Assembly: GCA_913055905.1 (NCBI GenBank)
Contig: CAJXLB010000011.1
Coordinates: 1-64,000 of the forward strand
Length of the DNA: 64,000 bases
Direction of reading: 5' to 3'
Source: an uncultured Winogradskyella sp.
GTDB lineage: Bacteria; Bacteroidota; Bacteroidia; Flavobacteriales; Flavobacteriaceae
The position numbers and the translations under genes are program-made. Every line of letters begins with the position of its first letter. The first letter of the stretch is position 1. This document shows positions 1 through 64,000 of the stretch, in pieces. The notes beneath the pieces are model-generated. The model saw only the letters and a program-made list of their open reading frames with translations. It was not told where the DNA came from and made no database searches.

Positions 1-102
1 AACAGGATGCCCACGAGCGACTACTGGTTCACCCTGGCCTATCAAGAGCCCCTGACCGGAGAGCCCAGGGAGTTCAGAGCCCATTTTACCTTGAAACGAT
101 AA
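1..102 (+). CDS. T9SS type B sorting-domain protein, C-terminal tail (partial)
   Basis: Frame 1 is open from the window edge to a TAA at 100-102 and encodes 33 residues ending in LKR. The pattern RMPTSDYWF, then EPLTG, then FRAHFTLKR is the end of the type B (gliding-motility-associated) C-terminal sorting domain, which targets large adhesin-like proteins to the type IX secretion system of Bacteroidota. The body of the protein lies upstream of the window. The segment is strikingly GC-rich compared with everything after it (49 of the first 80 bases are G or C by my count). The next gene starts 7 bases downstream and encodes the PorP/SprF partner usually found next to such substrates. Confidence 0.8.
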   Translation, partial: NRMPTSDYWFTLAYQEPLTGEPREFRAHFTLKR

Positions 103-109
103 AAAAATT

Positions 110-1123
110 ATGAGATTAAGAACATTTTGGTTAGTAGCTTTATTAACAATTGTATTGGCTGAATTTAGTGAAGCCCAAGAAGGAATACCTATATATTCCG
201 ATTACCTTACAGACAATTACTATTTAATTCACCCTTCCATGGCTGGAGTAGCTAATTGTGCTAAAATTAGATTGACAGCCCGTCAGCAGTGGTTTGGTGT
301 AGATGACGCCCCGAGTTTGCAAACGTTGAGTATAAATAGCCGTTTAGGTTATTCTCCCGTTGCTCTTGGAGGTATAATGTTCAATGATGAGAATGGGTTT
401 CATTCTACACAAGGGGCTTATGCAACTTTTGCTTATCATTTAATGTTTTCGAGAAATGAAATAGATTTAAATATGTTATCGTTTGGTTTAAGTGCTGGAT
501 TTTTACAGTACAAGTTAGATGAAACGAGTTTTTTAGCACCTGGAGACTTTGATGCCTTAATTGCAGGAATAGAGCAAAGTGCTACCAATTTTAATGTGGA
601 TTTTGGATTTTCTTATCATTTTATTGATTTCTATGCACATTTTACGGTTAAGAATATTCTAAATAATGAAGGTATAAATTTTAACGATCAAGGGTTTGAA
701 TTTGATAATTTAAGAACCTACTTATTTTCTGCTGGTTATGTTTTTAGTAAATATGGCAGTGATTGGAGTTATGAGCCTTCGATAATGTACATGTACAGGG
801 AAGCTACTGAGGAATCTTCAATAGATATTAATGCAAAAGTATATCGCGAGATGGATTTTGGTAAAATTTGGGGAGGCTTGTCATACAGAAGAAGTTTAGA
901 CGGTGCAGAATTCTTAGACGGATCAGGGGTAAGTAGCCAGAAATTACAATATATCACACCTTTTTTAGGAATTGACTACAAGCAATTCGTTTTTGCCTAT
1001 ACGTATTCATATCAAGCTAATACGGTTAATTTTAATACAGGCGGGTTTCATCAAATCACACTTGGTTACAATTTTAATTGTAGACGTGAAAAATATGAAT
1101 GTAATTGTCCAGCTGTAAATTAA
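110..1123 (+). CDS. PorP/SprF family type IX secretion system membrane protein
   Basis: This 337-residue protein has a signal peptide (about residues 1-22, ending ...EFSEAQ). Its next segment, IPIYSDYLTDNYYLIHPSMAG followed by RLTARQQW, is the typical start of PorP/SprF proteins. The rest alternates short aromatic strands and turns, as expected of an outer-membrane beta barrel. Family members assist secretion or surface attachment of T9SS type B substrates such as SprB. It starts 7 bases after the type B substrate gene, so the two are probably co-transcribed and functionally paired. A strong terminator follows directly. Confidence 0.88.
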   Translation: MRLRTFWLVALLTIVLAEFSEAQEGIPIYSDYLTDNYYLIHPSMAGVANCAKIRLTARQQWFGVDDAPSLQTLSINSRLGYSPVALGGIMFNDENGFHSTQGAYATFAYHLMFSRNEIDLNMLSFGLSAGFLQYKLDETSFLAPGDFDALIAGIEQSATNFNVDFGFSYHFIDFYAHFTVKNILNNEGINFNDQGFEFDNLRTYLFSAGYVFSKYGSDWSYEPSIMYMYREATEESSIDINAKVYREMDFGKIWGGLSYRRSLDGAEFLDGSGVSSQKLQYITPFLGIDYKQFVFAYTYSYQANTVNFNTGGFHQITLGYNFNCRREKYECNCPAVN

Positions 1124-1136
1124 AGATATAAGATAA

Positions 1137-1161
1137 GCAGGTTAGATAACCTGCTTTTTTT
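1137..1161 (+). terminator. Rho-independent terminator after the PorP/SprF gene
   Basis: Arms GCAGGTT (1137-1143) and AACCTGC (1148-1154) pair perfectly around a 4-base loop and are followed by seven T (1155-1161). It closes the sorting-domain/PorP pair. Confidence 0.85.
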
Positions 1162-1270
1162 ATTTCTGGCGCTGCGCATTTTTGAACATAATCGGATATG
1201 GCGTCCCAAATAAAAAAACATACTTCCTTTAAGCACTTGGCTGATAGTCATTATAAAAAGCATGTCTAAA

Positions 1271-1387
1271 TTAGTTTATAAAAAAATTGAAATAGGCCAA
1301 ATCCTCTTTTGAATGAGTGAATGCTTCGGCAAATTGAGTTAAGATGCCTTTATTGAGAAAATCACGACCTGTTTTTGGATTGAACTA
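1271..1387 (-). other. Possible decayed gene fragment in a 317-base intergenic stretch
   Basis: The stretch 1124-1440 holds the terminator and otherwise no intact gene. On the minus strand, 37 codons are open between in-frame stops (TAG at 1385-1387 and TAA at 1271-1273). They read as protein-like sequence (FNPKTGRDFLNKG, then TQFAEAFTHSKEDLAYF) without a start codon. It could be the 3' remnant of a lost gene or a chance open frame. I do not recognise a family. Confidence 0.2.
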
Positions 1388-1440
1388 TTTTTCCTATCAA
1401 ATTAAAGTACGTAGTTTAGAGTTATTAAAAAAAAGCAGCA

Positions 1441-3615
1441 TTGAATAAGGCTTTACTCATATTCATTCTAGGTATTTTCACATTTCAAGGAAGCTTTTCC
1501 CAAAATAAGAACTTTGACAATTCAAGAGATGAATCTTATTTCAATTTAAGGGGTAGTGTCTACGAAAAGTCTTCTTATTCACCATATAAAAACGTGAGAA
1601 TATTAGTCAATGGAGGTCTTTACACTACCACCGATACTAATGGCGATTTTACGATTCGGGCGAAAATAGGTGATGAACTCATTATAAGCCATGAGGATTT
1701 TGAAACGATTTATCATACTATTAGCAGTCAAGATCGTATTAACATAGAGGTTATTGAGGACAATCTGGGCCGCAACAGAGCTTCAAACAAACAAGAGCAG
1801 ATAAAGACATTTAACAGGCTAATAGATTCGGCTGATGCCTATCTTAAGATTAGTGCAGAAAAAAGTATAAAGTTTATTGGCGATGCTTTAAATGAGGATG
1901 TAACATCTGCCCAAAGTGCAATTGCCCATGAATTACTTGGAGATGTATACTATTATTGGAAACAATATGACTTGGCGATTTCTGCTTATAAAATTAGCAT
2001 ACAGAATTCTGATAAGAATTCAACCAACCTAAAGCTCGCAAGAACCTATTTAGAGGACGGGAAGATAGACTTAAGTCTTACTACCTATAATGAGATCGAG
2101 GACAAAAAATTGAGTAATTATCAGAAAGTGCTTTTGGCAGAAGGGTTGGGAGATGTGAATATGGCTTTGAAAGCATACAAGGATGCTATTTCATTTTATG
2201 AGCGTGCTGTGGACTTGGCAAAAAAGAATAGGATTTCACCTAAAATCATAGATTTAAATTCTAAGATAGCACAGGCTTATTCTACCCAGGGGGAAAAAAC
2301 AAAAGCAAAGAAATATTATTCAAACGCTTTGAGCTTGGCCAAGAGTCAAGATAAAGAACGTGCAGTTGAGGAGCAGATAAAAGTTGCTGAGTTTAACAGT
2401 GATATAAAAGATTATGCAGAAGAGATAGCCTTAAGAAAACAAGCTGTAGAAGGTCTTAAAGAGATAGAGCTTGATTCTGTAATCCCTAATGAAAGTCCAA
2501 ATACCTTACAAAAACAAAACTATAAAATTGGTAATGCCTACTATTTAACCAATGATTTTGAAAATGCTATTTCCTATTTGGAGAAAAGTATTGAGGAGTC
2601 TGATAAAAAAGGGGATTTGGTAGTTAAAAAAGATGCTATGAGAAAACTCTCAGAAGCACTTATCAGTAAAGGTGATACAGAAGAAGGCATTAAAATGATC
2701 AATAAATACAAGGATGTAGTCGATGAACTCTATGCCTTGAAGGAGCAAGAAATTTCGCGAGCTGCGCGTTTCAGTAGAAATATTGCAGAACAACAGAATA
2801 GGATAAGTTCTTTAGAAAGCGACAGGCGCCTGTCTCTAAGCAAATTTCAACTTACGCAGGAACGAAACAAGAGGCAGAAAGTTATCATTTATTCACTTGT
2901 TGGAGGTTTAATTCTGCTCTTGATTACAGGCTTTTTTATGTACAAATACATAAAGCAACAAAAATTGGCAAATAATCTGTTGGCGCTTAAGTCCCTGAGG
3001 AGTCAAATGAATCCACATTTTATATTTAATGCACTAAACTCAGTTAATAGTTTTATTGCCACTAAAGACGAACGAAGTGCAAACAAATATCTGTCTGATT
3101 TCTCACGTTTAATGCGTTCTGTTTTAGAGAACAGCGAAGAGGATTTTATCCCTTTAAAAGAGGAAATTGAACTTATTAAAATGTACACCAAATTAGAGCA
3201 TTTTAGATTTCAAGATAAATTTGATTTTGACTTTAAGATTGACGAAGCCATAGATATAGATGCTTATGAGATTCCGCCTATGTTGCTTCAACCATACATT
3301 GAGAATGCCGTTTGGCATGGTTTACGCTATAAAGAAAACAAAGGGCTATTAACGGTGGCATTTAAGTACAAAAGCCAAAACGAGATAGAAATTGTAATTA
3401 AAGATGATGGCATTGGCAGAGAACGGTCAAAGGCGTTAAAGACTCAAAACCAAAAAAAGCAGAAATCCAAAGGGATGAGTAATATTAAAAAGCGAGTGGC
3501 CATTCTAAACGATATGCATAAAGACAAAGTAACCATAACAGTAAAGGATTATCAACCAGATGAAGAAAACACGGGTACCCTTGTTACTGTAACCTTAAAA
3601 AAAGCTAAGCTATGA
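1441..3615 (+). CDS. LytS/YehU-type sensor histidine kinase with TPR repeats
   Basis: This 724-residue protein starts with TTG. An in-frame stop at 1426-1428 lies four codons upstream and there is no ATG between, so the TTG start is well constrained. Order of parts: signal peptide (about 1-20); a carboxypeptidase-regulatory-like beta sandwich (about 35-100); TPR helices (about 125-425); a coiled coil; one membrane helix (about 482-503); then a His_kinase domain with the phospho-acceptor region SQMNPHFIFNALNS. A HATPase region follows, with N-box (PYIENAVWHGL) and G-box (DDGIGRERS). It should sense a periplasmic or internal signal through the TPR region and phosphorylate the LytTR regulator encoded next, whose ATG overlaps its last 4 bases. 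The ligand is unknown. Confidence 0.9.
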   Translation: MNKALLIFILGIFTFQGSFSQNKNFDNSRDESYFNLRGSVYEKSSYSPYKNVRILVNGGLYTTTDTNGDFTIRAKIGDELIISHEDFETIYHTISSQDRINIEVIEDNLGRNRASNKQEQIKTFNRLIDSADAYLKISAEKSIKFIGDALNEDVTSAQSAIAHELLGDVYYYWKQYDLAISAYKISIQNSDKNSTNLKLARTYLEDGKIDLSLTTYNEIEDKKLSNYQKVLLAEGLGDVNMALKAYKDAISFYERAVDLAKKNRISPKIIDLNSKIAQAYSTQGEKTKAKKYYSNALSLAKSQDKERAVEEQIKVAEFNSDIKDYAEEIALRKQAVEGLKEIELDSVIPNESPNTLQKQNYKIGNAYYLTNDFENAISYLEKSIEESDKKGDLVVKKDAMRKLSEALISKGDTEEGIKMINKYKDVVDELYALKEQEISRAARFSRNIAEQQNRISSLESDRRLSLSKFQLTQERNKRQKVIIYSLVGGLILLLITGFFMYKYIKQQKLANNLLALKSLRSQMNPHFIFNALNSVNSFIATKDERSANKYLSDFSRLMRSVLENSEEDFIPLKEEIELIKMYTKLEHFRFQDKFDFDFKIDEAIDIDAYEIPPMLLQPYIENAVWHGLRYKENKGLLTVAFKYKSQNEIEIVIKDDGIGRERSKALKTQNQKKQKSKGMSNIKKRVAILNDMHKDKVTITVKDYQPDEENTGTLVTVTLKKAKL

Positions 3616-4346
3616 ATTTGAATGCCATCATTGTTGAAGATGAAGCCAAAAGCAGGGAGATTTTGTCAAATTATCTCTCAAAATACTGTCCAAATGTTTC
3701 TATAAAGGGAGAGGCAGCCAATATTGATGAAGCCCTTGAGCTCATTAGAAATACCGATTTAGATCTTGTGTTCTTAGATGTTGAAATGCCCTTTGGAAAT
3801 GCATTTGACCTATTGGAAAAGGTTGGGTCCGTAGATTTTGAAATCATATTTGTAACAGCCTATGATCATTATGCTATTGAAGCCTTAAATGCCCATGCGT
3901 CATACTATTTAATGAAGCCAATCTCTATAGAGGAATTGATAAAAGCAGTCGATTATGTTACGGCCCTTAAAGAAAAAGAAGATGCTTTACACAATCAGGT
4001 TTTGGTTTCAAAATCAAAGAAAGTTAATGGCAAAATTACCATTCCCTTACAAAATGGTTTTGAAGTGCTTGAAATGGCCAATATTCTTTACTGTAAAGCC
4101 GATGATAATTACACAGAAATATATTTGAATAACAACACCAAGAAATTGGTGAGTAAAACGTTGAAGCATATAGAAGAGCAGCTTAAAGACGCTAACTTTG
4201 CCCGAGTTCATAAAAGCTATTTGGTCAATGTCAACGAGGTGGTAAAATATAACAAGGGTAAGGGAGGTAGTGTTACGTTGAGTAATGGAAAGGAGATTAT
4301 AATTTCAGCATCTAGAAAATCAGAAATCTTATCATATTTTAAATAG
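3612..4346 (+). CDS. LytTR-family response regulator
   Basis: This 244-residue protein has an N-terminal receiver domain with acidic pocket E9/D10, phospho-acceptor D56 (in VFLDVEMP), T82 and K102 (YLMKP), as in functional CheY-like receivers. Residues about 135-240 form a LytTR DNA-binding domain (motifs ILYCKADDNYTEIYL and FARVHKSYLVN). The gene overlaps the kinase gene by 4 bases, a tightly coupled two-component pair. LytTR regulators usually bind direct repeats upstream of a few targets. No target is evident in this window. Confidence 0.92.
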   Translation: MNLNAIIVEDEAKSREILSNYLSKYCPNVSIKGEAANIDEALELIRNTDLDLVFLDVEMPFGNAFDLLEKVGSVDFEIIFVTAYDHYAIEALNAHASYYLMKPISIEELIKAVDYVTALKEKEDALHNQVLVSKSKKVNGKITIPLQNGFEVLEMANILYCKADDNYTEIYLNNNTKKLVSKTLKHIEEQLKDANFARVHKSYLVNVNEVVKYNKGKGGSVTLSNGKEIIISASRKSEILSYFK

Positions 4347-4349
4347 ATT

Positions 4350-4862
4350 ATGGCTATAATTTTATCAGTAAGAGGACATCATCCGCAAATTCCAGACGAT
4401 TGTTTCGTAGCAGATAATGCCACTATTGTTGGTGAGGTTACCATGGGCAATCAATGTAGTATTTGGTTTAATGCTGTGGTGCGTGGTGATGTGCATTTCA
4501 TAAAAATGGGAAATAAGGTTAATGTCCAAGACGGCGCTGTAATTCATGGCACATACCAAAAGTCGCCCACCACTATAGGGAATAATGTATCCATAGCGCA
4601 CAATGCTATAGTGCATGGCTGTACAATTCATGACAATGTACTAATAGGAATGGGAAGTATTGTTATGGATGGTTGTATAGTGGAGAGTAATAGTATTATT
4701 GCTGCAGGAGCCGTAGTTCCACAAAACACAAGAATTGAATCTGGCAGTATTTATGCTGGTGTTCCCGCGAAAAAAATAAAAGATATTAGACCAGAGCTTG
4801 TATCGGGAGAAATCGATAGAATTGCTAACAATTATGTTACTTACTCAGGGTGGTTTAAATAA
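4350..4862 (+). CDS. Gamma-carbonic anhydrase family hexapeptide-repeat protein
   Basis: This 170-residue left-handed beta-helix protein has hexapeptide repeats throughout (for example IVGEVTMGNQCSIWFNAVVRGD). The metal-ligand histidines of the gamma-CA/PaaY/YrdA group are visible in VIHGTYQ, SIAHNAIVHG and TIHDN. Family members bind Zn or Fe as trimers. Many YrdA-like proteins have weak or no carbonic anhydrase activity, so the catalytic role is uncertain. The start is 3 bases after the response regulator stop, so it may be co-transcribed. The 3' end overlaps by 8 bases with a convergent minus-strand pseudogene. Confidence 0.88.
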   Translation: MAIILSVRGHHPQIPDDCFVADNATIVGEVTMGNQCSIWFNAVVRGDVHFIKMGNKVNVQDGAVIHGTYQKSPTTIGNNVSIAHNAIVHGCTIHDNVLIGMGSIVMDGCIVESNSIIAAGAVVPQNTRIESGSIYAGVPAKKIKDIRPELVSGEIDRIANNYVTYSGWFK

Positions 4863-5202
4863 GGGATTCTAGCTTTTGAATCAGCTGTTCTACAGAGTCC
4901 ATTTTATTTATCTCAGAGGATTGTAATAATGGCTCTAATTGTCCATATTCCTCTTTTAAAACCGTAGGATATTTAAAAGTAGCCGAGGGATATTGACTTT
5001 CAAATTCATCTTTATGAAGAAATACAAATTGATATGACTTGTTTTTACGGTAGTCTTTCCAGGTTGGATTTTCATTAAAGGTGTTATACGTGAGATCACA
5101 TAAACTGCATGGATAAGTACTTGGACTTATAATTTTATGGGCTACGTCTTTGAGTAGATTGAAAATTCCAGAGTTGGCATTCTAAACAAATATAATGGAC
5201 AT
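4855..5202 (-). pseudogene. Small conserved flavobacterial protein interrupted by an amber codon
   Basis: An ATG at 5200-5202 opens a 116-codon frame on the minus strand that ends in TAA at 4855-4857. It is broken only by TAG at 5182-5184 (codon 7). The reading is MSIIFV-stop-NANSGIFNLL, then YPCSLCDLTYNTF, FVFLHKDEFESQYP and a charged C-terminus. To my recollection, flavobacterial relatives carry a VYNANSG start, so a single TAY-to-TAG change would explain the break. No good start codon exists just after the TAG. The rest of the frame is intact, suggesting recent inactivation, a sequencing error or readthrough. The function of the family is unknown; a CxxC motif is present. Confidence 0.7.
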
Positions 5203-5224
5203 GATTATTTAGATGGTTTCCATT

Positions 5225-6004
5225 CTAAAAATCTAAAAAGTAAGATTTATAATTGGGTTGTGAAAAGCTCTTGAGAATTTCTAAATCCAAGTTTGTGAAC
5301 AACTCAATTTTTGGTTTGGTCTTGGATGGGTTTAAAAGCCCGTTTTGATCTAATATTGTTTTGGTCTGTTTGGCTACGGCCAAACCAGAATCTATGATTT
5401 TTACATGATTGGGCAGTATGGATTCCAATTGCGGTATTAAATAGGGATAGTGCGTACAGCCTAAAACAAGATAGTCGATATTTTGATCAATCATAGGTTG
5501 CAAATACAGCTTTAGTAATTCTTCCATTTTAGAAGAATAAAGTTGCCCAGATTCAATTAGAGGCACAATGCCATTACCTACTTGTTCAATGACTTTAATT
5601 CCTTTGGCATATAAAGCTGATGTGTTATGAAACAAATGACTGCTTAATGTACCCTTTGTGGCCAAGATGCCAATTGTCTTTGATTTGGTGTTTAGGGCGG
5701 CTGGCTTTATGGCTGGCTCTATCCCAATAAAAGACACATTGAAGTTGGCTCTTAGATAAGTAATAGCGTTGGTAGTTGCGGTGTTACAGGCAACGACGAT
5801 AATCTTGGCATTCTTCTCTAACAGTAATTTGGTATTCTTAATGCTAAGTTCCAATATTTCTGATTCTGACTTATTCCCATAAGGCGCATTTTTACTATCT
5901 GCGAGATAAATGCAATTTTCATGAGGGAGCAGGGCACAAATTTCCTTTAGGATGGACGTTCCTCCTATACCAGAATCGAATATACCAATAGGTGCTGTAC
6001 TCAT
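5225..6004 (-). CDS. murI: Glutamate racemase
   Basis: This 259-residue cytoplasmic enzyme interconverts L- and D-glutamate for peptidoglycan. The N-terminal motif IGIFDSGIGG (D10, S11) is present, as are both catalytic cysteines: C73 in VVACNTATT and C183 in VLGCTHYP. Length matches the family. It lies downstream of the OmpH genes, separated from them by a bidirectional-looking hairpin (6020-6048), so it may have its own promoter although it belongs to the same conserved neighbourhood. Confidence 0.96.
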   Translation of the reverse strand: MSTAPIGIFDSGIGGTSILKEICALLPHENCIYLADSKNAPYGNKSESEILELSIKNTKLLLEKNAKIIVVACNTATTNAITYLRANFNVSFIGIEPAIKPAALNTKSKTIGILATKGTLSSHLFHNTSALYAKGIKVIEQVGNGIVPLIESGQLYSSKMEELLKLYLQPMIDQNIDYLVLGCTHYPYLIPQLESILPNHVKIIDSGLAVAKQTKTILDQNGLLNPSKTKPKIELFTNLDLEILKSFSQPNYKSYFLDF

Positions 6005-6019
6005 TTAGCAACAAAAATA

Positions 6020-6048
6020 AAAAGTCGCTTAAGAACTAAGCGACTTTT
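6020..6048 (-). terminator. Hairpin terminator between ompH and murI
   Basis: Twelve-base perfect arms (6020-6031 and 6037-6048, core AAGTCGCTTA) flank a 5-base loop. On the minus strand the stem is followed by a T-rich run toward 6008. It sits right after the 166-residue OmpH gene and should terminate or attenuate the bamA-ompH transcript before murI. Confidence 0.75.
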
Positions 6049-6072
6049 ATAATACAAAACTGTAAATGTGTT

Positions 6073-6573
6073 TTAAATTTTTAAATAGGCCTTTACATCG
6101 GTCATAAGATCTTTTCCTTCTGCCATGATCAACATTGCTGAATCAAACACATATTGAAAACCTTGCTCTTTAGCAACTGCCTTGATGGCATTGTCTGCTT
6201 TTTCAACGATAGGTTTGAGCAGGTTAAACTCCTTTTCCTGTAAATCCTTTTGAGCTTGTTGCTGATATTGTCCTAGACTTTGTTTCATACCTTCAACTTC
6301 TTGCATACGCTTGGCGTTTTCTTCATTGGTCTGACTTGCAGCTTCTGCATCATACTGCTTCAATTTGGTTTCTAATTCCTTAATTGAAGTTTGTATGGTA
6401 GTCTCATAAGTTTTACCAAGCTTTTCAATTTCTGCTTGAGCAGTCTTATACTCTGGCATAGCCTTAATAAGCTCTTGTTTATTTATATGAGCAACTTTAC
6501 TTTGGCCTGTCATAAAACCCGTCGCTCCAATAAAAAATGCCGTTGCAATTGCTAAAATTCTAAATTGTTTCAT
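6073..6573 (-). CDS. OmpH/Skp family periplasmic chaperone
   Basis: This 166-residue protein has a signal peptide (about 1-23, ...GFMTGQ). The OmpH core follows, with the KVAHINKQELIKAMPEY start and a long helical hairpin rich in K, E, Q and A (about 45-125). Skp-like trimers hold unfolded outer-membrane proteins in the periplasm and deliver them to BamA, which is encoded upstream in the same run. It is the compact paralogue of the gene just upstream (6605-7816). Confidence 0.92.
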   Translation of the reverse strand: MKQFRILAIATAFFIGATGFMTGQSKVAHINKQELIKAMPEYKTAQAEIEKLGKTYETTIQTSIKELETKLKQYDAEAASQTNEENAKRMQEVEGMKQSLGQYQQQAQKDLQEKEFNLLKPIVEKADNAIKAVAKEQGFQYVFDSAMLIMAEGKDLMTDVKAYLKI

Positions 6574-6604
6574 TGTTTTTAAGTTGTATTACGTGTTATA
6601 ATTA

Positions 6605-7816
6605 TTATTCGTTTCCGTTATTCTTTTTAGCCTTGGCTATAGAATCTCGTTTTCTTATTTGTCGTTCACGTTCTTCACGTGCTTTTTTTCGCTGTTCTAT
6701 AATTCGTTGTTTACGCTCTTCCAAGGCTTTTTGTCGCGCTTCTCTTTCTTTAATCTTTTGCTGTCTCTTTTCTTCTAAAATCTCAGCAGGTGTTTTAGCC
6801 TTTTTTGAGGCTGTTGAATCCTTTTCAACTTCCTTTTTTACTTTAGAGCTATCGGCCTTAACCTTGCCTTCCTCTTTTTCTGAACTTTCCTTTTTTTCTG
6901 AGCTGTCTTGCTCAGCTTTTTTGGATTCAGGCTCTTTTTGTTCAGTTTCAGAAGATTCTTCTTCTGCTTGCCTTGCTTTTTCTTTGGCTTCCGAAGGCGT
7001 TTCCTCTGCCTCGGTACCGTTTCTTCTTTGCCTTCTAGCTTCAATAGCAGCTTGCCTTCGTTCTTCTGCTTCTTTGCGTTTAGCTTCCCTTAGCTCTTCT
7101 TGTTGCCGTCTTCGCTCTTCTAGGGCTTTTTCGCGCTCCGCTCTTCGTTGGGCCAATGCAGCTTCGCGCTGGGCTTTTCTCTCTTCCAATGCCTGTTCTC
7201 TTTCGGTTTTTTCTTCACTTACTATCGGTACAACTTCCTCTTCTTCTAATTCCTTGCGTTCAGCTCTCGATTTCACTTGTGATCGTCTAGACGACCTCGT
7301 TATGGTTCGTAAAACTTGCTCGCTAATATCGTAACGTTCAGCAGAATATAACATGACCACATCCGCAGCTTTATCAAAGACAAAATCAAATTTTTTCGTG
7401 GTGGCTATTTCTTGGACGGCTGCAAATATTTGATCTTGTATAGGTTCGATCAGTTGGCGTTTCTGGATCATAAGATCACCATTTGGGCCAAACCGTTTTT
7501 GTTGGTAATCTATAATTTCTGCCTCCTCAAAAGTAATATCTTCAAAACGCTCATCATACAATTCTTTGGTTAAGAGGACACTTTCGTTGTCTAATTCTGT
7601 TTTCTTTTGTTCTACTTCCGCCAGTCTTTTTTCAATTTCTGTCTTCCATTGTTCTGCTTTCTTATCTAGTTGCGCAGAGGCTTCTTGATACTCTGGAACA
7701 TTTTGAAGAATGTACTCTGTATCAATGTAGCCAATCCTAACACCGCGTTGGGCGTGAAGATTAAAGCTCGCAAGTGACAAACACGCTAATAAAAAAAGAA
7801 CTTTTAACTTCATCAT
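6605..7816 (-). CDS. OmpH family protein with a long charged C-terminal extension
   Basis: This 403-residue protein has a signal peptide (1-22, ...NLHAQ) and an OmpH/Skp domain over about residues 25-170 (RIGYIDTEYILQNVPEYQEA start). Then come about 230 residues of almost pure E/R/K/Q/A heptad-like sequence (RAEREKALEERRRQQEEL is a sample), interrupted by an S/E/K-rich low-complexity part. The extension should form a long single helix or coiled coil and more than doubles the usual Skp length. It lies between bamA and the short OmpH gene and probably takes part in outer-membrane protein delivery. The role of the extension is unknown. Confidence 0.9.
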   Translation of the reverse strand: MMKLKVLFLLACLSLASFNLHAQRGVRIGYIDTEYILQNVPEYQEASAQLDKKAEQWKTEIEKRLAEVEQKKTELDNESVLLTKELYDERFEDITFEEAEIIDYQQKRFGPNGDLMIQKRQLIEPIQDQIFAAVQEIATTKKFDFVFDKAADVVMLYSAERYDISEQVLRTITRSSRRSQVKSRAERKELEEEEVVPIVSEEKTEREQALEERKAQREAALAQRRAEREKALEERRRQQEELREAKRKEAEERRQAAIEARRQRRNGTEAEETPSEAKEKARQAEEESSETEQKEPESKKAEQDSSEKKESSEKEEGKVKADSSKVKKEVEKDSTASKKAKTPAEILEEKRQQKIKEREARQKALEERKQRIIEQRKKAREERERQIRKRDSIAKAKKNNGNE

Positions 7817-7962
7817 TAATTAATTGTTTTCTTCACACTAGGCATTTTTAAACCGTGGTGTATTTTAAATATATAAGTTATCAAATAAACGAAATATATT
7901 CTTAAAAATTTTAACGTCATGATGAAATCCTCAATATGCAATTAGAAAATATCGTGCCAAAC

Positions 7963-10536
7963 TTAAAATTGTTGTCCAATAATAAAGTGTGTTTCCCAAC
8001 CATTTGGGCCAACGGTACCTGGTACAGGGTCAAAACCATGACCAAAGTCTATACCTAATAAACCAAATGCAGGCATAAATATTCTTACCCCCAAACCAGC
8101 AGAACGGTTAAGGTTAAAAGGGTCAAATTCCCTAAAGCTATTAACGGAGGCACCAGCTTCTAAAAATGTTAGCGCATAGATCTTAGCTTGAGCACCAAGG
8201 GTTATAGGGTACCTTAGCTCCAATGAAAATTTGTTGTAAATGGACCCACCATCTTGAGAAGACAGCGATTGGTTAGGATAACCTCTTAGCTGTATTATTT
8301 CCCTACCATCTAAGGCAAAATTACCTAAACCGTCTCCACCAAGAAAGAACCTTTCAAATGGAATAATACCTCTATCTTGATTATAGGCGCCTAAAAATCC
8401 AAATTCTACACTTGGGCGCAGCACTAAATTTTTGGTAAGTTCGGTAAACCAATCTACCTTAAATTTGATTTTATAAAATTCTAACCAATTAAAGCGTTCT
8501 TGGTCAATTTCTCCAATTCTAGCAAAGTCTTCAGGGTCAGTTGGGTCTAATTGATCCCGTTCTTCTTTTAGGGCTTTATAGTCAACACCGTTGACTAAAG
8601 AATAAGGGAAACTGAATTTTAACGATGCCGAAAAATTAGACCCTCCAGTTGGATAAATAGGGTCTGTATACAGGTTATTCCTGCTCAAACCTATTGTATA
8701 GGATAAGTTATTGGAAGTACCGTCCCCGAAAGTAAATAAACCTGTGTTGTAATTTTGAAGGTCATAATGCTGGTAACTAAGCGCTTGTGATAGTAAGAAA
8801 TAATCATCTGGTTTGGTAAGACGTGTTGATAATCCAACTGTAAGACCAGTAATATTAAAGCGCCTACTACGATCGGCTCTCCTTGTTTGCGGGTTGAACA
8901 AAAATTGTCTCGAATGCGATATGGAAGTTGATAGTTGAAATGGCTTTTTGCCACCTAACCAGGGTTCGCTAAATGAAAAACTATACGTTTGAAAAAATTG
9001 ACTGGCCTGTAATCTTAAGGCTAAACTTTGGCCATCACCTCTTGGTACTGGCGTATAGGCCTCTTTGTCAAAGATGTCTTTTATAGCAAAATTATTGAAG
9101 GAAAGCCCTAATGTTCCTATAAACCCACCACCACCATAGCCTCCTTGAAGCTGTATCTGGCTAGACCCTTGTTCTACGACTTTGTAATCTATATCTAAAG
9201 TACCGTCAACCGGATTAGGATTTTTAATGTCTGGGGTTAATTGCTGGGCATCAAAAAAGCCTAATTGCCCTAATTCCCGTATCGTTCTAATGATATTGGA
9301 TTTTCTGTAAAGTTCGCCTGGTCTGGTTCGGAGTTCTCTGTAAATGACCTTATCGTTGGTAACATCATTCCCAGAAACCGTAACGTTGTTAAAATAGGCT
9401 GGTTTACCTTCAGAAATCCTAATTTCCATATCTATAACGTTGCCCTCTGCACTTACCTCTACAGGGTTTATGGTGGAGAACATGTATCCGTAATTTTGAT
9501 AGGCATTCGTTAGGTCGTCTGCATCTGGATTTTCTGTATTTGCTATTCGCTCTCTAAGCTCTACACCATTATAAGTGTCTCCTTTATTAATGCCTAATAA
9601 AGCACTTAATTGTTTGTCTGTATACACGGTATTTCCAACAAATGAAATATCACCAAAGGTATATTTCTCGCCTTCTTCAAGTTTTATATTAAGGCTAATG
9701 TTTTTGTCATCTAGGTAGATTATTGAGTCTGATATTATTCGAGCATCGCGATAACCATTTTCCTTGTATTTGTCTATTAAGCTTACAAGGTCTTCTTTAT
9801 AATCTTCCTCTATGTATTTAGAGCGCTTAAAAATTCGTATGGGATTTTTTTGCTTCGTGTTTTTCATAGCCTTACGAAGCTTGCTCGACTTTAACTTATC
9901 GTTACCTTCAAACGTAATTTTTTTGATTTTAACCTTTTCACCTCGGTCAATCTTAATCAACATATCAACCCGTTCTTTTTCTACGGAGTCAATTACCTCT
10001 GTGGTAACAATATTTACCTTGGTGTTTAGAAACCCTTTTTTCTTGTATTTGTTGGTAAGAAAGTTTTTGGTGTTAGCGATTAGGTTTTCCGTAACCTTTT
10101 GGCCTGCTTGAAGCTTATTTTCGTTAATGATTTCTTCCTTTTTGCCTTCTCTTATACCTGAGATGCTCAATTCTCTTAGTTCTGGGAGGTCAATAAGACG
10201 TATTTCTAGCGTAGCCGTGCTACCTTCTATATCTTTAAGGAAAATATCTATGTTGCTGAAGAGATTGGACTTCCAAAGTGTTTTTACTGCATTGGCTATT
10301 TTTTCACCTCCTATTTTTACTTCCGTATTCTTACGAAGTTTAGAATATGCAATAATCGTTTGTGGACTGAAATTTGTATTGCCCGTAACTACAATATCTT
10401 TTATGAGATAGGTCTTTCCATCTACGGCTTGTGCGTTAGCAGATAACGAGAGAAGCAATAAAGATGCCGTAAAAAAAAGCTTAGTAAAAAGTTTCAAAAG
10501 ATTATGCTTAGGTAAGTTGTTCGCTCGTTTTTCCAA
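7963..10536 (-). CDS. bamA: Outer membrane protein assembly factor BamA
   Basis: This 857-residue protein has a signal peptide (about 1-36, ...LSLSANAQ). POTRA repeats cover about 40-430 (for example LIKDIVVTGNTNFSPQTI and VKIKKITFEGNDKL), followed by an Omp85 beta barrel. The barrel has the conserved FFLGGDGLG and RGYPNQSLS region and a C-terminus ending in aromatic F. It inserts beta-barrel proteins into the outer membrane. Its start codon overlaps the end of uppS by 29 bases, and two OmpH chaperone genes follow, so the whole run is an envelope-biogenesis operon. Confidence 0.95.
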   Translation of the reverse strand: MEKRANNLPKHNLLKLFTKLFFTASLLLLSLSANAQAVDGKTYLIKDIVVTGNTNFSPQTIIAYSKLRKNTEVKIGGEKIANAVKTLWKSNLFSNIDIFLKDIEGSTATLEIRLIDLPELRELSISGIREGKKEEIINENKLQAGQKVTENLIANTKNFLTNKYKKKGFLNTKVNIVTTEVIDSVEKERVDMLIKIDRGEKVKIKKITFEGNDKLKSSKLRKAMKNTKQKNPIRIFKRSKYIEEDYKEDLVSLIDKYKENGYRDARIISDSIIYLDDKNISLNIKLEEGEKYTFGDISFVGNTVYTDKQLSALLGINKGDTYNGVELRERIANTENPDADDLTNAYQNYGYMFSTINPVEVSAEGNVIDMEIRISEGKPAYFNNVTVSGNDVTNDKVIYRELRTRPGELYRKSNIIRTIRELGQLGFFDAQQLTPDIKNPNPVDGTLDIDYKVVEQGSSQIQLQGGYGGGGFIGTLGLSFNNFAIKDIFDKEAYTPVPRGDGQSLALRLQASQFFQTYSFSFSEPWLGGKKPFQLSTSISHSRQFLFNPQTRRADRSRRFNITGLTVGLSTRLTKPDDYFLLSQALSYQHYDLQNYNTGLFTFGDGTSNNLSYTIGLSRNNLYTDPIYPTGGSNFSASLKFSFPYSLVNGVDYKALKEERDQLDPTDPEDFARIGEIDQERFNWLEFYKIKFKVDWFTELTKNLVLRPSVEFGFLGAYNQDRGIIPFERFFLGGDGLGNFALDGREIIQLRGYPNQSLSSQDGGSIYNKFSLELRYPITLGAQAKIYALTFLEAGASVNSFREFDPFNLNRSAGLGVRIFMPAFGLLGIDFGHGFDPVPGTVGPNGWETHFIIGQQF

Positions 10537-11248
10537 ATCGTCGTTCTCTGTTTTGATATGTTATGAGAGCTTTGTACAGATTTTCTTTTTTAAAATCCGG
10601 CCACAAAATATCAGTAAAATATAGTTCTGCGTAAGCAATTTGCCACAACAAAAAATTACTTATTCGTTGCTCACCACTTGTTCTAATAAGCAGGTCTACG
10701 TCGGGTAAATTTTGCGTGTAAAGATGCTTATTAATAATTGATTCATCAATACTTTCGGGTGAAATTATATTATTTTTAACTTTAAGAGACAATTCTTTTA
10801 TCACCTTCACTATTTCTTCCCTAGAGCCATAGCTTAGAGCAAGGGTTAAGGTCATGTTGGTATTGTCTTTTGTTTTCTCAATAACATCCTGTAGCTCTTC
10901 ATAAGCTTTGTTGGGTAGGTCTTTTAAACAACCTATAGCGCTAAGTTTTATATTATTGTCTTGCAAGGTTTTAATTTCCTTTTTCAAGGACCTTACGAGT
11001 AATTTCATAAGAGTTTGAACTTCTAACTTTGGTCTTTTCCAGTTTTCTGTAGAAAACGCATAAAGCGTAAGGTTTTTAATACCAAGTTCTGCGCTAGCTT
11101 CAACGGCTTCCCTAACGGCTTTGGTCCCATTTTCATGGCCCATAACGCGCACCAAACCTTTTTGTTTGGCCCAACGACCATTACCATCCATGATAATTGC
11201 AACATGGTTGGGAAGTTTCTCTTTTACTATTTGGTCTTTCAAGCTCAT
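10508..11248 (-). CDS. uppS: Isoprenyl transferase (undecaprenyl diphosphate synthase)
   Basis: With the ATG at 11246-11248 the product is 246 residues and starts MSLKDQIVKEKLP. A longer frame from 11281 would overlap the preceding gene and add 11 non-family residues. The signature HVAIIMDGNGRWAK (catalytic D21) and the C-terminal DLLIRTSGEQRISNFLLWQ with YAELYF and WPDF identify the cis-prenyltransferase. It makes the C55 lipid carrier for peptidoglycan and other surface glycans. It starts 1 base after the DUF6089 stop and overlaps bamA at its 3' end. Confidence 0.95.
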   Translation of the reverse strand: MSLKDQIVKEKLPNHVAIIMDGNGRWAKQKGLVRVMGHENGTKAVREAVEASAELGIKNLTLYAFSTENWKRPKLEVQTLMKLLVRSLKKEIKTLQDNNIKLSAIGCLKDLPNKAYEELQDVIEKTKDNTNMTLTLALSYGSREEIVKVIKELSLKVKNNIISPESIDESIINKHLYTQNLPDVDLLIRTSGEQRISNFLLWQIAYAELYFTDILWPDFKKENLYKALITYQNRERRFGKTSEQLT

Positions 11249-11249
11249 A

Positions 11250-11939
11250 TTAAAATCCGCAATAACACGGTCTGCGGCCAAAGGTATACGTTAATGTGAT
11301 ACCAGAAAACACATACCAGTCATTGCTATTTGTATTACCAAAGCTGAATGCCTCTCTAGACTCGGCATCTGGTACGCTACCGTCCAATTCATCAGAAAAG
11401 GTATAGCGCGCACCGATTTCTGCTGCCAATACCAAATGATTGGAAATATTGGTTTTGTACCCTAGAACAATTGGTATGCCATAAGCCCAGCTACTTGTGT
11501 TTTCTGAGGTATAATCGCCATTTTGATTAAAAAAATAGTTATCGTGATTGGCCATTGTAATACCAGAATATAAATAGGGTGTTCCTTTAATGCCACTCGT
11601 GTGCAAATCGAAATCAAAAAACGTAAATTCCATTCCAGCCGAAATCTCTAGAATGCTCACGTTGAAATCGTAACCTCGTTGTACGCGACGTGGGTCGTCT
11701 GATTTGCTATCATTTCCCTCTAAATCCGAAAAAATAATGGATGCTCTAAAGCAGTGTCTAGGGCTGCGATTCCATTTAAATACACCACCTATAGCCAATT
11801 GGTTGGGCGAGATATAATTTGTAGCACCGACATCGCCAATAAAGTTACTTCCGCCAGCAAAAATTCCAACTTCATAAATTTGAGAAACAATAGATTGGCT
11901 CATGAAAATGCTTAATACTAAAATTAAAATTAATCTCAT
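11250..11939 (-). CDS. DUF6089 family outer-membrane barrel-like protein
   Basis: I take the ATG at 11937-11939, which gives a signal peptide (MRLILILVLSIFMSQSIVSQ). The longer frame from 11999 lacks one. The 229-residue product begins IYEVGIFAGGSNFIGDVG and alternates amphipathic strands with glycine turns. It ends in a strand (SGITLTYTFGRR) followed by a short Cys-containing tail, CYCGF. This matches the DUF6089 family, small barrels encoded beside uppS-bamA in flavobacteria. The function is not established. The conserved location suggests an envelope role. Confidence 0.82.
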   Translation of the reverse strand: MRLILILVLSIFMSQSIVSQIYEVGIFAGGSNFIGDVGATNYISPNQLAIGGVFKWNRSPRHCFRASIIFSDLEGNDSKSDDPRRVQRGYDFNVSILEISAGMEFTFFDFDLHTSGIKGTPYLYSGITMANHDNYFFNQNGDYTSENTSSWAYGIPIVLGYKTNISNHLVLAAEIGARYTFSDELDGSVPDAESREAFSFGNTNSNDWYVFSGITLTYTFGRRPCYCGF

Positions 11940-12038
11940 ACGATTTTCAAAGTTTGCAAATATAACAATTCTTGTTAGCCAACAGTAATTTGGCTCCAAT
12001 TGTCTATGAGATAAACAGTTTTTATAGGTAATTATTGT

Positions 12039-12917
12039 CTAATTTCTTCGATCTTCTCCCCAAAGTAATTTTTTGCGCAGGGTATCTAGGAATGTTTCAT
12101 GTGGAAGTTCAATCATTTTAATGGTAAAGTCGGCCTTATTAACATAAACTGTAGTGCTATTGGGAAGCGTAACAATTCTTGAGTCCAAGGACATTAAAAA
12201 GTGATCTTCCCGACCATCTATTTTAAAGGAAATTGCTGTAGTATCTGGTATAACCAAAGGTCTGGCGCTGAGGTTATGAGGCGCAATAGGGGTGAGGACA
12301 AAATTCTTTGCGTCAGGCGCAATTACCGGACCGCCACAGCTCAAAGAATAACCCGTTGACCCCGTTGGTGTTGAGAGTATCAATCCATCAGCCCAGTATG
12401 AGGTTAAATATTCATCATTAAGATGGGTTTCTACGGTAATCATGGAGGTGGTGTTCTTGCGGCTAACAGCAACTTCATTAAAGGCAAAATTAATAGCCTC
12501 AATCTCGCTATTGGCGGGAACTGTTTTTACGCTGAGTAAGGTTCGCTCAGAAATTTTATACTTCCCCTCGAAAATCAGTGGCAAAATCCTAGGAATTTCT
12601 TCTGTTTGTACTGTAGCCAAAAAACCCAATCTACCTGTATTTATTCCAATTATTGGAATGTTATAATCCCTGACAAAAGTTATGGCTCTCAAAATGGTGC
12701 CGTCACCGCCAATGCTAACCAATAAGTCAAAACTTTTATCGAGAACCGTAAAGCTTTTGATTGTATCCCTCTTTAAAACCGAATCATCTTGAAGTTTAAG
12801 AAACTCGGATTCAACATAGATATCTGCCTCATACATGTTAAGCTCTTGGGCTAATGCATTAAAGGCCGTCTGGGAGGATTCCTTAGCATAGGTCTGACCG
12901 TAAACAGCTATCTTCAT
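12039..12917 (-). CDS. nadK: NAD kinase
   Basis: This 292-residue cytoplasmic enzyme phosphorylates NAD to NADP. It shows the GGDGT motif (VSIGGDGTILRA), the GINTGRLGFLA loop, the NEVAVSR motif and the conserved block STPTGSTGYSLSCGGPV. It is separated from the upstream CBS-domain gene by only 2 bases, so the two are co-transcribed. Confidence 0.96.
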   Translation of the reverse strand: MKIAVYGQTYAKESSQTAFNALAQELNMYEADIYVESEFLKLQDDSVLKRDTIKSFTVLDKSFDLLVSIGGDGTILRAITFVRDYNIPIIGINTGRLGFLATVQTEEIPRILPLIFEGKYKISERTLLSVKTVPANSEIEAINFAFNEVAVSRKNTTSMITVETHLNDEYLTSYWADGLILSTPTGSTGYSLSCGGPVIAPDAKNFVLTPIAPHNLSARPLVIPDTTAISFKIDGREDHFLMSLDSRIVTLPNSTTVYVNKADFTIKMIELPHETFLDTLRKKLLWGEDRRN

Positions 12918-12919
12918 TC

Positions 12920-13582
12920 CTAAATGTTTAGGTATTTATCTAAGTACTTTGAGCGTTCTTTTAAACTCTCTAAATAAGAATCTTCCTCGTGTCCAGAAAT
13001 TATGGTATAGCTGTACCGTCTAAAGGTTTGGATGATTTCATTTAGACTTTTATTGGCAACTTTAATGGTAATGCTTGCCAAGTCGCCATCCATTTTTGAA
13101 ATAAATGCACCTAATAGTTTAGCGTCATTGGATTCAACAATTTGGCTGATCTCACTAAACGAGTAATCGTGTATGCCTTTTTCAACAATTAGGATACCGC
13201 CAGGCTCTGCAAAAAAGGGCGTTTCATTGAAAAGGTGCATGACATCATTAAGTTCGTAATACCCTAAGTATGTGTTTTCCTTATTGAGTACAGGCATGAT
13301 ATTACTGTCGTTTTGAGCAAAAGCTTCAAGAACGTCCAGCCAGTTGGTGGTATCTCTTACAAAAAAACCTTCTACAGCGTAACTACAGTCTTTGATGGAT
13401 TTATCGCCATCAAAACAATGTGCGTCCGTTTCAGAAATACAACCCATGTAAACACCTTGATTCTGAATAGGAATATGTGAGTAGGTCAACTGATTGAATG
13501 CCAATTGCAAATCACTTATTTTATCATCAATACCAAGTGGTTTAATGTCGTTTATGATATATTCCTGTAGCTGTAATTCCAT
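12920..13582 (-). CDS. CBS-domain protein encoded with nadK
   Basis: This 220-residue soluble protein has two CBS motifs in its N-terminal 140 residues (about 15-70 and 75-130; GVYMGCISETDAHCF and IMPVLNKENTYLGYYE are the paired elements). A C-terminal part resembles an ACT-like fold (GGILIVEKGIHDYSFSEISQIVE). CBS pairs bind adenine nucleotides. Next to NAD kinase it could tie activity to energy or cofactor state, but that is an inference. It is divergent from pdxJ. Confidence 0.85.
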   Translation of the reverse strand: MELQLQEYIINDIKPLGIDDKISDLQLAFNQLTYSHIPIQNQGVYMGCISETDAHCFDGDKSIKDCSYAVEGFFVRDTTNWLDVLEAFAQNDSNIMPVLNKENTYLGYYELNDVMHLFNETPFFAEPGGILIVEKGIHDYSFSEISQIVESNDAKLLGAFISKMDGDLASITIKVANKSLNEIIQTFRRYSYTIISGHEEDSYLESLKERSKYLDKYLNI

Positions 13583-13641
13583 AGTGCTCTTTCTGCCTGC
13601 AAATTAATCAAAATTAACCAGAATATAAGGGATACGCTTTG

Positions 13642-13649
13642 TATTTTTG
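13642..13649 (+). promoter_or_regulatory. Candidate -7 element upstream of pdxJ
   Basis: TATTTTTG matches the Bacteroidota -7 consensus TAnnTTTG and lies 20 bases before the pdxJ ATG. I see no convincing TTG at the usual distance upstream, so only the -7 box is supported. Confidence 0.4.
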
Positions 13650-13669
13650 CGTTTGAAAACTCATTACGG

Positions 13670-14383
13670 ATGACAAAATTAAGTGTTAACATAAATAAGA
13701 TTGCAACACTGCGAAATAGTAGAGGAGGAGATGTGCCCAACGTTGTTCAATTTGCAAAGGATGTTCAAAGGTTCGGAGCAGAAGGTGTAACAGTGCACCC
13801 AAGACCAGATGAGCGCCACATTCGCTATCAAGATGTTTATGATTTAAAACCTGAGGTCTATACCGAATTCAACATAGAAGGCAACCCAATACCAAAGTTT
13901 ATAGATATGGTGTTAGAGGTAAGGCCAACTCAGGTAACACTTGTGCCAGATGCAGAGGATGCCATAACCTCGAATGCTGGCTGGGACACCCTAAAACACA
14001 AAGCGTTTTTATCCGAGGTAATCTCCGAGTTTAAAGCTAATGGTATTAGGACTTCTATTTTTGTAGACCCAGAGTTACATCAAATAGAAGGGGCAAAAGC
14101 CACTGGGACGGATCGTATAGAACTTTACACGGAGGCTTATGCGCATCAATACAAGATTGGCAACAAAAAGGGTATTGAGCCGTACATGGAGTGTGCTGGT
14201 TTAGCCAATTCATTACAGCTTGGAATAAATGCGGGACACGATTTATCTCTGGATAATATTAAATTCTTCAAGGAGAACATCACAGGTTTACTTGAGGTAT
14301 CTATTGGGCACGCTTTAATAGCAGAGAGCCTTTACTTTGGTATTGAGAATGTCATTCAAATGTATTTACACCGACTACAATGA
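13670..14383 (+). CDS. pdxJ: Pyridoxine 5'-phosphate synthase
   Basis: This 237-residue TIM-barrel enzyme condenses 3-amino-2-oxopropyl phosphate with deoxyxylulose 5-phosphate in DXP-dependent vitamin B6 synthesis. Family motifs are LSVNINKIATLRNSRGG, VTVHPRPDERHI, EFNIEGNP, TLVPD, SIFVDPE and INAGHDL. Its stop overlaps the start of the next gene by 4 bases. The upstream region carries a TAnnTTTG box. Confidence 0.96.
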   Translation: MTKLSVNINKIATLRNSRGGDVPNVVQFAKDVQRFGAEGVTVHPRPDERHIRYQDVYDLKPEVYTEFNIEGNPIPKFIDMVLEVRPTQVTLVPDAEDAITSNAGWDTLKHKAFLSEVISEFKANGIRTSIFVDPELHQIEGAKATGTDRIELYTEAYAHQYKIGNKKGIEPYMECAGLANSLQLGINAGHDLSLDNIKFFKENITGLLEVSIGHALIAESLYFGIENVIQMYLHRLQ

Positions 14384-15144
14384 TTTTACATTCTAACATT
14401 TTTGGAAGCGGCACACCCTTTGTGATTTTGCATGGTTTCTTGGGCATGGGTGATAACTGGAAAACTTTAGGAAAACGTTTTGCTGAGAGTGGTTTGGAGG
14501 TTCATTTGGTAGACCAGAGAAATCACGGCAGGAGTTTTCATTCAGACGAGTTTGATTACGAGCTAATGTCTAAAGATCTAAAGGCTTATTGCAACCATCA
14601 TCAATTAAAAGACATCATTTTGTTAGGCCATAGCATGGGAGGAAAGACTGCTATGTTTTTTGCAACCCAACATCCAGATATGGTGTCTAAATTGATTGTG
14701 GCCGATATTTCACCACGTTATTACCCAGTACATCACGATGCTATTTTACACGGCTTGTCTCAATTGGATTTTTCTGAAATAACATCACGGACAGAAGCAG
14801 ATGAAGCCTTAAGTAAATTCATAGATCATGAAGGGATACGACTATTCTTGCTCAAAAATTTATATTGGGTAGAAAAAGGGCAGCTGGGATTGCGTCTTAA
14901 CTTAAAAGCCCTAACCGAGCACGTGGCAGAAGTTGGTGAGAGTTTGCCTAAGCATGCTGTATTCAACAAGGATACACTTTTTTTAAGGGGTGACCAATCA
15001 GAATATATTGGTCCTTCAGATGAATTGATTATAAGTCAGCATTTCCCAAATTCAAAAATAGTGACCATTCCAAACGCTGGCCACTGGTTGCATGCCGAAA
15101 ATCCCGATGCATTTTTTAAAGCTGTGATACATTTTGTATCTTGA
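14380..15144 (+). CDS. Alpha/beta-fold hydrolase (YbfF-like esterase)
   Basis: This 254-residue cytoplasmic protein has the oxyanion-loop motif LHGFLGMGDNW, the DQRNHGRSFH region and the nucleophile elbow GHSMGGK. A later acid (in FLRGDQSEYI) and the terminal histidine (NAGHWLHAE) complete a Ser-Asp-His triad. It resembles YbfF-type acyl-CoA/short-chain esterases. The substrate cannot be read from sequence. It overlaps pdxJ by 4 bases, so the two are translationally coupled. Confidence 0.88.
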   Translation: MILHSNIFGSGTPFVILHGFLGMGDNWKTLGKRFAESGLEVHLVDQRNHGRSFHSDEFDYELMSKDLKAYCNHHQLKDIILLGHSMGGKTAMFFATQHPDMVSKLIVADISPRYYPVHHDAILHGLSQLDFSEITSRTEADEALSKFIDHEGIRLFLLKNLYWVEKGQLGLRLNLKALTEHVAEVGESLPKHAVFNKDTLFLRGDQSEYIGPSDELIISQHFPNSKIVTIPNAGHWLHAENPDAFFKAVIHFVS

Positions 15145-15166
15145 GGTCAAACTAAACAATAAATCA

Positions 15167-15514
15167 ATGAATCTTATACTTCGACTTTTAATTAACGCTT
15201 TTGCCGTTTTAGTATTGGCGTATCTTTTAGAAGGTATTGCCGTAGATGGTTATTTAGGAGCAATCATCGTTGCAGTTGTATTGGCAATTCTCAATGTACT
15301 GGTAAAGCCATTATTGATTCTCTTTACGCTTCCAGCCACAATATTGACGCTTGGTTTGTTCCTTTTTGTTATCAATGCGCTTATTGTTATGCTGGCCGAT
15401 AAATTAGTGGACGGATTTAGTGTAGCGAACTTTTGGTGGGCACTACTCTTTAGTGTCTTATTATCGATACTTCAGTCCTTTTTGCAGAGCTTCTTTAAAG
15501 AAGAGCAAACCTAG
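15167..15514 (+). CDS. Phage holin family (YvlD-like) four-helix membrane protein
   Basis: I take the ATG at 15167-15169, which gives MNLILRLLINAFAVLVLAYL. A longer frame from 15134 would overlap the hydrolase stop and adds a polar leader. The 115-residue product has four hydrophobic segments with short loops (GIAVDGY, NVLVKPLLIL), the pattern of the family named phage_holin_4_2/YvlD. Despite the name it is a normal chromosomal protein; no phage genes are nearby. The function is unknown. Confidence 0.82.
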   Translation: MNLILRLLINAFAVLVLAYLLEGIAVDGYLGAIIVAVVLAILNVLVKPLLILFTLPATILTLGLFLFVINALIVMLADKLVDGFSVANFWWALLFSVLLSILQSFLQSFFKEEQT

Positions 15515-15540
15515 TTCGCTTTCAGACACTTAAAATATTG

Positions 15541-15568
15541 TTGGGTTGTAAAATTTATCGTAATTTTG
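15541..15568 (+). promoter_or_regulatory. Bacteroidota-type promoter upstream of tig
   Basis: TTG at 15541-15543 and TAATTTTG at 15561-15568 (17-base spacer) fit the flavobacterial TTG-N17-23-TAnnTTTG promoter. The trigger factor ATG is 24 bases further on. Confidence 0.6.
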
Positions 15569-15592
15569 CAGCCCAATTTTAGTTAAAACAAG

Positions 15593-16915
15593 ATGAATAT
15601 TACAAGAGAGAACAGCGATGCTTTAAATGCGGTTGTCAAAGTAGAGATTACTAAAGACGATTATAGCGAGAAGGTAGAAAAGGTACTATCTGATTATCGT
15701 AAGTCTGCAAACATACCAGGATTTAGAAAAGGCCATGTGCCTATGAGCTTAGTTAAGAAGCAATACGGTAAAGCGGTCCTAGTAGATGAGGTGAACAAAT
15801 TGCTTCAGGATGCTATTAGTAAATATTTAGTTGAAGAAAAATTAGATGTTCTAGGCAATCCCCTTCCAAAACCTCAAGACGATTTAGACTGGGATGCAGA
15901 TGCCTTCTCTTTTGAATTTGAGCTTGGTTTGGCACCAGAATTCGATGTGAAATTAAAAGGCAAAAAAGCCATAACCCATTACAATATTGTTGCTGATGAC
16001 AAAATGATAAATGAGCAAGTTGAGCACTTACAGAAGCAATACGGAAAGCTAATTCCGCAGGACGAGGTGGCAGAGGATTCAGAAATTACCGGTAAGTTTT
16101 CTAATGAAGAGGAAGGTATAGAGAATGTAGCCACGTTTACTATAGATAAAATTAAAGGGAAAACCAATACCAAGAAATTTGTTGGCGCCAAAGTTGGAGA
16201 TGTCATTAGTCTAAAAACAAAAGGTCTGTTCAATGATGATCATGACCTCATGACGTATTTAAAAGTTTCCCATGATGATGCACATGGTTTAGATGTTGAA
16301 GTGAATTTTGAAGTGTCCGAAATCAATAAACGTGAGTTGGCCGATTTAGATCAAGACTTGTTTGATAAATTGTTTGGTGAAGGAAAAGTAACCACCGTGA
16401 CCGAATTGAAGGAGCGCATAAAAACAGATTCCGAAAAACAATTTGCCCAGCAAAGTGACCAGAAACTATTAAATGACGTTACGGAATATCTAATAGAGAG
16501 CACTAAGTTTGATTTGCCTGCAGAATTCCTTCAAAAATGGATGCAAACCTCTGGTGAAGAACCTATGGATGAAGAGCAAGCCAAATCAGAATACGAAAAA
16601 TCTGAGAAAGGCATTAGATATCAGCTCATAGAAGGTAAACTAATTCAAGACAATAACCTTCAGGTTCAGTTTGACGAATTGAAATCTTATGCCATGGATA
16701 TGATAAAAGGACAGATGGCGCAATTCGGACAAATGAACCCTTCAGAAAAAGAGTTGGAAGATATCGCGGCAAGGATTTTATCCAATCAAGATGAAGTAAA
16801 GCGTCTGTCTGAACAATTAATGAGCCAAAAACTATTAAACCTTTATAAAGCTGAGGCCAACCTAAAGGCCAAGGAAATCACTTATAATGATTTTGTAAAG
16901 GAGTTTTACAGTTAA
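15593..16915 (+). CDS. tig: Trigger factor
   Basis: This 440-residue ribosome-associated chaperone starts MNITRENSDALNAVVKVEI and contains the ribosome-docking signature GFRKGHVP (around residue 43-50). A divergent FKBP-like middle domain covers about 155-240, and a long helical C-terminal region follows. The middle domain lacks clear PPIase active-site residues, as is common in Bacteroidota trigger factors. The gene is followed by a terminator and then clpP-clpX, the usual bacterial order tig-clpP-clpX. Confidence 0.93.
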   Translation: MNITRENSDALNAVVKVEITKDDYSEKVEKVLSDYRKSANIPGFRKGHVPMSLVKKQYGKAVLVDEVNKLLQDAISKYLVEEKLDVLGNPLPKPQDDLDWDADAFSFEFELGLAPEFDVKLKGKKAITHYNIVADDKMINEQVEHLQKQYGKLIPQDEVAEDSEITGKFSNEEEGIENVATFTIDKIKGKTNTKKFVGAKVGDVISLKTKGLFNDDHDLMTYLKVSHDDAHGLDVEVNFEVSEINKRELADLDQDLFDKLFGEGKVTTVTELKERIKTDSEKQFAQQSDQKLLNDVTEYLIESTKFDLPAEFLQKWMQTSGEEPMDEEQAKSEYEKSEKGIRYQLIEGKLIQDNNLQVQFDELKSYAMDMIKGQMAQFGQMNPSEKELEDIAARILSNQDEVKRLSEQLMSQKLLNLYKAEANLKAKEITYNDFVKEFYS

Positions 16916-16945
16916 TCGTTCTGTAAAAATATTAGTATCTTTAGG

Positions 16946-16977
16946 GCGTAAAACGATGAAGTTTTGCGCTTTTTTTT
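16946..16977 (+). terminator. Rho-independent terminator after tig
   Basis: Arms GCGTAAAAC (16946-16954) and GTTTTGCGC (16961-16969) pair with one G-T wobble across a 6-base loop, followed by eight T. It separates tig from clpP. Confidence 0.8.
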
Positions 16978-17062
16978 GATAGAAAATTAGGTTGTTGTCA
17001 GATTACTGATTTGGCAACACAACAAGTTGAATAACAAACAATAATTTAAGCATAAAACATAT

Positions 17063-17737
17063 ATGAACTACGGGAAAGAGTTTGAAAAATTTGCTACTAA
17101 AGACCAAGGTGTAAATAGTCTTTATTTTGATAAGGTCATAACAAGTATGTACCCTACAAACCTAACACCAAATATTATTGAGGAGCGCCAGATGAATGCT
17201 GTTGCTATGGACGTATTCTCAAGATTAATGATGGACCGCATTATTTTTTTAGGCACAGGAGTTAATGACCAGGTCGCCAATATCATTCAGGCGCAGCTGT
17301 TATTCCTTCAAAGTGTAGATGCGTCCAAGGATATTCAGATTTATATCAATTCTCCAGGCGGCAGTGTTTATGCAGGTCTTGGAATTTACGATACCATGCA
17401 ATTTGTAAAACCAGATGTTGCTACAATCTGTACTGGGATTGCTGCATCTATGGCAGCTGTGCTTTTGTGTGCAGGAGAGAAAGGAAAACGCTCTGCCTTG
17501 AAACATTCCCGAGTAATGATTCACCAGCCTATGAGCGGAACACAGGGTCAGGTTTCAGATATGGAGATTGCAGTAAAGGAAACTATAAAGGTAAAAGAGG
17601 AATTGTATACCATAATTTCAAACCACTCGGGTCAAACCTATGAACAAGTGGAGAAAGATTCTGATAGAGATTATTGGATGAGATCTAATGAAGCATTAGA
17701 TTATGGTATGATTGATGAAGTTTTAGAGCGTAAGTAA
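17063..17737 (+). CDS. clpP: ATP-dependent Clp protease proteolytic subunit
   Basis: This 224-residue serine protease subunit has catalytic S129 (GIAASMAA) and H154 (VMIHQPM); the aspartate of the triad lies later. The handle and oxyanion region INSPGGSVYAGLGIYD is intact. Fourteen subunits form the barrel that degrades substrates unfolded by ClpX, encoded 45 bases downstream. Confidence 0.97.
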   Translation: MNYGKEFEKFATKDQGVNSLYFDKVITSMYPTNLTPNIIEERQMNAVAMDVFSRLMMDRIIFLGTGVNDQVANIIQAQLLFLQSVDASKDIQIYINSPGGSVYAGLGIYDTMQFVKPDVATICTGIAASMAAVLLCAGEKGKRSALKHSRVMIHQPMSGTQGQVSDMEIAVKETIKVKEELYTIISNHSGQTYEQVEKDSDRDYWMRSNEALDYGMIDEVLERK

Positions 17738-17782
17738 CATAGCTTGTTACTGCGGCTAAAGTTTATAATTAAGTAATAAATT

Positions 17783-19012
17783 ATGGCAAAGGAAGAATTA
17801 GAATGTTCATTTTGTGGTAGGAAAAAGCCAGAGACAAACTTACTTATCGCAGGTTTGGACGCCCATATTTGTGACAGATGTATCGAACAGGCCCATGGTA
17901 TAGTCCTTGAAGAGGCTAAACAAAGTGGCGAAGGAGAGCTCAGTGCAGAGCTCATGCTTAGAAAGCCTAAGGAAATCAAGAGTTTCCTAGATGAATACAT
18001 TATAGGCCAAGAATATACCAAACGGGTTATGTCCGTGGCAGTATATAATCATTACAAGCGATTGTTGCAGCCACCATCGGATGATGATATCGAAATCCAA
18101 AAAAGTAACATCATCATGGTAGGGCAAACCGGTACGGGAAAAACCCTTATGGCCAAAACCATTGCCAAAATGCTTAATGTGCCTTTAGCCATTGTTGACG
18201 CTACTGTACTCACAGAGGCAGGTTATGTTGGAGAGGATGTAGAAAGTATTTTAACGCGTTTATTGCAGGCTGCAGATTATAATTTGGAAAAAGCACAGCG
18301 CGGAATTGTGTTTATTGATGAGATTGATAAAATCGCAAGGAAAAGTGACAATCCCTCGATAACTAGAGACGTGTCTGGTGAAGGAGTACAACAAGCCCTG
18401 TTGAAATTGTTGGAAGGAACAGTGGTTAATGTGCCGCCAAAAGGTGGTAGAAAGCATCCAGACCAAAAATTCATTGAGGTTAATACAGAGCACATCTTGT
18501 TTATTGCTGGTGGTGCTTTTGATGGTATTGAGCGCGTAATCACTAAGCGCTTAAATATGCAGGCCATTGGCTATAGCTCTATCAAAGCCGAGACTGTAGA
18601 TAACGATAATATTCTTCAGTATATCATTCCAAAGGATTTAAAGGATTTTGGCTTAATTCCTGAAATTATAGGGCGTTTACCAGTGCTTACACATATGGAT
18701 CCCTTAGACGCCAACACCTTAAGGGCTATTTTAACTGAACCTAAAAATGCCATCATCAAACAATACAAGAAATTGTTTGCTATGGATGAGGTGGAATTTA
18801 CCATAACTGATGGTGCCCTAGATTATATCGTTGAAAAAGCTATTGAATACAAATTGGGAGCTAGAGGGCTTAGGTCGCTTTGCGAAGAAATTCTCACGGA
18901 AGCTATGTTTAATCTTCCAGGCTCAGGGGAAACAAAATTAAATGTGACTAAGGCTTATGCCGAACAACGTTTATCCAAATCCACGTTGAAAAAACTTAAG
19001 GCCGTATCTTAA
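17783..19012 (+). CDS. clpX: ATP-dependent Clp protease ATP-binding subunit ClpX
   Basis: This 409-residue AAA+ unfoldase has an N-terminal four-cysteine zinc-binding domain (CSFCGRKK and HICDRC). It also has Walker A ([12 protein letters not shown]), Walker B (IVFIDEIDK) and the C-terminal [12 protein letters not shown] sensor-2 motif. It feeds tagged proteins into ClpP. A bidirectional terminator follows. Confidence 0.97.
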
Positions 19013-19036
19013 TAATCGCGCATTTAGAATAAAAAA

Positions 19037-19065
19037 AGCCACAACTTGAACGTTGTGGCTTTTTT
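19037..19065 (+). terminator. Terminator between convergent clpX and the GH3-family gene
   Basis: Arms AGCCACAAC (19037-19045) and GTTGTGGCT (19052-19060) pair perfectly around a 6-base loop. Five T follow on the plus strand and an A run precedes the stem, so it can serve both convergent genes. I see nothing else recognisable in 19066-19300. Confidence 0.82.
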
Positions 19066-19300
19066 CTATAATTAAGGATCGATTAATTTAATATTGCATT
19101 CTTTAGTATGCTTGATAAGAGAATGGCAATACAGTTGATAGCACATTTATTTGATACGAATATATACCGTAATATTGCCACCTGAGAAAAATAGATTCAA
19201 TTTTTAGTCCAATTGACTAAAATTCCGATTTCAGTAATCGCAGTACAAGTTTTACCGATGAATTGCGAACGTCTTGAATTCTTTACTCTGAAAAATGAGA

Positions 19301-20818
19301 CTAAGCCTTATTCATGTTTAATAGGGCTTCAACATAATCCCTGGAATTGGAAAGTCTAGGAACCTTGTGTTGGCCGCCTAGCTTGTCATTGGCCTTTAGC
19401 CAATCGTAAAAAAGGTGTGGTCTAGCCACATGAATTTTAGGTTTGTTAAGCGTCATGTTGTTGTAGCGCTTGGCTTCATAATCAGAATTTAGGGCTTTAA
19501 GCGCGTTGTCAAACAGCTCGTTGAAGTAGTTCATGTTATTAGGTGGAGTTTTAAATTCAATAATCCACTCATGAGCACCTTTTTCATTGCCATCCATAAA
19601 TATTGGTGCAGCTGTATAATCTACAATTTCTGCTCCTGTGCGCTTGCATACTTTTTTAAGTGCTTCTTCGGCATTCTCAATAATGAGCTCTTCGCCAAAA
19701 GCATTGATATGGTGTTTGGTTCTACCTGTAACTTTTATTCTGTGCGGATTTAAGGATACAAACCTTATGGTGTCTCCAATCTTATAGCGCCATAAACCAG
19801 CATTGGTTGTAATAACTAAAGCGTAATTCGTGTTTAGTTTAACATCGCTCAAGGGAATGGCGTATTGAGCTTCCGTACCATAAACATCCATTGGGATGAA
19901 TTCGTAAAAAATACCGTAATCTAGCATTAAGAGTAAGTCGCCCGAATAGTTTTGGTCCTGTATGGCAAAAAAGCCTTCAGAAGCATTATAGATTTCGTAA
20001 TATTTAAATGTTTTGGATGGAATAATACGTCGATATTGTTCGATATAAGGATTGAAACTTACACCACCGTGGAAATAAACTTCTAGGTTAGGCCAAACCT
20101 CAAAAAGATTGTCTTTTCCGGTATATTCCAAAACCGAATTTAGTAAAACGAGCATCCAAGAAGGCACTCCGGCCAGAGAGGTCACATTTTCATTTGTGGT
20201 TTCTTCTACTATGGCTTTCATCTTGGATTCCCATTCGCTCATCAAAGACACCTTGTTACTTGGCGTACTGCTAAATTCTGCCCAAAACGGCATATTATCT
20301 ATTAAAATAGCACTGAGATCCCCGAATACTGTACCGTTTTCCTTGTACAATTCCTTACTGCCTCCCAAGCGTAGACTTTTTCCGGTAAATAGATTGGCAT
20401 CTTCATTGTTATTGAGATACATACAGAGCAAATCTTTGCTCGCTGCATAATGGCAATCTTCTAACGATTCATTGCTAACTGGGATAAATTTACTCTTAGC
20501 GTTGGTTGTGCCACTGGATTTTGCAAACCATTTAATAGGCCTAGGCCAAAATATGTTTTGTTCTCCTCTGCGAGAACGTTCTATCATGGGTTGTACGGTT
20601 TCGTAATCTACAATTGGGATACGCTCATTAAAATCGTTGTAGGTCTTTATAGAGGCAAAATCGTAGCGCTTTCCTATTTCAGTATCTTTGGCAAACTTAA
20701 GAAGGCTAAACAGCAATTCTGACTGAACTTCATTGGGATATTTTAAAAACAAGTCTATTTGATGAAACCGTTTTTTTAAAAACCACGAAGCAATGGAGTT
20801 TACAATGGGAATTGGCAT
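19301..20818 (-). CDS. GH3 auxin-responsive promoter family (acyl-adenylating) protein
   Basis: This 505-residue soluble protein belongs to the GH3/JAR1-like branch of the adenylate-forming superfamily. It has the ATP-binding SSGTTNAKSKFIPVS, then EIYNASEGFFAIQD (A5-like) and LWRYKIGDTIRFVS (A8-like). Plant members conjugate amino acids to hormones. Bacterial members are widespread in Bacteroidota with unknown acyl and acceptor substrates. The name (GH3) does not mean glycoside hydrolase family 3. It is divergent from the DUF2797 gene and convergent with clpX. Confidence 0.88.
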   Translation of the reverse strand: MPIPIVNSIASWFLKKRFHQIDLFLKYPNEVQSELLFSLLKFAKDTEIGKRYDFASIKTYNDFNERIPIVDYETVQPMIERSRRGEQNIFWPRPIKWFAKSSGTTNAKSKFIPVSNESLEDCHYAASKDLLCMYLNNNEDANLFTGKSLRLGGSKELYKENGTVFGDLSAILIDNMPFWAEFSSTPSNKVSLMSEWESKMKAIVEETTNENVTSLAGVPSWMLVLLNSVLEYTGKDNLFEVWPNLEVYFHGGVSFNPYIEQYRRIIPSKTFKYYEIYNASEGFFAIQDQNYSGDLLLMLDYGIFYEFIPMDVYGTEAQYAIPLSDVKLNTNYALVITTNAGLWRYKIGDTIRFVSLNPHRIKVTGRTKHHINAFGEELIIENAEEALKKVCKRTGAEIVDYTAAPIFMDGNEKGAHEWIIEFKTPPNNMNYFNELFDNALKALNSDYEAKRYNNMTLNKPKIHVARPHLFYDWLKANDKLGGQHKVPRLSNSRDYVEALLNMNKA

Positions 20819-20870
20819 GGAATGGCTATCTTTACGCTAATAATCACGCTAAAAATACTAAATTTCTTCA

Positions 20871-21665
20871 ATGGTTTACAAAGGGGTTCTAACAAAAATG
20901 AAAACTGAATTTTTAGATCCGATTCAGTATTATTTGGTCTTTGAGAATGATTTTATTCACATGAATCAATTGTTGAATAAAACCGTTGCCATGACCAAGG
21001 TGGGAGAGCAATGTTTAAGTTGCGGGCTTTCGCGCCCAATCTTTAGACAAGGCTTTTGTAGAACTTGTTTTTTTGAGAAACCTATGGCAGGAGATTGGAT
21101 AATGAAACCAGAGCTTAGCACAGCGCATTTAGATAAGGAAGATAGAGATTTAGAATTTGAGAAGAAAATGCAATTGCAACCTCACGTGGTCTATCTTGCC
21201 AATTCAAGTAATGTCAAAGTTGGGGTTACACGAAAAAGCCAAGTACCTACTAGGTGGATTGATCAAGGTGCTCATGAGGCCATAGAAATCGTTGAAGTGC
21301 CCAATAGGTATTTGGCGGGAATTACGGAAGTTGCATTAAAGGAACACGTATCAGACAAAACCAATTGGCGAAATATGCTAAAAAACAATCTTAAGGATGA
21401 GGACCTTGTGGCCTGGCGAGAGCGTTTAAAGCCGTATATACCAGATGAGGCACAACCGTATTATTTAGAGCATAATAAAGAAACACAGATTCACTTCCCT
21501 GTAGAGCATTATCCAAGCAAACCAAAGAGTATAAACTTGTCTAAGTTTTCTAATTACGAGGGTAAACTTGTGGGCATTAAGGGGCAATATCTCATGTTTG
21601 ATGATGATGCGGTCTTCAACGTTAGGTCCAATGAGGGCCTGGTTGTAGAAATTGCTGTTGCTTAA
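20871..21665 (+). CDS. DUF2797 domain-containing protein
   Basis: This 264-residue soluble protein has a zinc-ribbon-like cluster (CLSCGLSRPIFRQGFCRTC). The DUF2797 core follows (VVYLANSSNVKVGVTRKSQVPTRWIDQGA), which resembles the GIY-YIG fold by pattern. The start at 20871 gives the typical opening MVYKGVLTKMKTEF. The biochemical function is unknown. The neighbouring genes give no clear clue. Confidence 0.83.
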   Translation: MVYKGVLTKMKTEFLDPIQYYLVFENDFIHMNQLLNKTVAMTKVGEQCLSCGLSRPIFRQGFCRTCFFEKPMAGDWIMKPELSTAHLDKEDRDLEFEKKMQLQPHVVYLANSSNVKVGVTRKSQVPTRWIDQGAHEAIEIVEVPNRYLAGITEVALKEHVSDKTNWRNMLKNNLKDEDLVAWRERLKPYIPDEAQPYYLEHNKETQIHFPVEHYPSKPKSINLSKFSNYEGKLVGIKGQYLMFDDDAVFNVRSNEGLVVEIAVA

Positions 21666-21692
21666 GATGTTAGAGTTGCGTTAAAACCAATT

Positions 21693-21719
21693 TTGTTTAA
21701 GTTCAAATAACTATCTTTA
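21693..21719 (+). promoter_or_regulatory. Candidate promoter for the 82-residue membrane protein gene
   Basis: TTG (21693-21695) and TATCTTTA (21712-21719), spaced by 16 bases, approximate TTG-N17-TAnnTTTG with one mismatch. The ATG is 15 bases downstream. Confidence 0.4.
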
Positions 21720-21734
21720 AACAAAGATAATAAA

Positions 21735-21983
21735 ATGAAATCGCCATTCCCTTATATCGCAATTACTACATTGCTGCTAATTACTATCACTATAATGAGT
21801 GCCATGGACTTTCCGTTCAATTGGGTGTTTTACCTTACGGTGCTAGGACAGATTTTTTTAGTGATTATGGTGTATAAAGTGCTTACAGACGACTATTCTA
21901 CAGACAAAACCTTTGATCATTTTTATGAAGACAGACCTATAGAGCCCATTGAGGTTCCCGTTGAAAAAGAAAAATTCAGGTAG
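21735..21983 (+). CDS. Small two-helix membrane protein of unknown function
   Basis: This 82-residue protein has two hydrophobic segments (about 7-24 and 29-48) and an acidic C-terminal tail (FYEDRPIEPIEVPVEKEK). It has no recognised domain. It is flanked by a plausible promoter and a strong terminator, so it is probably transcribed alone. Confidence 0.7.
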   Translation: MKSPFPYIAITTLLLITITIMSAMDFPFNWVFYLTVLGQIFLVIMVYKVLTDDYSTDKTFDHFYEDRPIEPIEVPVEKEKFR

Positions 21984-22005
21984 TGCAAATTGTTAACAAA
22001 AAAAA

Positions 22006-22034
22006 AGAGCAACCAAGTGGTTGCTCTTTTTTTA
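22006..22034 (+). terminator. Bidirectional terminator between the small membrane protein and rpsU
   Basis: Arms AGAGCAACCA (22006-22015) and TGGTTGCTCT (22018-22027) form a tight stem followed by a T run. An A run precedes it, so it can terminate the convergent rpsU transcript too. Confidence 0.85.
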
Positions 22035-22056
22035 TTGCAGCAATAAAATTAAGCTG

Positions 22057-22251
22057 TTATATATTTTCTTCATCTCTTAGACTCTGAATGTATTGGGCTT
22101 TTTGAATTTCCCTTCTTCTCTTTACGGAAGGTTTAGTGAAATAACGCGACTCCCTAAGGTTTTGCATAATTTGTACATTTCTATGCTTACGCTTGTAACG
22201 CTTTAACGCGCGCTCTATATTTTCACCTTCTTTGATTTCTATTTTAATCAT
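22057..22251 (-). CDS. rpsU: 30S ribosomal protein S21
   Basis: This 64-residue basic protein starts MIKIEIKEGENIERALKRYK and has the RYFTKPSVKRRREI motif of bS21. In Bacteroidota, S21 helps hold the anti-Shine-Dalgarno tail of 16S rRNA, which fits the weak ribosome binding sites seen through this window. It lies just downstream of the primary sigma factor gene in the same orientation. Confidence 0.94.
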   Translation of the reverse strand: MIKIEIKEGENIERALKRYKRKHRNVQIMQNLRESRYFTKPSVKRRREIQKAQYIQSLRDEENI

Positions 22252-22330
22252 TTAACCTCGTTTATGTGGTACGACAATTTCTATAAATGGTCGGCAAATA
22301 TAGTCTAACTTCTTGAAAATAAAAAATTAA

Positions 22331-23194
22331 TTAGCCTAAATAGGTCTTTAAAATTTTACTCTTGCTGGCATGTCTCAAGCGTCTAATACCTTTTTCCCTT
22401 ATTTGTCTTACGCGTTCTCGGGTTAAATCATAGATACTTCCAATTTCCTCCAACGACATCGCAGGCTGGTTGCCAATCCCAAAGTTTAAACGTATTACAT
22501 CTTTTTCCTTTTGGGTCAAGGTATCTAGTGCACGTTCAATTTCAATTTGTAGGGAATCATGCATCAAGTCTTTATCTGGCCTTGGTGAATCTTTTTCACT
22601 AACAACATCATAAAGGCTAAAGGTCTCACCATCTTTTAGCGGTGCATCCATGGACAAGTGTCGTCCAGAGTTTTTCATGGATTGTTTTACTTCACGAACG
22701 CTTATATCCAATTCCCTAGCAATTTCAGCGGCATTTGGTGGACGCTGGTAAATCTGCTCTAAGTGGGAGTAGGTCTTATTAATTTTATTTATTGTGCCTA
22801 TTTTGTTGAGCGGAAGCCTTACAATACGGGATTGTTCTGCTAATGCCTGTAAAATAGATTGGCGGATCCACCAAACGGCATAAGATATAAATTTAAACCC
22901 TCTGGTCTCATCAAAACGTTTTGCCGCCTTAACCAATCCTGCATTTCCTTCGTTAATTAAATCCGGTAGTTTTAATCCTTGGTTTTGATATTGCTTGGCT
23001 ACGGAAACTACGAATCTCAAATTAGCCGTTGTCAATTTTTCTAGGGCCTCTTGATCACCTTTTTTAATACGTTGCGCTAATTCTACTTCTTCATCTGCGG
23101 TTATCAACGGTATCTTGCTTATGTCCTGTAAATATTTATCTAGGGATTTGTCTTCTCTGTTGGTAACCTGCTTGGTGATTTTTAATTGCCTCAT
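22331..23194 (-). CDS. rpoD: Primary RNA polymerase sigma factor (RpoD/SigA type)
   Basis: This 287-residue sigma-70 protein has the short Bacteroidota architecture without a long region 1.1. Region 1.2 is [20 protein letters not shown]. Region 2 includes [30 protein letters not shown] (given here as a region name, about residues 85-120). Region 3 follows, and region 4 has the [22 protein letters not shown]. It directs recognition of TTG/TAnnTTTG promoters of the kind seen upstream of tig and susC. Confidence 0.94.
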
Positions 23195-23300
23195 ATATTT
23201 TTTTAAATTTTAGTCAATCTACATTATAGTTTAAATTTTAAGAATTCCAAGAAAATCGTTAAGAATTAACAATTTTTGGCAAAAAAATTGGTAAAAAGAC

Positions 23301-25970
23301 CTAAAAGCCATTGTTTTTGATTGAATCTTTCTTTTTGTCAGTGGATTCTTTGGATGATTTCCCTTTAATTAAATTATTTAAAAGCGAACCAGCTTTTTTC
23401 TTGAGGGTTTCCTCTGTTGTTGTTTTTGTACTATCCTTAGCATTATTATCAGCCGAAGAACTATCATCTTTTTTTCCGCCAAGTAAATCGTCAATAAAGG
23501 AATTGACTTTTTCTGACCCTGTATTTAACAGTTTTTGCTTTTGAATCTCTACAAGTTGTTGGGTGAGATTACTTATGCTAGAAGACAGGTCAGTTGCTAT
23601 TCTCGGTTGAGCAAACGTACCGCTGATGTTGGCGGTAACAGGTACAGTAATGTTATTGACGTGTGCGTCATTAATTTGTCCAATAAGTCTATTGACATCG
23701 CTTCCTAAATATGTTGCAGGCACTTGGAGGGTAGCCTTATAATCCATTTGATTATCAAAACCGTGAGTACCACTGATTTCAACAGGAATATCCTTATAAT
23801 TAACGCTAAAAGGAGAAACTAGAACTTTGCCATCCTTAAAGCTAAGCTCCATTTCAAGGTCATTAAGTTCAAGGTCTTCTAGGTCTATGAAATTGAGATT
23901 ATTTGCTAGGCCGTTAAGCATAGGACTTGCATTAGCCATTACTTTCTCCGTCATTAGTTTTGCTTGTGCATCTCCAGCTATTGTTTTTATCTCTGGCGAA
24001 AACGTTGCGTCTAGTAAACCATTAACATTAATTGCTGCATTGAGTTTACCTTGTAAAACATTAGCAATTGGTGCTAAGGCTTCGAGCATTTTCAGCTCTT
24101 TGAAGGATTGTGAGATATTAAATCCTTGCATACCAAGATTGACATTGAACGTAGGCTGCTTTTCATTTGTAGAGATATTCCCGGACATTACTAATTTACC
24201 GTCAAATAAATCGGAGGTTAGGCTAATCACGTCTGCTTTTTGGTCTTTAATCCGTAATTCACCATTAACATTATTAAGGATGAGATTGTCGTAGACGACG
24301 TTCTTCGCATTGGCCGTAATGGTGCAATCTAAAAACTCAGGTATTTTGGGAGACTCTATATTCGAAGGTGTATCATTGGCCTCTGGACTAGCGCTGGTAT
24401 CTTCAGCCATAAAATCCGAAATTGTAAAGGAATCTGAACTAACGTTGAAATTACCCTGCAGCTTTTTGTCCCTCAATAAGAAGCCCAGTAAATTCCGTAG
24501 GCTACCCTTGGCAGAAATATCACTCGACCCTGTTAGAGCTTCTAGATTATTCAAATCAATCACTCCTGGAGTAAAACTTAAGTCGGCATTGTTAATTTGA
24601 AAGGGATTAGGAATTTCGTCTGAGGAGAACACAAAATTCGATATAGCAACGCTTCCAGAATTCTTAATTCGGGAATAGGTATTGGATGAAATCGCGTCCA
24701 TATCAAAATCTGTAGTGAGGTCAAGCTTTAAAATTCCCGTGAGTTGGTTTTCTAACTTTAAAGGATAGGTTTGCGCTATATTAGCCAAATTCAGCGAGCC
24801 ATTTAAAGTCGCATTAACCTTCATATTTGTGCCTAAATTTTTAATATGAGCTTCGGACCTAAAGCTATCTTCATCAATTTTAAAATTGAAGGCGTTTACA
24901 TCTATATAGGTGTCTCGTGATGAGCCTGTGGTATTGACAATCTCGGCATTGATTGTAATATTTTCGGCCTTTTTAGGAAGTGAAGGATATTTAAAAGACG
25001 CATTGTCTGAAACTATTTGAATGCTAAAATTTGGGATTGTGGTTTCAGAGAGTAACCCTTTTATGGTTCCATTAACTGAAAAATCGCCAGAGGTTTCAAC
25101 ATTTTCAAGATTGTTGGCGTATTGTTCTGGGACAATAGCCAAAAAATCTCTAAAATTAGATTCTGGATTTGTAAATTTTAAATCTATTTCTTGGCCAGCA
25201 TCAACCAGTGTTACATAACCCGCAAATTCTAAGGGTAAGGCATTGATAAGCGCTTTGTTGTCTTTAAACCTGTAAGTGTTGTTTTCTAAGTCCAGTTCAA
25301 TCAGGGCATCAAGCTTAGTTAATGTATTATTTAGATATGTTGTACTATCGACGGATAGGCTGACTTTAGCTGAAGTTTTAGTGTCTAATTCGGAGCGATT
25401 CCCAGAAAAAATCCCCTTGCCTTGATGATTTACTTCCGTTAAATAAATGGTGGAATTGTTTTCCTCATTAATATAGGTGACCGCGCTGTTGATAATGCTA
25501 TAATTCTCAACATCAAAGCTAAAACCATTACCACTCTCGTCGTTATTGAATGCTTCGGCCTCTTTCTGAATTACAATGTCGTAGTTGGTTGTACCGTTTT
25601 GGTTAGACTTCAGTGTTAGCAGCAGCTCTTCAGCACTAATATCTGTAATAATTAAGGGTTCTTCTGTGCCTTTAAAAAGTTCCTTAATGGGCATCTTAAA
25701 AGCCATGTCTTTTGCTGTAGCAAGTATCTCGTCTTCAAATGGAGCGCGATTGGTTATTTTAAGGTCCTCAACGCTAACTTCAGCATTGGGAAAGCTCTTT
25801 ATCAAACTTAAGTTTACGTCCCTGAAATCGAATTCAGCATTTAAGTTTTGCGCTGCATAGTTCTTTACTATCGCATCAATTTTAGATTCCAAAAAAAATG
25901 GTATAAGAATTAATATACCTAGTAGTACAATAAATATAATACCAAGTGATTTCAGTAGTTTTTTCATCAT
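23301..25970 (-). CDS. AsmA-like protein with C-terminal AsmA domain
   Basis: This 889-residue protein has one N-terminal membrane helix (about 5-27, SLGIIFIVLLGILILIPFF) and a very long beta-strand-rich periplasmic part typical of AsmA/TamB-like lipid-transfer bridge proteins. The C-terminal AsmA_2-type region (about 560-800) contains LQGKLNAAINVNGLLD and a DLELNDLEMELSFKDGKV segment. The tail (about 820-889) is low-complexity Ser/Lys/Asp-rich. It probably helps move lipids between the membranes. Specific cargo is unknown. Confidence 0.85.
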   Translation of the reverse strand: MMKKLLKSLGIIFIVLLGILILIPFFLESKIDAIVKNYAAQNLNAEFDFRDVNLSLIKSFPNAEVSVEDLKITNRAPFEDEILATAKDMAFKMPIKELFKGTEEPLIITDISAEELLLTLKSNQNGTTNYDIVIQKEAEAFNNDESGNGFSFDVENYSIINSAVTYINEENNSTIYLTEVNHQGKGIFSGNRSELDTKTSAKVSLSVDSTTYLNNTLTKLDALIELDLENNTYRFKDNKALINALPLEFAGYVTLVDAGQEIDLKFTNPESNFRDFLAIVPEQYANNLENVETSGDFSVNGTIKGLLSETTIPNFSIQIVSDNASFKYPSLPKKAENITINAEIVNTTGSSRDTYIDVNAFNFKIDEDSFRSEAHIKNLGTNMKVNATLNGSLNLANIAQTYPLKLENQLTGILKLDLTTDFDMDAISSNTYSRIKNSGSVAISNFVFSSDEIPNPFQINNADLSFTPGVIDLNNLEALTGSSDISAKGSLRNLLGFLLRDKKLQGNFNVSSDSFTISDFMAEDTSASPEANDTPSNIESPKIPEFLDCTITANAKNVVYDNLILNNVNGELRIKDQKADVISLTSDLFDGKLVMSGNISTNEKQPTFNVNLGMQGFNISQSFKELKMLEALAPIANVLQGKLNAAINVNGLLDATFSPEIKTIAGDAQAKLMTEKVMANASPMLNGLANNLNFIDLEDLELNDLEMELSFKDGKVLVSPFSVNYKDIPVEISGTHGFDNQMDYKATLQVPATYLGSDVNRLIGQINDAHVNNITVPVTANISGTFAQPRIATDLSSSISNLTQQLVEIQKQKLLNTGSEKVNSFIDDLLGGKKDDSSSADNNAKDSTKTTTEETLKKKAGSLLNNLIKGKSSKESTDKKKDSIKNNGF

Positions 25971-26068
25971 TATGTCAAGCCGTGATTATACTATACAGAA
26001 GATACGTAAAAGCCACTACAAAAGTTGTATGGTTTACCGATTTTAATAAGAATTTAATGTTTTGAGCA

Positions 26069-26773
26069 CTAGGCCAGATCTATTTCTTCGTTTAATGCTA
26101 GATTGAAACGTTTTCTAAACAGGTACACGGTGAGGTAAAGAAAAGGTGTGTCCAATGCTGCGATAATAACTTTAAATAGAAAGCCCGCTGTGAGCAAACC
26201 TAGAAATCTGTCCCATTCTATTTTCCCAAAACTACAAAGTAATAGTAGTACTGTTGCGGTATCTACAAATTGGGATGAAAATGTTGAAAAATTATTCCTG
26301 AGCCAAAGGTATTTTCCTTGTGTTAGATTTTTCCAAAAGTGGTAAATATGAATGTCTACAAACTGAGCTAAAAGGTAAGCCATCATGCTAGCAAAAACGG
26401 CTATTGCGGTAGACCCAAAAACCGTTGTAAACAAGCTGTCTTGAACTGGAGACCATGGTGTTGCTGGCACAGCATTGGCTATGTAAATAATGAGCATTGA
26501 AAAAAACGATGCAAAGATACCTGCTATCACCACTTCGTTGGCACGCTTTTTACCAAATATTTCGCTGATGAGGTCGGTAATTAAAAATGTAATTGGATAG
26601 GGCAAAATGCCTACAGAAACTTCAAATAGTTTGCTGCCAAAGAACTCTACATCTACAGGGTACCAATAAAAAAACTTTTGAAAAATAAGATTGGAAACAA
26701 CAAGAGAGGTTATAAAAAGGGCACCTAAAAAGAGATAAATACGTTGGGCTAAAAGCTTGTCTTTAAGAGTCAT
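26069..26773 (-). CDS. Queuosine precursor transporter (YhhQ/VUT family)
   Basis: This 234-residue inner-membrane protein has six or so hydrophobic segments. The family motifs include PYPITFLITDLISEIFGKKRANEVV (as the second helix and loop region) and a later QFVDTATV. YhhQ-type proteins import preQ0/preQ1 for queuosine tRNA modification. The gene is divergent from folK. Confidence 0.88.
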   Translation of the reverse strand: MTLKDKLLAQRIYLFLGALFITSLVVSNLIFQKFFYWYPVDVEFFGSKLFEVSVGILPYPITFLITDLISEIFGKKRANEVVIAGIFASFFSMLIIYIANAVPATPWSPVQDSLFTTVFGSTAIAVFASMMAYLLAQFVDIHIYHFWKNLTQGKYLWLRNNFSTFSSQFVDTATVLLLLCSFGKIEWDRFLGLLTAGFLFKVIIAALDTPFLYLTVYLFRKRFNLALNEEIDLA

Positions 26774-26843
26774 TAAAAATTGTCGATAAAATCTGAGCCC
26801 AAAGATAACCTATTAAAAATTGTTTTAGTTATTTTGACCCTGC

Positions 26844-27971
26844 ATGGGCCAGAATTCAATTGTTTATATCGGTTTAGGAAGCAATAAAGGCAATAAGCTC
26901 CAGTTTCTTCAAAAAGCTGTTGATGCTATATTTGAATCCGTTGGAACGGTAAGAAAGATTTCTAAAGTCTATAAAACTCCTGCCTTAGGATTTGAAGGGG
27001 ACGATTTTTGCAATGCGGTCATTAAGGTGGAAACGGATTTAGCTCCGAAAAAGCTTTTAAAAAGGCTACAACAGATCGAAAAAGACCTTGGAAGAACCGC
27101 AAAAACAAAAGCAGGTTATGAGTCACGTGAGATAGATATCGATGTTTTATTTTATGATGATGCAGTTGTTGATTTAAAGGATTTGAAAATTCCGCACTCG
27201 GAGCTTCATCATCGTAAGTTTGTGCTTCAACCGTTAGCAGATATTGCTCCAGACGTCCTACACCCGACGTTGAGTCAGTCAGCTTTGAATTTGCTTGAAG
27301 AATGCAAAGATACTTCTGAAATAGAGCCTTTGAATATTTGGCTGAAGAATCCTAAAAAGCGCTATAAGTTTTCAGGCTATAATTACATTGCTATCGAGGG
27401 AAATATCGGAGCAGGGAAAACCAGTTTGGCCACGAAGATTTCCAAAGACTTTAATGCCAAATTAATTTTGGAACGTTTTGCGGATAACCCCTTCCTTCCC
27501 AAGTTTTATAAGGAGCCAGAGCGCTATGCCTTTACCCTGGAAATGTCCTTTCTTGCAGATAGGTATCAGCAAATCTCAGATGACTTGTCGCAATTGGATT
27601 TATTCAAGGATTTTATGGTCAGTGATTATGATGTGCACAAGTCTTTAATTTTTTCTAAAGTAACGCTCCCAGAAGATGAGTTTAAGTTGTACCGAAGGCT
27701 TTTTTATCAGGTTTACAAAGATATTGCTCGGCCAGATCTTTATGTTTACCTCTACCAAAATACCGAACGCTTACAGCAAAACATCAAGAAACGTGGGCGT
27801 AACTACGAAAAGGAAATTAAGGATGATTATTTGGAAAAAATCAATTCTGGATATATTAACTTCTTAAGAAATCAGGAGGCTTTAAACGTAAAGATCATTG
27901 ATATTTCTGAATTGGATTTTGTAAAGAACCGAAAAGATTATCTCTGGCTGTTAAATGAGATCAATTCCTAA
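26844..27971 (+). CDS. folK: Fused FolK (HPPK) and deoxynucleoside kinase
   Basis: This 375-residue bifunctional protein joins two enzymes. Residues about 1-155 are 6-hydroxymethyl-7,8-dihydropterin pyrophosphokinase (YIGLGSNKGNK; SREIDIDVLFYDD; IPHSELHHRKFVLQPLADIAP), a folate synthesis step. Residues about 178-375 are a dNK-type kinase with P-loop GNIGAGKTSLA, ERFADNPFLPKFY, DRYQQ, the LID-like RGRNYEKEI, and a TGEQ-free C-terminus. The second half should phosphorylate deoxynucleosides in salvage. The reading frame is continuous with a short linker. The last 4 bases overlap the convergent methyltransferase gene. Confidence 0.92.
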   Translation: MGQNSIVYIGLGSNKGNKLQFLQKAVDAIFESVGTVRKISKVYKTPALGFEGDDFCNAVIKVETDLAPKKLLKRLQQIEKDLGRTAKTKAGYESREIDIDVLFYDDAVVDLKDLKIPHSELHHRKFVLQPLADIAPDVLHPTLSQSALNLLEECKDTSEIEPLNIWLKNPKKRYKFSGYNYIAIEGNIGAGKTSLATKISKDFNAKLILERFADNPFLPKFYKEPERYAFTLEMSFLADRYQQISDDLSQLDLFKDFMVSDYDVHKSLIFSKVTLPEDEFKLYRRLFYQVYKDIARPDLYVYLYQNTERLQQNIKKRGRNYEKEIKDDYLEKINSGYINFLRNQEALNVKIIDISELDFVKNRKDYLWLLNEINS

Positions 27972-28624
27972 GACAATCGATAAAAGGTCGTTACGATTTT
28001 TCCTTTATTATCACCAATTACGATTTCATTTAAAATTGTTTTTGATGTCACTTTAAGTTCAAAAGGTTTTGCCATGACATCCACACCACTGTTTTGCTTT
28101 AGGCGTATCCCTTGACTTGCAATCTTATCTTTATTTGGTACAAAAGCGTGCATAGGAGTGTGTTCTGTAAGGATGAGAAAGTTGTATTGAGAAAGTTTTT
28201 TAAGGATAGCTGAAATCTCAGCATTGGATAAATGTTGAAGTACTTGCCTCAGGATAACAACATCTGCCTTAGGTAATGGGTCTTTAACGATATCAAGGCA
28301 AAGAAATTGCAGCTGTTCTGCCTTATAACGTTGCTTATTTCGTTCAATCAGGGATTCTACAATATCAATGGCAATGTACTTTTTGGTGTATGGCACCAGG
28401 TGTTGGCCAATATTGAAATCGCCACATCCCAAATCACAAACTGAGAGTTTTTCTTTTCTGCAATCAAGAAATGCGGTAATGGCTTCCAAATAAGGTAAAG
28501 TAAATTCTTGTTTATGCGATCCCTCTCCAGAATAGAAATCAAATTCTGGTCCACCCCAAAGGTGTTTCTCGTAAATCTGCTGCATTACAGCTTTGGTGGG
28601 CCAAGGTTGCTTTGCAGAAGGCAT
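27968..28624 (-). CDS. Class I SAM-dependent methyltransferase
   Basis: This 218-residue cytoplasmic protein has motif I CDLGCGDFNIG, motif II acidic IAIDIVESLIE and a motif IV-like ADVVILRQVLQHLS. The substrate is not predictable. Its start overlaps the stop of the preceding membrane protein gene by one base. It forms a three-gene minus-strand unit with that gene and the SpoU-type methyltransferase. Confidence 0.85.
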   Translation of the reverse strand: MPSAKQPWPTKAVMQQIYEKHLWGGPEFDFYSGEGSHKQEFTLPYLEAITAFLDCRKEKLSVCDLGCGDFNIGQHLVPYTKKYIAIDIVESLIERNKQRYKAEQLQFLCLDIVKDPLPKADVVILRQVLQHLSNAEISAILKKLSQYNFLILTEHTPMHAFVPNKDKIASQGIRLKQNSGVDVMAKPFELKVTSKTILNEIVIGDNKGKIVTTFYRLS

Positions 28625-29070
28625 TATTTGGTGTCTTTTAAGCCCTCAAAATAACGTAAAAGTGTATAGGCAATTAAAAGAATAATTGGCGCGATTACTT
28701 GGAAATATATGATATTCCAATATAAAATTGAGGCTTCAGGACTTCCTATATAACCACTTGCACCAGAGCTGAAATTAAAACCTAAATTTCCAGAAAGTAA
28801 ATAGGCGATTCCAAACCATAGAAAGGCTATGACGATTAATCCCAATATTAAAAAACGTAATATTTTACCTAAAACAGAACGGCTTCCCTTAAACCCCTTT
28901 TTTAAGCTGTAAGCGCCTAGTTGAAGTGCAATAAAGCCAATCCATATGATGATATTGCCTGCAGGAATTCCAAGTAAATTATAAGTTAGAATGGAGGAAC
29001 CAGTTGAAAAAAGGATAACAACAATACCGATAATTAGCAATGAGATAGATGAGACGGTTTTGTAAGTCAT
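28624..29070 (-). CDS. Four-helix membrane protein of unknown function
   Basis: This 148-residue protein has four hydrophobic segments (about 7-29, 36-55, 69-92 and 118-140) and a charged C-terminal tail. No domain is recognised. It sits 2 bases downstream of the RNA methyltransferase gene and 1 base into the SAM methyltransferase gene, so it is surely in that operon. Confidence 0.75.
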   Translation of the reverse strand: MTYKTVSSISLLIIGIVVILFSTGSSILTYNLLGIPAGNIIIWIGFIALQLGAYSLKKGFKGSRSVLGKILRFLILGLIVIAFLWFGIAYLLSGNLGFNFSSGASGYIGSPEASILYWNIIYFQVIAPIILLIAYTLLRYFEGLKDTK

Positions 29071-29072
29071 TT

Positions 29073-29612
29073 TTATGATTTTAAACGTTTTAATTTAGAA
29101 AACACATCCCAAATCACTACGCCAGCACTTACGGAAATGTTTAAAGAATGCTTTGTTCCAAATTGAGGGATTTCAACAACAACATCACTTGCATCAACGA
29201 CCTCTTGGGCCACTCCCTTAACCTCATTGCCAAAAACAAAAGCATATGTAGTGTTTTTGTCGGGCTCAAAGTCATTAAGCATCACGGCATGCTCTGCCTG
29301 CTCTATAGAACAAATGGTTACATTTTGTTTTTTTAATGTTTTAATGGCTTCTAAGGTGCTTTCAAAATAGTCCCATTCCACGGATTCAGTACTTCCTAGA
29401 GCTGTTTTTCTAATATCGTTGTGTGGTGGTTTTGCGGTAATACCACAAAGGTAGATTTTCTCAACAAGAAAGGCATCACTCGTCCTAAAAACCGAGCCTA
29501 TATTGTTAAGGCTTCTTATATTATCAAGAACAATTATGATCGGTGCCTTTTCCGCTGCTTTAAATCCTGGAATATCTAAACGGTCTAATTCGCTATTCTT
29601 TAATTTGCGCAT
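29073..29612 (-). CDS. TrmH/SpoU-family RNA 2'-O-methyltransferase
   Basis: This 179-residue SPOUT-fold protein has motif 1 NIRSLNNIGSVFRTSDAF, motif 2 TYAFVFGNEVKGV and motif 3 IPQFGTKHSLNISVSAGV, which form the knotted SAM site. It lacks the extra N-terminal L30e-like domain of RlmB, so it is a short TrmH/TrmL-like form. The target nucleotide is uncertain. It is divergent from mutS with only a short gap. Confidence 0.9.
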   Translation of the reverse strand: MRKLKNSELDRLDIPGFKAAEKAPIIIVLDNIRSLNNIGSVFRTSDAFLVEKIYLCGITAKPPHNDIRKTALGSTESVEWDYFESTLEAIKTLKKQNVTICSIEQAEHAVMLNDFEPDKNTTYAFVFGNEVKGVAQEVVDASDVVVEIPQFGTKHSLNISVSAGVVIWDVFSKLKRLKS

Positions 29613-29721
29613 GTTGACATCTTAGGTTTTTTGTAGATAACTTATGAGCTTATCACTTTATAAAACAAGCCTATTTGGCTACTTTAGCGTACTTACTGTA
29701 AAAGCAAAAATACATAAACCG

Positions 29722-32334
29722 TTGGCTAAAAAGGCAAAAAAAGAGACCCCTTTGATGAAGCAGTACAATGCCATTAAAGCAAAGTACCCAGATGCCTTGT
29801 TGCTGTTTAGGGTTGGTGATTTTTATGAAACGTTTGGAAGTGATGCCATTAAGGCTGCAAAGATTTTAGACATCATCTTAACCAAGCGTGGCTCTGGTAG
29901 CGAAAGTGAAACGGAATTGGCTGGATTTCCTCACCATTCCTTAAATACCTATTTGCCCAAATTGGTAAGAGCAGGAGAGCGTGTTGCTATTTGTGACCAG
30001 CTGGAAGACCCTAAGCAGACCAAAAAAATAGTTAAACGTGGAGTTACCGAATTAGTAACACCAGGCGTCGCCTTAAATGATGATATTTTACATTCAAAAT
30101 CCAACAACTTTTTATGTGCGGTACATTTTGATAAGAAATATATAGGCATCGCATTCCTGGACATTTCAACGGGCGAATTCTTGACCTCGCAGGGAAATGA
30201 GGAGTATATAGATAAGCTGCTGCAGAACTTCAATCCGAGCGAGGTCCTTATCTCTAAAAAAAACAGGAAAGAGTTTTCAGAAACTTTTGGTGACGATTTC
30301 CATACCTTTTATTTAGAAGATTGGGTGTTCCAGTCGGACTATACGTATGAAACTTTAACCAAACATTTTGGTACAAAAACATTGAAAGGTTTTGGTATTG
30401 AAGACTTGTTTGAAGGTATAATAGCTTCAGGTGTTGTGCTTCATTATTTGGGAGAGACCCGCCACAATAAATTGCAGCACATTGCTACCATAGCACGAAT
30501 TGCTACCGATGATTACGTGTGGATGGACAAATTCACCATCAGAAATTTGGAGCTTTATCATTCAACAAACACTAATGCGGTAACGCTCATTAATGTTATT
30601 GACAAGACCATTTCGGCAATGGGTGGGCGCACCTTAAAGCGTTGGTTAGCTCTGCCATTAAAGCATGCCGAAAAGATAAAACAACGGCACAACGTCATAC
30701 AATTTATGTTGAATAATGATACGGTACTTCAAAAGATACAGGGCCAAATCAAACATATCGGAGATATAGAACGCTTAATTTCCAAAATTGCAACTGTTAA
30801 GATCAGTCCTAGGGAGGTCATTCAACTCAAAAATTCATTGGCAGCAATCATTCCAATAAAATCTATGGCCGAAGCCTGTGAAAATGAGGCCTTGAATGTT
30901 ATAGGAGGTAATCTCAATAATTGTAATCTTTTAATTGAAAAAATAAAACAAACCTTAAACGAGGATGCGCCAGTAAATGTTTTAAAAGGAAATACTATCG
31001 CTGAGGGCTTTTCTAAAGAGCTTGATGACCTGAGAAATCTCTCAAAATCAGGTAAGGATTATCTTGACAATATGCTTGAGCGTGAGAGTGAGCGTACCGG
31101 AATTCCATCTCTTAAAATTTCTTCTAACAATGTGTTTGGGTATTACATAGAAGTTAGAAACACCCATAAAGACAAGGTGCCGCAAGAATGGATTAGAAAA
31201 CAGACGCTTGTTAGTGCGGAGCGCTACATAACAGAAGAGCTTAAAGAATACGAAGCAAAAATACTTGGAGCAGAAGAGCGTATTTTAGCTATTGAGCAGC
31301 AACTCTTTTCTGAGTTGGTAGTATGGATGCATCAGTTTATTGTACAGGTACAACAGAATGCCCAGCTCATAGGTCAGTTAGATTGTCTTTGTGGTTTTGC
31401 GAGCCTAGCAAAATCCAATAATTACCATTGTCCAATTATTGAAGACAGTTATGACTTGGATATAAAAGAAGGTAGACATCCAGTTATAGAGAAGCAGTTG
31501 CCACTAGGTGAAGCCTATGTTGCCAATGACGTTTACCTAGACCGCGAAACGCAACAGATTATTATGATTACGGGTCCTAATATGTCTGGGAAATCGGCGA
31601 TATTAAGACAAACCGCACTGATTGTTCTTTTAGCCCAAATAGGAAGCTTCGTCCCAGCGAAGGAGGCCAGGATAGGCCTTGTAGATAAGATTTTTACACG
31701 TGTTGGCGCGAGTGATAATATTTCAATGGGAGAATCTACTTTTATGGTAGAAATGAATGAGACCGCATCTATACTTAATAACATATCTGATCGCAGTTTA
31801 GTACTTTTAGATGAAATAGGTCGAGGTACTAGTACTTATGACGGTATATCCATTGCTTGGGCTATTAGCGAGTATCTTCATGAGCATCCTTCTAGGCCAA
31901 AAACCCTCTTTGCTACTCATTATCACGAACTTAATGAGATGACAGAAACCTTTGAACGCATTAAAAACTTTAATGTTTCCGTTAAGGAGTTAAAGGATAA
32001 AGTGCTTTTTGTGAGAAAACTTGTTGAAGGCGGTAGCGAGCATAGTTTTGGAATTCATGTGGCCAAAATGGCTGGGATGCCTCAGCAGGTCATTAGGCGG
32101 GCCAATAAAGTGTTAGCAAAACTGGAAAAATCGCATTCCAATGAAGAGCTCACTGATAAAGTAAAATCCTTAAAAAACGATATGCAGTTGAGTTTCTTTA
32201 ATCTAGATGATCCCTTGCTAGAGGAGATTAAGGACGAAATTTTACATACTGATATTGATACCTTGACACCTGTTGAAGCCTTGATGAAGCTTAATGAAAT
32301 TAAGCGAATGCTGGTAAAAAAGAAACAAGCTTAA
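29722..32334 (+). CDS. mutS: DNA mismatch repair protein MutS
   Basis: I favour a TTG start at 29722, giving [19 protein letters not shown], the usual flavobacterial opening. The longer frame from an ATG at 29644 adds 26 residues without family character and starts 31 bases from the divergent gene. The product is about 870 residues. The mismatch-binding F-x-E motif is in [10 protein letters not shown]. Walker A is [15 protein letters not shown], Walker B is [16 protein letters not shown] and the ATPase histidine is in FATHYHEL. It recognises mispairs and loops as a dimer. Confidence 0.93.
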
Positions 32335-32427
32335 AATGCCATTTTTTATTTCAAAAAGTCTTTGCTTTTATAAGAAATAGTTTAAATTTGCATCCGCTTT
32401 TATAGCGATAATGTTCTTATTTATAAT

Positions 32428-32499
32428 GCGAAAGTAGCTCAGGGGTAGAGCATCACCTTGCCAAGGTGAGGGTCGCGGGTTCAAATCCCGTCTTTCGCT
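32428..32499 (+). tRNA. tRNA-Gly (GCC)
   Basis: The acceptor stem GCGAAAG pairs with CTTTCGC, with discriminator T. The D-arm is AGCTCAGGGGTAGAGC. The anticodon stem CACCT/AGGTG surrounds loop TTGCCAA (anticodon GCC). The T-arm is GCGGGTTCAAATCCCGT. CCA is not encoded. Confidence 0.95.
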
Positions 32500-32538
32500 C
32501 TTTTTTATATTACTTAGGTTATTGTTCATAACCTAGAA

Positions 32539-32623
32539 GCTGAAGTGGTGGAATTGGTAGACACGTTGGACTTAAAATCCAATGGCCATTATGGCCGTGC
32601 GGGTTCAAGTCCCGCCTTCAGTA
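32539..32623 (+). tRNA. tRNA-Leu (TAA)
   Basis: This is a class II tRNA with a long variable arm (TGGCCATTATGGCCG). The anticodon stem TTGGA/TCCAA holds loop CTTAAAA with anticodon TAA. The T-arm is GCGGGTTCAAGTCCCGC. The first acceptor pair is G-T, followed by regular pairs CTGAAG/CTTCAG, with discriminator A. It lies 39 bases after tRNA-Gly, so the two are likely one transcript. Confidence 0.95.
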
Positions 32624-32630
32624 CTTTAAT

Positions 32631-32658
32631 AAGCCGAAACGAAAGTTTCGGCTTTTTT
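32631..32658 (+). terminator. Terminator after the tRNA pair
   Basis: Perfect arms AAGCCGAAAC (32631-32640) and GTTTCGGCTT (32645-32654) enclose a GAAA tetraloop and run into T residues to 32658. Confidence 0.9.
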
Positions 32659-32723
32659 GTTTATACATCCTTTTGTTTAGGTACATGTTGTGCAATTTGG
32701 ATAGGTGAATTCATTCTAATTAA

Positions 32724-32735
32724 CTATACAGAATT
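32724..32735 (+). promoter_or_regulatory. Candidate regulator binding motif upstream of the propeller regulator gene
   Basis: CTATACAGAATT occurs here, 86 bases before the regulator ATG. The identical 12-mer occurs at 35647-35658, between this regulator and susC. This could be an autoregulatory site. The evidence is repetition only. Confidence 0.4.
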
Positions 32736-32820
32736 TATCATTCTTTCTCTTTACTGTTCGTAAATACGGGTCTCATATATTTTTTTTACCTTAACAACCT
32801 TGTAACTTACATTTTTCAAT

Positions 32821-35643
32821 ATGATAAGACGGCATAGTTTAATTATACTGTTGTACTGTATTTTTAATTCAGTTATTTCCATACAGATATCCGCACAAGA
32901 ATTACCACCCATTGAAATATATAATCCTTCGGATTATGGCGCAGATGACCAAAATTGGGACATCGATCAAGGTCCAGATGCCTCAATTTACATCGCTAAT
33001 AATAAAGGTCTCTTAGAATATAATGGATCTAATTGGAATCTTAACGCCATACCATCTCAGACTATAATCAGGTCTGTGAAATGTGTTGGTGATAAGGTGT
33101 TTACAGGGAGTTACATGGACTTTGGGTATTGGCAAAAGGATAATTATGGCAAACTAAATTATAGTTCCCTATCTAAAGCATTAGATATTCCCTTAAAAGA
33201 AGATGAGGAATTTTGGGACATTGTTGAGGTTAACGATTGGATTGTGTTTCAATCATTAGACCGAATTTATGTCGTAAATCTTGAGACTAACAGTTATGAG
33301 ACAATTACGGTAGAAACCCGTATAAACGACTTATTTGTTGTTGGTGATGTTATTTATTTTCAGCAAAACTCGAAAGGAATCTACAAGATTGAAAATGGTA
33401 AGGCTGTCCTTGCTATCGATGATGCTATAGTTTTGCAAAATGACGTTGTAGGTTTGTATGAAGGAGAAGACAATGCTTTACTTGTGCTCACGAAGGAGGG
33501 TGGATTCTACACGTTTAAAAACGATATTCTTAAGCCTTGGATGATAGAAGCACAGAATTTATTACAAAATGTAAGTGTTTACAGTAGTATTAGATTAGAG
33601 AACGGTAATTTTATTTTGGGGACAATCTCCAATGGTGTGATTGAAATTGATAGCTCTGGGGCCACTCCATTTAGGGCAGATAAAACCTACGGCTTATCAA
33701 ACAATACTGTTCTTTCGGTTTTTGAGGATAAATCTGGAAATGTGTGGCTTGGCCTAGACAATGGGATCAATTGTGTCAACTTAAAATCCCCTTATAAACT
33801 TTACAGGGATATACAAGGAAATTTAGGTACGGTTTACGCTGCTGCGAGTACAGAGGATTATCTTTATCTAGGAACTAACCAAGGACTGTTCTACAAATCA
33901 AGATCTGAAAACGACAGTTTCACCCTTGTTCCTGAAACCATGGGGCAAGTTTGGGTCTTGAGAAAAATTAATGAACAATTGTTTTGTGGCCACGACAAGG
34001 GGACTTTCCTTGTTAACGGGACCAAGGCAACACAAATTTCTGAAGAGAAGGGGACTTGGGACGTAAAAAGAATTCCTGGAGAGGAATCACTCCTCATTCA
34101 AGGGAATTATAAGGGGCTTAGTGTAATTCGGCAGGATTTAAATGGCCAATGGCGGTTTCTTAAAAAATTAAGAGGTTATGAGATGTCATCGCGATATTTT
34201 GAATTTACCGACGAAAAAGAGCTTTTGGTAAGCCACGAATATAAAGGCGTGTTTAAGCTGCAATTGGATGATGGTTTTTCAGAAGTCACCAGTGTTAAGA
34301 AATTACCGATTCAAAAAGGGATTAGTTCTAGTGTCTTTAAATATATTGATTCGGTTTATTATGCCTATCAGGACGGTGTCTACAAGTTTGAAAAGTCTAC
34401 CGATACTTTCGAGAAAGACAGTTTGTTGAGTACCTATATCAATAAAGACACTTATGTGTCAGGAAAAATCATCCCAAATGAACGAAAGGATGAGTTGTGG
34501 GTTTTTAATAAGGACCAAATCATATACATAAAACCTGGTCTAGTATCCAGAGCTCCAGAGCTAAATTATATTCCAATACCATATAACATCAGAAATAGTA
34601 AATTGGGCTACGAAAGTATCTTACTTTTGGAAGACAATAGATTTTTGGTTGGCACTACTCAAGGTTATTTGATTGTTGATTTAAATGGACTACAGCAGAA
34701 GGATTATACCCTCAAACTGGCGCGAGTTAATAATTATGAAACATTACAAGAGAAGAGCTCCGTCCAATTAATGGATGATATTTCTTTTCAAGCTAATCGA
34801 AATAATCTTGAATTTAGTTTTAGTATTCCCGATTTTAATGCCCTGTACCGTAAAAGCTTTCAATATAGGTTAAAGGGGCTCAACGATGACTGGTCGGATT
34901 GGCGGAATGACTCCAAGCTCATTTTTGAAAACTTACCGTATGGCGACTATACTTTGGAAATTCGCGGTCGGGTTGGTGAGACCCTAACTTCTAATATGTT
35001 AAGCTATAATTTTAGGATTCAAAAACCTTGGTATTTAACACCAATTGCTATTGCTGCTTATGTGGTAATCGCACTGTTGCTGGGCCTAATGGTTCATTTA
35101 GCTAACAGGAGGCACTATAAAAAACAGAAACAGAAGTTAATTGCAGAAAAAGAGCGGGAATTAGAACTGGAACAGCTGGATAATCAACGTCAGCTCATGG
35201 AGTTTAAAAATGAAAACTTACAATTAGATATAGATAATAAAAGTCGGGAATTGGGTATTGCCACGATGAATTTGGTTAAAAAGAATGAATTGCTCAGTGA
35301 TATTAAATCAGCATTGATGAAGAGCAAATCTATGGCGGAAGTGAAAGAGGTAATAAAAACCATTAACGTTAACATGAACGATACAAACGATTGGAAGTTG
35401 TTTGAAGAAGCGTTTAATAATGTGGATCAAGATTTTATGAAGCGTGTTAAGGAGCTTCATCCTTCCATTACGCCCAATGATTTACGGCTTTGTGCTTACC
35501 TAAGACTTAACCTGTCTTCAAAAGAGATTGCACCACTTTTAAACATCTCCCATAAAAGTGTTGAGGTTAAACGATATCGTTTGCGTAAAAAGATGGGATT
35601 AGATCATGATGTGAGCTTATCCAACTATATTATCGAGCTTTAG
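32821..35643 (+). CDS. Membrane-spanning propeller/Y_Y_Y/LuxR-type PUL regulator
   Basis: This 940-residue protein has a signal peptide (about 1-26) and a long periplasmic beta-propeller region (about 40-650) with two-component-regulator-propeller repeats such as VLSVFEDKSGNVWLGLDNGI. A Y_Y_Y domain follows (about 660-735). There is one membrane helix (about 742-762), a coiled coil rich in K/E/L (about 770-830) and a C-terminal LuxR-like HTH (about 870-930, ITPNDLRLCAYLRLNLSSKEIAPLLNIS as its span). There is no histidine kinase or receiver domain, so signal and DNA binding are joined in one membrane protein. Placed directly before susC, it is probably the activator of the glucan PUL. Confidence 0.9.
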   Translation: MIRRHSLIILLYCIFNSVISIQISAQELPPIEIYNPSDYGADDQNWDIDQGPDASIYIANNKGLLEYNGSNWNLNAIPSQTIIRSVKCVGDKVFTGSYMDFGYWQKDNYGKLNYSSLSKALDIPLKEDEEFWDIVEVNDWIVFQSLDRIYVVNLETNSYETITVETRINDLFVVGDVIYFQQNSKGIYKIENGKAVLAIDDAIVLQNDVVGLYEGEDNALLVLTKEGGFYTFKNDILKPWMIEAQNLLQNVSVYSSIRLENGNFILGTISNGVIEIDSSGATPFRADKTYGLSNNTVLSVFEDKSGNVWLGLDNGINCVNLKSPYKLYRDIQGNLGTVYAAASTEDYLYLGTNQGLFYKSRSENDSFTLVPETMGQVWVLRKINEQLFCGHDKGTFLVNGTKATQISEEKGTWDVKRIPGEESLLIQGNYKGLSVIRQDLNGQWRFLKKLRGYEMSSRYFEFTDEKELLVSHEYKGVFKLQLDDGFSEVTSVKKLPIQKGISSSVFKYIDSVYYAYQDGVYKFEKSTDTFEKDSLLSTYINKDTYVSGKIIPNERKDELWVFNKDQIIYIKPGLVSRAPELNYIPIPYNIRNSKLGYESILLLEDNRFLVGTTQGYLIVDLNGLQQKDYTLKLARVNNYETLQEKSSVQLMDDISFQANRNNLEFSFSIPDFNALYRKSFQYRLKGLNDDWSDWRNDSKLIFENLPYGDYTLEIRGRVGETLTSNMLSYNFRIQKPWYLTPIAIAAYVVIALLLGLMVHLANRRHYKKQKQKLIAEKERELELEQLDNQRQLMEFKNENLQLDIDNKSRELGIATMNLVKKNELLSDIKSALMKSKSMAEVKEVIKTINVNMNDTNDWKLFEEAFNNVDQDFMKRVKELHPSITPNDLRLCAYLRLNLSSKEIAPLLNISHKSVEVKRYRLRKKMGLDHDVSLSNYIIEL

Positions 35644-35644
35644 T

Positions 35645-35711
35645 ACCTATACAGAATTAAAAAAAACCTATACATAACCCATACATTAACATAAATAGTA
35701 ATTAATGTTAA
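35645..35711 (+). promoter_or_regulatory. Phased direct repeats plus inverted repeat upstream of susC
   Basis: Three near-identical decamers lie at 35645-35654 (ACCTATACAG), 35666-35675 (ACCTATACAT) and 35677-35686 (ACCCATACAT). Their starts are 21 and 11 bases apart, about two and one helical turns. Just after them, arms TTAACAT (35686-35692) and ATGTTAA (35705-35711) form an inverted repeat. Their position 110-140 bases before the candidate susC promoter suits an activator array. Confidence 0.5.
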
Positions 35712-35795
35712 GGGATAGTTAAGGTTATGTTATTAAGTTTAAATCCTAAAAACTAAAGGTTCAACAAAGAATATCACAAAAAAACCTGCAATTTT

Positions 35796-35829
35796 TTGAA
35801 ATGTATATTTTTTGTATAGTCTAATTTTG
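35796..35829 (+). promoter_or_regulatory. Candidate susC promoter
   Basis: TTG at 35796-35798 and TAATTTTG at 35822-35829 (spacer 23) fit the loose Bacteroidota TTG / TAnnTTTG promoter. The -7 box is exact. The 51 bases to the susC ATG would be a normal leader. Confidence 0.5.
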
Positions 35830-35880
35830 AGAATCGTGCAAAATTAAATATTAAGTTAGTCCTACTAATTTAATTAACCG

Positions 35881-38800
35881 ATGAAAATAAAAATTCTCTA
35901 TCTGTGCGCATTGTTCTTCTCAATGATAATGCAGGGACAGACTGTTAATGTAAAAGGAACTGTTACAGAAGCTTCCTCGGGCTTACCACTACCCGGAGTA
36001 AATGTGGTTATCAAAAATACCACCAAAGGGGCTTCAACAGATTTTGATGGTAATTTTACCATCGAGGATGTAAGTTTAAACTCAATTTTAGTAGTGTCCT
36101 ACTTAGGTTTCCAAACACAGGAAATCAAAATAGTAGACGATAAACCGCTTTCAATCGCCTTGGTAGAAGATGCAGAAGCACTTAATGAAGTTGTAGTTAT
36201 AGGTTATGGCACACAAACAAAGAAAGAGGTAACAGGTGCCGTGTCGGTAGTTTCTAGTGAAACTATAGAAGAATTAAAACCAACTCGAGTGGAGCAGGCA
36301 CTTCAGGGTCAAGTTGCAGGTGTAAATATTACGTCCACTTCTGGTTCTCCAGGTTCAGCGTTAACCATTAATATTCGTGGTATTTCCACAAACGGAGATA
36401 ACCGTCCCTTAATACTCGTAGATGGTAACGTTATAGAGGATTTAAGTGTTTTAAACCCTAACGATATAGAAAGTGTTAACGTCTTAAAAGATGCGACTGC
36501 TGGTATTTATGGTGTACGTGCCGCCAATGGTGTTATTCTTATTAAGACCAAAACCGGTCGTAAAAACATGCCAACCACGGTTGAAATCAATGCGTGGGGT
36601 GGTGTTCAAGAGACCACGAGGAAATTACCAACACTTAACGCAACAGAATATGCCTTGTTGGCCAACGAAGCTTTTGCTGCTAACGGAGAGGCTCTGCCAT
36701 TTCCAGATGTCTCTGGTTTAGGTCAGGGAACTAATTGGCAGGATGAAGTTTTTGAAAGAGCTCCTATTTACAGTACTGCTGTGAGTATAAGAGGTGGTAC
36801 CGAGACTCAAACGTTTGCTTATGGCGCATCTATATTTTCTCAAGATGGTATAGTAGGTGGAAACAGAGCCAATTTTACACGACTCAATCAAAGTCTAAAT
36901 TATAGTTTGGACGTAACTGAAAATTTAAAATTCAATGCAGGAGTTATTTGGAATTACACCAACAGAAACAGATTAAATGAAGGCGGTATTGGTTCGGTAT
37001 TGTTTAATGCGGTCAATAATGCGCCAACCTTACCGGTAAGACAAAATGGTGGCTTCTCTATTTCTGAAGGTTTAGGTAATGAAGTAGTAAATCCTCTGCA
37101 ACAAATTCAAAATAGTTATAATAGGCAACACGTAGATAGAATAAGTGGTGTGGCTGGACTATCCTACGATTTTCTCGATTATTTCACAGCACAGGTAAAT
37201 TATCAATTTAATTATACGGAAGAAGGTATTAGAACATTCCTGCCAGAACAGTTTTATGGAAGCGGTAAGGTATTCAATATTTTCACGAGTCAATTAACCG
37301 AAAATGAAAATATTTTTAGGGATTACACCTTTGATGCTTTCCTAAAGTATCAGAGATCATTTAATGAGGTGCATAATTTAAGTGTGCTTCTCGGAACGTC
37401 AGTATTCAAGACTGAAGGTTTTTTCTCAGGATTTATTGGGTTTGATGTAGGCAATGATATTGCTAATGCTAGTTTGGATAATACCTCTAATGTTGAGAGT
37501 ATTTTTATAGGCCTACCACGTAATCCGTTTTTCGATTCTAGATTGCTTTCTTATTTCACTCGTATCCAATATGATTATAAAGGAAAATACCTGTTCAGTG
37601 CAGTATTAAGACGCGATGGGTCTTCCGCATTTGGTCCAGAGAATAAATTTGGTTATTTCCCGTCATTTTCTGCTGGTTGGGTAGCTTCGGATGAGTCCTT
37701 TCTGGAAAATAATTCATTTTTCGACTTCTTAAAGCTACGTGCATCTTATGGTATTTTAGGTAACGACAGAATACCAGCTTTTGCTTTTGTCAGTACCCTC
37801 GACGGTGAGGCAACCTATGTATTAGATGGTACACGAGCTTTTGGCCAAGCAACAGGAAGAATTGCGAATCCAGAAATACAGTGGGAACAGCAAAAAACGT
37901 TTGACATCGGTCTTGATGCCAGATTTTTGGACAATAAGTTCGATTTAACAATGGATTATTATATCCGTAGAACTGAAGATTTATTGGTATCTCCTCAAGT
38001 AAGCGGATTGCTAGGGCCAAGTGCGCCAGGTGCTTCTGCTCCTTTGGTTAACGCAGGGGTGATTGAAAATAAAGGATTTGAACTGGCCCTAGGGTACAAT
38101 GATTATATAGGTGACGACTTTAAAATATCTGCGCGGTACAACTTAACAACTATAGATAATGAGGTGATTTCGGTAAGTGATGGCGTAGAATTTTTGGTCG
38201 GAGGTGCTTTTGGGATTGGACAAGACCCACCGGCACGCATGGAGACAGGGTTCCCATTAGGTTACTTTAGAGGTTTCAAAACAGCTGGCATATTCCAAAA
38301 CCAAGCACAGGTTGAAAGTTTACCAACTATCAATGACAATGTAAGACCTGGAGACCTCATATTTGTTGATATTAACAACGATGGTGTCATAGATGATGAT
38401 GACCGTACAAATATCGGTAATCCTATACCCGATTTCACCATGGGCTTTAACTTGTCCTTTGAATATAAAAATTTCGATTTTGTAGCCTACGCGTTCGCTT
38501 CTATTGGTAATGAAATAGTAAGAAATTACGAGCGTAATAATCCATTAACCAATAGAACTACCTATTATTTAGATCGATGGAGAGGCGAAGGTACAAGCAA
38601 CTCATTTCCAAGAGTGACCACTGGAGCTAATTCCAACATTCTCTTTTCAGATTTTTATGTGGAAGATGGCTCATTCTTAAGAATGCAAAATATTACGTTA
38701 GGATACAGCTTGTCTGACAAGGCTTTGGAAAACAGCAAGTTAAGCAAGGTAAGATTTTATGCGGCTGTACAAAACTTATTTACATTAACTGAATATCAAG

Positions 38801-38907
38801 GATTTGACCCAGTTCTCTCATCTGGAGCTCCAATAGGTGGTGGAATAGATGGTGGTGGCTACCCAAATCCACGTCAATTCTTATTAGGTATGAATTTAAA
38901 ATTTTAA
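35881..38907 (+). CDS. susC: SusC/RagA-type TonB-dependent outer membrane transporter
   Basis: This 1008-residue protein has a signal peptide (1-20) and a carboxypeptidase-regulatory-like domain (about 23-95, GTVTEASSGLPLPGVNVVIK). A TonB box region and plug follow (about 100-220; EALNEVVVIGYGTQTKKE, ALQGQVAGVNI, LVDGNVIEDLSVLNPNDIES), then a barrel ending in aromatic LGMNLKF. It imports oligosaccharides across the outer membrane using TonB energy, with SusD as lid. susD starts 4 bases downstream. The surrounding enzymes indicate laminarin-derived beta-1,3-glucan as cargo. Substrate choice is inferred from context, not from this sequence. Confidence 0.95.
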   Translation: MKIKILYLCALFFSMIMQGQTVNVKGTVTEASSGLPLPGVNVVIKNTTKGASTDFDGNFTIEDVSLNSILVVSYLGFQTQEIKIVDDKPLSIALVEDAEALNEVVVIGYGTQTKKEVTGAVSVVSSETIEELKPTRVEQALQGQVAGVNITSTSGSPGSALTINIRGISTNGDNRPLILVDGNVIEDLSVLNPNDIESVNVLKDATAGIYGVRAANGVILIKTKTGRKNMPTTVEINAWGGVQETTRKLPTLNATEYALLANEAFAANGEALPFPDVSGLGQGTNWQDEVFERAPIYSTAVSIRGGTETQTFAYGASIFSQDGIVGGNRANFTRLNQSLNYSLDVTENLKFNAGVIWNYTNRNRLNEGGIGSVLFNAVNNAPTLPVRQNGGFSISEGLGNEVVNPLQQIQNSYNRQHVDRISGVAGLSYDFLDYFTAQVNYQFNYTEEGIRTFLPEQFYGSGKVFNIFTSQLTENENIFRDYTFDAFLKYQRSFNEVHNLSVLLGTSVFKTEGFFSGFIGFDVGNDIANASLDNTSNVESIFIGLPRNPFFDSRLLSYFTRIQYDYKGKYLFSAVLRRDGSSAFGPENKFGYFPSFSAGWVASDESFLENNSFFDFLKLRASYGILGNDRIPAFAFVSTLDGEATYVLDGTRAFGQATGRIANPEIQWEQQKTFDIGLDARFLDNKFDLTMDYYIRRTEDLLVSPQVSGLLGPSAPGASAPLVNAGVIENKGFELALGYNDYIGDDFKISARYNLTTIDNEVISVSDGVEFLVGGAFGIGQDPPARMETGFPLGYFRGFKTAGIFQNQAQVESLPTINDNVRPGDLIFVDINNDGVIDDDDRTNIGNPIPDFTMGFNLSFEYKNFDFVAYAFASIGNEIVRNYERNNPLTNRTTYYLDRWRGEGTSNSFPRVTTGANSNILFSDFYVEDGSFLRMQNITLGYSLSDKALENSKLSKVRFYAAVQNLFTLTEYQGFDPVLSSGAPIGGGIDGGGYPNPRQFLLGMNLKF

Positions 38908-38911
38908 GACA

Positions 38912-40378
38912 ATGATAAAGACAAAACACATATATATAATTTTGGCTATGGTTTTCATTGCCTCATGCAGTGATGACTTTGTAGATGTGGATCCACCGTT
39001 TGCAAATTCTGCAGATTACTTCAATTCAGAAGAAGATTACCAGAATGCACTTATTGGCGCTTATGATTTGTTGCAAACCACCTATATCAACGTTATGATT
39101 GGGGAAATTGCCTCAGACAACACCTTGTCCGGTGGCGAAAGTGCAACGGACGTTATTGGAATACAAGAGATTGATGAGATGCAGCATAACCCAGTAAATC
39201 AACAACTAAGAGATATTTGGGGCTGGATGTTTTCTGGTGTTAATAGAGCAAATTATATCATGCAGTATGAAGATAAAACACCTTTTCCAGGAAAAGAGAA
39301 TGTAATAGCGCAAACCCGTTTTTTAAGAGCGTATTATTACTTTGAATTGGTCAAATTCTTTGGTGATGTACCATTAGTAAGGGATCGTGTTGTCGAATTT
39401 GGAGATGAGCGTGATATTCCAAAAGCACCCAAGGAAGACGTCTATGCATTAATAGAGGAAGACTTAATTTATGCGGCTAACAATTTGCCACTTCAGCAAT
39501 CTGAAACCGGAAGAGCAACAAAAGGCGCTGCACAAGCGCTTTTAGGAAAGGCTTATCTCTATCAGGAAAAATATGCCGAAGCAGCTGACGTTTTGCAAGA
39601 GGTGATTAATTCTGGACAGTATGCCTTATTAGAGGATTACAGTACTATGTTTGAGAATAACAATGAGAATAATATCGAATCCGTTTTCGAAGTGCAATAT
39701 ACAGACGAAGAAGGAGCCGGTTTTGGTTGTTTGCAATGTAGTGAAGGTAATATCGCTGTTGGCTTTAATGGAATTAGAAACTACAGTGGTCCAGTATTTG
39801 GGTCTGGTTTTAGCTTTAACGTACCTACCCAGGATGTCGTTGATGCTTTTGAAGACGGAGATACAAGACTCGAAACAGCTATTTTGGATATTGAGGCCTG
39901 GGCAGAAGAAACAGGCGCTACTTATGCCATTGGGTATAAACATACAGGATATTACAATAGAAAATATATTGCCAGGCAAGGAGATGCGGATATTGGAGAT
40001 GCTAACTTAACTAATCCTAACAATTACAGAGCTATACGATACGCCGATGTGCTCTTAATGGCGGCAGAGGCTTTGGCTAGTCCAGAGGTTGGAAATGATT
40101 CACAAGCCTTGATTTACCTTAATCAAGTTAGGGAACGTGCTTTTGGAAGTACAGCCAATAATCTATCAGTAGGAGGAATTGGACTAAGAAACGCTATCCA
40201 ACAAGAACGCCGTGTAGAGCTCGTTGGAGAAGGGCACCGCTTCTTTGATTTGGTAAGAACAGGTGAAGCAGCCAATGCTATCGATGGTTTTCAAACCGGA
40301 AAAAATGAGGTATTCCCAATACCACTTATCGAAATAGAATTAGCTGGAAATCAGTGGGAGCAAAATCCAGGGTATTAA
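38912..40378 (+). CDS. susD: RagB/SusD family glycan-binding lipoprotein
   Basis: This 488-residue protein has a lipobox with cysteine (FIASCSDDF) followed by acidic residues, the lipoprotein export signal to the cell surface in Bacteroidota. SusD features are NSEEDYQNALIGAYDLLQ, the TPR-like helices LRAYYYFELVKFFGDVPLV, NQVRERAFG and the C-terminal QERRVELVGEGHRFFDLVRT. It caps SusC and captures the glycan. Tightly coupled to susC. Confidence 0.95.
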   Translation: MIKTKHIYIILAMVFIASCSDDFVDVDPPFANSADYFNSEEDYQNALIGAYDLLQTTYINVMIGEIASDNTLSGGESATDVIGIQEIDEMQHNPVNQQLRDIWGWMFSGVNRANYIMQYEDKTPFPGKENVIAQTRFLRAYYYFELVKFFGDVPLVRDRVVEFGDERDIPKAPKEDVYALIEEDLIYAANNLPLQQSETGRATKGAAQALLGKAYLYQEKYAEAADVLQEVINSGQYALLEDYSTMFENNNENNIESVFEVQYTDEEGAGFGCLQCSEGNIAVGFNGIRNYSGPVFGSGFSFNVPTQDVVDAFEDGDTRLETAILDIEAWAEETGATYAIGYKHTGYYNRKYIARQGDADIGDANLTNPNNYRAIRYADVLLMAAEALASPEVGNDSQALIYLNQVRERAFGSTANNLSVGGIGLRNAIQQERRVELVGEGHRFFDLVRTGEAANAIDGFQTGKNEVFPIPLIEIELAGNQWEQNPGY

Positions 40379-40388
40379 AAATAAAGTT

Positions 40389-42383
40389 ATGAAAAGAATA
40401 GGTTTTATAGTATTAGCATCAGTATTAACAGTGCTGATGGCCTGCTCGGAAGACGAGCGCGATATAGATTTTATTAATGATGTAGAAGCACCTTCAGACG
40501 TATCAATATTATTTGTGCCAACAACAGATAATAGTGGTTTGGTGACCTTAATTCCTAGTGGAACTGGAGCTTCCTTTTTCGATGTATTCTTTACCGAGAA
40601 TACGCAAAACCCAGTGAGACTTGGGGCCGGAGAAGTGACTCAAAATATTTATGAAGAAGGGACTTACACTGTTAAGACCATTGCAACTGGTGTTACAGGA
40701 AAACAGACAGTAGTTGAGCAAACGCTTAATGTGTCATTTATTCCTCCTCAGAATTTGGAGGTAAACATTGCCAACGATGGTGCAGTTTCCAATACAGTTC
40801 GTGTTACGGCAACAGCTGATTTCGGAATAAATTATGAAGTAGACTTTGGAGAGACTATAGGTGACGATAGTGACGTGGTTATGGCCAATATTGGTGACGA
40901 AATCGTGTATGAGTACGATGAACCTGGCCTCTACACCATAGTTGTTACTGCTTTTAGTGCAGCCATAGAGACAACGGAATTTATTATAGAGGATTTTGAG
41001 GTTACAGAGGTATTGGCACCAATTACGGCAGCACCAACACCAGCTGTACCTGCAGCTGACGTCATTGCTATTTATAGTGACTCGTATGATGTAATTACCA
41101 CCAACGAGTTTCCAACTGAGTGGTCCAACTCTGGTTTTGAAGAAATACAAATTGATGGAAATAATACTATTCAATACGGAAATCTTGCCTTTACAGGTAT
41201 TGTCACAGACTATAGTAATCCTACCGACTTATCCACAATGGAATTTGTACATTTCGATTATTGGACAGCCGATGCAACTACATTAGGATTTAAAATCGTA
41301 AATACAGCTTTAGATCCACCTCAAGAAGATATCGTGGAATTACAAGAAGTAGTGCAAGATCAATGGGTAAGTGTTGATATTCCATTGGACGATTATAATA
41401 TGGATCGTTCTCAAGTCACACAATTATTATTTGATACGCTAGGAAATGTCGCCACTGTATTTATAGATAACTTGTACTTCTACAGGGAATCAACATCGTT
41501 CTTCTTCAATGATGGGCTTGTCACTAACGGTAACTTCCAAGCAGGAAGCGATAATTGGATTGTTGGTGTTGATGATAATGCGCCAGCACCAGTAACCTCT
41601 CAAGCAGGAAATATTTTCTATAGCGTTGATGTAACCACCCCTGACCCTGGACAGCCATTCTTAGTGAATGTGAGTCAGAAATTAGAAATTATTGAAGGTG
41701 AGACTTATGAACTTTCATTCGAAGCATGGTCAAATGTTAACCGATCTATTATCGCAGGTATAGGTTTAAGCGGACCTCCTTTTTCAGCTACAGTCGAGAC
41801 AGTGAGTATTACGCCAGTAGTAACCAGATACACTTTGGAGTTGCCTGCTTCTGGATTTGGAGCCTTGGATGCCCGAATTTTATTTGACCTAAATGGTGAT
41901 GCAGGAATCGTTAACATAGATAATGTCTATCTAAGAAGAGTTCCTCCAAATGATTTAGTAACAAATGGGGATTTTGAAAATGGAAGTGAATTGTGGTTGG
42001 TAGGAGTAGATGACAACAGTTCTGCACCTACAGCGACCTTAAATGGTGACACCTTCTATTCGGTTGATGTTACTAGCCCAGATCCAGGTCAGCCATTTTT
42101 AGTAAACCTAAGTCAAAAACTTGAAATTATCGAGGGCGAAACATATACGCTAACATTTGACGCTTGGTCTAATGTTAATAGATCAATTATTGCAGGTATT
42201 GGATTAAGTGGTGGCAGTTTTGCTAATAATAGCCAGACTGTAAACATAACCCCAGAAATTACAACCTACTCGCTAACATTGACCGCTGACGGTTTCGGTG
42301 CTCCAGATGCAAGAGTGCTATTCGACAATGCAGCTGAGGCAGGAGTTGTGAATATAGATAACGTAACCTTGGAGCTCAATTAA
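40389..42383 (+). CDS. Multi-domain surface glycan-binding lipoprotein with duplicated CBM
   Basis: This 664-residue protein has a lipobox (VLMACSEDE, surface-export acidic residues) and one or two Ig/PKD-like beta-sandwich domains (about 35-210). A module of about 155 residues (about 214-372, opening VPAADVIAIYSDSY) recurs in two other proteins of this locus. Two tandem copies of a CBM4/9-like domain follow (377-522 and 523-664). There is no catalytic motif. Its place directly after SusD is the usual SusE/SGBP position, so it probably binds laminarin at the cell surface. The specific CBM family is inferred from fold pattern only. Confidence 0.82.
   Translation: MKRIGFIVLASVLTVLMACSEDERDIDFINDVEAPSDVSILFVPTTDNSGLVTLIPSGTGASFFDVFFTENTQNPVRLGAGEVTQNIYEEGTYTVKTIATGVTGKQTVVEQTLNVSFIPPQNLEVNIANDGAVSNTVRVTATADFGINYEVDFGETIGDDSDVVMANIGDEIVYEYDEPGLYTIVVTAFSAAIETTEFIIEDFEVTEVLAPITAAPTPAVPAADVIAIYSDSYDVITTNEFPTEWSNSGFEEIQIDGNNTIQYGNLAFTGIVTDYSNPTDLSTMEFVHFDYWTADATTLGFKIVNTALDPPQEDIVELQEVVQDQWVSVDIPLDDYNMDRSQVTQLLFDTLGNVATVFIDNLYFYRESTSFFFNDGLVTNGNFQAGSDNWIVGVDDNAPAPVTSQAGNIFYSVDVTTPDPGQPFLVNVSQKLEIIEGETYELSFEAWSNVNRSIIAGIGLSGPPFSATVETVSITPVVTRYTLELPASGFGALDARILFDLNGDAGIVNIDNVYLRRVPPNDLVTNGDFENGSELWLVGVDDNSSAPTATLNGDTFYSVDVTSPDPGQPFLVNLSQKLEIIEGETYTLTFDAWSNVNRSIIAGIGLSGGSFANNSQTVNITPEITTYSLTLTADGFGAPDARVLFDNAAEAGVVNIDNVTLELN
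41517..42380 (+). repeat. Tandem duplication of a CBM-encoding segment
   Basis: Two consecutive copies, 41517-41954 and 41955-42380, encode matching blocks: LVTNG(N/D)F, then D(T/S)PDPGQPFLVN, SQKLEIIEGETY, (E/D)AWSNVNRSIIAGIGLSG, and finally VNIDNV. Protein identity is roughly two-thirds by eye, with greater divergence at the ends, so it is an established rather than a very recent duplication. Confidence 0.85.
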
Positions 42384-42429
42384 GTTTAAATTTTTAGTTG
42401 TTTAGATGACATTATATAAAAATGGAAAA

Positions 42430-43365
42430 ATGAAAAAATTAAAGAATATATTTTCAATACTTTTAGTTCTTGCGGTTACGACGAGTTGCCAAGAAGAAGA
42501 CCAGGAATTTGGACCAGTGTTGGCGCCTACTAACATCAATATTGAATTAACATACTTAGACGATATTGACGATGATGGCGAATTGGATGAGGTCGATGCA
42601 CCAGGATTAGGCAGTGGCTTTGTTAAGTTTAGTGCCACAGCAGACAATGCCATTTCTTTTGTTTTTGAAATTGACAATATTAGAACTACAGCAGTAAATG
42701 GTGAGGCTACTCTCATTTTTTCAACACTTGGCCTAAACACCTACAATGCCACAGTTATTGCCTACGGTACTGGTGGAGCCTCTTCAAGTCAAACCATTCA
42801 GCTAGATGTTTTGTCAACTTTTGAAGCGCCAGCAGAATTAATTACCATGCTTACTAATGATAGTGAGCGTACTTGGCGTATAAAAGCCGAAGTGCCTGGC
42901 CATTTTGGTCTGGGACCAATAGGAGGGATCTTCAACGAATTCTTTTCCGCACCTGCATTTGATAAAGAGGGTGTAGGAATGTATGATGATCGCTATGTAT
43001 TTAATGTAGATGGTACCTTTACTCACATCACGGATAGTACAAATGATAGTCCAGATGTAAATCCAGAGGGTACTGTATTCGGCAGGGAAAACCTTATAAA
43101 CGAACTTAACGGTCCAGGAAGTGGTACACCTAATGGTGCCGATATCGAAAATTATCCATATTCGGACTACACGGAAAGTTGGTTTATCACGGGTCCTGGT
43201 GGTGTAGAAACCTTAAATTTAACAGGAATTGGGTTCTTAGGTTATTACATTGGAGGTGATCATACTTATACCATTGAAAGCAGATCTACCAATGAAATGG
43301 TAGTAAGGTCCACGGATGGCAATGGCGAATTTGATTGGGGTTTTATATTAATTGCTGATGAATAA
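42430..43365 (+). CDS. PUL-associated surface lipoprotein of unclassified type
   Basis: I take the ATG at 42430, which places a signal peptide and lipobox (LAVTTSCQEEDQ) at the start. A longer frame from 42406 would precede it with a polar leader. Of 311 residues, about 25-135 look like an Ig/PKD-like sandwich (FVKFSATADNAISFVFEID). The rest (about 140-311) is a beta-rich domain with TWRIKAEVPGHFGLG, YDDRYVFNVDGTFTHI and HTYTIESRSTNEMVVRSTDG, similar in pattern to lipocalin-like lipoprotein domains found at PUL surfaces. No enzyme motif is seen. A glycan-binding role is inferred from position only. Confidence 0.75.
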   Translation: MKKLKNIFSILLVLAVTTSCQEEDQEFGPVLAPTNINIELTYLDDIDDDGELDEVDAPGLGSGFVKFSATADNAISFVFEIDNIRTTAVNGEATLIFSTLGLNTYNATVIAYGTGGASSSQTIQLDVLSTFEAPAELITMLTNDSERTWRIKAEVPGHFGLGPIGGIFNEFFSAPAFDKEGVGMYDDRYVFNVDGTFTHITDSTNDSPDVNPEGTVFGRENLINELNGPGSGTPNGADIENYPYSDYTESWFITGPGGVETLNLTGIGFLGYYIGGDHTYTIESRSTNEMVVRSTDGNGEFDWGFILIADE

Positions 43366-43387
43366 TGCTATTGAAGCCTTCAATAAG

Positions 43388-43394
43388 CTATACA
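43388..43394 (+). promoter_or_regulatory. CTATACA motif copy in the mid-PUL intergenic region
   Basis: The heptamer CTATACA (followed by AAAAAC) repeats the core of the motifs upstream of susC and of the regulator gene. It lies 227 bases before the next ATG. Alone it is short enough to be chance; it is listed because of its position. Confidence 0.25.
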
Positions 43395-43480
43395 AAAACA
43401 CTACGATAGAAATTTTAACACATATAAATTAATGCGGATGAATTTAGATGTATCCTAGGAAAAACAAGGCTTTATTAAAC

Positions 43481-43514
43481 ATATGGCAAAAAACAAGCAC
43501 GTTTTTTGCCATAT
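43481..43514 (+). terminator. Perfect 14-base inverted repeat in the mid-PUL gap
   Basis: Arms ATATGGCAAAAAAC (43481-43494) and GTTTTTTGCCATAT (43501-43514) enclose a 6-base loop. The T run lies inside the stem rather than after it, so termination efficiency is unclear. An mRNA stability or processing hairpin is equally possible. It separates the susCD-lipoprotein group from the enzyme genes. The remaining gap 43366-43620 shows no gene. Confidence 0.5.
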
Positions 43515-43620
43515 CCTTTCTTTGTGAAGTAAGAATATTGTGATATTTTTAAAATGACTTACAAAAACCGAAGAGGCCCCTACCATAACTAACTCCTTAA
43601 AAAAACTAAATTATTTAACT

Positions 43621-46600
43621 ATGAGAAAATACCTATTTGCGCTAACCTTTATGTTTGGCTGTTCATTAGTCTTTTCCCAATCCAATGTACGGGTGTCAAA
43701 AGACGCTAGTGGTATGACATTACTAGTTGATGGCAAAGAATTTATGATTAACGGTATGAACTGGGATTACATTCCAATTGGTACCAATACAGTTGATGCC
43801 AAATTTTGGGAAAAATCAGATGATGTCATCAAGGCAGGTTTAGACACTGAAATGTCCCTATTGAAAAATATGGGCGTAAATGTAATTAGACAATATACTG
43901 GCGTTCCAGCAAGGTGGATCCGATATATTTATGAGAATTACGGCATTTACACTATGTTAAATCATTCTTTTGGCCGATATGGTTTAACCTTAAATGGAGT
44001 ATGGACACCTGTTACTATATACGACGACCCTGTTACCGAGGAATTTTTAATGCAAGAGGTAACCCAATTGGTAGAGGAGTACAAAGGAACGCCTGGCTTG
44101 TTGTTTTATCTTTTAGGTAATGAAAATAATTATGGTTTGTTCTGGCAAGGAGCGGAAACAGAAGATTTTCCAGATGACGAAGATCAAAAGGCCTATATCG
44201 GTGAAAAACGCGGTCGTCCTATGTATAGACTTATGAACGAAGCGGCAAAGGCCATGAAGGCTATAGACCCCTCACGTCCTGTGGCTTTGTGTAACGGTGA
44301 TGTGTTGTTTATAGATATTATAGCAGAAGAGTGTCCAGATATTGATATTTATGGTACCAATACCTATCGTGGAGTTTCTTTTACAGATATGTTTGATACC
44401 GTGAAGAATAAATTGGATATGGCTTTGGTTTTTACAGAATTTGGCTCCGACGCCTATAACGCAAAAGAAAATAAGGAAGACCAAAAAATGCAAGCCTATT
44501 ACAATTTAGGAAACTGGAAAGAAATCTATCAACATGCCGCAGGGTTAGGAAAAACAGGCATATCAATTGGTGGATTTACGTTCCAATTCAGTGACGGTTG
44601 GTGGAAATATGGTTTTGATGATCGCGAAAATGCAGACAGACATGATAACAATGCCTCATGGACCAATGGAGGTTACGACTGGGATTTAGCGCCTGGACAA
44701 AACAACATGAACGAGGAGTGGTTTGGTATTTGTGCCAAGGGTCCTACTAACGAAAGAGGACTTTACGACCTATATCCAAGAGCAGCATATTACGCATTAA
44801 AAGAGGCACATCAACTCGATCCCTATGCAGATGGCATGACAGCAGAGTTTGTTGAGAATTACTTTAACAGTATCAACTTAATGGATGCCGTACTTAGAGC
44901 AAGAGGAGATAAAGCTGCTTTAGAAGGTAGTGGCGCCGAGAAGCTAAGAATTAGCCAATTACAAGCAAAGTTTACAACCTTTAATACAGGAGGAACACTT
45001 ATTACAACGCCAGACAATCCTGATGCCACACAACCAGACGCTGTTCCTAATCAACTTGGATTTGATCATATGCAGTCATTTTTCGTTGGTGTTGAAGGAA
45101 ATCCAGCAGCTAATTTAAGAGCGGAGGTTGTTTTAAACGTTGTTGGTAACGTTGCACAAAATCCTATCGATGAGATTTTTTACGAGACCATCACAAGACG
45201 CATAATAGTTGATGAAGATACAGATGCCGTTGTTAATCAAGGAGATCGCGTAAATCTTTATCAAGCCGAATTCGAGTGGAATGCTAAAGATTTCGATGTA
45301 AGAGGATTTTATCGTACAGGCCATTATCATTGGCAATATGAAGGAGATTTCTTCGGTTTGTATCCAGAAGCTAACTATGGTCCTAATCTGGACATTTATG
45401 GCGGTGAAATTTTAGGTGCTGAAATCGACGGTAAAGGAGATTTAGAAGGGTTAAAAGCTGCCATTGGTCCACAATTGTGGTGGGGAGCCAACCCAACCAT
45501 GTTATTTAAGTATCAGAAAAAATTAGGCCATTTTGATGTTGCAGCGATTTATCATCGCGATTTTGAAACAGATTTACAATTTGATGAGTCTGGTCGTCGT
45601 GTTTTAGACCAGAACCAAGTACGAAGTGGTATTATTCCAGCTTGGCCCACGGAACGCGCTTCGATTGCTATTAATCGGGAATTTGGAAAATTCGGTGTAA
45701 CCCTTGGAGGTATTTGGGCCGGTAGTCCGCTAAACGGCAGTTCTTTCCAAGATGTGGAGAATGGTGTTGTCTTTGTAGATAAAGTAGAAAGCAAAGATAA
45801 CTTCGGAGGAAAAGTAAAAGTTACTTATGAAGGCGGTAAATTCAATTGGTATGGCCAAGGCTCGTATATGGGACTTGTGGCCAACGGTGGTTTTGATGCT
45901 ACTCAAACTTTTACAGGCTGGAAACTTAAGGATTCAGGAAGTGGAAACATGACTAATTTCTTGACTGGTTTCACTTATTCTTTCGATAATTTCCAAATCG
46001 CACCAAATTTTATGTGGCAAAAGCCATTGGTTGATCCAATGCCAAATAATGGGCCAGCACCAGGTCGATTAAGAAATGTTATTGACGATCCGTTTGCCGT
46101 TAGGGATTGGAACAGGGAAACTACTGCAGGTGAAATCTTATTCACTTATGATCCTACACCGGGAACGTGGATGTACCAATGGGATAATGACAGATCAGAG
46201 GATGCCAAGTTCGCTATGAATTTAGGTTTTGTCTACAGACATTTACCAACAACCATGGATGCACATATTGGTTTCTTGGCCACTCGTGAATTTTTTGCTT
46301 TCCCAACATCGGTTCCGGCACAGGACTTATGGGAAGTGCATTCCAGAATGGTGTCTAAATTATCGCCAGATTTAGGAATTATTGGTAACTTCTACTACGG
46401 AAATGGACAGGCCAATGGTGATAGCGATAGAACAATTTACCGTTTTGGTGGCGATATAAGAGCCATATACAAAAAGATGAAATTAGAGACTCATTTAAAA
46501 ATTAACGATTGGGGACCATTCGATTATCACAGGGATTTTAACTTAACGTTCCCAGTGCAGTTTATGATGGACATTTCAACCTCATTTGGGAAACCAGACT

Positions 46601-46794
46601 GGTTTATTCTTCCCAATACCACTATTGGTTTAAGAGGAACATGGCGATCCTTAGATGAATTCTCTAACAGATACGCGCCAACATTTGTCCCAGCTGACAC
46701 CTTTGCTACAGATCCAGTATTAACTCCTGTAGGATTCCCTGATGGTTCGGAATGGGAAATAAGAACGTACGTGCACATTAACATTGGTAGATAA
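43621..46794 (+). CDS. Clan GH-A-like glycosidase fused to a porin-like beta-barrel region
   Basis: This 1057-residue protein has a type I-like signal peptide (about 1-20, ...SLVFSQ) and no usable lipobox. The N-terminal half (about 22-400) is a TIM-barrel glycosidase: FMINGMNWDYIPIGTN opening, acid/base candidate E168 in LLGNENNYG, nucleophile candidate E273 in VFTEFGSDAY. From about 440 to the end it is beta-strand-rich with alternating aromatic strands and glycine turns (GVTLGGIWAGSPLNG; MNLGFVYRHLP; FNWYGQGSYMGL), like an outer-membrane barrel, ending IRTYVHINIGR. It sits in a laminarin locus, so a beta-glucan substrate is likely. The family could not be assigned; GH2-like, GH5-like or an uncharacterised family are possible. 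Confidence 0.78.
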   Translation: MRKYLFALTFMFGCSLVFSQSNVRVSKDASGMTLLVDGKEFMINGMNWDYIPIGTNTVDAKFWEKSDDVIKAGLDTEMSLLKNMGVNVIRQYTGVPARWIRYIYENYGIYTMLNHSFGRYGLTLNGVWTPVTIYDDPVTEEFLMQEVTQLVEEYKGTPGLLFYLLGNENNYGLFWQGAETEDFPDDEDQKAYIGEKRGRPMYRLMNEAAKAMKAIDPSRPVALCNGDVLFIDIIAEECPDIDIYGTNTYRGVSFTDMFDTVKNKLDMALVFTEFGSDAYNAKENKEDQKMQAYYNLGNWKEIYQHAAGLGKTGISIGGFTFQFSDGWWKYGFDDRENADRHDNNASWTNGGYDWDLAPGQNNMNEEWFGICAKGPTNERGLYDLYPRAAYYALKEAHQLDPYADGMTAEFVENYFNSINLMDAVLRARGDKAALEGSGAEKLRISQLQAKFTTFNTGGTLITTPDNPDATQPDAVPNQLGFDHMQSFFVGVEGNPAANLRAEVVLNVVGNVAQNPIDEIFYETITRRIIVDEDTDAVVNQGDRVNLYQAEFEWNAKDFDVRGFYRTGHYHWQYEGDFFGLYPEANYGPNLDIYGGEILGAEIDGKGDLEGLKAAIGPQLWWGANPTMLFKYQKKLGHFDVAAIYHRDFETDLQFDESGRRVLDQNQVRSGIIPAWPTERASIAINREFGKFGVTLGGIWAGSPLNGSSFQDVENGVVFVDKVESKDNFGGKVKVTYEGGKFNWYGQGSYMGLVANGGFDATQTFTGWKLKDSGSGNMTNFLTGFTYSFDNFQIAPNFMWQKPLVDPMPNNGPAPGRLRNVIDDPFAVRDWNRETTAGEILFTYDPTPGTWMYQWDNDRSEDAKFAMNLGFVYRHLPTTMDAHIGFLATREFFAFPTSVPAQDLWEVHSRMVSKLSPDLGIIGNFYYGNGQANGDSDRTIYRFGGDIRAIYKKMKLETHLKINDWGPFDYHRDFNLTFPVQFMMDISTSFGKPDWFILPNTTIGLRGTWRSLDEFSNRYAPTFVPADTFATDPVLTPVGFPDGSEWEIRTYVHINIGR

Positions 46795-46798
46795 AAAA

Positions 46799-48274
46799 AT
46801 GCAAATGATGAAAAATATAAATTACAAAATAGGTAGAACCACAATCGTATTGGGATTATTATTAATCTTCAATTTAGGTTGTGAAAGAGACCTTACGGAT
46901 GAAGCTGTCTTAGCAACGTTTCCTACTACAGCAGAGATATATACCGATAACCCTGTTGGTCTAACAGACGAGTTCTTTATTTCTTTTGATCCAGCTGTTG
47001 GTGCTAATCCTGAGGCTTTCGGTACAGATGATAACGAGTCTTATGAAGGAACCTCTTCCATACGCATAGACGTTCCTGGACCAAACGACCCAAATGGGAC
47101 GTTTGCCGGCTGTATATTTAGAGACCGTGGTGAAGGAAGAAATTTAACGGGTTACGACGCCTTAACGTTTTGGGCAAAAGGAAGTACCACTGGGGTTTTA
47201 GGAGAAGTTGGTTTTGGTGTCGATTTCCTTGAAAATAAATTTCCTGTGAATCGTGCGAATATTCAATTATCTACAGATTGGAGAAAATATGTCATTCCAA
47301 TTCCTAATCCAGAAAAATTGGTTCAGGAAAGAGGCATGTTTTTAATTGCTGTGGGATCCTTCGATGTGTTGGGCAACGATGACCCAGCACTGGCAGATTC
47401 TTTTAGCGACAATTCTGGTTGGATTGTTTGGTTGGATGAAATTAAATTTGAACGTCTCGGAACTACGCTGACGGTGAATGCAGAAATATTGGATGGACAA
47501 AACCTTGTTCAGGAATCCTTTTCAAATACCACTACGACTATTACGGGCTTGAGTCAAACGGTTAACCTAGCAACTGGTGAAAATGTAACAGTTGGCGTAG
47601 CACCAACTTACTTTGATTTTAATTCATCAAATCCTGCAGTAGCAACAGTTGATGAGAATGGTGTTGTTAATGTCGTTGGACAATCTGGCACTACTACGAT
47701 TACCGCTGTTCTTGGTAATAATCAAGCTCAAGGCTCGTTGGAGATAACGGCACTGGGAGATTTTCCTTTGGCACCCGTACCAGACGACCCGGCCGCCAAT
47801 GTTCTTTCTATTTTTAGTGATTCCTATACAGATGTTGTGGATGCTAATTTTACACCTGGATTTGGAGGGTCCACGACACAAGCTTCAGTATTAAGTATTG
47901 GCGGAGAGGAATTTGTAACCTATGAAAATAACAACTTCACGGGTATCATGTTCGATAATAATCCAATAGATGGTTCTGCTATGTCGTTTTTACATGTTGA
48001 TATTTTTGCACCTGACGCTTCTACTCAAGTAGAATTTCAAATTAGGGACATAGGAAGTAACCAGGAGATAGAAACAAATGAATTTACCGGTTTCCCCACG
48101 GGAGATGATGTAGATTATAGAGTAACACTCAATGGACTAACACCAAATGAATGGAATTCTATAGACATACCGCTAGTTGGAAATTTAACAACTCAAAGAA
48201 ACAATCTCGGAGCTATAATATTAGTTGGTGGTCCAAGCTTTATTTTGGATAACATCTACTTCTTTACCGAATAA
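46799..48274 (+). CDS. Lipoprotein with CBM-like and Big2-like domains
   Basis: I use the ATG at 46799, 4 bases after the previous stop; other possible starts are 46805 and 46808. The product is about 491 residues with a lipobox (LIFNLGCERD). A galactose-binding-like domain covers about 45-225 (SYEGTSSIRIDVPG; YDALTFWAKG; WIVWLDEIKFE). A Big2-like Ig domain covers about 255-315 (SNPAVATVDENGVVNVVGQSG). A C-terminal module of about 155 residues begins PDDPAANVLSIFSDSY and is related to the middle domain of the 40389 protein. It has no catalytic motif. It probably binds glucan at the cell surface and may tether enzymes. Confidence 0.8.
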   Translation: MQMMKNINYKIGRTTIVLGLLLIFNLGCERDLTDEAVLATFPTTAEIYTDNPVGLTDEFFISFDPAVGANPEAFGTDDNESYEGTSSIRIDVPGPNDPNGTFAGCIFRDRGEGRNLTGYDALTFWAKGSTTGVLGEVGFGVDFLENKFPVNRANIQLSTDWRKYVIPIPNPEKLVQERGMFLIAVGSFDVLGNDDPALADSFSDNSGWIVWLDEIKFERLGTTLTVNAEILDGQNLVQESFSNTTTTITGLSQTVNLATGENVTVGVAPTYFDFNSSNPAVATVDENGVVNVVGQSGTTTITAVLGNNQAQGSLEITALGDFPLAPVPDDPAANVLSIFSDSYTDVVDANFTPGFGGSTTQASVLSIGGEEFVTYENNNFTGIMFDNNPIDGSAMSFLHVDIFAPDASTQVEFQIRDIGSNQEIETNEFTGFPTGDDVDYRVTLNGLTPNEWNSIDIPLVGNLTTQRNNLGAIILVGGPSFILDNIYFFTE

Positions 48275-48297
48275 AAAGAAAAAAATTGAACTATAAA

Positions 48298-49161
48298 ATG
48301 AAGCAAATGAAGATTTTAAAATCAATACTCGCATGCGCTGTGTTATTAGCTGGTACTTTGTTAATAACAAATTGTGAGGTGGATGAGACCCAGACCGTCA
48401 CAAATTTTGAAAACCTCGTCATGGCGGATGAATTTGATGTCGATGGCGCTCCTGACCCAACCCTTTGGACATACGATATTGGCGATGGATCGGCAGAAGG
48501 TATTCCAGGTTGGGGCAATAATGAATTGCAATATTATACAGACAGACCCGAAAATGTTAAAGTAGAAAACGGACTGCTTGTTATCACGGCAAGAGAAGAG
48601 GCCTTCGATGGAAGTTCCTATACCTCCGCCAGGATTACAACACAAAATTTATTCGAGCAACAATATGGTCGATTTGAAGCGCGAATTAGAATGCCACTTG
48701 GTAAAGGCATTTGGCCAGCGTTCTGGTTGCTAGGTAATGATTGCGACATCAATCCATGGCCACAGTGTGGTGAAATTGATGTTATGGAATATCTAGGGGA
48801 CGCACCAACCATCGTTTTCGGTAGTGCCCATGGTCCAGGATATAACGCAGGTGATTCCATCTCAAAAGAATACGAGTTGGAGAACGATCGTTTTGATACA
48901 GGATTCCATGTATTTGGAATAGAGTGGGGTCCAGATTATATCAATTACTACGTTGATGACGAATTGTACCAACAAATAACCCCAGAAACAACTGCTGAAG
49001 AGGCTGTTGATAATGTTCCTAATCCTGGAGAATGGGTTTTCAATCGCCCATTTTACATTATTCTGAACATAGCAGTGGGTGGCAACTTGCCAGGCGCACC
49101 AAATGAAGATACCCAATTTCCACAACGAATGTATGTGGATTATGTTAGGGTGTATAACTAA
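48298..49161 (+). CDS. GH16 laminarinase (endo-beta-1,3-glucanase) lipoprotein
   Basis: I use the ATG at 48298; the frame can also open at TTG 48286. The 287-residue protein has a lipoprotein signal (LLITNCEVDE) and one GH16 domain. Catalytic residues are in the uninterrupted GEIDVMEYLG: nucleophile E159, D161, acid/base E164. Other GH16 laminarinase marks are WGNNELQYYT, RFEARIRMPLGKGIWPAFWLLG, VFGSAHGPGY and FHVFGIEWGPDYINYYVDD. The E-x-D-x-x-E spacing with the extra methionine is the laminarinase form. It should cut internal beta-1,3 bonds of laminarin at the surface. Confidence 0.95.
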   Translation: MKQMKILKSILACAVLLAGTLLITNCEVDETQTVTNFENLVMADEFDVDGAPDPTLWTYDIGDGSAEGIPGWGNNELQYYTDRPENVKVENGLLVITAREEAFDGSSYTSARITTQNLFEQQYGRFEARIRMPLGKGIWPAFWLLGNDCDINPWPQCGEIDVMEYLGDAPTIVFGSAHGPGYNAGDSISKEYELENDRFDTGFHVFGIEWGPDYINYYVDDELYQQITPETTAEEAVDNVPNPGEWVFNRPFYIILNIAVGGNLPGAPNEDTQFPQRMYVDYVRVYN

Positions 49162-49173
49162 AAATAAGACAAC

Positions 49174-49995
49174 ATGATAGCTTTAAAAAATAAAATTAGC
49201 ATAGTATTCGGCTTAATCATGGCCTTGATTATGGTCTCTTGTGATGGCAAGGAAGAAACTGAAACGTTTAATTTAGAGGCAAGGTTTATAAGTGATGTTC
49301 AGGGCAGAACGATTAATTTTACCAATGTTTCTAATGATGCAACAAGTTACCTTTGGGATTTTGATAATGGTACAACGTCTTCGGTTATCGACCCTGTCGT
49401 TGAATTTGAAAACGGCACCTATACGGTAACCTTAACTGCTTTTGACGGTAGAGGGAATTCAGCAAGTTTTAGTCAGACCTTTGATATTGACTGTGAAACA
49501 GATGAGAATATAGATCCGGCTAACGGTAATCTCAATTGGACGTTCTTAACTGCATCTCCAGCAACAACGTTTGATGCCTTTGGGAACACAGGAGGAGGTA
49601 TAGTACAAAATCCTGTTGAAGATGCAGTAAATTCAAGTTGTAATGTACAGCAATTCGTAAAAATACCAGGATGTTTTACGTTTGCAGGTTTAGGTAAAGA
49701 GTTAAATACAGCGCTGGATTTTAACGATCCGGACGCGAGTAAAGTCTTTACAATGAAAGTACTAGCCGAGACTCAGGTCACTGAAGTAACATTAAGACTG
49801 GAGTTTATGCCTTTCCCAAATGTAGATCCGGCCGTAGACCGTGTTGCAACAATCACAGAAGTGGGAGAGTGGCAAGAGCTTACCTTCGATTTTACGGGCG
49901 TAACAGGAACATTTAAGAGTATGATTATCTATTTTGAGAGAAACGCACCTTGCGATGGCGATGTCTATTATTTTGATGATATAATTCAGCAATAA
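49174..49995 (+). CDS. PKD-domain lipoprotein with C-terminal CBM-like domain
   Basis: This 273-residue protein has a lipobox (LIMVSCDGKEE) and a PKD domain (about 33-108; SYLWDFDNGTTSS and NGTYTVTLTAFD are diagnostic). A C-terminal beta-sandwich follows (about 120-273; FTMKVLAETQVTEVTLRLEF; VGEWQELTFDFTG; VYYFDDIIQ) with the look of a carbohydrate-binding fold. It has no enzyme motif. It resembles the small surface glycan-binding proteins of laminarin PULs. It lies 12 bases after the GH16 gene. Confidence 0.82.
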   Translation: MIALKNKISIVFGLIMALIMVSCDGKEETETFNLEARFISDVQGRTINFTNVSNDATSYLWDFDNGTTSSVIDPVVEFENGTYTVTLTAFDGRGNSASFSQTFDIDCETDENIDPANGNLNWTFLTASPATTFDAFGNTGGGIVQNPVEDAVNSSCNVQQFVKIPGCFTFAGLGKELNTALDFNDPDASKVFTMKVLAETQVTEVTLRLEFMPFPNVDPAVDRVATITEVGEWQELTFDFTGVTGTFKSMIIYFERNAPCDGDVYYFDDIIQQ

Positions 49996-50017
49996 CAACC
50001 GTTTGAGTAAGTAAATT

Positions 50018-50045
50018 TGCGGCTTTAATTTATTTTATGGCCGCA
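50018..50045 (+). terminator. Weak hairpin before the phosphorylase gene
   Basis: Arms TGCGGC (50018-50023) and GCCGCA (50040-50045) enclose a 16-base AT-rich loop and are followed by TTTT. It could attenuate transcription between the surface-protein genes and the cytoplasmic phosphorylase. Support is modest. Confidence 0.3.
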
Positions 50046-50093
50046 TTTTGTCTCTTATAAATGATAACCTTATTACTAATCTAAAAACACAAA

Positions 50094-53000
50094 ATGGTTG
50101 CTACTAACCAAGATACCAAATCAAAACAAAAGGAAGTAACTTTATCTAAGGTAAAGTTAGATAACAAGGCGTATTTTAAAATTGCGAATCACGATAAGAT
50201 GCGACCGTTCTTTATGAGCATTGTTAGTGACTCTAATCACTGGATGTTCATTTCAAGTAATGGTGGCCTTACCGCAGGACGCAAAAATGCAGAGTATGCA
50301 CTATTCCCCTACTATTCTGACGATAAGATCACCGAATCTGCTGAAATAACTGGAGCAAAATCCATATTTCAGGTAAAACGAAAAGGAGAAACGTATATAT
50401 GGGAACCTTTTTCTATTCGTTTTCAAGATAAATACAAGATCAAGCGAAACTTGTATAAAAGCATATACGGCAATTCCATAGTTTTTGAGGAAGTAAACCT
50501 TGATTTACAGCTAACCTTCAAATATGAATGGTCTTCTAGCAACCTATACGGATTTGTAAAAACATCCACACTTTCCAATCAAGCAGAAGATGCGGTGGAA
50601 GTGAATATTCTAGATGGTATTCAAAATGTGTTGCCATTTGGCGTGAGTAGTGCTCTTCAAAATGCCAGCAGTAATTTGGTAGATGCCTACAAACGCACAG
50701 AATTAGTAAAAGATTCTGGAATAGGAATCTTTGCCTTAAGTGCTATCATTGTTGACAAGGCAGAGCCAAGCGAGGCCCTCAAGGCCAATATAGCGTGGTC
50801 ACTTGGTTTGGAGTCTCCCAAGTATCTATTGTCGTCACTTCAGCTTAAGGATTTTAGGGCATTCAAGGATATAGAACAAGAAACAGACATTAAAGCTGAG
50901 AAAGGTGGTTACTTCGTAAACAAAACAATCACCTTAGCTTCAGGAGCTCAAAAGAAATGGTACATCGTTACCAACGTGAATCAAGACAAATCGGATATTG
51001 TAAGCCTTTCGCAGGCTATACAAAAAGATGACGAGCTCGAACATAAACTACTGGATAACGTGGCATTGGGCACGCAAAAACTTATAGCCCTTAATGCCGC
51101 ATCAGATGGACTTCAGTTAACATCAGATAACTTAAGAGACACACGCCATTTTTCCAATACGCTATTCAATATTATGCGTGGTGGTATTTTCGATGATGGC
51201 TACACCATTGAAACATGGGATTTTAGAAAATATATAAAAGAGGCTAATAAAGATGTTTCAATTAGGCAAGCCAACCTTTTGAACAGTCTTAATGACAAAA
51301 TAACCTTGTCGGAGTTAAAGGAAATTGCCAATACATCGCAAGATGAAGATTTTTGCAGGTTGGCATTGGAGTATATGCCATTGAAATTTAGTCGCAGACA
51401 CGGAGATCCAAGTCGACCTTGGAACAAATTTTCCATTAATACCAGAAGTGAGGTCGATGGGTCAAAGATTCTGGATTACGAAGGTAACTGGAGAGATATT
51501 TTCCAAAATTGGGAGGCCTTGGTGCATTCTTATCCAGAGTACATCGAGAACATGATTCACAAATTCTTAAACGCCTCTACGTTTGATGGTTATAATCCTT
51601 ACCGAGTTACCAAAGGAGGTTTTGATTGGGAGACTATAGAGCCAGACGACCCTTGGTCTTATATAGGGTATTGGGGCGACCACCAAATTATTTATCTTCA
51701 AAAATTCTTGGAATTTATCCAAAATCATGAACCAGGTAAGTTAGAGAGCTTCTTTACAAGAGATATATTCGTTTATGCCAATGTGCCTTATCGCATTAAA
51801 TCCTATGAAGCGATTGTTCAAAATCCAAAGGATACAATAGAATTTGACGAAGAATCCGATCGTAAGATAAGAGCTAAACGTAACGCTATAGGTGCTGATG
51901 GTGCTTTGTTATGCAATGCAAAAGACGAAGTAGTCAGAGCCAACTTTATCGAAAAGATTCTAGCGACCACCTTGGCGAAGCTTTCCAACTTTATTCCCGA
52001 AGCAGGAATTTGGATGAATACGCAACGTCCAGAATGGAACGACGCGAACAATGCACTCGTTGGTAATGGCGTATCTATGGTCACGCTTTATTACTTAAGA
52101 CGATTTTTAAAGTTTTTTGAACACATATTTGACCAAGCGTCTGTTAACGAAGTATTGGTGTCAAAGGAAATAGCTGACTTTTTTAGTGAGGTTAAAGAAA
52201 CCTACAGTTCTAATGAGGGACTTTTAGCATCTGCAATTAGTGATAAAGACAGAAAGCTGATGATGGATGCTTTAGGAAAAGCAGGAAGTACATATAGAGA
52301 CCGTGTCTATTCGAGTGCCTTTTCTGGAGAGAGGGAAACAATTACATTTTCAGAACTGAAAAATTTTGTGGCATCTGCACTAAAACATTTAGAACATGCC
52401 ATAAAAGCCAACAAGCGCGATGATGATATGTATCACGCTTATAATCTTATTACAATTAACGAAGATAATACGGTGTCTCTCTCCTACTTAGATGAGATGC
52501 TAGAAGGTCAAGTGGCCGTTTTAAGTTCGGGCTATTTAAGTTCTAAGGAGAATCTAAAGGTATTAGATGGACTGAAACACAGTAGTCTGTTTAGGCCAGA
52601 CCAATACAGCTATATCTTGTATCCCAATAAGGAACTAAAAGGCTTTATGGAGCGTAATAATGTTCCTCAATCAGCTGTCCAAGATTCAGAATTGTTACAA
52701 AAGCTGTTAGAAGATGGCAATACTCAATTGATTAAACAAGATATCAATGGCGGCTATCACTTTAATGGTAATTTTAAGAATGCAGAAGACGTTAAAGCTG
52801 CCTTAAATGACTTGGAGGAGACGAGCTACAAAAATTTAGTTACAGAAGATAGAAGAAAAGTTCTAAGGATATTTGAGCAAGTGTTCAACCACAAGGCTTT
52901 TACGGGCCGTTCTGGCACCTTCTATGGTTACGAAGGATTAGGCTCAATCTATTGGCATATGGTGTCTAAACTTCAACTGGCAGTGCTTGAATGTTGTTTA

Positions 53001-53552
53001 AAAGCGATTCACGATAGTGAAGATGAGGTTGTTGTAGGGAAGCTGTTAGAGCATTATTATGAAATTAATGAAGGTATTGGCGTGCATAAATCGCCACAGC
53101 TTTATGGGGCCTTTCCAACAGACCCATATTCCCATACACCATTTGGCAAGGGGGCTCAACAACCAGGTATGACGGGACAGGTTAAGGAAGATATTTTATC
53201 TAGGTTTGGAGAGCTTGGTGTTTTTGTAAATGATGGGCAACTATATTTTGATCCTTGTATGTTGCGACGAGAAGAGTTTTTGTCTCAAGCCATGACCTTC
53301 AAATATGTTGATGTTGCCGGGAAACAGGAAACTATCCAGCTCCAGCCAAAACAATTGGCATTTACATATTGTCAAGTGCCAGTGATTTATGAGGTTTCTA
53401 ACCACAATGGACTTGAAGTGTCACTAGAAGATAATTCAACTCAAAAGTTCGACAAACTAACGTTAAACAAAAATCTTAGTTCATCTGTGTTTGAAAGGAA
53501 AAATGAGGTCAAACATATTAAGGTAACAATTGAAAAAAGTTATTTAAAATAA
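50094..53552 (+). CDS. GH149-like beta-1,3-oligoglucan phosphorylase
   Basis: This 1152-residue protein has no signal peptide and is therefore cytoplasmic. It resembles the GH94-related phosphorylases. An N-terminal beta-sandwich (about 30-300) includes HWMFISSNGGLTAGR. A helical barrel follows with general-acid candidate D650 in RPEWNDANN, which parallels the WND motif of cellobiose phosphorylases. The later segments NHKAFTGRSGTFYGYEGLGS and HKSPQLYGAFPTDPYSHTPFGKGAQQPGMTGQ (as the phosphate-site region, about residues 945-1055) complete it. The length of about 1,150 residues fits GH149 rather than GH94 (about 800). It would convert beta-1,3-glucan oligosaccharides plus phosphate to glucose-1-phosphate. 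GH161 is an alternative. Confidence 0.82.
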   Translation: MVATNQDTKSKQKEVTLSKVKLDNKAYFKIANHDKMRPFFMSIVSDSNHWMFISSNGGLTAGRKNAEYALFPYYSDDKITESAEITGAKSIFQVKRKGETYIWEPFSIRFQDKYKIKRNLYKSIYGNSIVFEEVNLDLQLTFKYEWSSSNLYGFVKTSTLSNQAEDAVEVNILDGIQNVLPFGVSSALQNASSNLVDAYKRTELVKDSGIGIFALSAIIVDKAEPSEALKANIAWSLGLESPKYLLSSLQLKDFRAFKDIEQETDIKAEKGGYFVNKTITLASGAQKKWYIVTNVNQDKSDIVSLSQAIQKDDELEHKLLDNVALGTQKLIALNAASDGLQLTSDNLRDTRHFSNTLFNIMRGGIFDDGYTIETWDFRKYIKEANKDVSIRQANLLNSLNDKITLSELKEIANTSQDEDFCRLALEYMPLKFSRRHGDPSRPWNKFSINTRSEVDGSKILDYEGNWRDIFQNWEALVHSYPEYIENMIHKFLNASTFDGYNPYRVTKGGFDWETIEPDDPWSYIGYWGDHQIIYLQKFLEFIQNHEPGKLESFFTRDIFVYANVPYRIKSYEAIVQNPKDTIEFDEESDRKIRAKRNAIGADGALLCNAKDEVVRANFIEKILATTLAKLSNFIPEAGIWMNTQRPEWNDANNALVGNGVSMVTLYYLRRFLKFFEHIFDQASVNEVLVSKEIADFFSEVKETYSSNEGLLASAISDKDRKLMMDALGKAGSTYRDRVYSSAFSGERETITFSELKNFVASALKHLEHAIKANKRDDDMYHAYNLITINEDNTVSLSYLDEMLEGQVAVLSSGYLSSKENLKVLDGLKHSSLFRPDQYSYILYPNKELKGFMERNNVPQSAVQDSELLQKLLEDGNTQLIKQDINGGYHFNGNFKNAEDVKAALNDLEETSYKNLVTEDRRKVLRIFEQVFNHKAFTGRSGTFYGYEGLGSIYWHMVSKLQLAVLECCLKAIHDSEDEVVVGKLLEHYYEINEGIGVHKSPQLYGAFPTDPYSHTPFGKGAQQPGMTGQVKEDILSRFGELGVFVNDGQLYFDPCMLRREEFLSQAMTFKYVDVAGKQETIQLQPKQLAFTYCQVPVIYEVSNHNGLEVSLEDNSTQKFDKLTLNKNLSSSVFERKNEVKHIKVTIEKSYLK

Positions 53553-53561
53553 ATAAAACGC

Positions 53562-54848
53562 ATGCTTAAAACGAGAATTTTATGGATAACTGCGCTCCTG
53601 GTTTTTGTGTTGTCGTGCAATGATAAAAAAAATAAGGACCTCAAGTCCGTAACCCAAATTAGTAAAAACGTGACTGCTAAGGATATATTAGGTAACCCTA
53701 AGTATATGGCCATCTCCTACGGTGGGTATAGGGAAAAAACAAGGGACATTCAGCCTACGATAGAAGAGCTGAAAGACGACATGAAAATATTGTCGGCTAT
53801 GGGCATAAAGGTTTTAAGAACCTACAATGTTCAATTACCTCATGCAACAAATGTGCTTAAAGCTATAAGGGAACTCAAAAAGGAAAACCCTGATTTTGAG
53901 ATGTACGTCATGCTTGGGGCATGGATCGATTGTCTCAATGCATGGACAGACAAACCTGTGGACCACAATGTTGAGAGTCCTAACAACAAAGATGAAATTG
54001 CACGAGCGGTGGCTATTGCAAATCAATATCCGGATATAGTAAAAGTTCTGGCCGTTGGTAACGAAGCTATGGTAAAATGGGCTACAAATTATTACGTTCA
54101 GCCCAGTGTTATCCTAAAATGGGTTACCTACTTGCAAGATTTAAAAAAGTCAGGAAAGTTACCTAAAGATTTATGGATTACAAGCTCAGACGATTTTGCC
54201 TCGTGGGGAGGAGGAGAGGCATCCTATCATGTTGAGGATTTAGAGAAACTGGTAGAAGCTGTTGATTACATTTCAATGCATACGTATCCATATCATAACA
54301 CACACTATAATCCAGAGTTTTGGGGTGTGCCTGAAGCCCATGCAGGAATGCCAGATACAACCAAGATTGAGATGGCAATGGAGCGAGCACTGAAATTTGC
54401 ACAAAAACAGTACGATAGCGTGACCAATTACATGAAAAGTTTAGGAATCAACAAACCAATTCATATTGGAGAGACGGGCTGGGCCAGTGTTTCCGATGGG
54501 CATTATGGTGATAAAGGCTCTAGAGCAACCGATGAGTACAAACAAGGACTCTATCACCGCTTGATGCGTGACTGGACCAATAAGGCCGGAATATCATGTT
54601 TCTATTTTGAGGCCTTTAACGAACAATGGAAAGATGCAAGAAATCCTAAAGGGTCCGAAAATCATTTTGGGCTATTCACTATAGATGGTGAGGCCAAATA
54701 TCCTATTTGGGATTTAGTAGATAAAGGCATTTTTGAGGGCTTGACCCGTAATGGTAATCCTATCACCAAAACTTACGGAGGTGATAAACAAGAGCTTTTA
54801 AAGGATGTTCTTGTTCCACCATCCGAAGAGGAGATTATGTCTAAATAA
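53562..54848 (+). CDS. GH17 family glucanase, lipoprotein copy 1
   Basis: This 428-residue protein has a lipobox (VFVLSCNDKK) and a GH17 TIM barrel. Catalytic acid/base is E168 (AVGNEAMVKW) and the nucleophile is E304 (HIGETGWAS). Further marks are MAISYGGYR near the barrel start and SCFYFEAFNEQWKD near the end. GH17 enzymes in marine flavobacteria cut beta-1,3-glucan chains and often work on debranched laminarin. It starts 9 bases after the phosphorylase gene, and a close paralogue follows. Confidence 0.93.
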   Translation: MLKTRILWITALLVFVLSCNDKKNKDLKSVTQISKNVTAKDILGNPKYMAISYGGYREKTRDIQPTIEELKDDMKILSAMGIKVLRTYNVQLPHATNVLKAIRELKKENPDFEMYVMLGAWIDCLNAWTDKPVDHNVESPNNKDEIARAVAIANQYPDIVKVLAVGNEAMVKWATNYYVQPSVILKWVTYLQDLKKSGKLPKDLWITSSDDFASWGGGEASYHVEDLEKLVEAVDYISMHTYPYHNTHYNPEFWGVPEAHAGMPDTTKIEMAMERALKFAQKQYDSVTNYMKSLGINKPIHIGETGWASVSDGHYGDKGSRATDEYKQGLYHRLMRDWTNKAGISCFYFEAFNEQWKDARNPKGSENHFGLFTIDGEAKYPIWDLVDKGIFEGLTRNGNPITKTYGGDKQELLKDVLVPPSEEEIMSK

Positions 54849-54873
54849 CGTAAAGCTCAAAAAGTAAAGACAA

Positions 54874-56190
54874 ATGACAATTAGTAAGAACAAACTACAA
54901 AAAGTGACTTTAAACACCTTCAAGGCAGTACTGATACTTTTATGTGTTTGGTCTTGTAAACAAAATCCCAAATTGAACGAACAATCCCAACCCAAAAACA
55001 GTCCTACAGCTAAAGAAATCTTAGGCAACCCTAAATATTTAGCTATGTCTTATGGTGGTTATCGCCATGTGGATCACGACATAGAACCAACAATCGAAGA
55101 ACTTAAGGAAGACATGCTGTTGCTCTCGGCAATGGGAGTAGGTATTATCCGTACTTACAAAGTCTATTTGCCTCATGCCTCTAACGTCCTTAAAGCCATA
55201 AAGGAGTTGAAAAGTGAGGACCCAGATTTTGAAATGTATGTCATGCTTGGCGCTTGGATTAATTGCAAGAACGCGTTTACAGACAAGGAGCCTGACCATG
55301 CTTCGGAGAGTCCTGATAATGCCACGGAGATTGAAAAAGCGGTAGCATTAGCAAACGAATATCCCGATATTGTAAAGATTATCGCTGTTGGAAACGAAGC
55401 TATGGTAAAATGGCAAGCGCAATATTATGTAGAGCCAGGAATCATATTAAAATGGGTGACCCATCTACAAAATCTAAAAGAGGAAGGAAAATTACCTAAA
55501 GACCTATGGATAACAAGTTCCGATAATTTTGCGTCTTGGGGCGGAGGAGGAGAAGAATATCATGTGGAGGACTTAAACCGCTTGATCAAGGCTGTAGATT
55601 TTATTTCTATGCATACCTATCCTATGCATGATACCCATTACAATCCCGACTTTTGGTACACGCCAGAATCTGATTCTAGCCTTTCAGATATGCAAAAGAT
55701 AGAAAAGGCGATGCAACGTTCATTGGCTTATGCTAAGACGCAGTACCAAAACGTCGCTCGGTATATTAAGTATTTGAACTTAGAAAAACCTATTCATATT
55801 GGAGAAACAGGTTGGGCTACGGTTTCCAATGGGTTCTACGGTACAGAAGGTTCTAGAGCCACGGATGAATTTAAGGAAGCGCTTTATTATGAGGCCATTA
55901 GGGATTTTACCAATGAAAATAAAATCTCTTGTTTCTATTTCGAAGGCTTTGATGAGCCTTGGAAAGATGCCTCTAATCCCAACGGTTCAGAGAATCATTT
56001 TGGTCTTTTTACGGTTGAAGGAAAGGCAAAATTTGCCCTATGGGACTTAGTAGATAAAGGAGTTTTTGATGGTCTAAAACGAAATGGAAATACAATAGAA
56101 AAGACATATAATGGTGATAAATCTGCCCTAATGAAAGATGTTATGGTGCCTCCAACAGAAGAAGAAATTCTAGCACAACACTCAAATTAA
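54874..56190 (+). CDS. GH17 family glucanase, lipoprotein copy 2
   Basis: This 438-residue protein has a lipobox (LCVWSCKQN) and a GH17 barrel with acid/base E175 (AVGNEAMVKW) and nucleophile E311 (HIGETGWAT). It is clearly a tandem paralogue of the preceding gene (blocks KDLWITSSD, FASWGGG, NHFGLFT and EEEI near the end are shared). Sequence differences are largest in the N-terminal linker and in loops after HTYP. The pair may split endo/exo or length preferences. No disabling change is seen. Confidence 0.93.
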   Translation: MTISKNKLQKVTLNTFKAVLILLCVWSCKQNPKLNEQSQPKNSPTAKEILGNPKYLAMSYGGYRHVDHDIEPTIEELKEDMLLLSAMGVGIIRTYKVYLPHASNVLKAIKELKSEDPDFEMYVMLGAWINCKNAFTDKEPDHASESPDNATEIEKAVALANEYPDIVKIIAVGNEAMVKWQAQYYVEPGIILKWVTHLQNLKEEGKLPKDLWITSSDNFASWGGGGEEYHVEDLNRLIKAVDFISMHTYPMHDTHYNPDFWYTPESDSSLSDMQKIEKAMQRSLAYAKTQYQNVARYIKYLNLEKPIHIGETGWATVSNGFYGTEGSRATDEFKEALYYEAIRDFTNENKISCFYFEGFDEPWKDASNPNGSENHFGLFTVEGKAKFALWDLVDKGVFDGLKRNGNTIEKTYNGDKSALMKDVMVPPTEEEILAQHSN

Positions 56191-56202
56191 AAGTAAACTT
56201 TG

Positions 56203-57690
56203 ATGCGTTTTATACAAAATATTAAGATTTTAGTTTTAGTTATAATTTTTATGAGTTGCAATACACCTCAAGAACAATTAAAAACAGAAGTTTACGAAAC
56301 ATCAGTCAATGGCAATAAGCTAACGTTAGTTTCTGATGTTAAGCAAGTTGAGGAACCTACAACAATCACTTTAAATCCTGATAAAACATTTCAAAACATC
56401 ACAGGCTTCGGAGGCTCATTTACAGAGGCCTCTGCATCGCTTTTAAATAAACTAAGTGCGCCAAATAGAGCGAAAATTATCGAAGCTTATTTCGGCGAAA
56501 GTGGAGCACAATACTCCCTCACTCGCACTCATATGAATTCCTGTGACTTTTCCTTAGGACAATATTCTTATGCACCAGTTGAAGATGACATGGACCTAGA
56601 GCATTTTACTATTGAAGAGGATAAGAACGACATAATTCCCATGATAAAAGATGCCATGAAAGCATCTAAGGATGGATTTAAAATTTTAGCGTCACCTTGG
56701 ACTGCTCCACCATGGATGAAAGATAATAACGACTGGAGAGGTGGAAAATTATTACCGAAATACAACGATACTTGGGCTCTGTTTTTCTCTAAGTATTTAG
56801 ACGCTTACAAAGCGGAAGGAATTGATATTTGGGGCTTTACCGTTGAAAATGAACCTTTAGGTAATGATAGTAACTGGGAAAGTATGCATTTTACGCCTGA
56901 GGAAATGACGGATTTCGTTGAGAATCATTTAGGACCAAAGCTAGAGGCTGATGGCCACAGCGTTCAAGTTTTGGGCTATGATCAAAATAGGGAACATTTA
57001 AAAGAATGGGTAGATGTCATGTATAGAGACGAATCATCTTCAAAATATTTTGATGGTACTGCTATCCATTGGTATGCCAGTACGTTTGAAGTTTTTCCCG
57101 AAGCACTGCAATACGCACATCAAAAGGCACCGAACAAATATTTGATACAGTCTGAGGCTTGTGTAGACGCTGAGGTGCCAAAATGGAAAAATGATAAATG
57201 GTATTGGTCAAAAGAAGCTACAGATTGGGGCTGGGACTGGGCGCCAGAAGACCAGAAATATCTCCATCCTAAGTATGCACCTGTAAACCGTTATGCCAGA
57301 GACATAATTGGCTGTTTAAATAACTGGGTAGATGGATGGATAGATTGGAACATGGTTCTTAATCGGCAAGGCGGGCCAAATTGGTTTGAGAATTGGTGTG
57401 TGGCACCAGTTATTGTTGATGAAGAGCAAGATGAGGTCTATTTTACACCGCTGTATTATGTCATGGCTCATTTTAGCAAATACATAAGACCAGAGGCTAA
57501 AGTAATAGAGTCCATTGTAGACGATAAAGATTTACAAGTAACTGCTGCTCAAAATCCTGATGGAACAATTGCAGTGGTGGTATTCAATGAAGAGAAACAA
57601 CCAAAACAATTCCGTTTGGATTTAGGAGATAAAAAAGCCAACGTTGAGATTAGTGGGCAGGCGATTCAAACCATTGTTATATCTAACTAA
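56203..57690 (+). CDS. GH30 beta-1,6-glucosidase/glucanase lipoprotein
   Basis: I use the ATG at 56203; the frame opens one codon earlier with TTG. The 495-residue protein has a lipobox (IIFMSCNTPQ) and a GH30 (beta/alpha)8 fold plus flanking beta domain. Acid/base is E217 (TVENEPLG) and nucleophile E318 (QSEACVD). NITGFGGSFTEASA and SPWTAPPWMKDN are family signatures. In laminarin loci GH30 enzymes remove the beta-1,6-linked glucose side chains, opening the backbone for GH17. It is 12 bases after the second GH17 gene. Confidence 0.94.
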   Translation: MRFIQNIKILVLVIIFMSCNTPQEQLKTEVYETSVNGNKLTLVSDVKQVEEPTTITLNPDKTFQNITGFGGSFTEASASLLNKLSAPNRAKIIEAYFGESGAQYSLTRTHMNSCDFSLGQYSYAPVEDDMDLEHFTIEEDKNDIIPMIKDAMKASKDGFKILASPWTAPPWMKDNNDWRGGKLLPKYNDTWALFFSKYLDAYKAEGIDIWGFTVENEPLGNDSNWESMHFTPEEMTDFVENHLGPKLEADGHSVQVLGYDQNREHLKEWVDVMYRDESSSKYFDGTAIHWYASTFEVFPEALQYAHQKAPNKYLIQSEACVDAEVPKWKNDKWYWSKEATDWGWDWAPEDQKYLHPKYAPVNRYARDIIGCLNNWVDGWIDWNMVLNRQGGPNWFENWCVAPVIVDEEQDEVYFTPLYYVMAHFSKYIRPEAKVIESIVDDKDLQVTAAQNPDGTIAVVVFNEEKQPKQFRLDLGDKKANVEISGQAIQTIVISN

Positions 57691-57701
57691 AAATAAAAAC
57701 T

Positions 57702-59132
57702 ATGTCAAACGTTAAAACTGCTGCAAAAGATAAAGTGCCTATTGGCCAGAAGGCCGCATTTGGGGCTGGACATTTAGTACTCAATTTGTTACCGGGAGCG
57801 TTAGGAATATTTATGTTCTTTTTACTTACTGCTTTTGGTATGGATCCTGTGCTGGCAGGTTTATTAGGTGGTCTTCCTAGAATATTTGATGCTATTACAG
57901 ACCCAATTATGGGCTTCATTTCAGATAACACCAAATCTAAATATGGTAGAAGGCGTCCATATATTTTTGTAGGTGCAATACTCAGTGGTGTTCTTTTTGC
58001 GGTGCTATGGCAACTAGATGCAGATAATTCCCAAACCTATAATTTTTGGTATTTTCTCATTTTCTCTTTGTTGTTCTTAGTTGGTAACACCATGTTTGCT
58101 ACACCTCTAGTAGGTTTAGGTTATGAAATGACTTCAGATTATAACGAGCGAACAAGATTAATGGCATTTTCTCAAACTATAGGACAAATCGCATGGATGA
58201 TAGTGCCTTGGTTCTGGGTATTAATAGCAGATGAAGATTTATTTGCAACCCAAGCCATTGGGGTCAGGCAGCTCTCCGTAATGGTAGGTGCGGTTTGTTT
58301 GGTTCTAGGAGTTTTGCCAGCCATTTTTTGTAGAGGACTTGACGGCGGTAATATGGAAAATAGAAAAGAGATTTCACTTAAGTCATTGGGTGCCAATTTA
58401 AAAGAGTTATTTGCCGGCATTATTCAGGTTTCTAAAAACAGGCCCTTCATGAAACTTTGTGGCGCTACGTTTTTAGTATTTAATGGGTTTCAATTAGTGG
58501 CCTCTTTTAGCTTTTTTATTATCGTTTATTACATGTTTAATGGTGATTTTGCCGCGGCGGGAAATTGGCCAGCTTGGTTTTCTACCATAACAGCTGTGGT
58601 AACTGCCTTTGCTGTAATCCCAATTATATCTAAACTATCGGATGTCTACGGAAAAAGAAGTGCCTTTATTATTTCAACAGCGATTTCAATTGTAGGTTAT
58701 ATTTTAAAATGGTGGGGCTTTGATCCTGGGAATCCTTGGTTGATGTTTATGCCTATACCGTTTATGGCATTTGGCCTGGGAGGCTTATTTACCTTAATGA
58801 TGAGTATGACCGCAGATGTGTGTGATTTGGATGAATTGGAAAACGGTATGCCGCGTAAGGAAGGTACTTTTGGAGCCATCTATTGGTGGATGGTAAAAAT
58901 GGGGCAAGCCTTAGCTTTAGTTTTACAGGGATTTGTGCTGAAAATGGTTGGATTTATATCCGATGCACCAACGCAAACGGCTGAGACCATGACTAATTTA
59001 AGAATAGCAGATATTGTTATTCCCGTGGCAACTGCCGGTATAGCGATTATAGTGATGTGGAAATACAGCCTCACAGAAGAAAGGGCGAGAGAAATTAAAG
59101 CAGAGCTTATAGAAAGACGCGGAGAATTATAA
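57702..59132 (+). CDS. GPH-type MFS sugar symporter
   Basis: This 476-residue protein has about 12 membrane helices. The glycoside-pentoside-hexuronide signature spans about residues 55-90 (DAITDPIMGFISDNTKSKYG, then RRRPYIFVG). The second-half marker MTADVCDLDELENGMPRKEG is also typical. It should bring glucose or short beta-glucan oligosaccharides into the cytoplasm with a cation. Its position between periplasmic-side hydrolases and a cytoplasmic GH17 gene fits import of laminarin oligosaccharides. Confidence 0.92.
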   Translation: MSNVKTAAKDKVPIGQKAAFGAGHLVLNLLPGALGIFMFFLLTAFGMDPVLAGLLGGLPRIFDAITDPIMGFISDNTKSKYGRRRPYIFVGAILSGVLFAVLWQLDADNSQTYNFWYFLIFSLLFLVGNTMFATPLVGLGYEMTSDYNERTRLMAFSQTIGQIAWMIVPWFWVLIADEDLFATQAIGVRQLSVMVGAVCLVLGVLPAIFCRGLDGGNMENRKEISLKSLGANLKELFAGIIQVSKNRPFMKLCGATFLVFNGFQLVASFSFFIIVYYMFNGDFAAAGNWPAWFSTITAVVTAFAVIPIISKLSDVYGKRSAFIISTAISIVGYILKWWGFDPGNPWLMFMPIPFMAFGLGGLFTLMMSMTADVCDLDELENGMPRKEGTFGAIYWWMVKMGQALALVLQGFVLKMVGFISDAPTQTAETMTNLRIADIVIPVATAGIAIIVMWKYSLTEERAREIKAELIERRGEL

Positions 59133-59207
59133 ATAATAGAATTAAGAAATTTATTGCAATTAGAGAGGGATATGATTAAAATTGCAAAGACTAAAATTTA
59201 ACTAACT

Positions 59208-60125
59208 ATGTCTTACAGGAAAGAAAATTTATTAACCGAGGAGTATAGAAAATTCTTAGCCTCTTTAGATGAACATAATCACACCAAAGGACTATCAAAA
59301 GATGAGCTTATAAAGCTTTTTCGCAAGATTGTGAAAGGGGGAATGTCAGGTCTATGTTTTAGCATGTATGAAGATGGCCAGCAGCCTGGCGATAACATAA
59401 CCGAGGAACAAGTAATGCGTAGAATGAAGATTTTACAACCTCACATCAAATGGATAAGATCCTTTTCTTGTATCGAAGGAAATGAGTTTGTTCCAAAAGT
59501 TGCGAAGGAATTGGGTATTAAGACGCTTGTAGGGGCTTGGATTGGAGATGACAGGGAAAAAAACAGACAAGAAATCGATGCGCTCATAGATTTAGCCAAT
59601 AAAGGGATGGTTGATATTGCAGCAGTGGGGAATGAGGTACTGTATAGAAATGATATCCCTTTGGAAGAATTGAAAGAGCATATCCGTGAAGTGAGAGCTG
59701 CTATTCCTGCAGACATTCCAGTGAGCTATGTAGATGCCTATTATGAGTTCTCAGTTCATCCAGATTTAACGGATTTATGCGATGTCATCCTCACCAACTG
59801 CTATCCGTTTTGGGAGAGTTGTCACATCGATTATTCATTGGCCCATATGCAGCAAATGTACGGTCAGGTTTTAGGGGCGGCAAAAGGCAAAAAGGTAATT
59901 ATTTCAGAAACAGGTTGGCCTAGTAGAGGTGAAAGTTTAGGAGCGGCCCAGCCCTCTGATGAAAACTTTTTAAAGTATTTTATTAATACGCAGCTTTGGT
60001 GCCAAAAAGCGGATATAGATTGCTTTTATTTTTCATCCTTTGATGAGTCATGGAAAGTTGGAGATGAAGGCGATGTGGGCGCGTATTGGGGAATTTGGGA
60101 TAAGAATGAAAAATTAAAATACTAA
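59208..60125 (+). CDS. Cytoplasmic GH17-like glucanase
   Basis: This 305-residue protein has no signal peptide or lipobox (it starts MSYRKENLLTEEYRKF). It has a GH17 barrel with acid/base E143 (AVGNEVLYR) and nucleophile E234 (ISETGWPSRG), and the terminal CFYFSSFDESWKVGDEG motif. Only distantly similar to the two lipoprotein GH17s. Predicted to act on imported beta-1,3-glucan oligosaccharides alongside the GH149-like phosphorylase. It follows the transporter by 75 bases. Confidence 0.9.
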   Translation: MSYRKENLLTEEYRKFLASLDEHNHTKGLSKDELIKLFRKIVKGGMSGLCFSMYEDGQQPGDNITEEQVMRRMKILQPHIKWIRSFSCIEGNEFVPKVAKELGIKTLVGAWIGDDREKNRQEIDALIDLANKGMVDIAAVGNEVLYRNDIPLEELKEHIREVRAAIPADIPVSYVDAYYEFSVHPDLTDLCDVILTNCYPFWESCHIDYSLAHMQQMYGQVLGAAKGKKVIISETGWPSRGESLGAAQPSDENFLKYFINTQLWCQKADIDCFYFSSFDESWKVGDEGDVGAYWGIWDKNEKLKY

Positions 60126-60243
60126 CAAACCCATACAAACAACAAAATAAACACAACACCACCACTACAATATAGATTTAAATAGTCTTAATAATTCTTT
60201 AAAAATTTGATTATTAGATTTATAAGTTTTATTTTCTATTTTG

Positions 60244-60259
60244 ACTACAACGTTGTAGT
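60244..60259 (+). promoter_or_regulatory. LacI-family operator candidate
   Basis: ACTACAACGTTGTAGT is a perfect 16-base palindrome with a central AACGTT, closely like PurR/LacI-type operators (central CG). It lies 108 bases before the 60368 gene ATG and 1.8 kb before a LacI-family gene. I saw no second full palindrome of this type in the window. The gap 60126-60367 holds no gene. Confidence 0.6.
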
Positions 60260-60367
60260 TGTATAAGAATTGTAGCGGTGAAATTTTTAGATACGTACAT
60301 TTAAATAGGTATCTTTCGATAAATTCACATAAGTGAACTTTAATTTTAACTAAAATAAATAACGATT

Positions 60368-62023
60368 ATGAAAAAAATTACTTTTCTATTTTTTTTAATG
60401 TGTGCTGCTTTGTCCTTTGGACAATCATTGCCAGTTGACTTTGAAGACGGCACCACGACACCAGCATTTGCATTCGGAGGTGTAGGCTTCGGAAATGTGG
60501 CCAATCCCGATGTTCAAGCACCTAATACTTCTTCTCGTGTTCTTGAAGTGAACAAACCAGAAACCGCAGATTGGTTTGGCGGTTTTGGATTTCAGACAAC
60601 AGGTGCCCCTCTGATTGATTTTAACTTAGGAACGGAAATTACTTTTAAGTTTTGGACCCCAATTCCAAATTTACCATTACGGGTTAGAGTTCAGGCAGAT
60701 TTAGATGCAGGGGCTAACGAGGCTTATGACTTCGATACTGTTGTTACAACAGCCAATGCATGGCAGGAAATCACTATCGACTTCGCAGGAATTCCCGGTG
60801 TTGATGGTAACGAGCAATTCCAAGAATTTGTGATTTTCCCATTTTATGATCCAGCTTGTGTAGGGGCAGACCCTGCATGTACAACAGTTGGTACGGGTAA
60901 TGGAGCTTTATATTATGTCGATGACGTAGCTCAAACTATTACTTTTGACCCAGATGCGGACGCTAGTTTATCTGACCTTACACTAGATGGTGTTACAATT
61001 GATGGATTTAATTCAGGCGTAACGAATTATTCAGTAGGTCTTGTTAATGGTACAACAACAGCTCCAACAGTAGCCGGTGTTGCTACCCAAGCAGGCAATG
61101 GCTCATCCAATGTCGTGGTAATGCAAGCAGGTGGTGTACCAGGAACAGCAACCTTGGACGTTACAGCACCTAATGGTGTTGATACAGAAACGTACACCGT
61201 AAATTTCTTCGAATTACCACCAGCGGCTCCAGTGCCCTCTCTTCAACCCAATGAGGTAATTCCTGTAATCACAAATAATCCAGCTTATACGGATATTGGA
61301 GTGAATTTCTTAGAACCATTTGGTTCAATCGCTGAGGAATTGGATTTAGATGTCAATGGTTCGCCTGATACCTTCACCTTCAATGGAGGTAACGGCGGTC
61401 AGTTAAACTATTTTGCAGGGTCAAACTTTTTTGATATAACAGCAGCAGGTGTCTTCCATTTTGACTTCTATGCAGAAACTTTAAATGCTGGAGATAATTT
61501 AAATGTAATTTTATTCGGTAGTGATCCAGGAACACAAAATCAAAACTTTAGGGTTTTTGTTGATGAAACCCAAACAGGTGTATGGCAATCTTTTGAGATA
61601 GGTTTGAATGGAGCTGGTTCTGGTTTGCCTGATGAGTTTAACGGTACAGCTAACACGGCTTTTAGTCAATTAGCTTTAATTCAATTTATCACAGGTGAAG
61701 TAGGAAGTACTTTGCCAGGAACGACAATATACATTGGTAATGTATATTTCCGAGGAGGCACCTTGTCAACTCCAGATGTTGAGTTAGGTAATAGTTTCGC
61801 GGTGGCACCAAACCCATCAAATGATGTTTGGAACATTAAAGCAGCGAATAACCAAAACGTAACATCTATTGTAGTATACGATATGTTAGGTAAGCAAGTC
61901 TTATCACTTGAGCCAAATACCAACGAAGTAACATTGAACGCTGCAGATTTAAAAAGCGGAATTTACTTGGCTAAATTGGCTACAGCTAATGGTAGCAAAA
62001 CAATTAAACTAGTTAAAAACTAG
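60368..62023 (+). CDS. T9SS-secreted multi-CBM protein
   Basis: This 551-residue protein has a signal peptide (1-19, ...ALSFGQ) and an N-terminal CBM-like sandwich (about 20-190, opening LPVDFEDGTTTPAFAFGG). A cadherin-like/Ig-like domain follows (about 195-282, LSDLTLDGVTIDGF). A third beta-sandwich (about 287-465) opens APVPSLQPNEVIPVITN. The type A T9SS sorting domain covers about 475-551 (VAPNPSNDVWNIKA; VYDMLGKQVLSL; LKSGIYLAKL). It has no catalytic motif. It is exported to the surface or medium and probably binds the polysaccharide. The LacI-like palindrome upstream suggests separate control. Confidence 0.85.
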   Translation: MKKITFLFFLMCAALSFGQSLPVDFEDGTTTPAFAFGGVGFGNVANPDVQAPNTSSRVLEVNKPETADWFGGFGFQTTGAPLIDFNLGTEITFKFWTPIPNLPLRVRVQADLDAGANEAYDFDTVVTTANAWQEITIDFAGIPGVDGNEQFQEFVIFPFYDPACVGADPACTTVGTGNGALYYVDDVAQTITFDPDADASLSDLTLDGVTIDGFNSGVTNYSVGLVNGTTTAPTVAGVATQAGNGSSNVVVMQAGGVPGTATLDVTAPNGVDTETYTVNFFELPPAAPVPSLQPNEVIPVITNNPAYTDIGVNFLEPFGSIAEELDLDVNGSPDTFTFNGGNGGQLNYFAGSNFFDITAAGVFHFDFYAETLNAGDNLNVILFGSDPGTQNQNFRVFVDETQTGVWQSFEIGLNGAGSGLPDEFNGTANTAFSQLALIQFITGEVGSTLPGTTIYIGNVYFRGGTLSTPDVELGNSFAVAPNPSNDVWNIKAANNQNVTSIVVYDMLGKQVLSLEPNTNEVTLNAADLKSGIYLAKLATANGSKTIKLVKN

Positions 62024-62048
62024 ACTGATTTTTAGCAAATAATGAAGA

Positions 62049-62078
62049 AAAGGGTGTATTTTTAATATGCCCTTTTTT
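62049..62078 (+). terminator. Terminator after the T9SS-secreted protein
   Basis: Arms AAAGGGTGTAT and ATATGCCCTTT pair with two wobble positions around a T-rich loop and run into TTTT. It lies between the 60368 gene and the LacI-family gene. Confidence 0.65.
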
Positions 62079-62094
62079 ATTTAATTCGTTAACT

Positions 62095-63099
62095 ATGACA
62101 ACACTTAAAGAGTTATCTAAACTGCTCAATTTATCAGTTTCCACTGTGTCCAAAGCTCTAAATGATAGTCATGAAATTAGTGATAAAACCAAAAAGAGGG
62201 TGCATGAATTGGCTGCGAAACTTAACTACAAGCCAAATCGTATTGCACAACAGCTTAAATCCAATAGGACTAAAACCATAGGTGTGATTTTACCAACGGT
62301 AACCAATCCTTTTTTTGCAGAGGTACTGCATGGCATAGAAACTGAGGCCACAAAAAATAACTATGATATTATTGTTTGTCTGTCTGATGAGCACCTCGAT
62401 AAGGAAGAACGAAGTTTAGAATTATTGTCCAATGGAAGTGTAGACGGCTTCATCATGGCTGTAGCTAGGGAAAGTCAGGTTAAATCTAAAACAGAGCATC
62501 TAGAAAAAACGTTAAATCAAGGTCTTCCAATTGTGTTATTTGACCGTGTGGTAAAGTCTATATCTTGCGATAAGGTCATTGTAGATGATTTTAAATCGGT
62601 TTATGAAGCTACCAAGTACTTAATTGATAAAGAGGAGCGAAAAGAGATTTTATTGATTAGTAATATTGAAGAGCTAAGCGTTGGTAAGCTTAGAACCAAA
62701 GGTTATAAAACTGCAATGAGCGAAGCAGGTCTCAAACCGCGCGTCTTAAATCTAGGACAATCCCCTGATGTTGAAGCAGAAGTTTACAACAACCTTTCAA
62801 ATTATCCAGAAATTGATGCTGTTGTATCCATAGACCATATTACGGGAATTGTTGCTATTAACATGGCTAGAAAACTGGGTCGTGCCGTCCCTGAGGAGCT
62901 TTCGGTAATTGGCTTTGGCTATGAACATACGCAGCTCGTGTCTAGCCCAAAAATTTCAATTATTCATCAAAAAGCTTATGCTATTGGCGAAATGGCAATG
63001 AAGACTATTATTGCCAACCTAACTTTAGAAGCATATGAAGTTAAAACACAAGTGGTGCCAAGCGAGTTGAAGCTCAGCGAATCCACAAAAAAAGCCTGA
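62095..63099 (+). CDS. LacI-family transcriptional regulator
   Basis: This 334-residue protein has an N-terminal LacI HTH and hinge (about 1-60: TLKELSKLLNLSVSTVSKAL, YKPNRIAQQLKSNRT). A periplasmic-binding-protein-like effector domain follows (about 62-334: IGVILPTVTNPFFAEVLHGIE, VDGFIMA, FDRVV, VIGFGYE). It is cytoplasmic and should respond to a sugar or sugar phosphate from the glucan pathway. The palindrome at 60244-60259 is a plausible operator. Its 3' end lies over the terminator of the convergent lipoprotein gene. Confidence 0.92.
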   Translation: MTTLKELSKLLNLSVSTVSKALNDSHEISDKTKKRVHELAAKLNYKPNRIAQQLKSNRTKTIGVILPTVTNPFFAEVLHGIETEATKNNYDIIVCLSDEHLDKEERSLELLSNGSVDGFIMAVARESQVKSKTEHLEKTLNQGLPIVLFDRVVKSISCDKVIVDDFKSVYEATKYLIDKEERKEILLISNIEELSVGKLRTKGYKTAMSEAGLKPRVLNLGQSPDVEAEVYNNLSNYPEIDAVVSIDHITGIVAINMARKLGRAVPEELSVIGFGYEHTQLVSSPKISIIHQKAYAIGEMAMKTIIANLTLEAYEVKTQVVPSELKLSESTKKA

Positions 63100-63114
63100 C
63101 ACTAGGCCAGGCTT
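63086..63114 (-). terminator. Terminator of the Ala/Asp-rich lipoprotein gene
   Basis: Read on the minus strand, arms AAGCCTG and CAGGCTT (63108-63114 and 63092-63098) flank a 9-base loop. A T run follows that is encoded inside the LacI 3' end (A run at 63087-63093). Confidence 0.7.
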
Positions 63115-63137
63115 CATATTAAATTAAAAACAACGTT

Positions 63138-63554
63138 TTAGTTGTTTTCTTTCATTTTGTCCATAGCATCGTTACCAGCTTTTTTAGCATCATCGATAAC
63201 TTTATTACCAGCCTCTTGAGCCTTGTCCATAGCTTCGTTACCGGCTTCTTTGGCTTTATCTACAGCTTCATTAGCAGCGTCTTTAACGTCGTTTGCTATG
63301 TCTTCGGCACCTTCTTTTACGCTATCAACTGCGTCATTAGCAGCATCAGTGGCATCATCCATAGCTTCACTGGCAGCATCTGCCGCATCGTTAGCAGCGT
63401 CTTCAACAGCGTTAGCTGCATCGCTAGCTGCATTTTCTGTAGCCTCAGTAGCCTCTTCAACAGCATTTTCAGTTTTCTCTTTGGTTTCTCTGCACGATGT
63501 AAAGGATAGACCTAATACGGCGATAAGCATTAAACTTAATACAATTCTTTTCAT
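63138..63554 (-). CDS. Lipoprotein with amphipathic Ala/Asp/Glu/Lys repeats
   Basis: This 138-residue protein has a lipobox (LGLSFTSCRETKE). The remaining 110 or so residues are built of imperfect 11-residue-like units such as NDAADAASEAMDD and NEAVDKAKEAG. This should give a long amphipathic helix, like apolipoprotein- or LEA-type repeats. Low complexity produces long false frames on the other strand. The function is unknown; envelope stress or a membrane-surface role is a guess. No PUL link is evident; it faces the opposite way to the LacI gene. Confidence 0.75.
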   Translation of the reverse strand: MKRIVLSLMLIAVLGLSFTSCRETKEKTENAVEEATEATENAASDAANAVEDAANDAADAASEAMDDATDAANDAVDSVKEGAEDIANDVKDAANEAVDKAKEAGNEAMDKAQEAGNKVIDDAKKAGNDAMDKMKENN

Positions 63555-63648
63555 TTTAGTGGTTTTAGTGTTATACGTTAATGGTTTTAAAAATAATAAT
63601 TTATTTGAAACTTGCTTAATTTAAAGCTAAAAGTCTCAATAATATGGC

Positions 63649-64000
63649 TTATATACGGATATGATTAAGTATTTGGACTACGGCACCCTTATTTTTTCTA
63701 ATAAAATCACTATTAATTTGTCCTTGCTCTACTCGTAAGGTCTTATCGGAAATCAAAGCATCGGTTTGTTCTTTGAAGTCTTTTGGAACTTTAATAACCG
63801 TAACACCGCCAGATGTAATGAGTTGTTTTGCCTCTGGAAATTTATGGTAGTTCTTGCCTATGAGTATAGGAATACCAAATACAGCAGGTTCCAAAATATT
63901 ATGCAATCCAGTAGTACCTGCAGCGCCACCAACATAGGCTATATCGGCATAACTATAGACCTTGCTTAGGTAACCAATAGTATCCAGAATGAAAACCTGG
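63649..64000 (-). CDS. waaA: 3-deoxy-D-manno-octulosonic acid (Kdo) transferase, C-terminal part
   Basis: The minus-strand frame is open from the window edge to a TAA at 63649-63651, giving 117 residues. ILDTIGYLSKVYSYADIAYV, then GGAAGTTGLHNILEPAVFG and PILIGKNYHKFPEA match the C-terminal GT-B domain of KdtA/WaaA, which adds Kdo to lipid A. The N-terminal three-quarters lie beyond the window. A TTG in TGLHN could be mistaken for a start, but the frame continues upstream without interruption. Confidence 0.88.
   Translation of the reverse strand, partial: QVFILDTIGYLSKVYSYADIAYVGGAAGTTGLHNILEPAVFGIPILIGKNYHKFPEAKQLITSGGVTVIKVPKDFKEQTDALISDKTLRVEQGQINSDFIRKNKGAVVQILNHIRI

Follow-up and report, generated by a model that had tools for sequence, protein, structure and literature searches.

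A conserved fusion of a GH158-like glycosidase and a predicted outer-membrane beta-barrel in laminarin utilization loci of Bacteroidota

We analysed a stretch of 64,000 nucleotides from an uncultured Winogradskyella sp. (the window), in which a single open frame of 1057 amino acids (43621–46794, + strand) encodes a signal peptide, a GH-A glycosidase, a linker and a predicted outer-membrane beta-barrel. Full-length fusions were present in 80 of 80 kept loci, the best 80 of 520 relatives found in a genome scan, and the architecture is real and conserved and, as far as our literature searches show, undescribed. We favour, with slightly more confidence than doubt, the reading that the protein is a conserved enzyme-pore of laminarin loci, in which a plug-less barrel would import beta-glucan oligosaccharides to a tethered periplasmic enzyme. 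Marine bacteria draw much of their carbon from laminarin, and SusC/SusD is the usual explanation for how Bacteroidota take it up; if the barrel does import glucan, some laminarin uptake escapes surveys in which SusC/SusD expression serves as the measure.

The two halves of the fusion

A signal peptide was recognised by eye at residues 1–19 (ending LVFS, followed by Q; 43621–43677, +). Since a lipobox pattern was present in only 5 of 119 pooled fusion ORFs, most relatives of the fusion are not lipoproteins. A GH158-like (beta/alpha)8 glycosidase domain (residues 22–410; 44850 is its last base, from 43684, +) is followed by a linker that was modelled as short helices, partly at low confidence (residues 411–441; 44851–44943, +), and by the predicted 24-strand barrel, assigned from a structure model and structure searches (residues 442–1057; 44944–46791, +). 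The sole Pfam match was to Glyco_hydro_2_C (PF02836; 26.7 bits, cut-off 21, stretch 34–304), with none in the last 600 residues; NCBIfam gave a weak beta-galactosidase match and nothing else, and a single-sequence PDB search with the whole protein returned chance matches only. Structure prediction supported the claim, made earlier in a sequence-only reading, that a TIM-barrel glycosidase is covalently joined here to an outer-membrane beta-barrel, and the observation of such a fusion is confirmed. Both glutamates which that reading had named as catalytic, E168 (44122–44124, +; predicted acid/base, after N167) and E273 (44437–44439, +; predicted nucleophile, in TEFG), were invariant in an alignment of 81 sequences.

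The enzyme half is a clan GH-A TIM barrel whose nearest relatives by fold were GH158 endo-beta-1,3-glucanases (BuGH158, PDB 6PAL; GH158(Pro), PDB 9ORO), at 18–21% identity in the structure alignments. By sequence profile, GH158 and GH2 were about equally near (two GH158 chains at E 0.0015 and 0.0029; a beta-galactosidase at E 0.0012). GH2 enzymes carry N-terminal sugar-binding and sandwich domains ahead of the TIM barrel. The GH2 TIM-barrel model was matched above its cut-off, but Pfam found no GH2-type N-terminal domain in the fusion, where the TIM-barrel match begins at residue 34 and leaves no room for one. With GH158 the fusion shares the GH-A (beta/alpha)8 barrel, an N-E acid/base after strand 4, a glutamate nucleophile after strand 7 and an occurrence in beta-1,3-glucan loci; in the profile alignment to GH158(Pro), E168 falls on LGNE and E273 on TEFG, both stretches being weak on their own. 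In BuGH158, however, a C-terminal Ig-like domain packs on the TIM barrel, according to the available part of PMC7157763, and in the fusion this domain is replaced by the linker and the predicted membrane barrel. Because one defining feature of each family is missing, filing the enzyme half under GH2 or GH158 was rejected, and, in line with the previous judgement, we could not assign it to a GH family.

The AlphaFold2 model of the C-terminal half contained 24 long antiparallel strands at moderate confidence (24 of the 28 modelled strand elements were counted). The strands are joined by short turns (mean 4.9) on the chain-entry side and by long loops (mean 24) opposite. No shuffle out of 2000 reached the strand alternation of this half. 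Two structure searches with it listed 50 matches each, all of them membrane beta-barrels, 24-strand ushers included; Foldseek TM-scores to any single barrel were low, and a PDB profile search with the barrel found no match. The modelled half shows the traits that define an outer-membrane barrel: its long amphipathic strands are even in number and run antiparallel as a meander, the turns being short and the outer loops long. We regard the predicted fold as strong; a description of this half as porin-like had preceded the model. A TonB-dependent transporter reading was rejected for lack of a plug: the window's SusC matched models of all three kinds searched (Plug, CarboxypepD_reg and SusC), and the fusion matched none of them.

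Short turns on the chain-entry side and long loops opposite suggest that the enzyme half and the C-terminus lie on the short-turn, presumably periplasmic, side, at the pore exit. The glycosidase had been placed permanently at an outer-membrane pore, coupling cleavage with passage; its covalent joining to the predicted barrel stands, and the strand and loop pattern corrects its position to the probably periplasmic exit, where such a coupling would take place. Conservation was about equal in the two halves (barrel 0.81, enzyme 0.84). Within the barrel, the polar strand face was more conserved than the apolar face (0.848 vs 0.777), a comparison in which the polar face was picked by hydrophobicity and only the higher conservation is informative. 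Outer loops 3, 4 and 11 were nearly invariant (0.96, 0.99 and 0.97) and aromatic-rich, loop 3 spanning residues 567–595 (45319–45405, +; values are mean majority-residue fractions). Such conservation of the polar face and the loops would be expected if they formed a docking site or a path specific for a sugar.

These features weigh on an alternative, which we consider unlikely, that the barrel has no sugar pore and merely exports the glycosidase and anchors it at the cell surface, as in an autotransporter. Classical (type Va) autotransporters have a 12-strand C-terminal translocator, against 24 strands in our model, in which moreover the chain enters on the short-turn side. The polar face and several outer loops are about as conserved as the enzyme, which is more than an anchor needs, and the barrel is absent together with a lipoprotein of carbohydrate-binding look (described below). 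For surface display speak the order of the parts, with the enzyme at the N-terminus, the barrel at the C-terminus and helices directly preceding its first strand, and the description of BuGH158 as a predicted cell-surface enzyme in the available part of PMC7157763.

The beta-1,3-glucan locus

The fusion lies within a PUL that begins, on the + strand, with a regulator (32821–35643; Reg_prop, Y_Y_Y and LuxR-type HTH by Pfam), a SusC-like TonB-dependent transporter (35881–38907; Pfam and NCBIfam), a SusD-like lipoprotein (38912–40378), a CBM4-type protein that is a probable surface glycan-binding protein (40389–42383; CBM_4_9, with a PKD match that was not significant) and a 319-aa lipoprotein with an acidic mature start (42406–43365). 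Downstream of the fusion, also on the + strand, follow a lipoprotein that we call Big496 and propose as the partner of the barrel (46784–48274; a conserved N-terminal domain, a Big-like domain and a C-terminal domain), a GH16 lipoprotein with an acidic mature start, predicted to be a surface endo-glucanase (48286–49161), a PKD-domain lipoprotein (49174–49995), a beta-1,3-oligoglucan phosphorylase in which no signal peptide was seen and which we take to be GH149 (50094–53552), two tandem GH17 lipoproteins (53562–56190), the second below Pfam's cut-off, a GH30 lipoprotein (56200–57690) and, as separate genes, an MFS sugar transporter and a third GH17 (57702–60125). The PUL also holds a protein bearing a type IX sorting tail and, after it, LacI. 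The phosphorylase matched PDB 6hq6, a bacterial beta-1,3-oligosaccharide phosphorylase, at 1689.7 bits over residues 4–1151. With a GH16, three GH17 (one of them below the cut-off), a GH30 and a GH149, the glucan setting assigned from sequence is upheld, and is predicted to be that of a beta-1,3-glucan PUL.

Big496 followed the fusion in 79 of the 80 loci and GH16 was present in 77, the exceptions being on loci of 6.8–10.6 kb. A regulator match was found upstream of the fusion in 73 of 80 loci, and none in the fetched DNA of 7. Between regulator and fusion, SusC and SusD were present in 19 of 80 loci; in 53 the regulator lay 158–547 bases from the fusion with no ORF of 150 aa between them, and in one a gap of 2.1 kb likewise held no ORF of 150 aa. 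A position beside SusC/SusD, as first described, is therefore true of the window but not of these 53 loci, where the fusion comes directly after the regulator. Sixty loci extended about 10 kb to either side of the fusion; SusC was matched in 20 of them, which counts against our preferred reading, and in 40 it was not, an absence that holds for the locus only, as the same genome may carry SusC elsewhere. SusC had no match in 56 of the 80 loci, and these contained 14 unassigned ORFs of at least 700 aa; Pfam found no SusC in 10 of these (all except those of L042, L053, L054 and L055), and one of the 10, in L051, was a TonB-receptor-like protein of another type.

Distribution and barrel-less forms

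The kept fusions came from Winogradskyella, Muricauda/Allomuricauda/Flagellimonas, Kordia, Algibacter and other groups. A phylum sample covered 395 genomes of Bacteroidota, among them that of the window, and the barrel profile matched 35 (33 complete or nearly so, 2 fragments). All 33 near-complete barrels were fused, in frames of 1028–1084 aa (one with an internal stop) spanning 11 families by the labels assigned in the sample; no free barrel, without an enzyme, was found among them. The enzyme profile matched 43 of the 395 genomes strongly (E below 1e-150) and 4 weakly, and the 43 comprised the 33 fusions, a copy in G487 that is broken, and the enzyme without a barrel in nine genomes (364–480 aa per frame, one cut by a contig end). 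Distribution was patchy, with the full fusion in 8 of 246 genomes sampled from the order. Broken copies were seen on G031 C164 (L025; frame change and stop) and on G487 C53 (several breaks) and are either pseudogenes or sequencing errors. A further frame of 1092 aa (L117, on G129 C15, 1–3279, − strand) held a distantly related glycosidase domain between repeat-like parts, with no barrel seen by eye, and represents another architecture.

An enzyme-domain tree of 56 rows required four changes to account for the nine barrel-less ones, which did not form one clade (AU p 7e-5); this suggests that barrel-less forms arose at least four times. We speak of loss of the barrel rather than gain because these rows are nested in four places; the root lies between very long branches (length 5 each). 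In G386 (L169, from position 2025 on) a barrel-less enzyme is followed by a barrel remnant of 55 residues, probably a recent loss.

Within the genus of the window, 22 of 36 genomes carried the full fusion, 9 a lipoprotein, 1 a fusion fragment and 4 neither, and none carried both. The lipoprotein (L027–L030, L182–L186; protein or locus viewed in 7 of the 9, the other two taken by match and frame length) is a GH158-like enzyme of about 350 aa, 24–26% identical to the enzyme half. All five of its loci viewed at 20 kb had the order SusD, CBM4-type protein, lipoprotein, GH149, GH17, lipoprotein enzyme, GH30 and MFS, with SusC ahead of SusD in the two where the region reaches that far, and none of the five 20-kb regions contained the fusion, Big496, GH16 or the window-type PKD gene. 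This PUL is that of the window minus the fusion-Big496-GH16-PKD cassette, and the lipoprotein enzyme stands where the window has its second GH17. The cassette thus has the look of a module that can be exchanged, and the pathway looks as if it needs the enzyme half in one form or other.

That free lipoprotein, between GH17 and GH30 in the same operon in 5 of 5 loci viewed, and the barrel-less forms in at least four lineages would both agree with the barrel being a plug-less sugar porin or receptor fused by happenstance to an ordinary periplasmic endo-glucanase, so that tethering brings little. The lack of any free barrel among the 33 near-complete cases and the retention of the fusion in 11 families of the phylum sample tell against this, and we hold it to be as improbable as mere surface display. 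A row of beta-sandwich CBMs in place of the barrel would suit the all-beta, aromatic-rich sequence and the low TM-scores to any one barrel, but is very improbable and was rejected on the membrane-barrel matches of both structure searches and the meander of 24 long strands, whose alternation no shuffle reached; stacked sandwiches did not appear in the predicted structure. That the fusion arose by chance, or by faulty assembly, in a single genome has a negligible likelihood: nothing spoke for it, and it is refuted by conservation of the fusion across the 80 kept loci and the 33 near-complete barrels.

Big496, the proposed route and related systems

All 12 fused genomes examined carried Big496 at near full length. 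None of the 9 barrel-less genomes did when searched whole, and two of them had only partial matches (within residues 203–495) in other proteins. The four independent barrel/Big496 comparisons all agreed (p 0.125; four cannot reach significance). The N-terminal part of Big496 was conserved directly after the lipid-bearing cysteine, with C-E-R invariant in 17 sequences, and its C-terminal domain was of two types by eye, a pattern that might fit a docking part and an exchangeable glycan-binding part. We propose Big496 as the partner of the barrel because of its joint absence with the barrel and this pattern of conserved N-terminal and variable C-terminal parts. A PDB profile search matched its Big-like stretches (teneurin-like protein, E 4e-11, best stretch 232–306), and its N-terminal domain matched a chain, presumably CBM30, at E 0.085, too weak to use. 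Other large frames, such as one of 977 aa in G506, contained tandem matches to the C-terminal domain.

In Bacteroidota, an acidic mature start marks lipoproteins for surface export. Among ORFs with a recognised lipobox, acidic starts were found in 21 of 21 SusD, 83 of 86 GH16 and 75 of 103 Big496 (28 neutral, 0 basic), and were scarce in GH17a (8/35), GH17b (1/8) and GH30 (9/39), the rest being neutral or basic. This difference supports a surface location for GH16 and Big496 and an inside location for GH17 and GH30. Start charges of the enzyme's lipoprotein relatives were 3, −1, 1 and 1, more like the inside group, and those of the barrel-less orthologues were ambiguous.

In the enzyme-pore reading that we prefer, surface GH16 would cut beta-1,3-glucan and Big496 would hold the pieces at the 24-strand, plug-less barrel. 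Oligosaccharides crossing the barrel would arrive at its periplasmic mouth, where the retaining, GH158-like glycosidase is covalently tethered; cutting there would make entry effectively one-way, and periplasmic GH17 and GH30, the MFS carrier and the cytoplasmic GH149 phosphorylase would complete breakdown. A transport role is plausible, and the fusion may import and cut laminarin in one step. If so, an outer-membrane channel can be covalently coupled to the enzyme that consumes its cargo, which raises the question of whether hydrolysis at the exit can drive uptake without TonB. More tentatively, and we would sooner doubt than believe it, barrel, enzyme and Big496 could form a SusC/SusD-independent, plug-less importer of beta-glucan in which hydrolysis at the periplasmic mouth replaces TonB energy, a second kind of glycan importer in Bacteroidota that would suffice alone in loci without SusC/SusD.

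Like the SusC/SusD importers, the fusion has a predicted outer-membrane barrel and, in the same PUL, a gene for a proposed lipoprotein partner. In contrast, it has no plug or SusC match, its proposed partner is Big496 rather than SusD, and it carries an N-terminal enzyme; prediction supports the earlier remark that such a fusion is not a standard PUL part. Patatin-like type Vd proteins (PlpD) also join an N-terminal enzyme to a C-terminal outer-membrane barrel, but they are lipases with a POTRA domain and a 16-strand barrel, and not a sugar system. According to the available part of PMC6246565, Formosa FORMB_24740 is an MFS-GH17 fusion that was, to its authors' knowledge, undescribed in other bacteria; it too joins a transporter and a CAZyme in one chain within a laminarin PUL, but with a 12-helix MFS carrier and GH17 and no outer-membrane barrel. 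The sections of PMC13188888 at hand place a 'GH2 beta-glycosidase' beside GH16, GH149, GH17 and GH30 in Muricauda laminarin PULs, with a LuxR-type first gene in many clusters. Its contig SGIU01000001.1 (strain 176CP4-71) is our locus L044, which carries the fusion, so that this 'GH2 beta-glycosidase' is very likely the fusion gene; in the main text as available, 'porin' and 'outer membrane' occur zero times and nothing refers to a membrane barrel. The accessible portion of PMC10108472 reports laminarin PULs in which an unclassified 'GH0' stands next to GH149, the GH0 being highly expressed in one bloom MAG, and one laminarin PUL without susCD; the GH0 may be either the fusion or its lipoprotein relative. 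Four laminarin PUL variants were defined in PMC6298971, and the portions of that paper, PMC11345257 and PMC9723794 that were available mention no such enzyme-barrel protein; among the open-licence papers listed by our searches, none described a comparable fusion of an enzyme with an outer-membrane barrel.

Two further features of the window's PUL were observed. The protein with the type IX secretion tail near its end (60368–62023) has carbohydrate-binding-like repeats by eye and is possibly a secreted glucan-binding protein. The MFS transporter and third GH17 are separate genes in the window and are fused in Formosa (PMC6246565) and in bloom MAGs (PMC10108472), according to the available parts of both sources.
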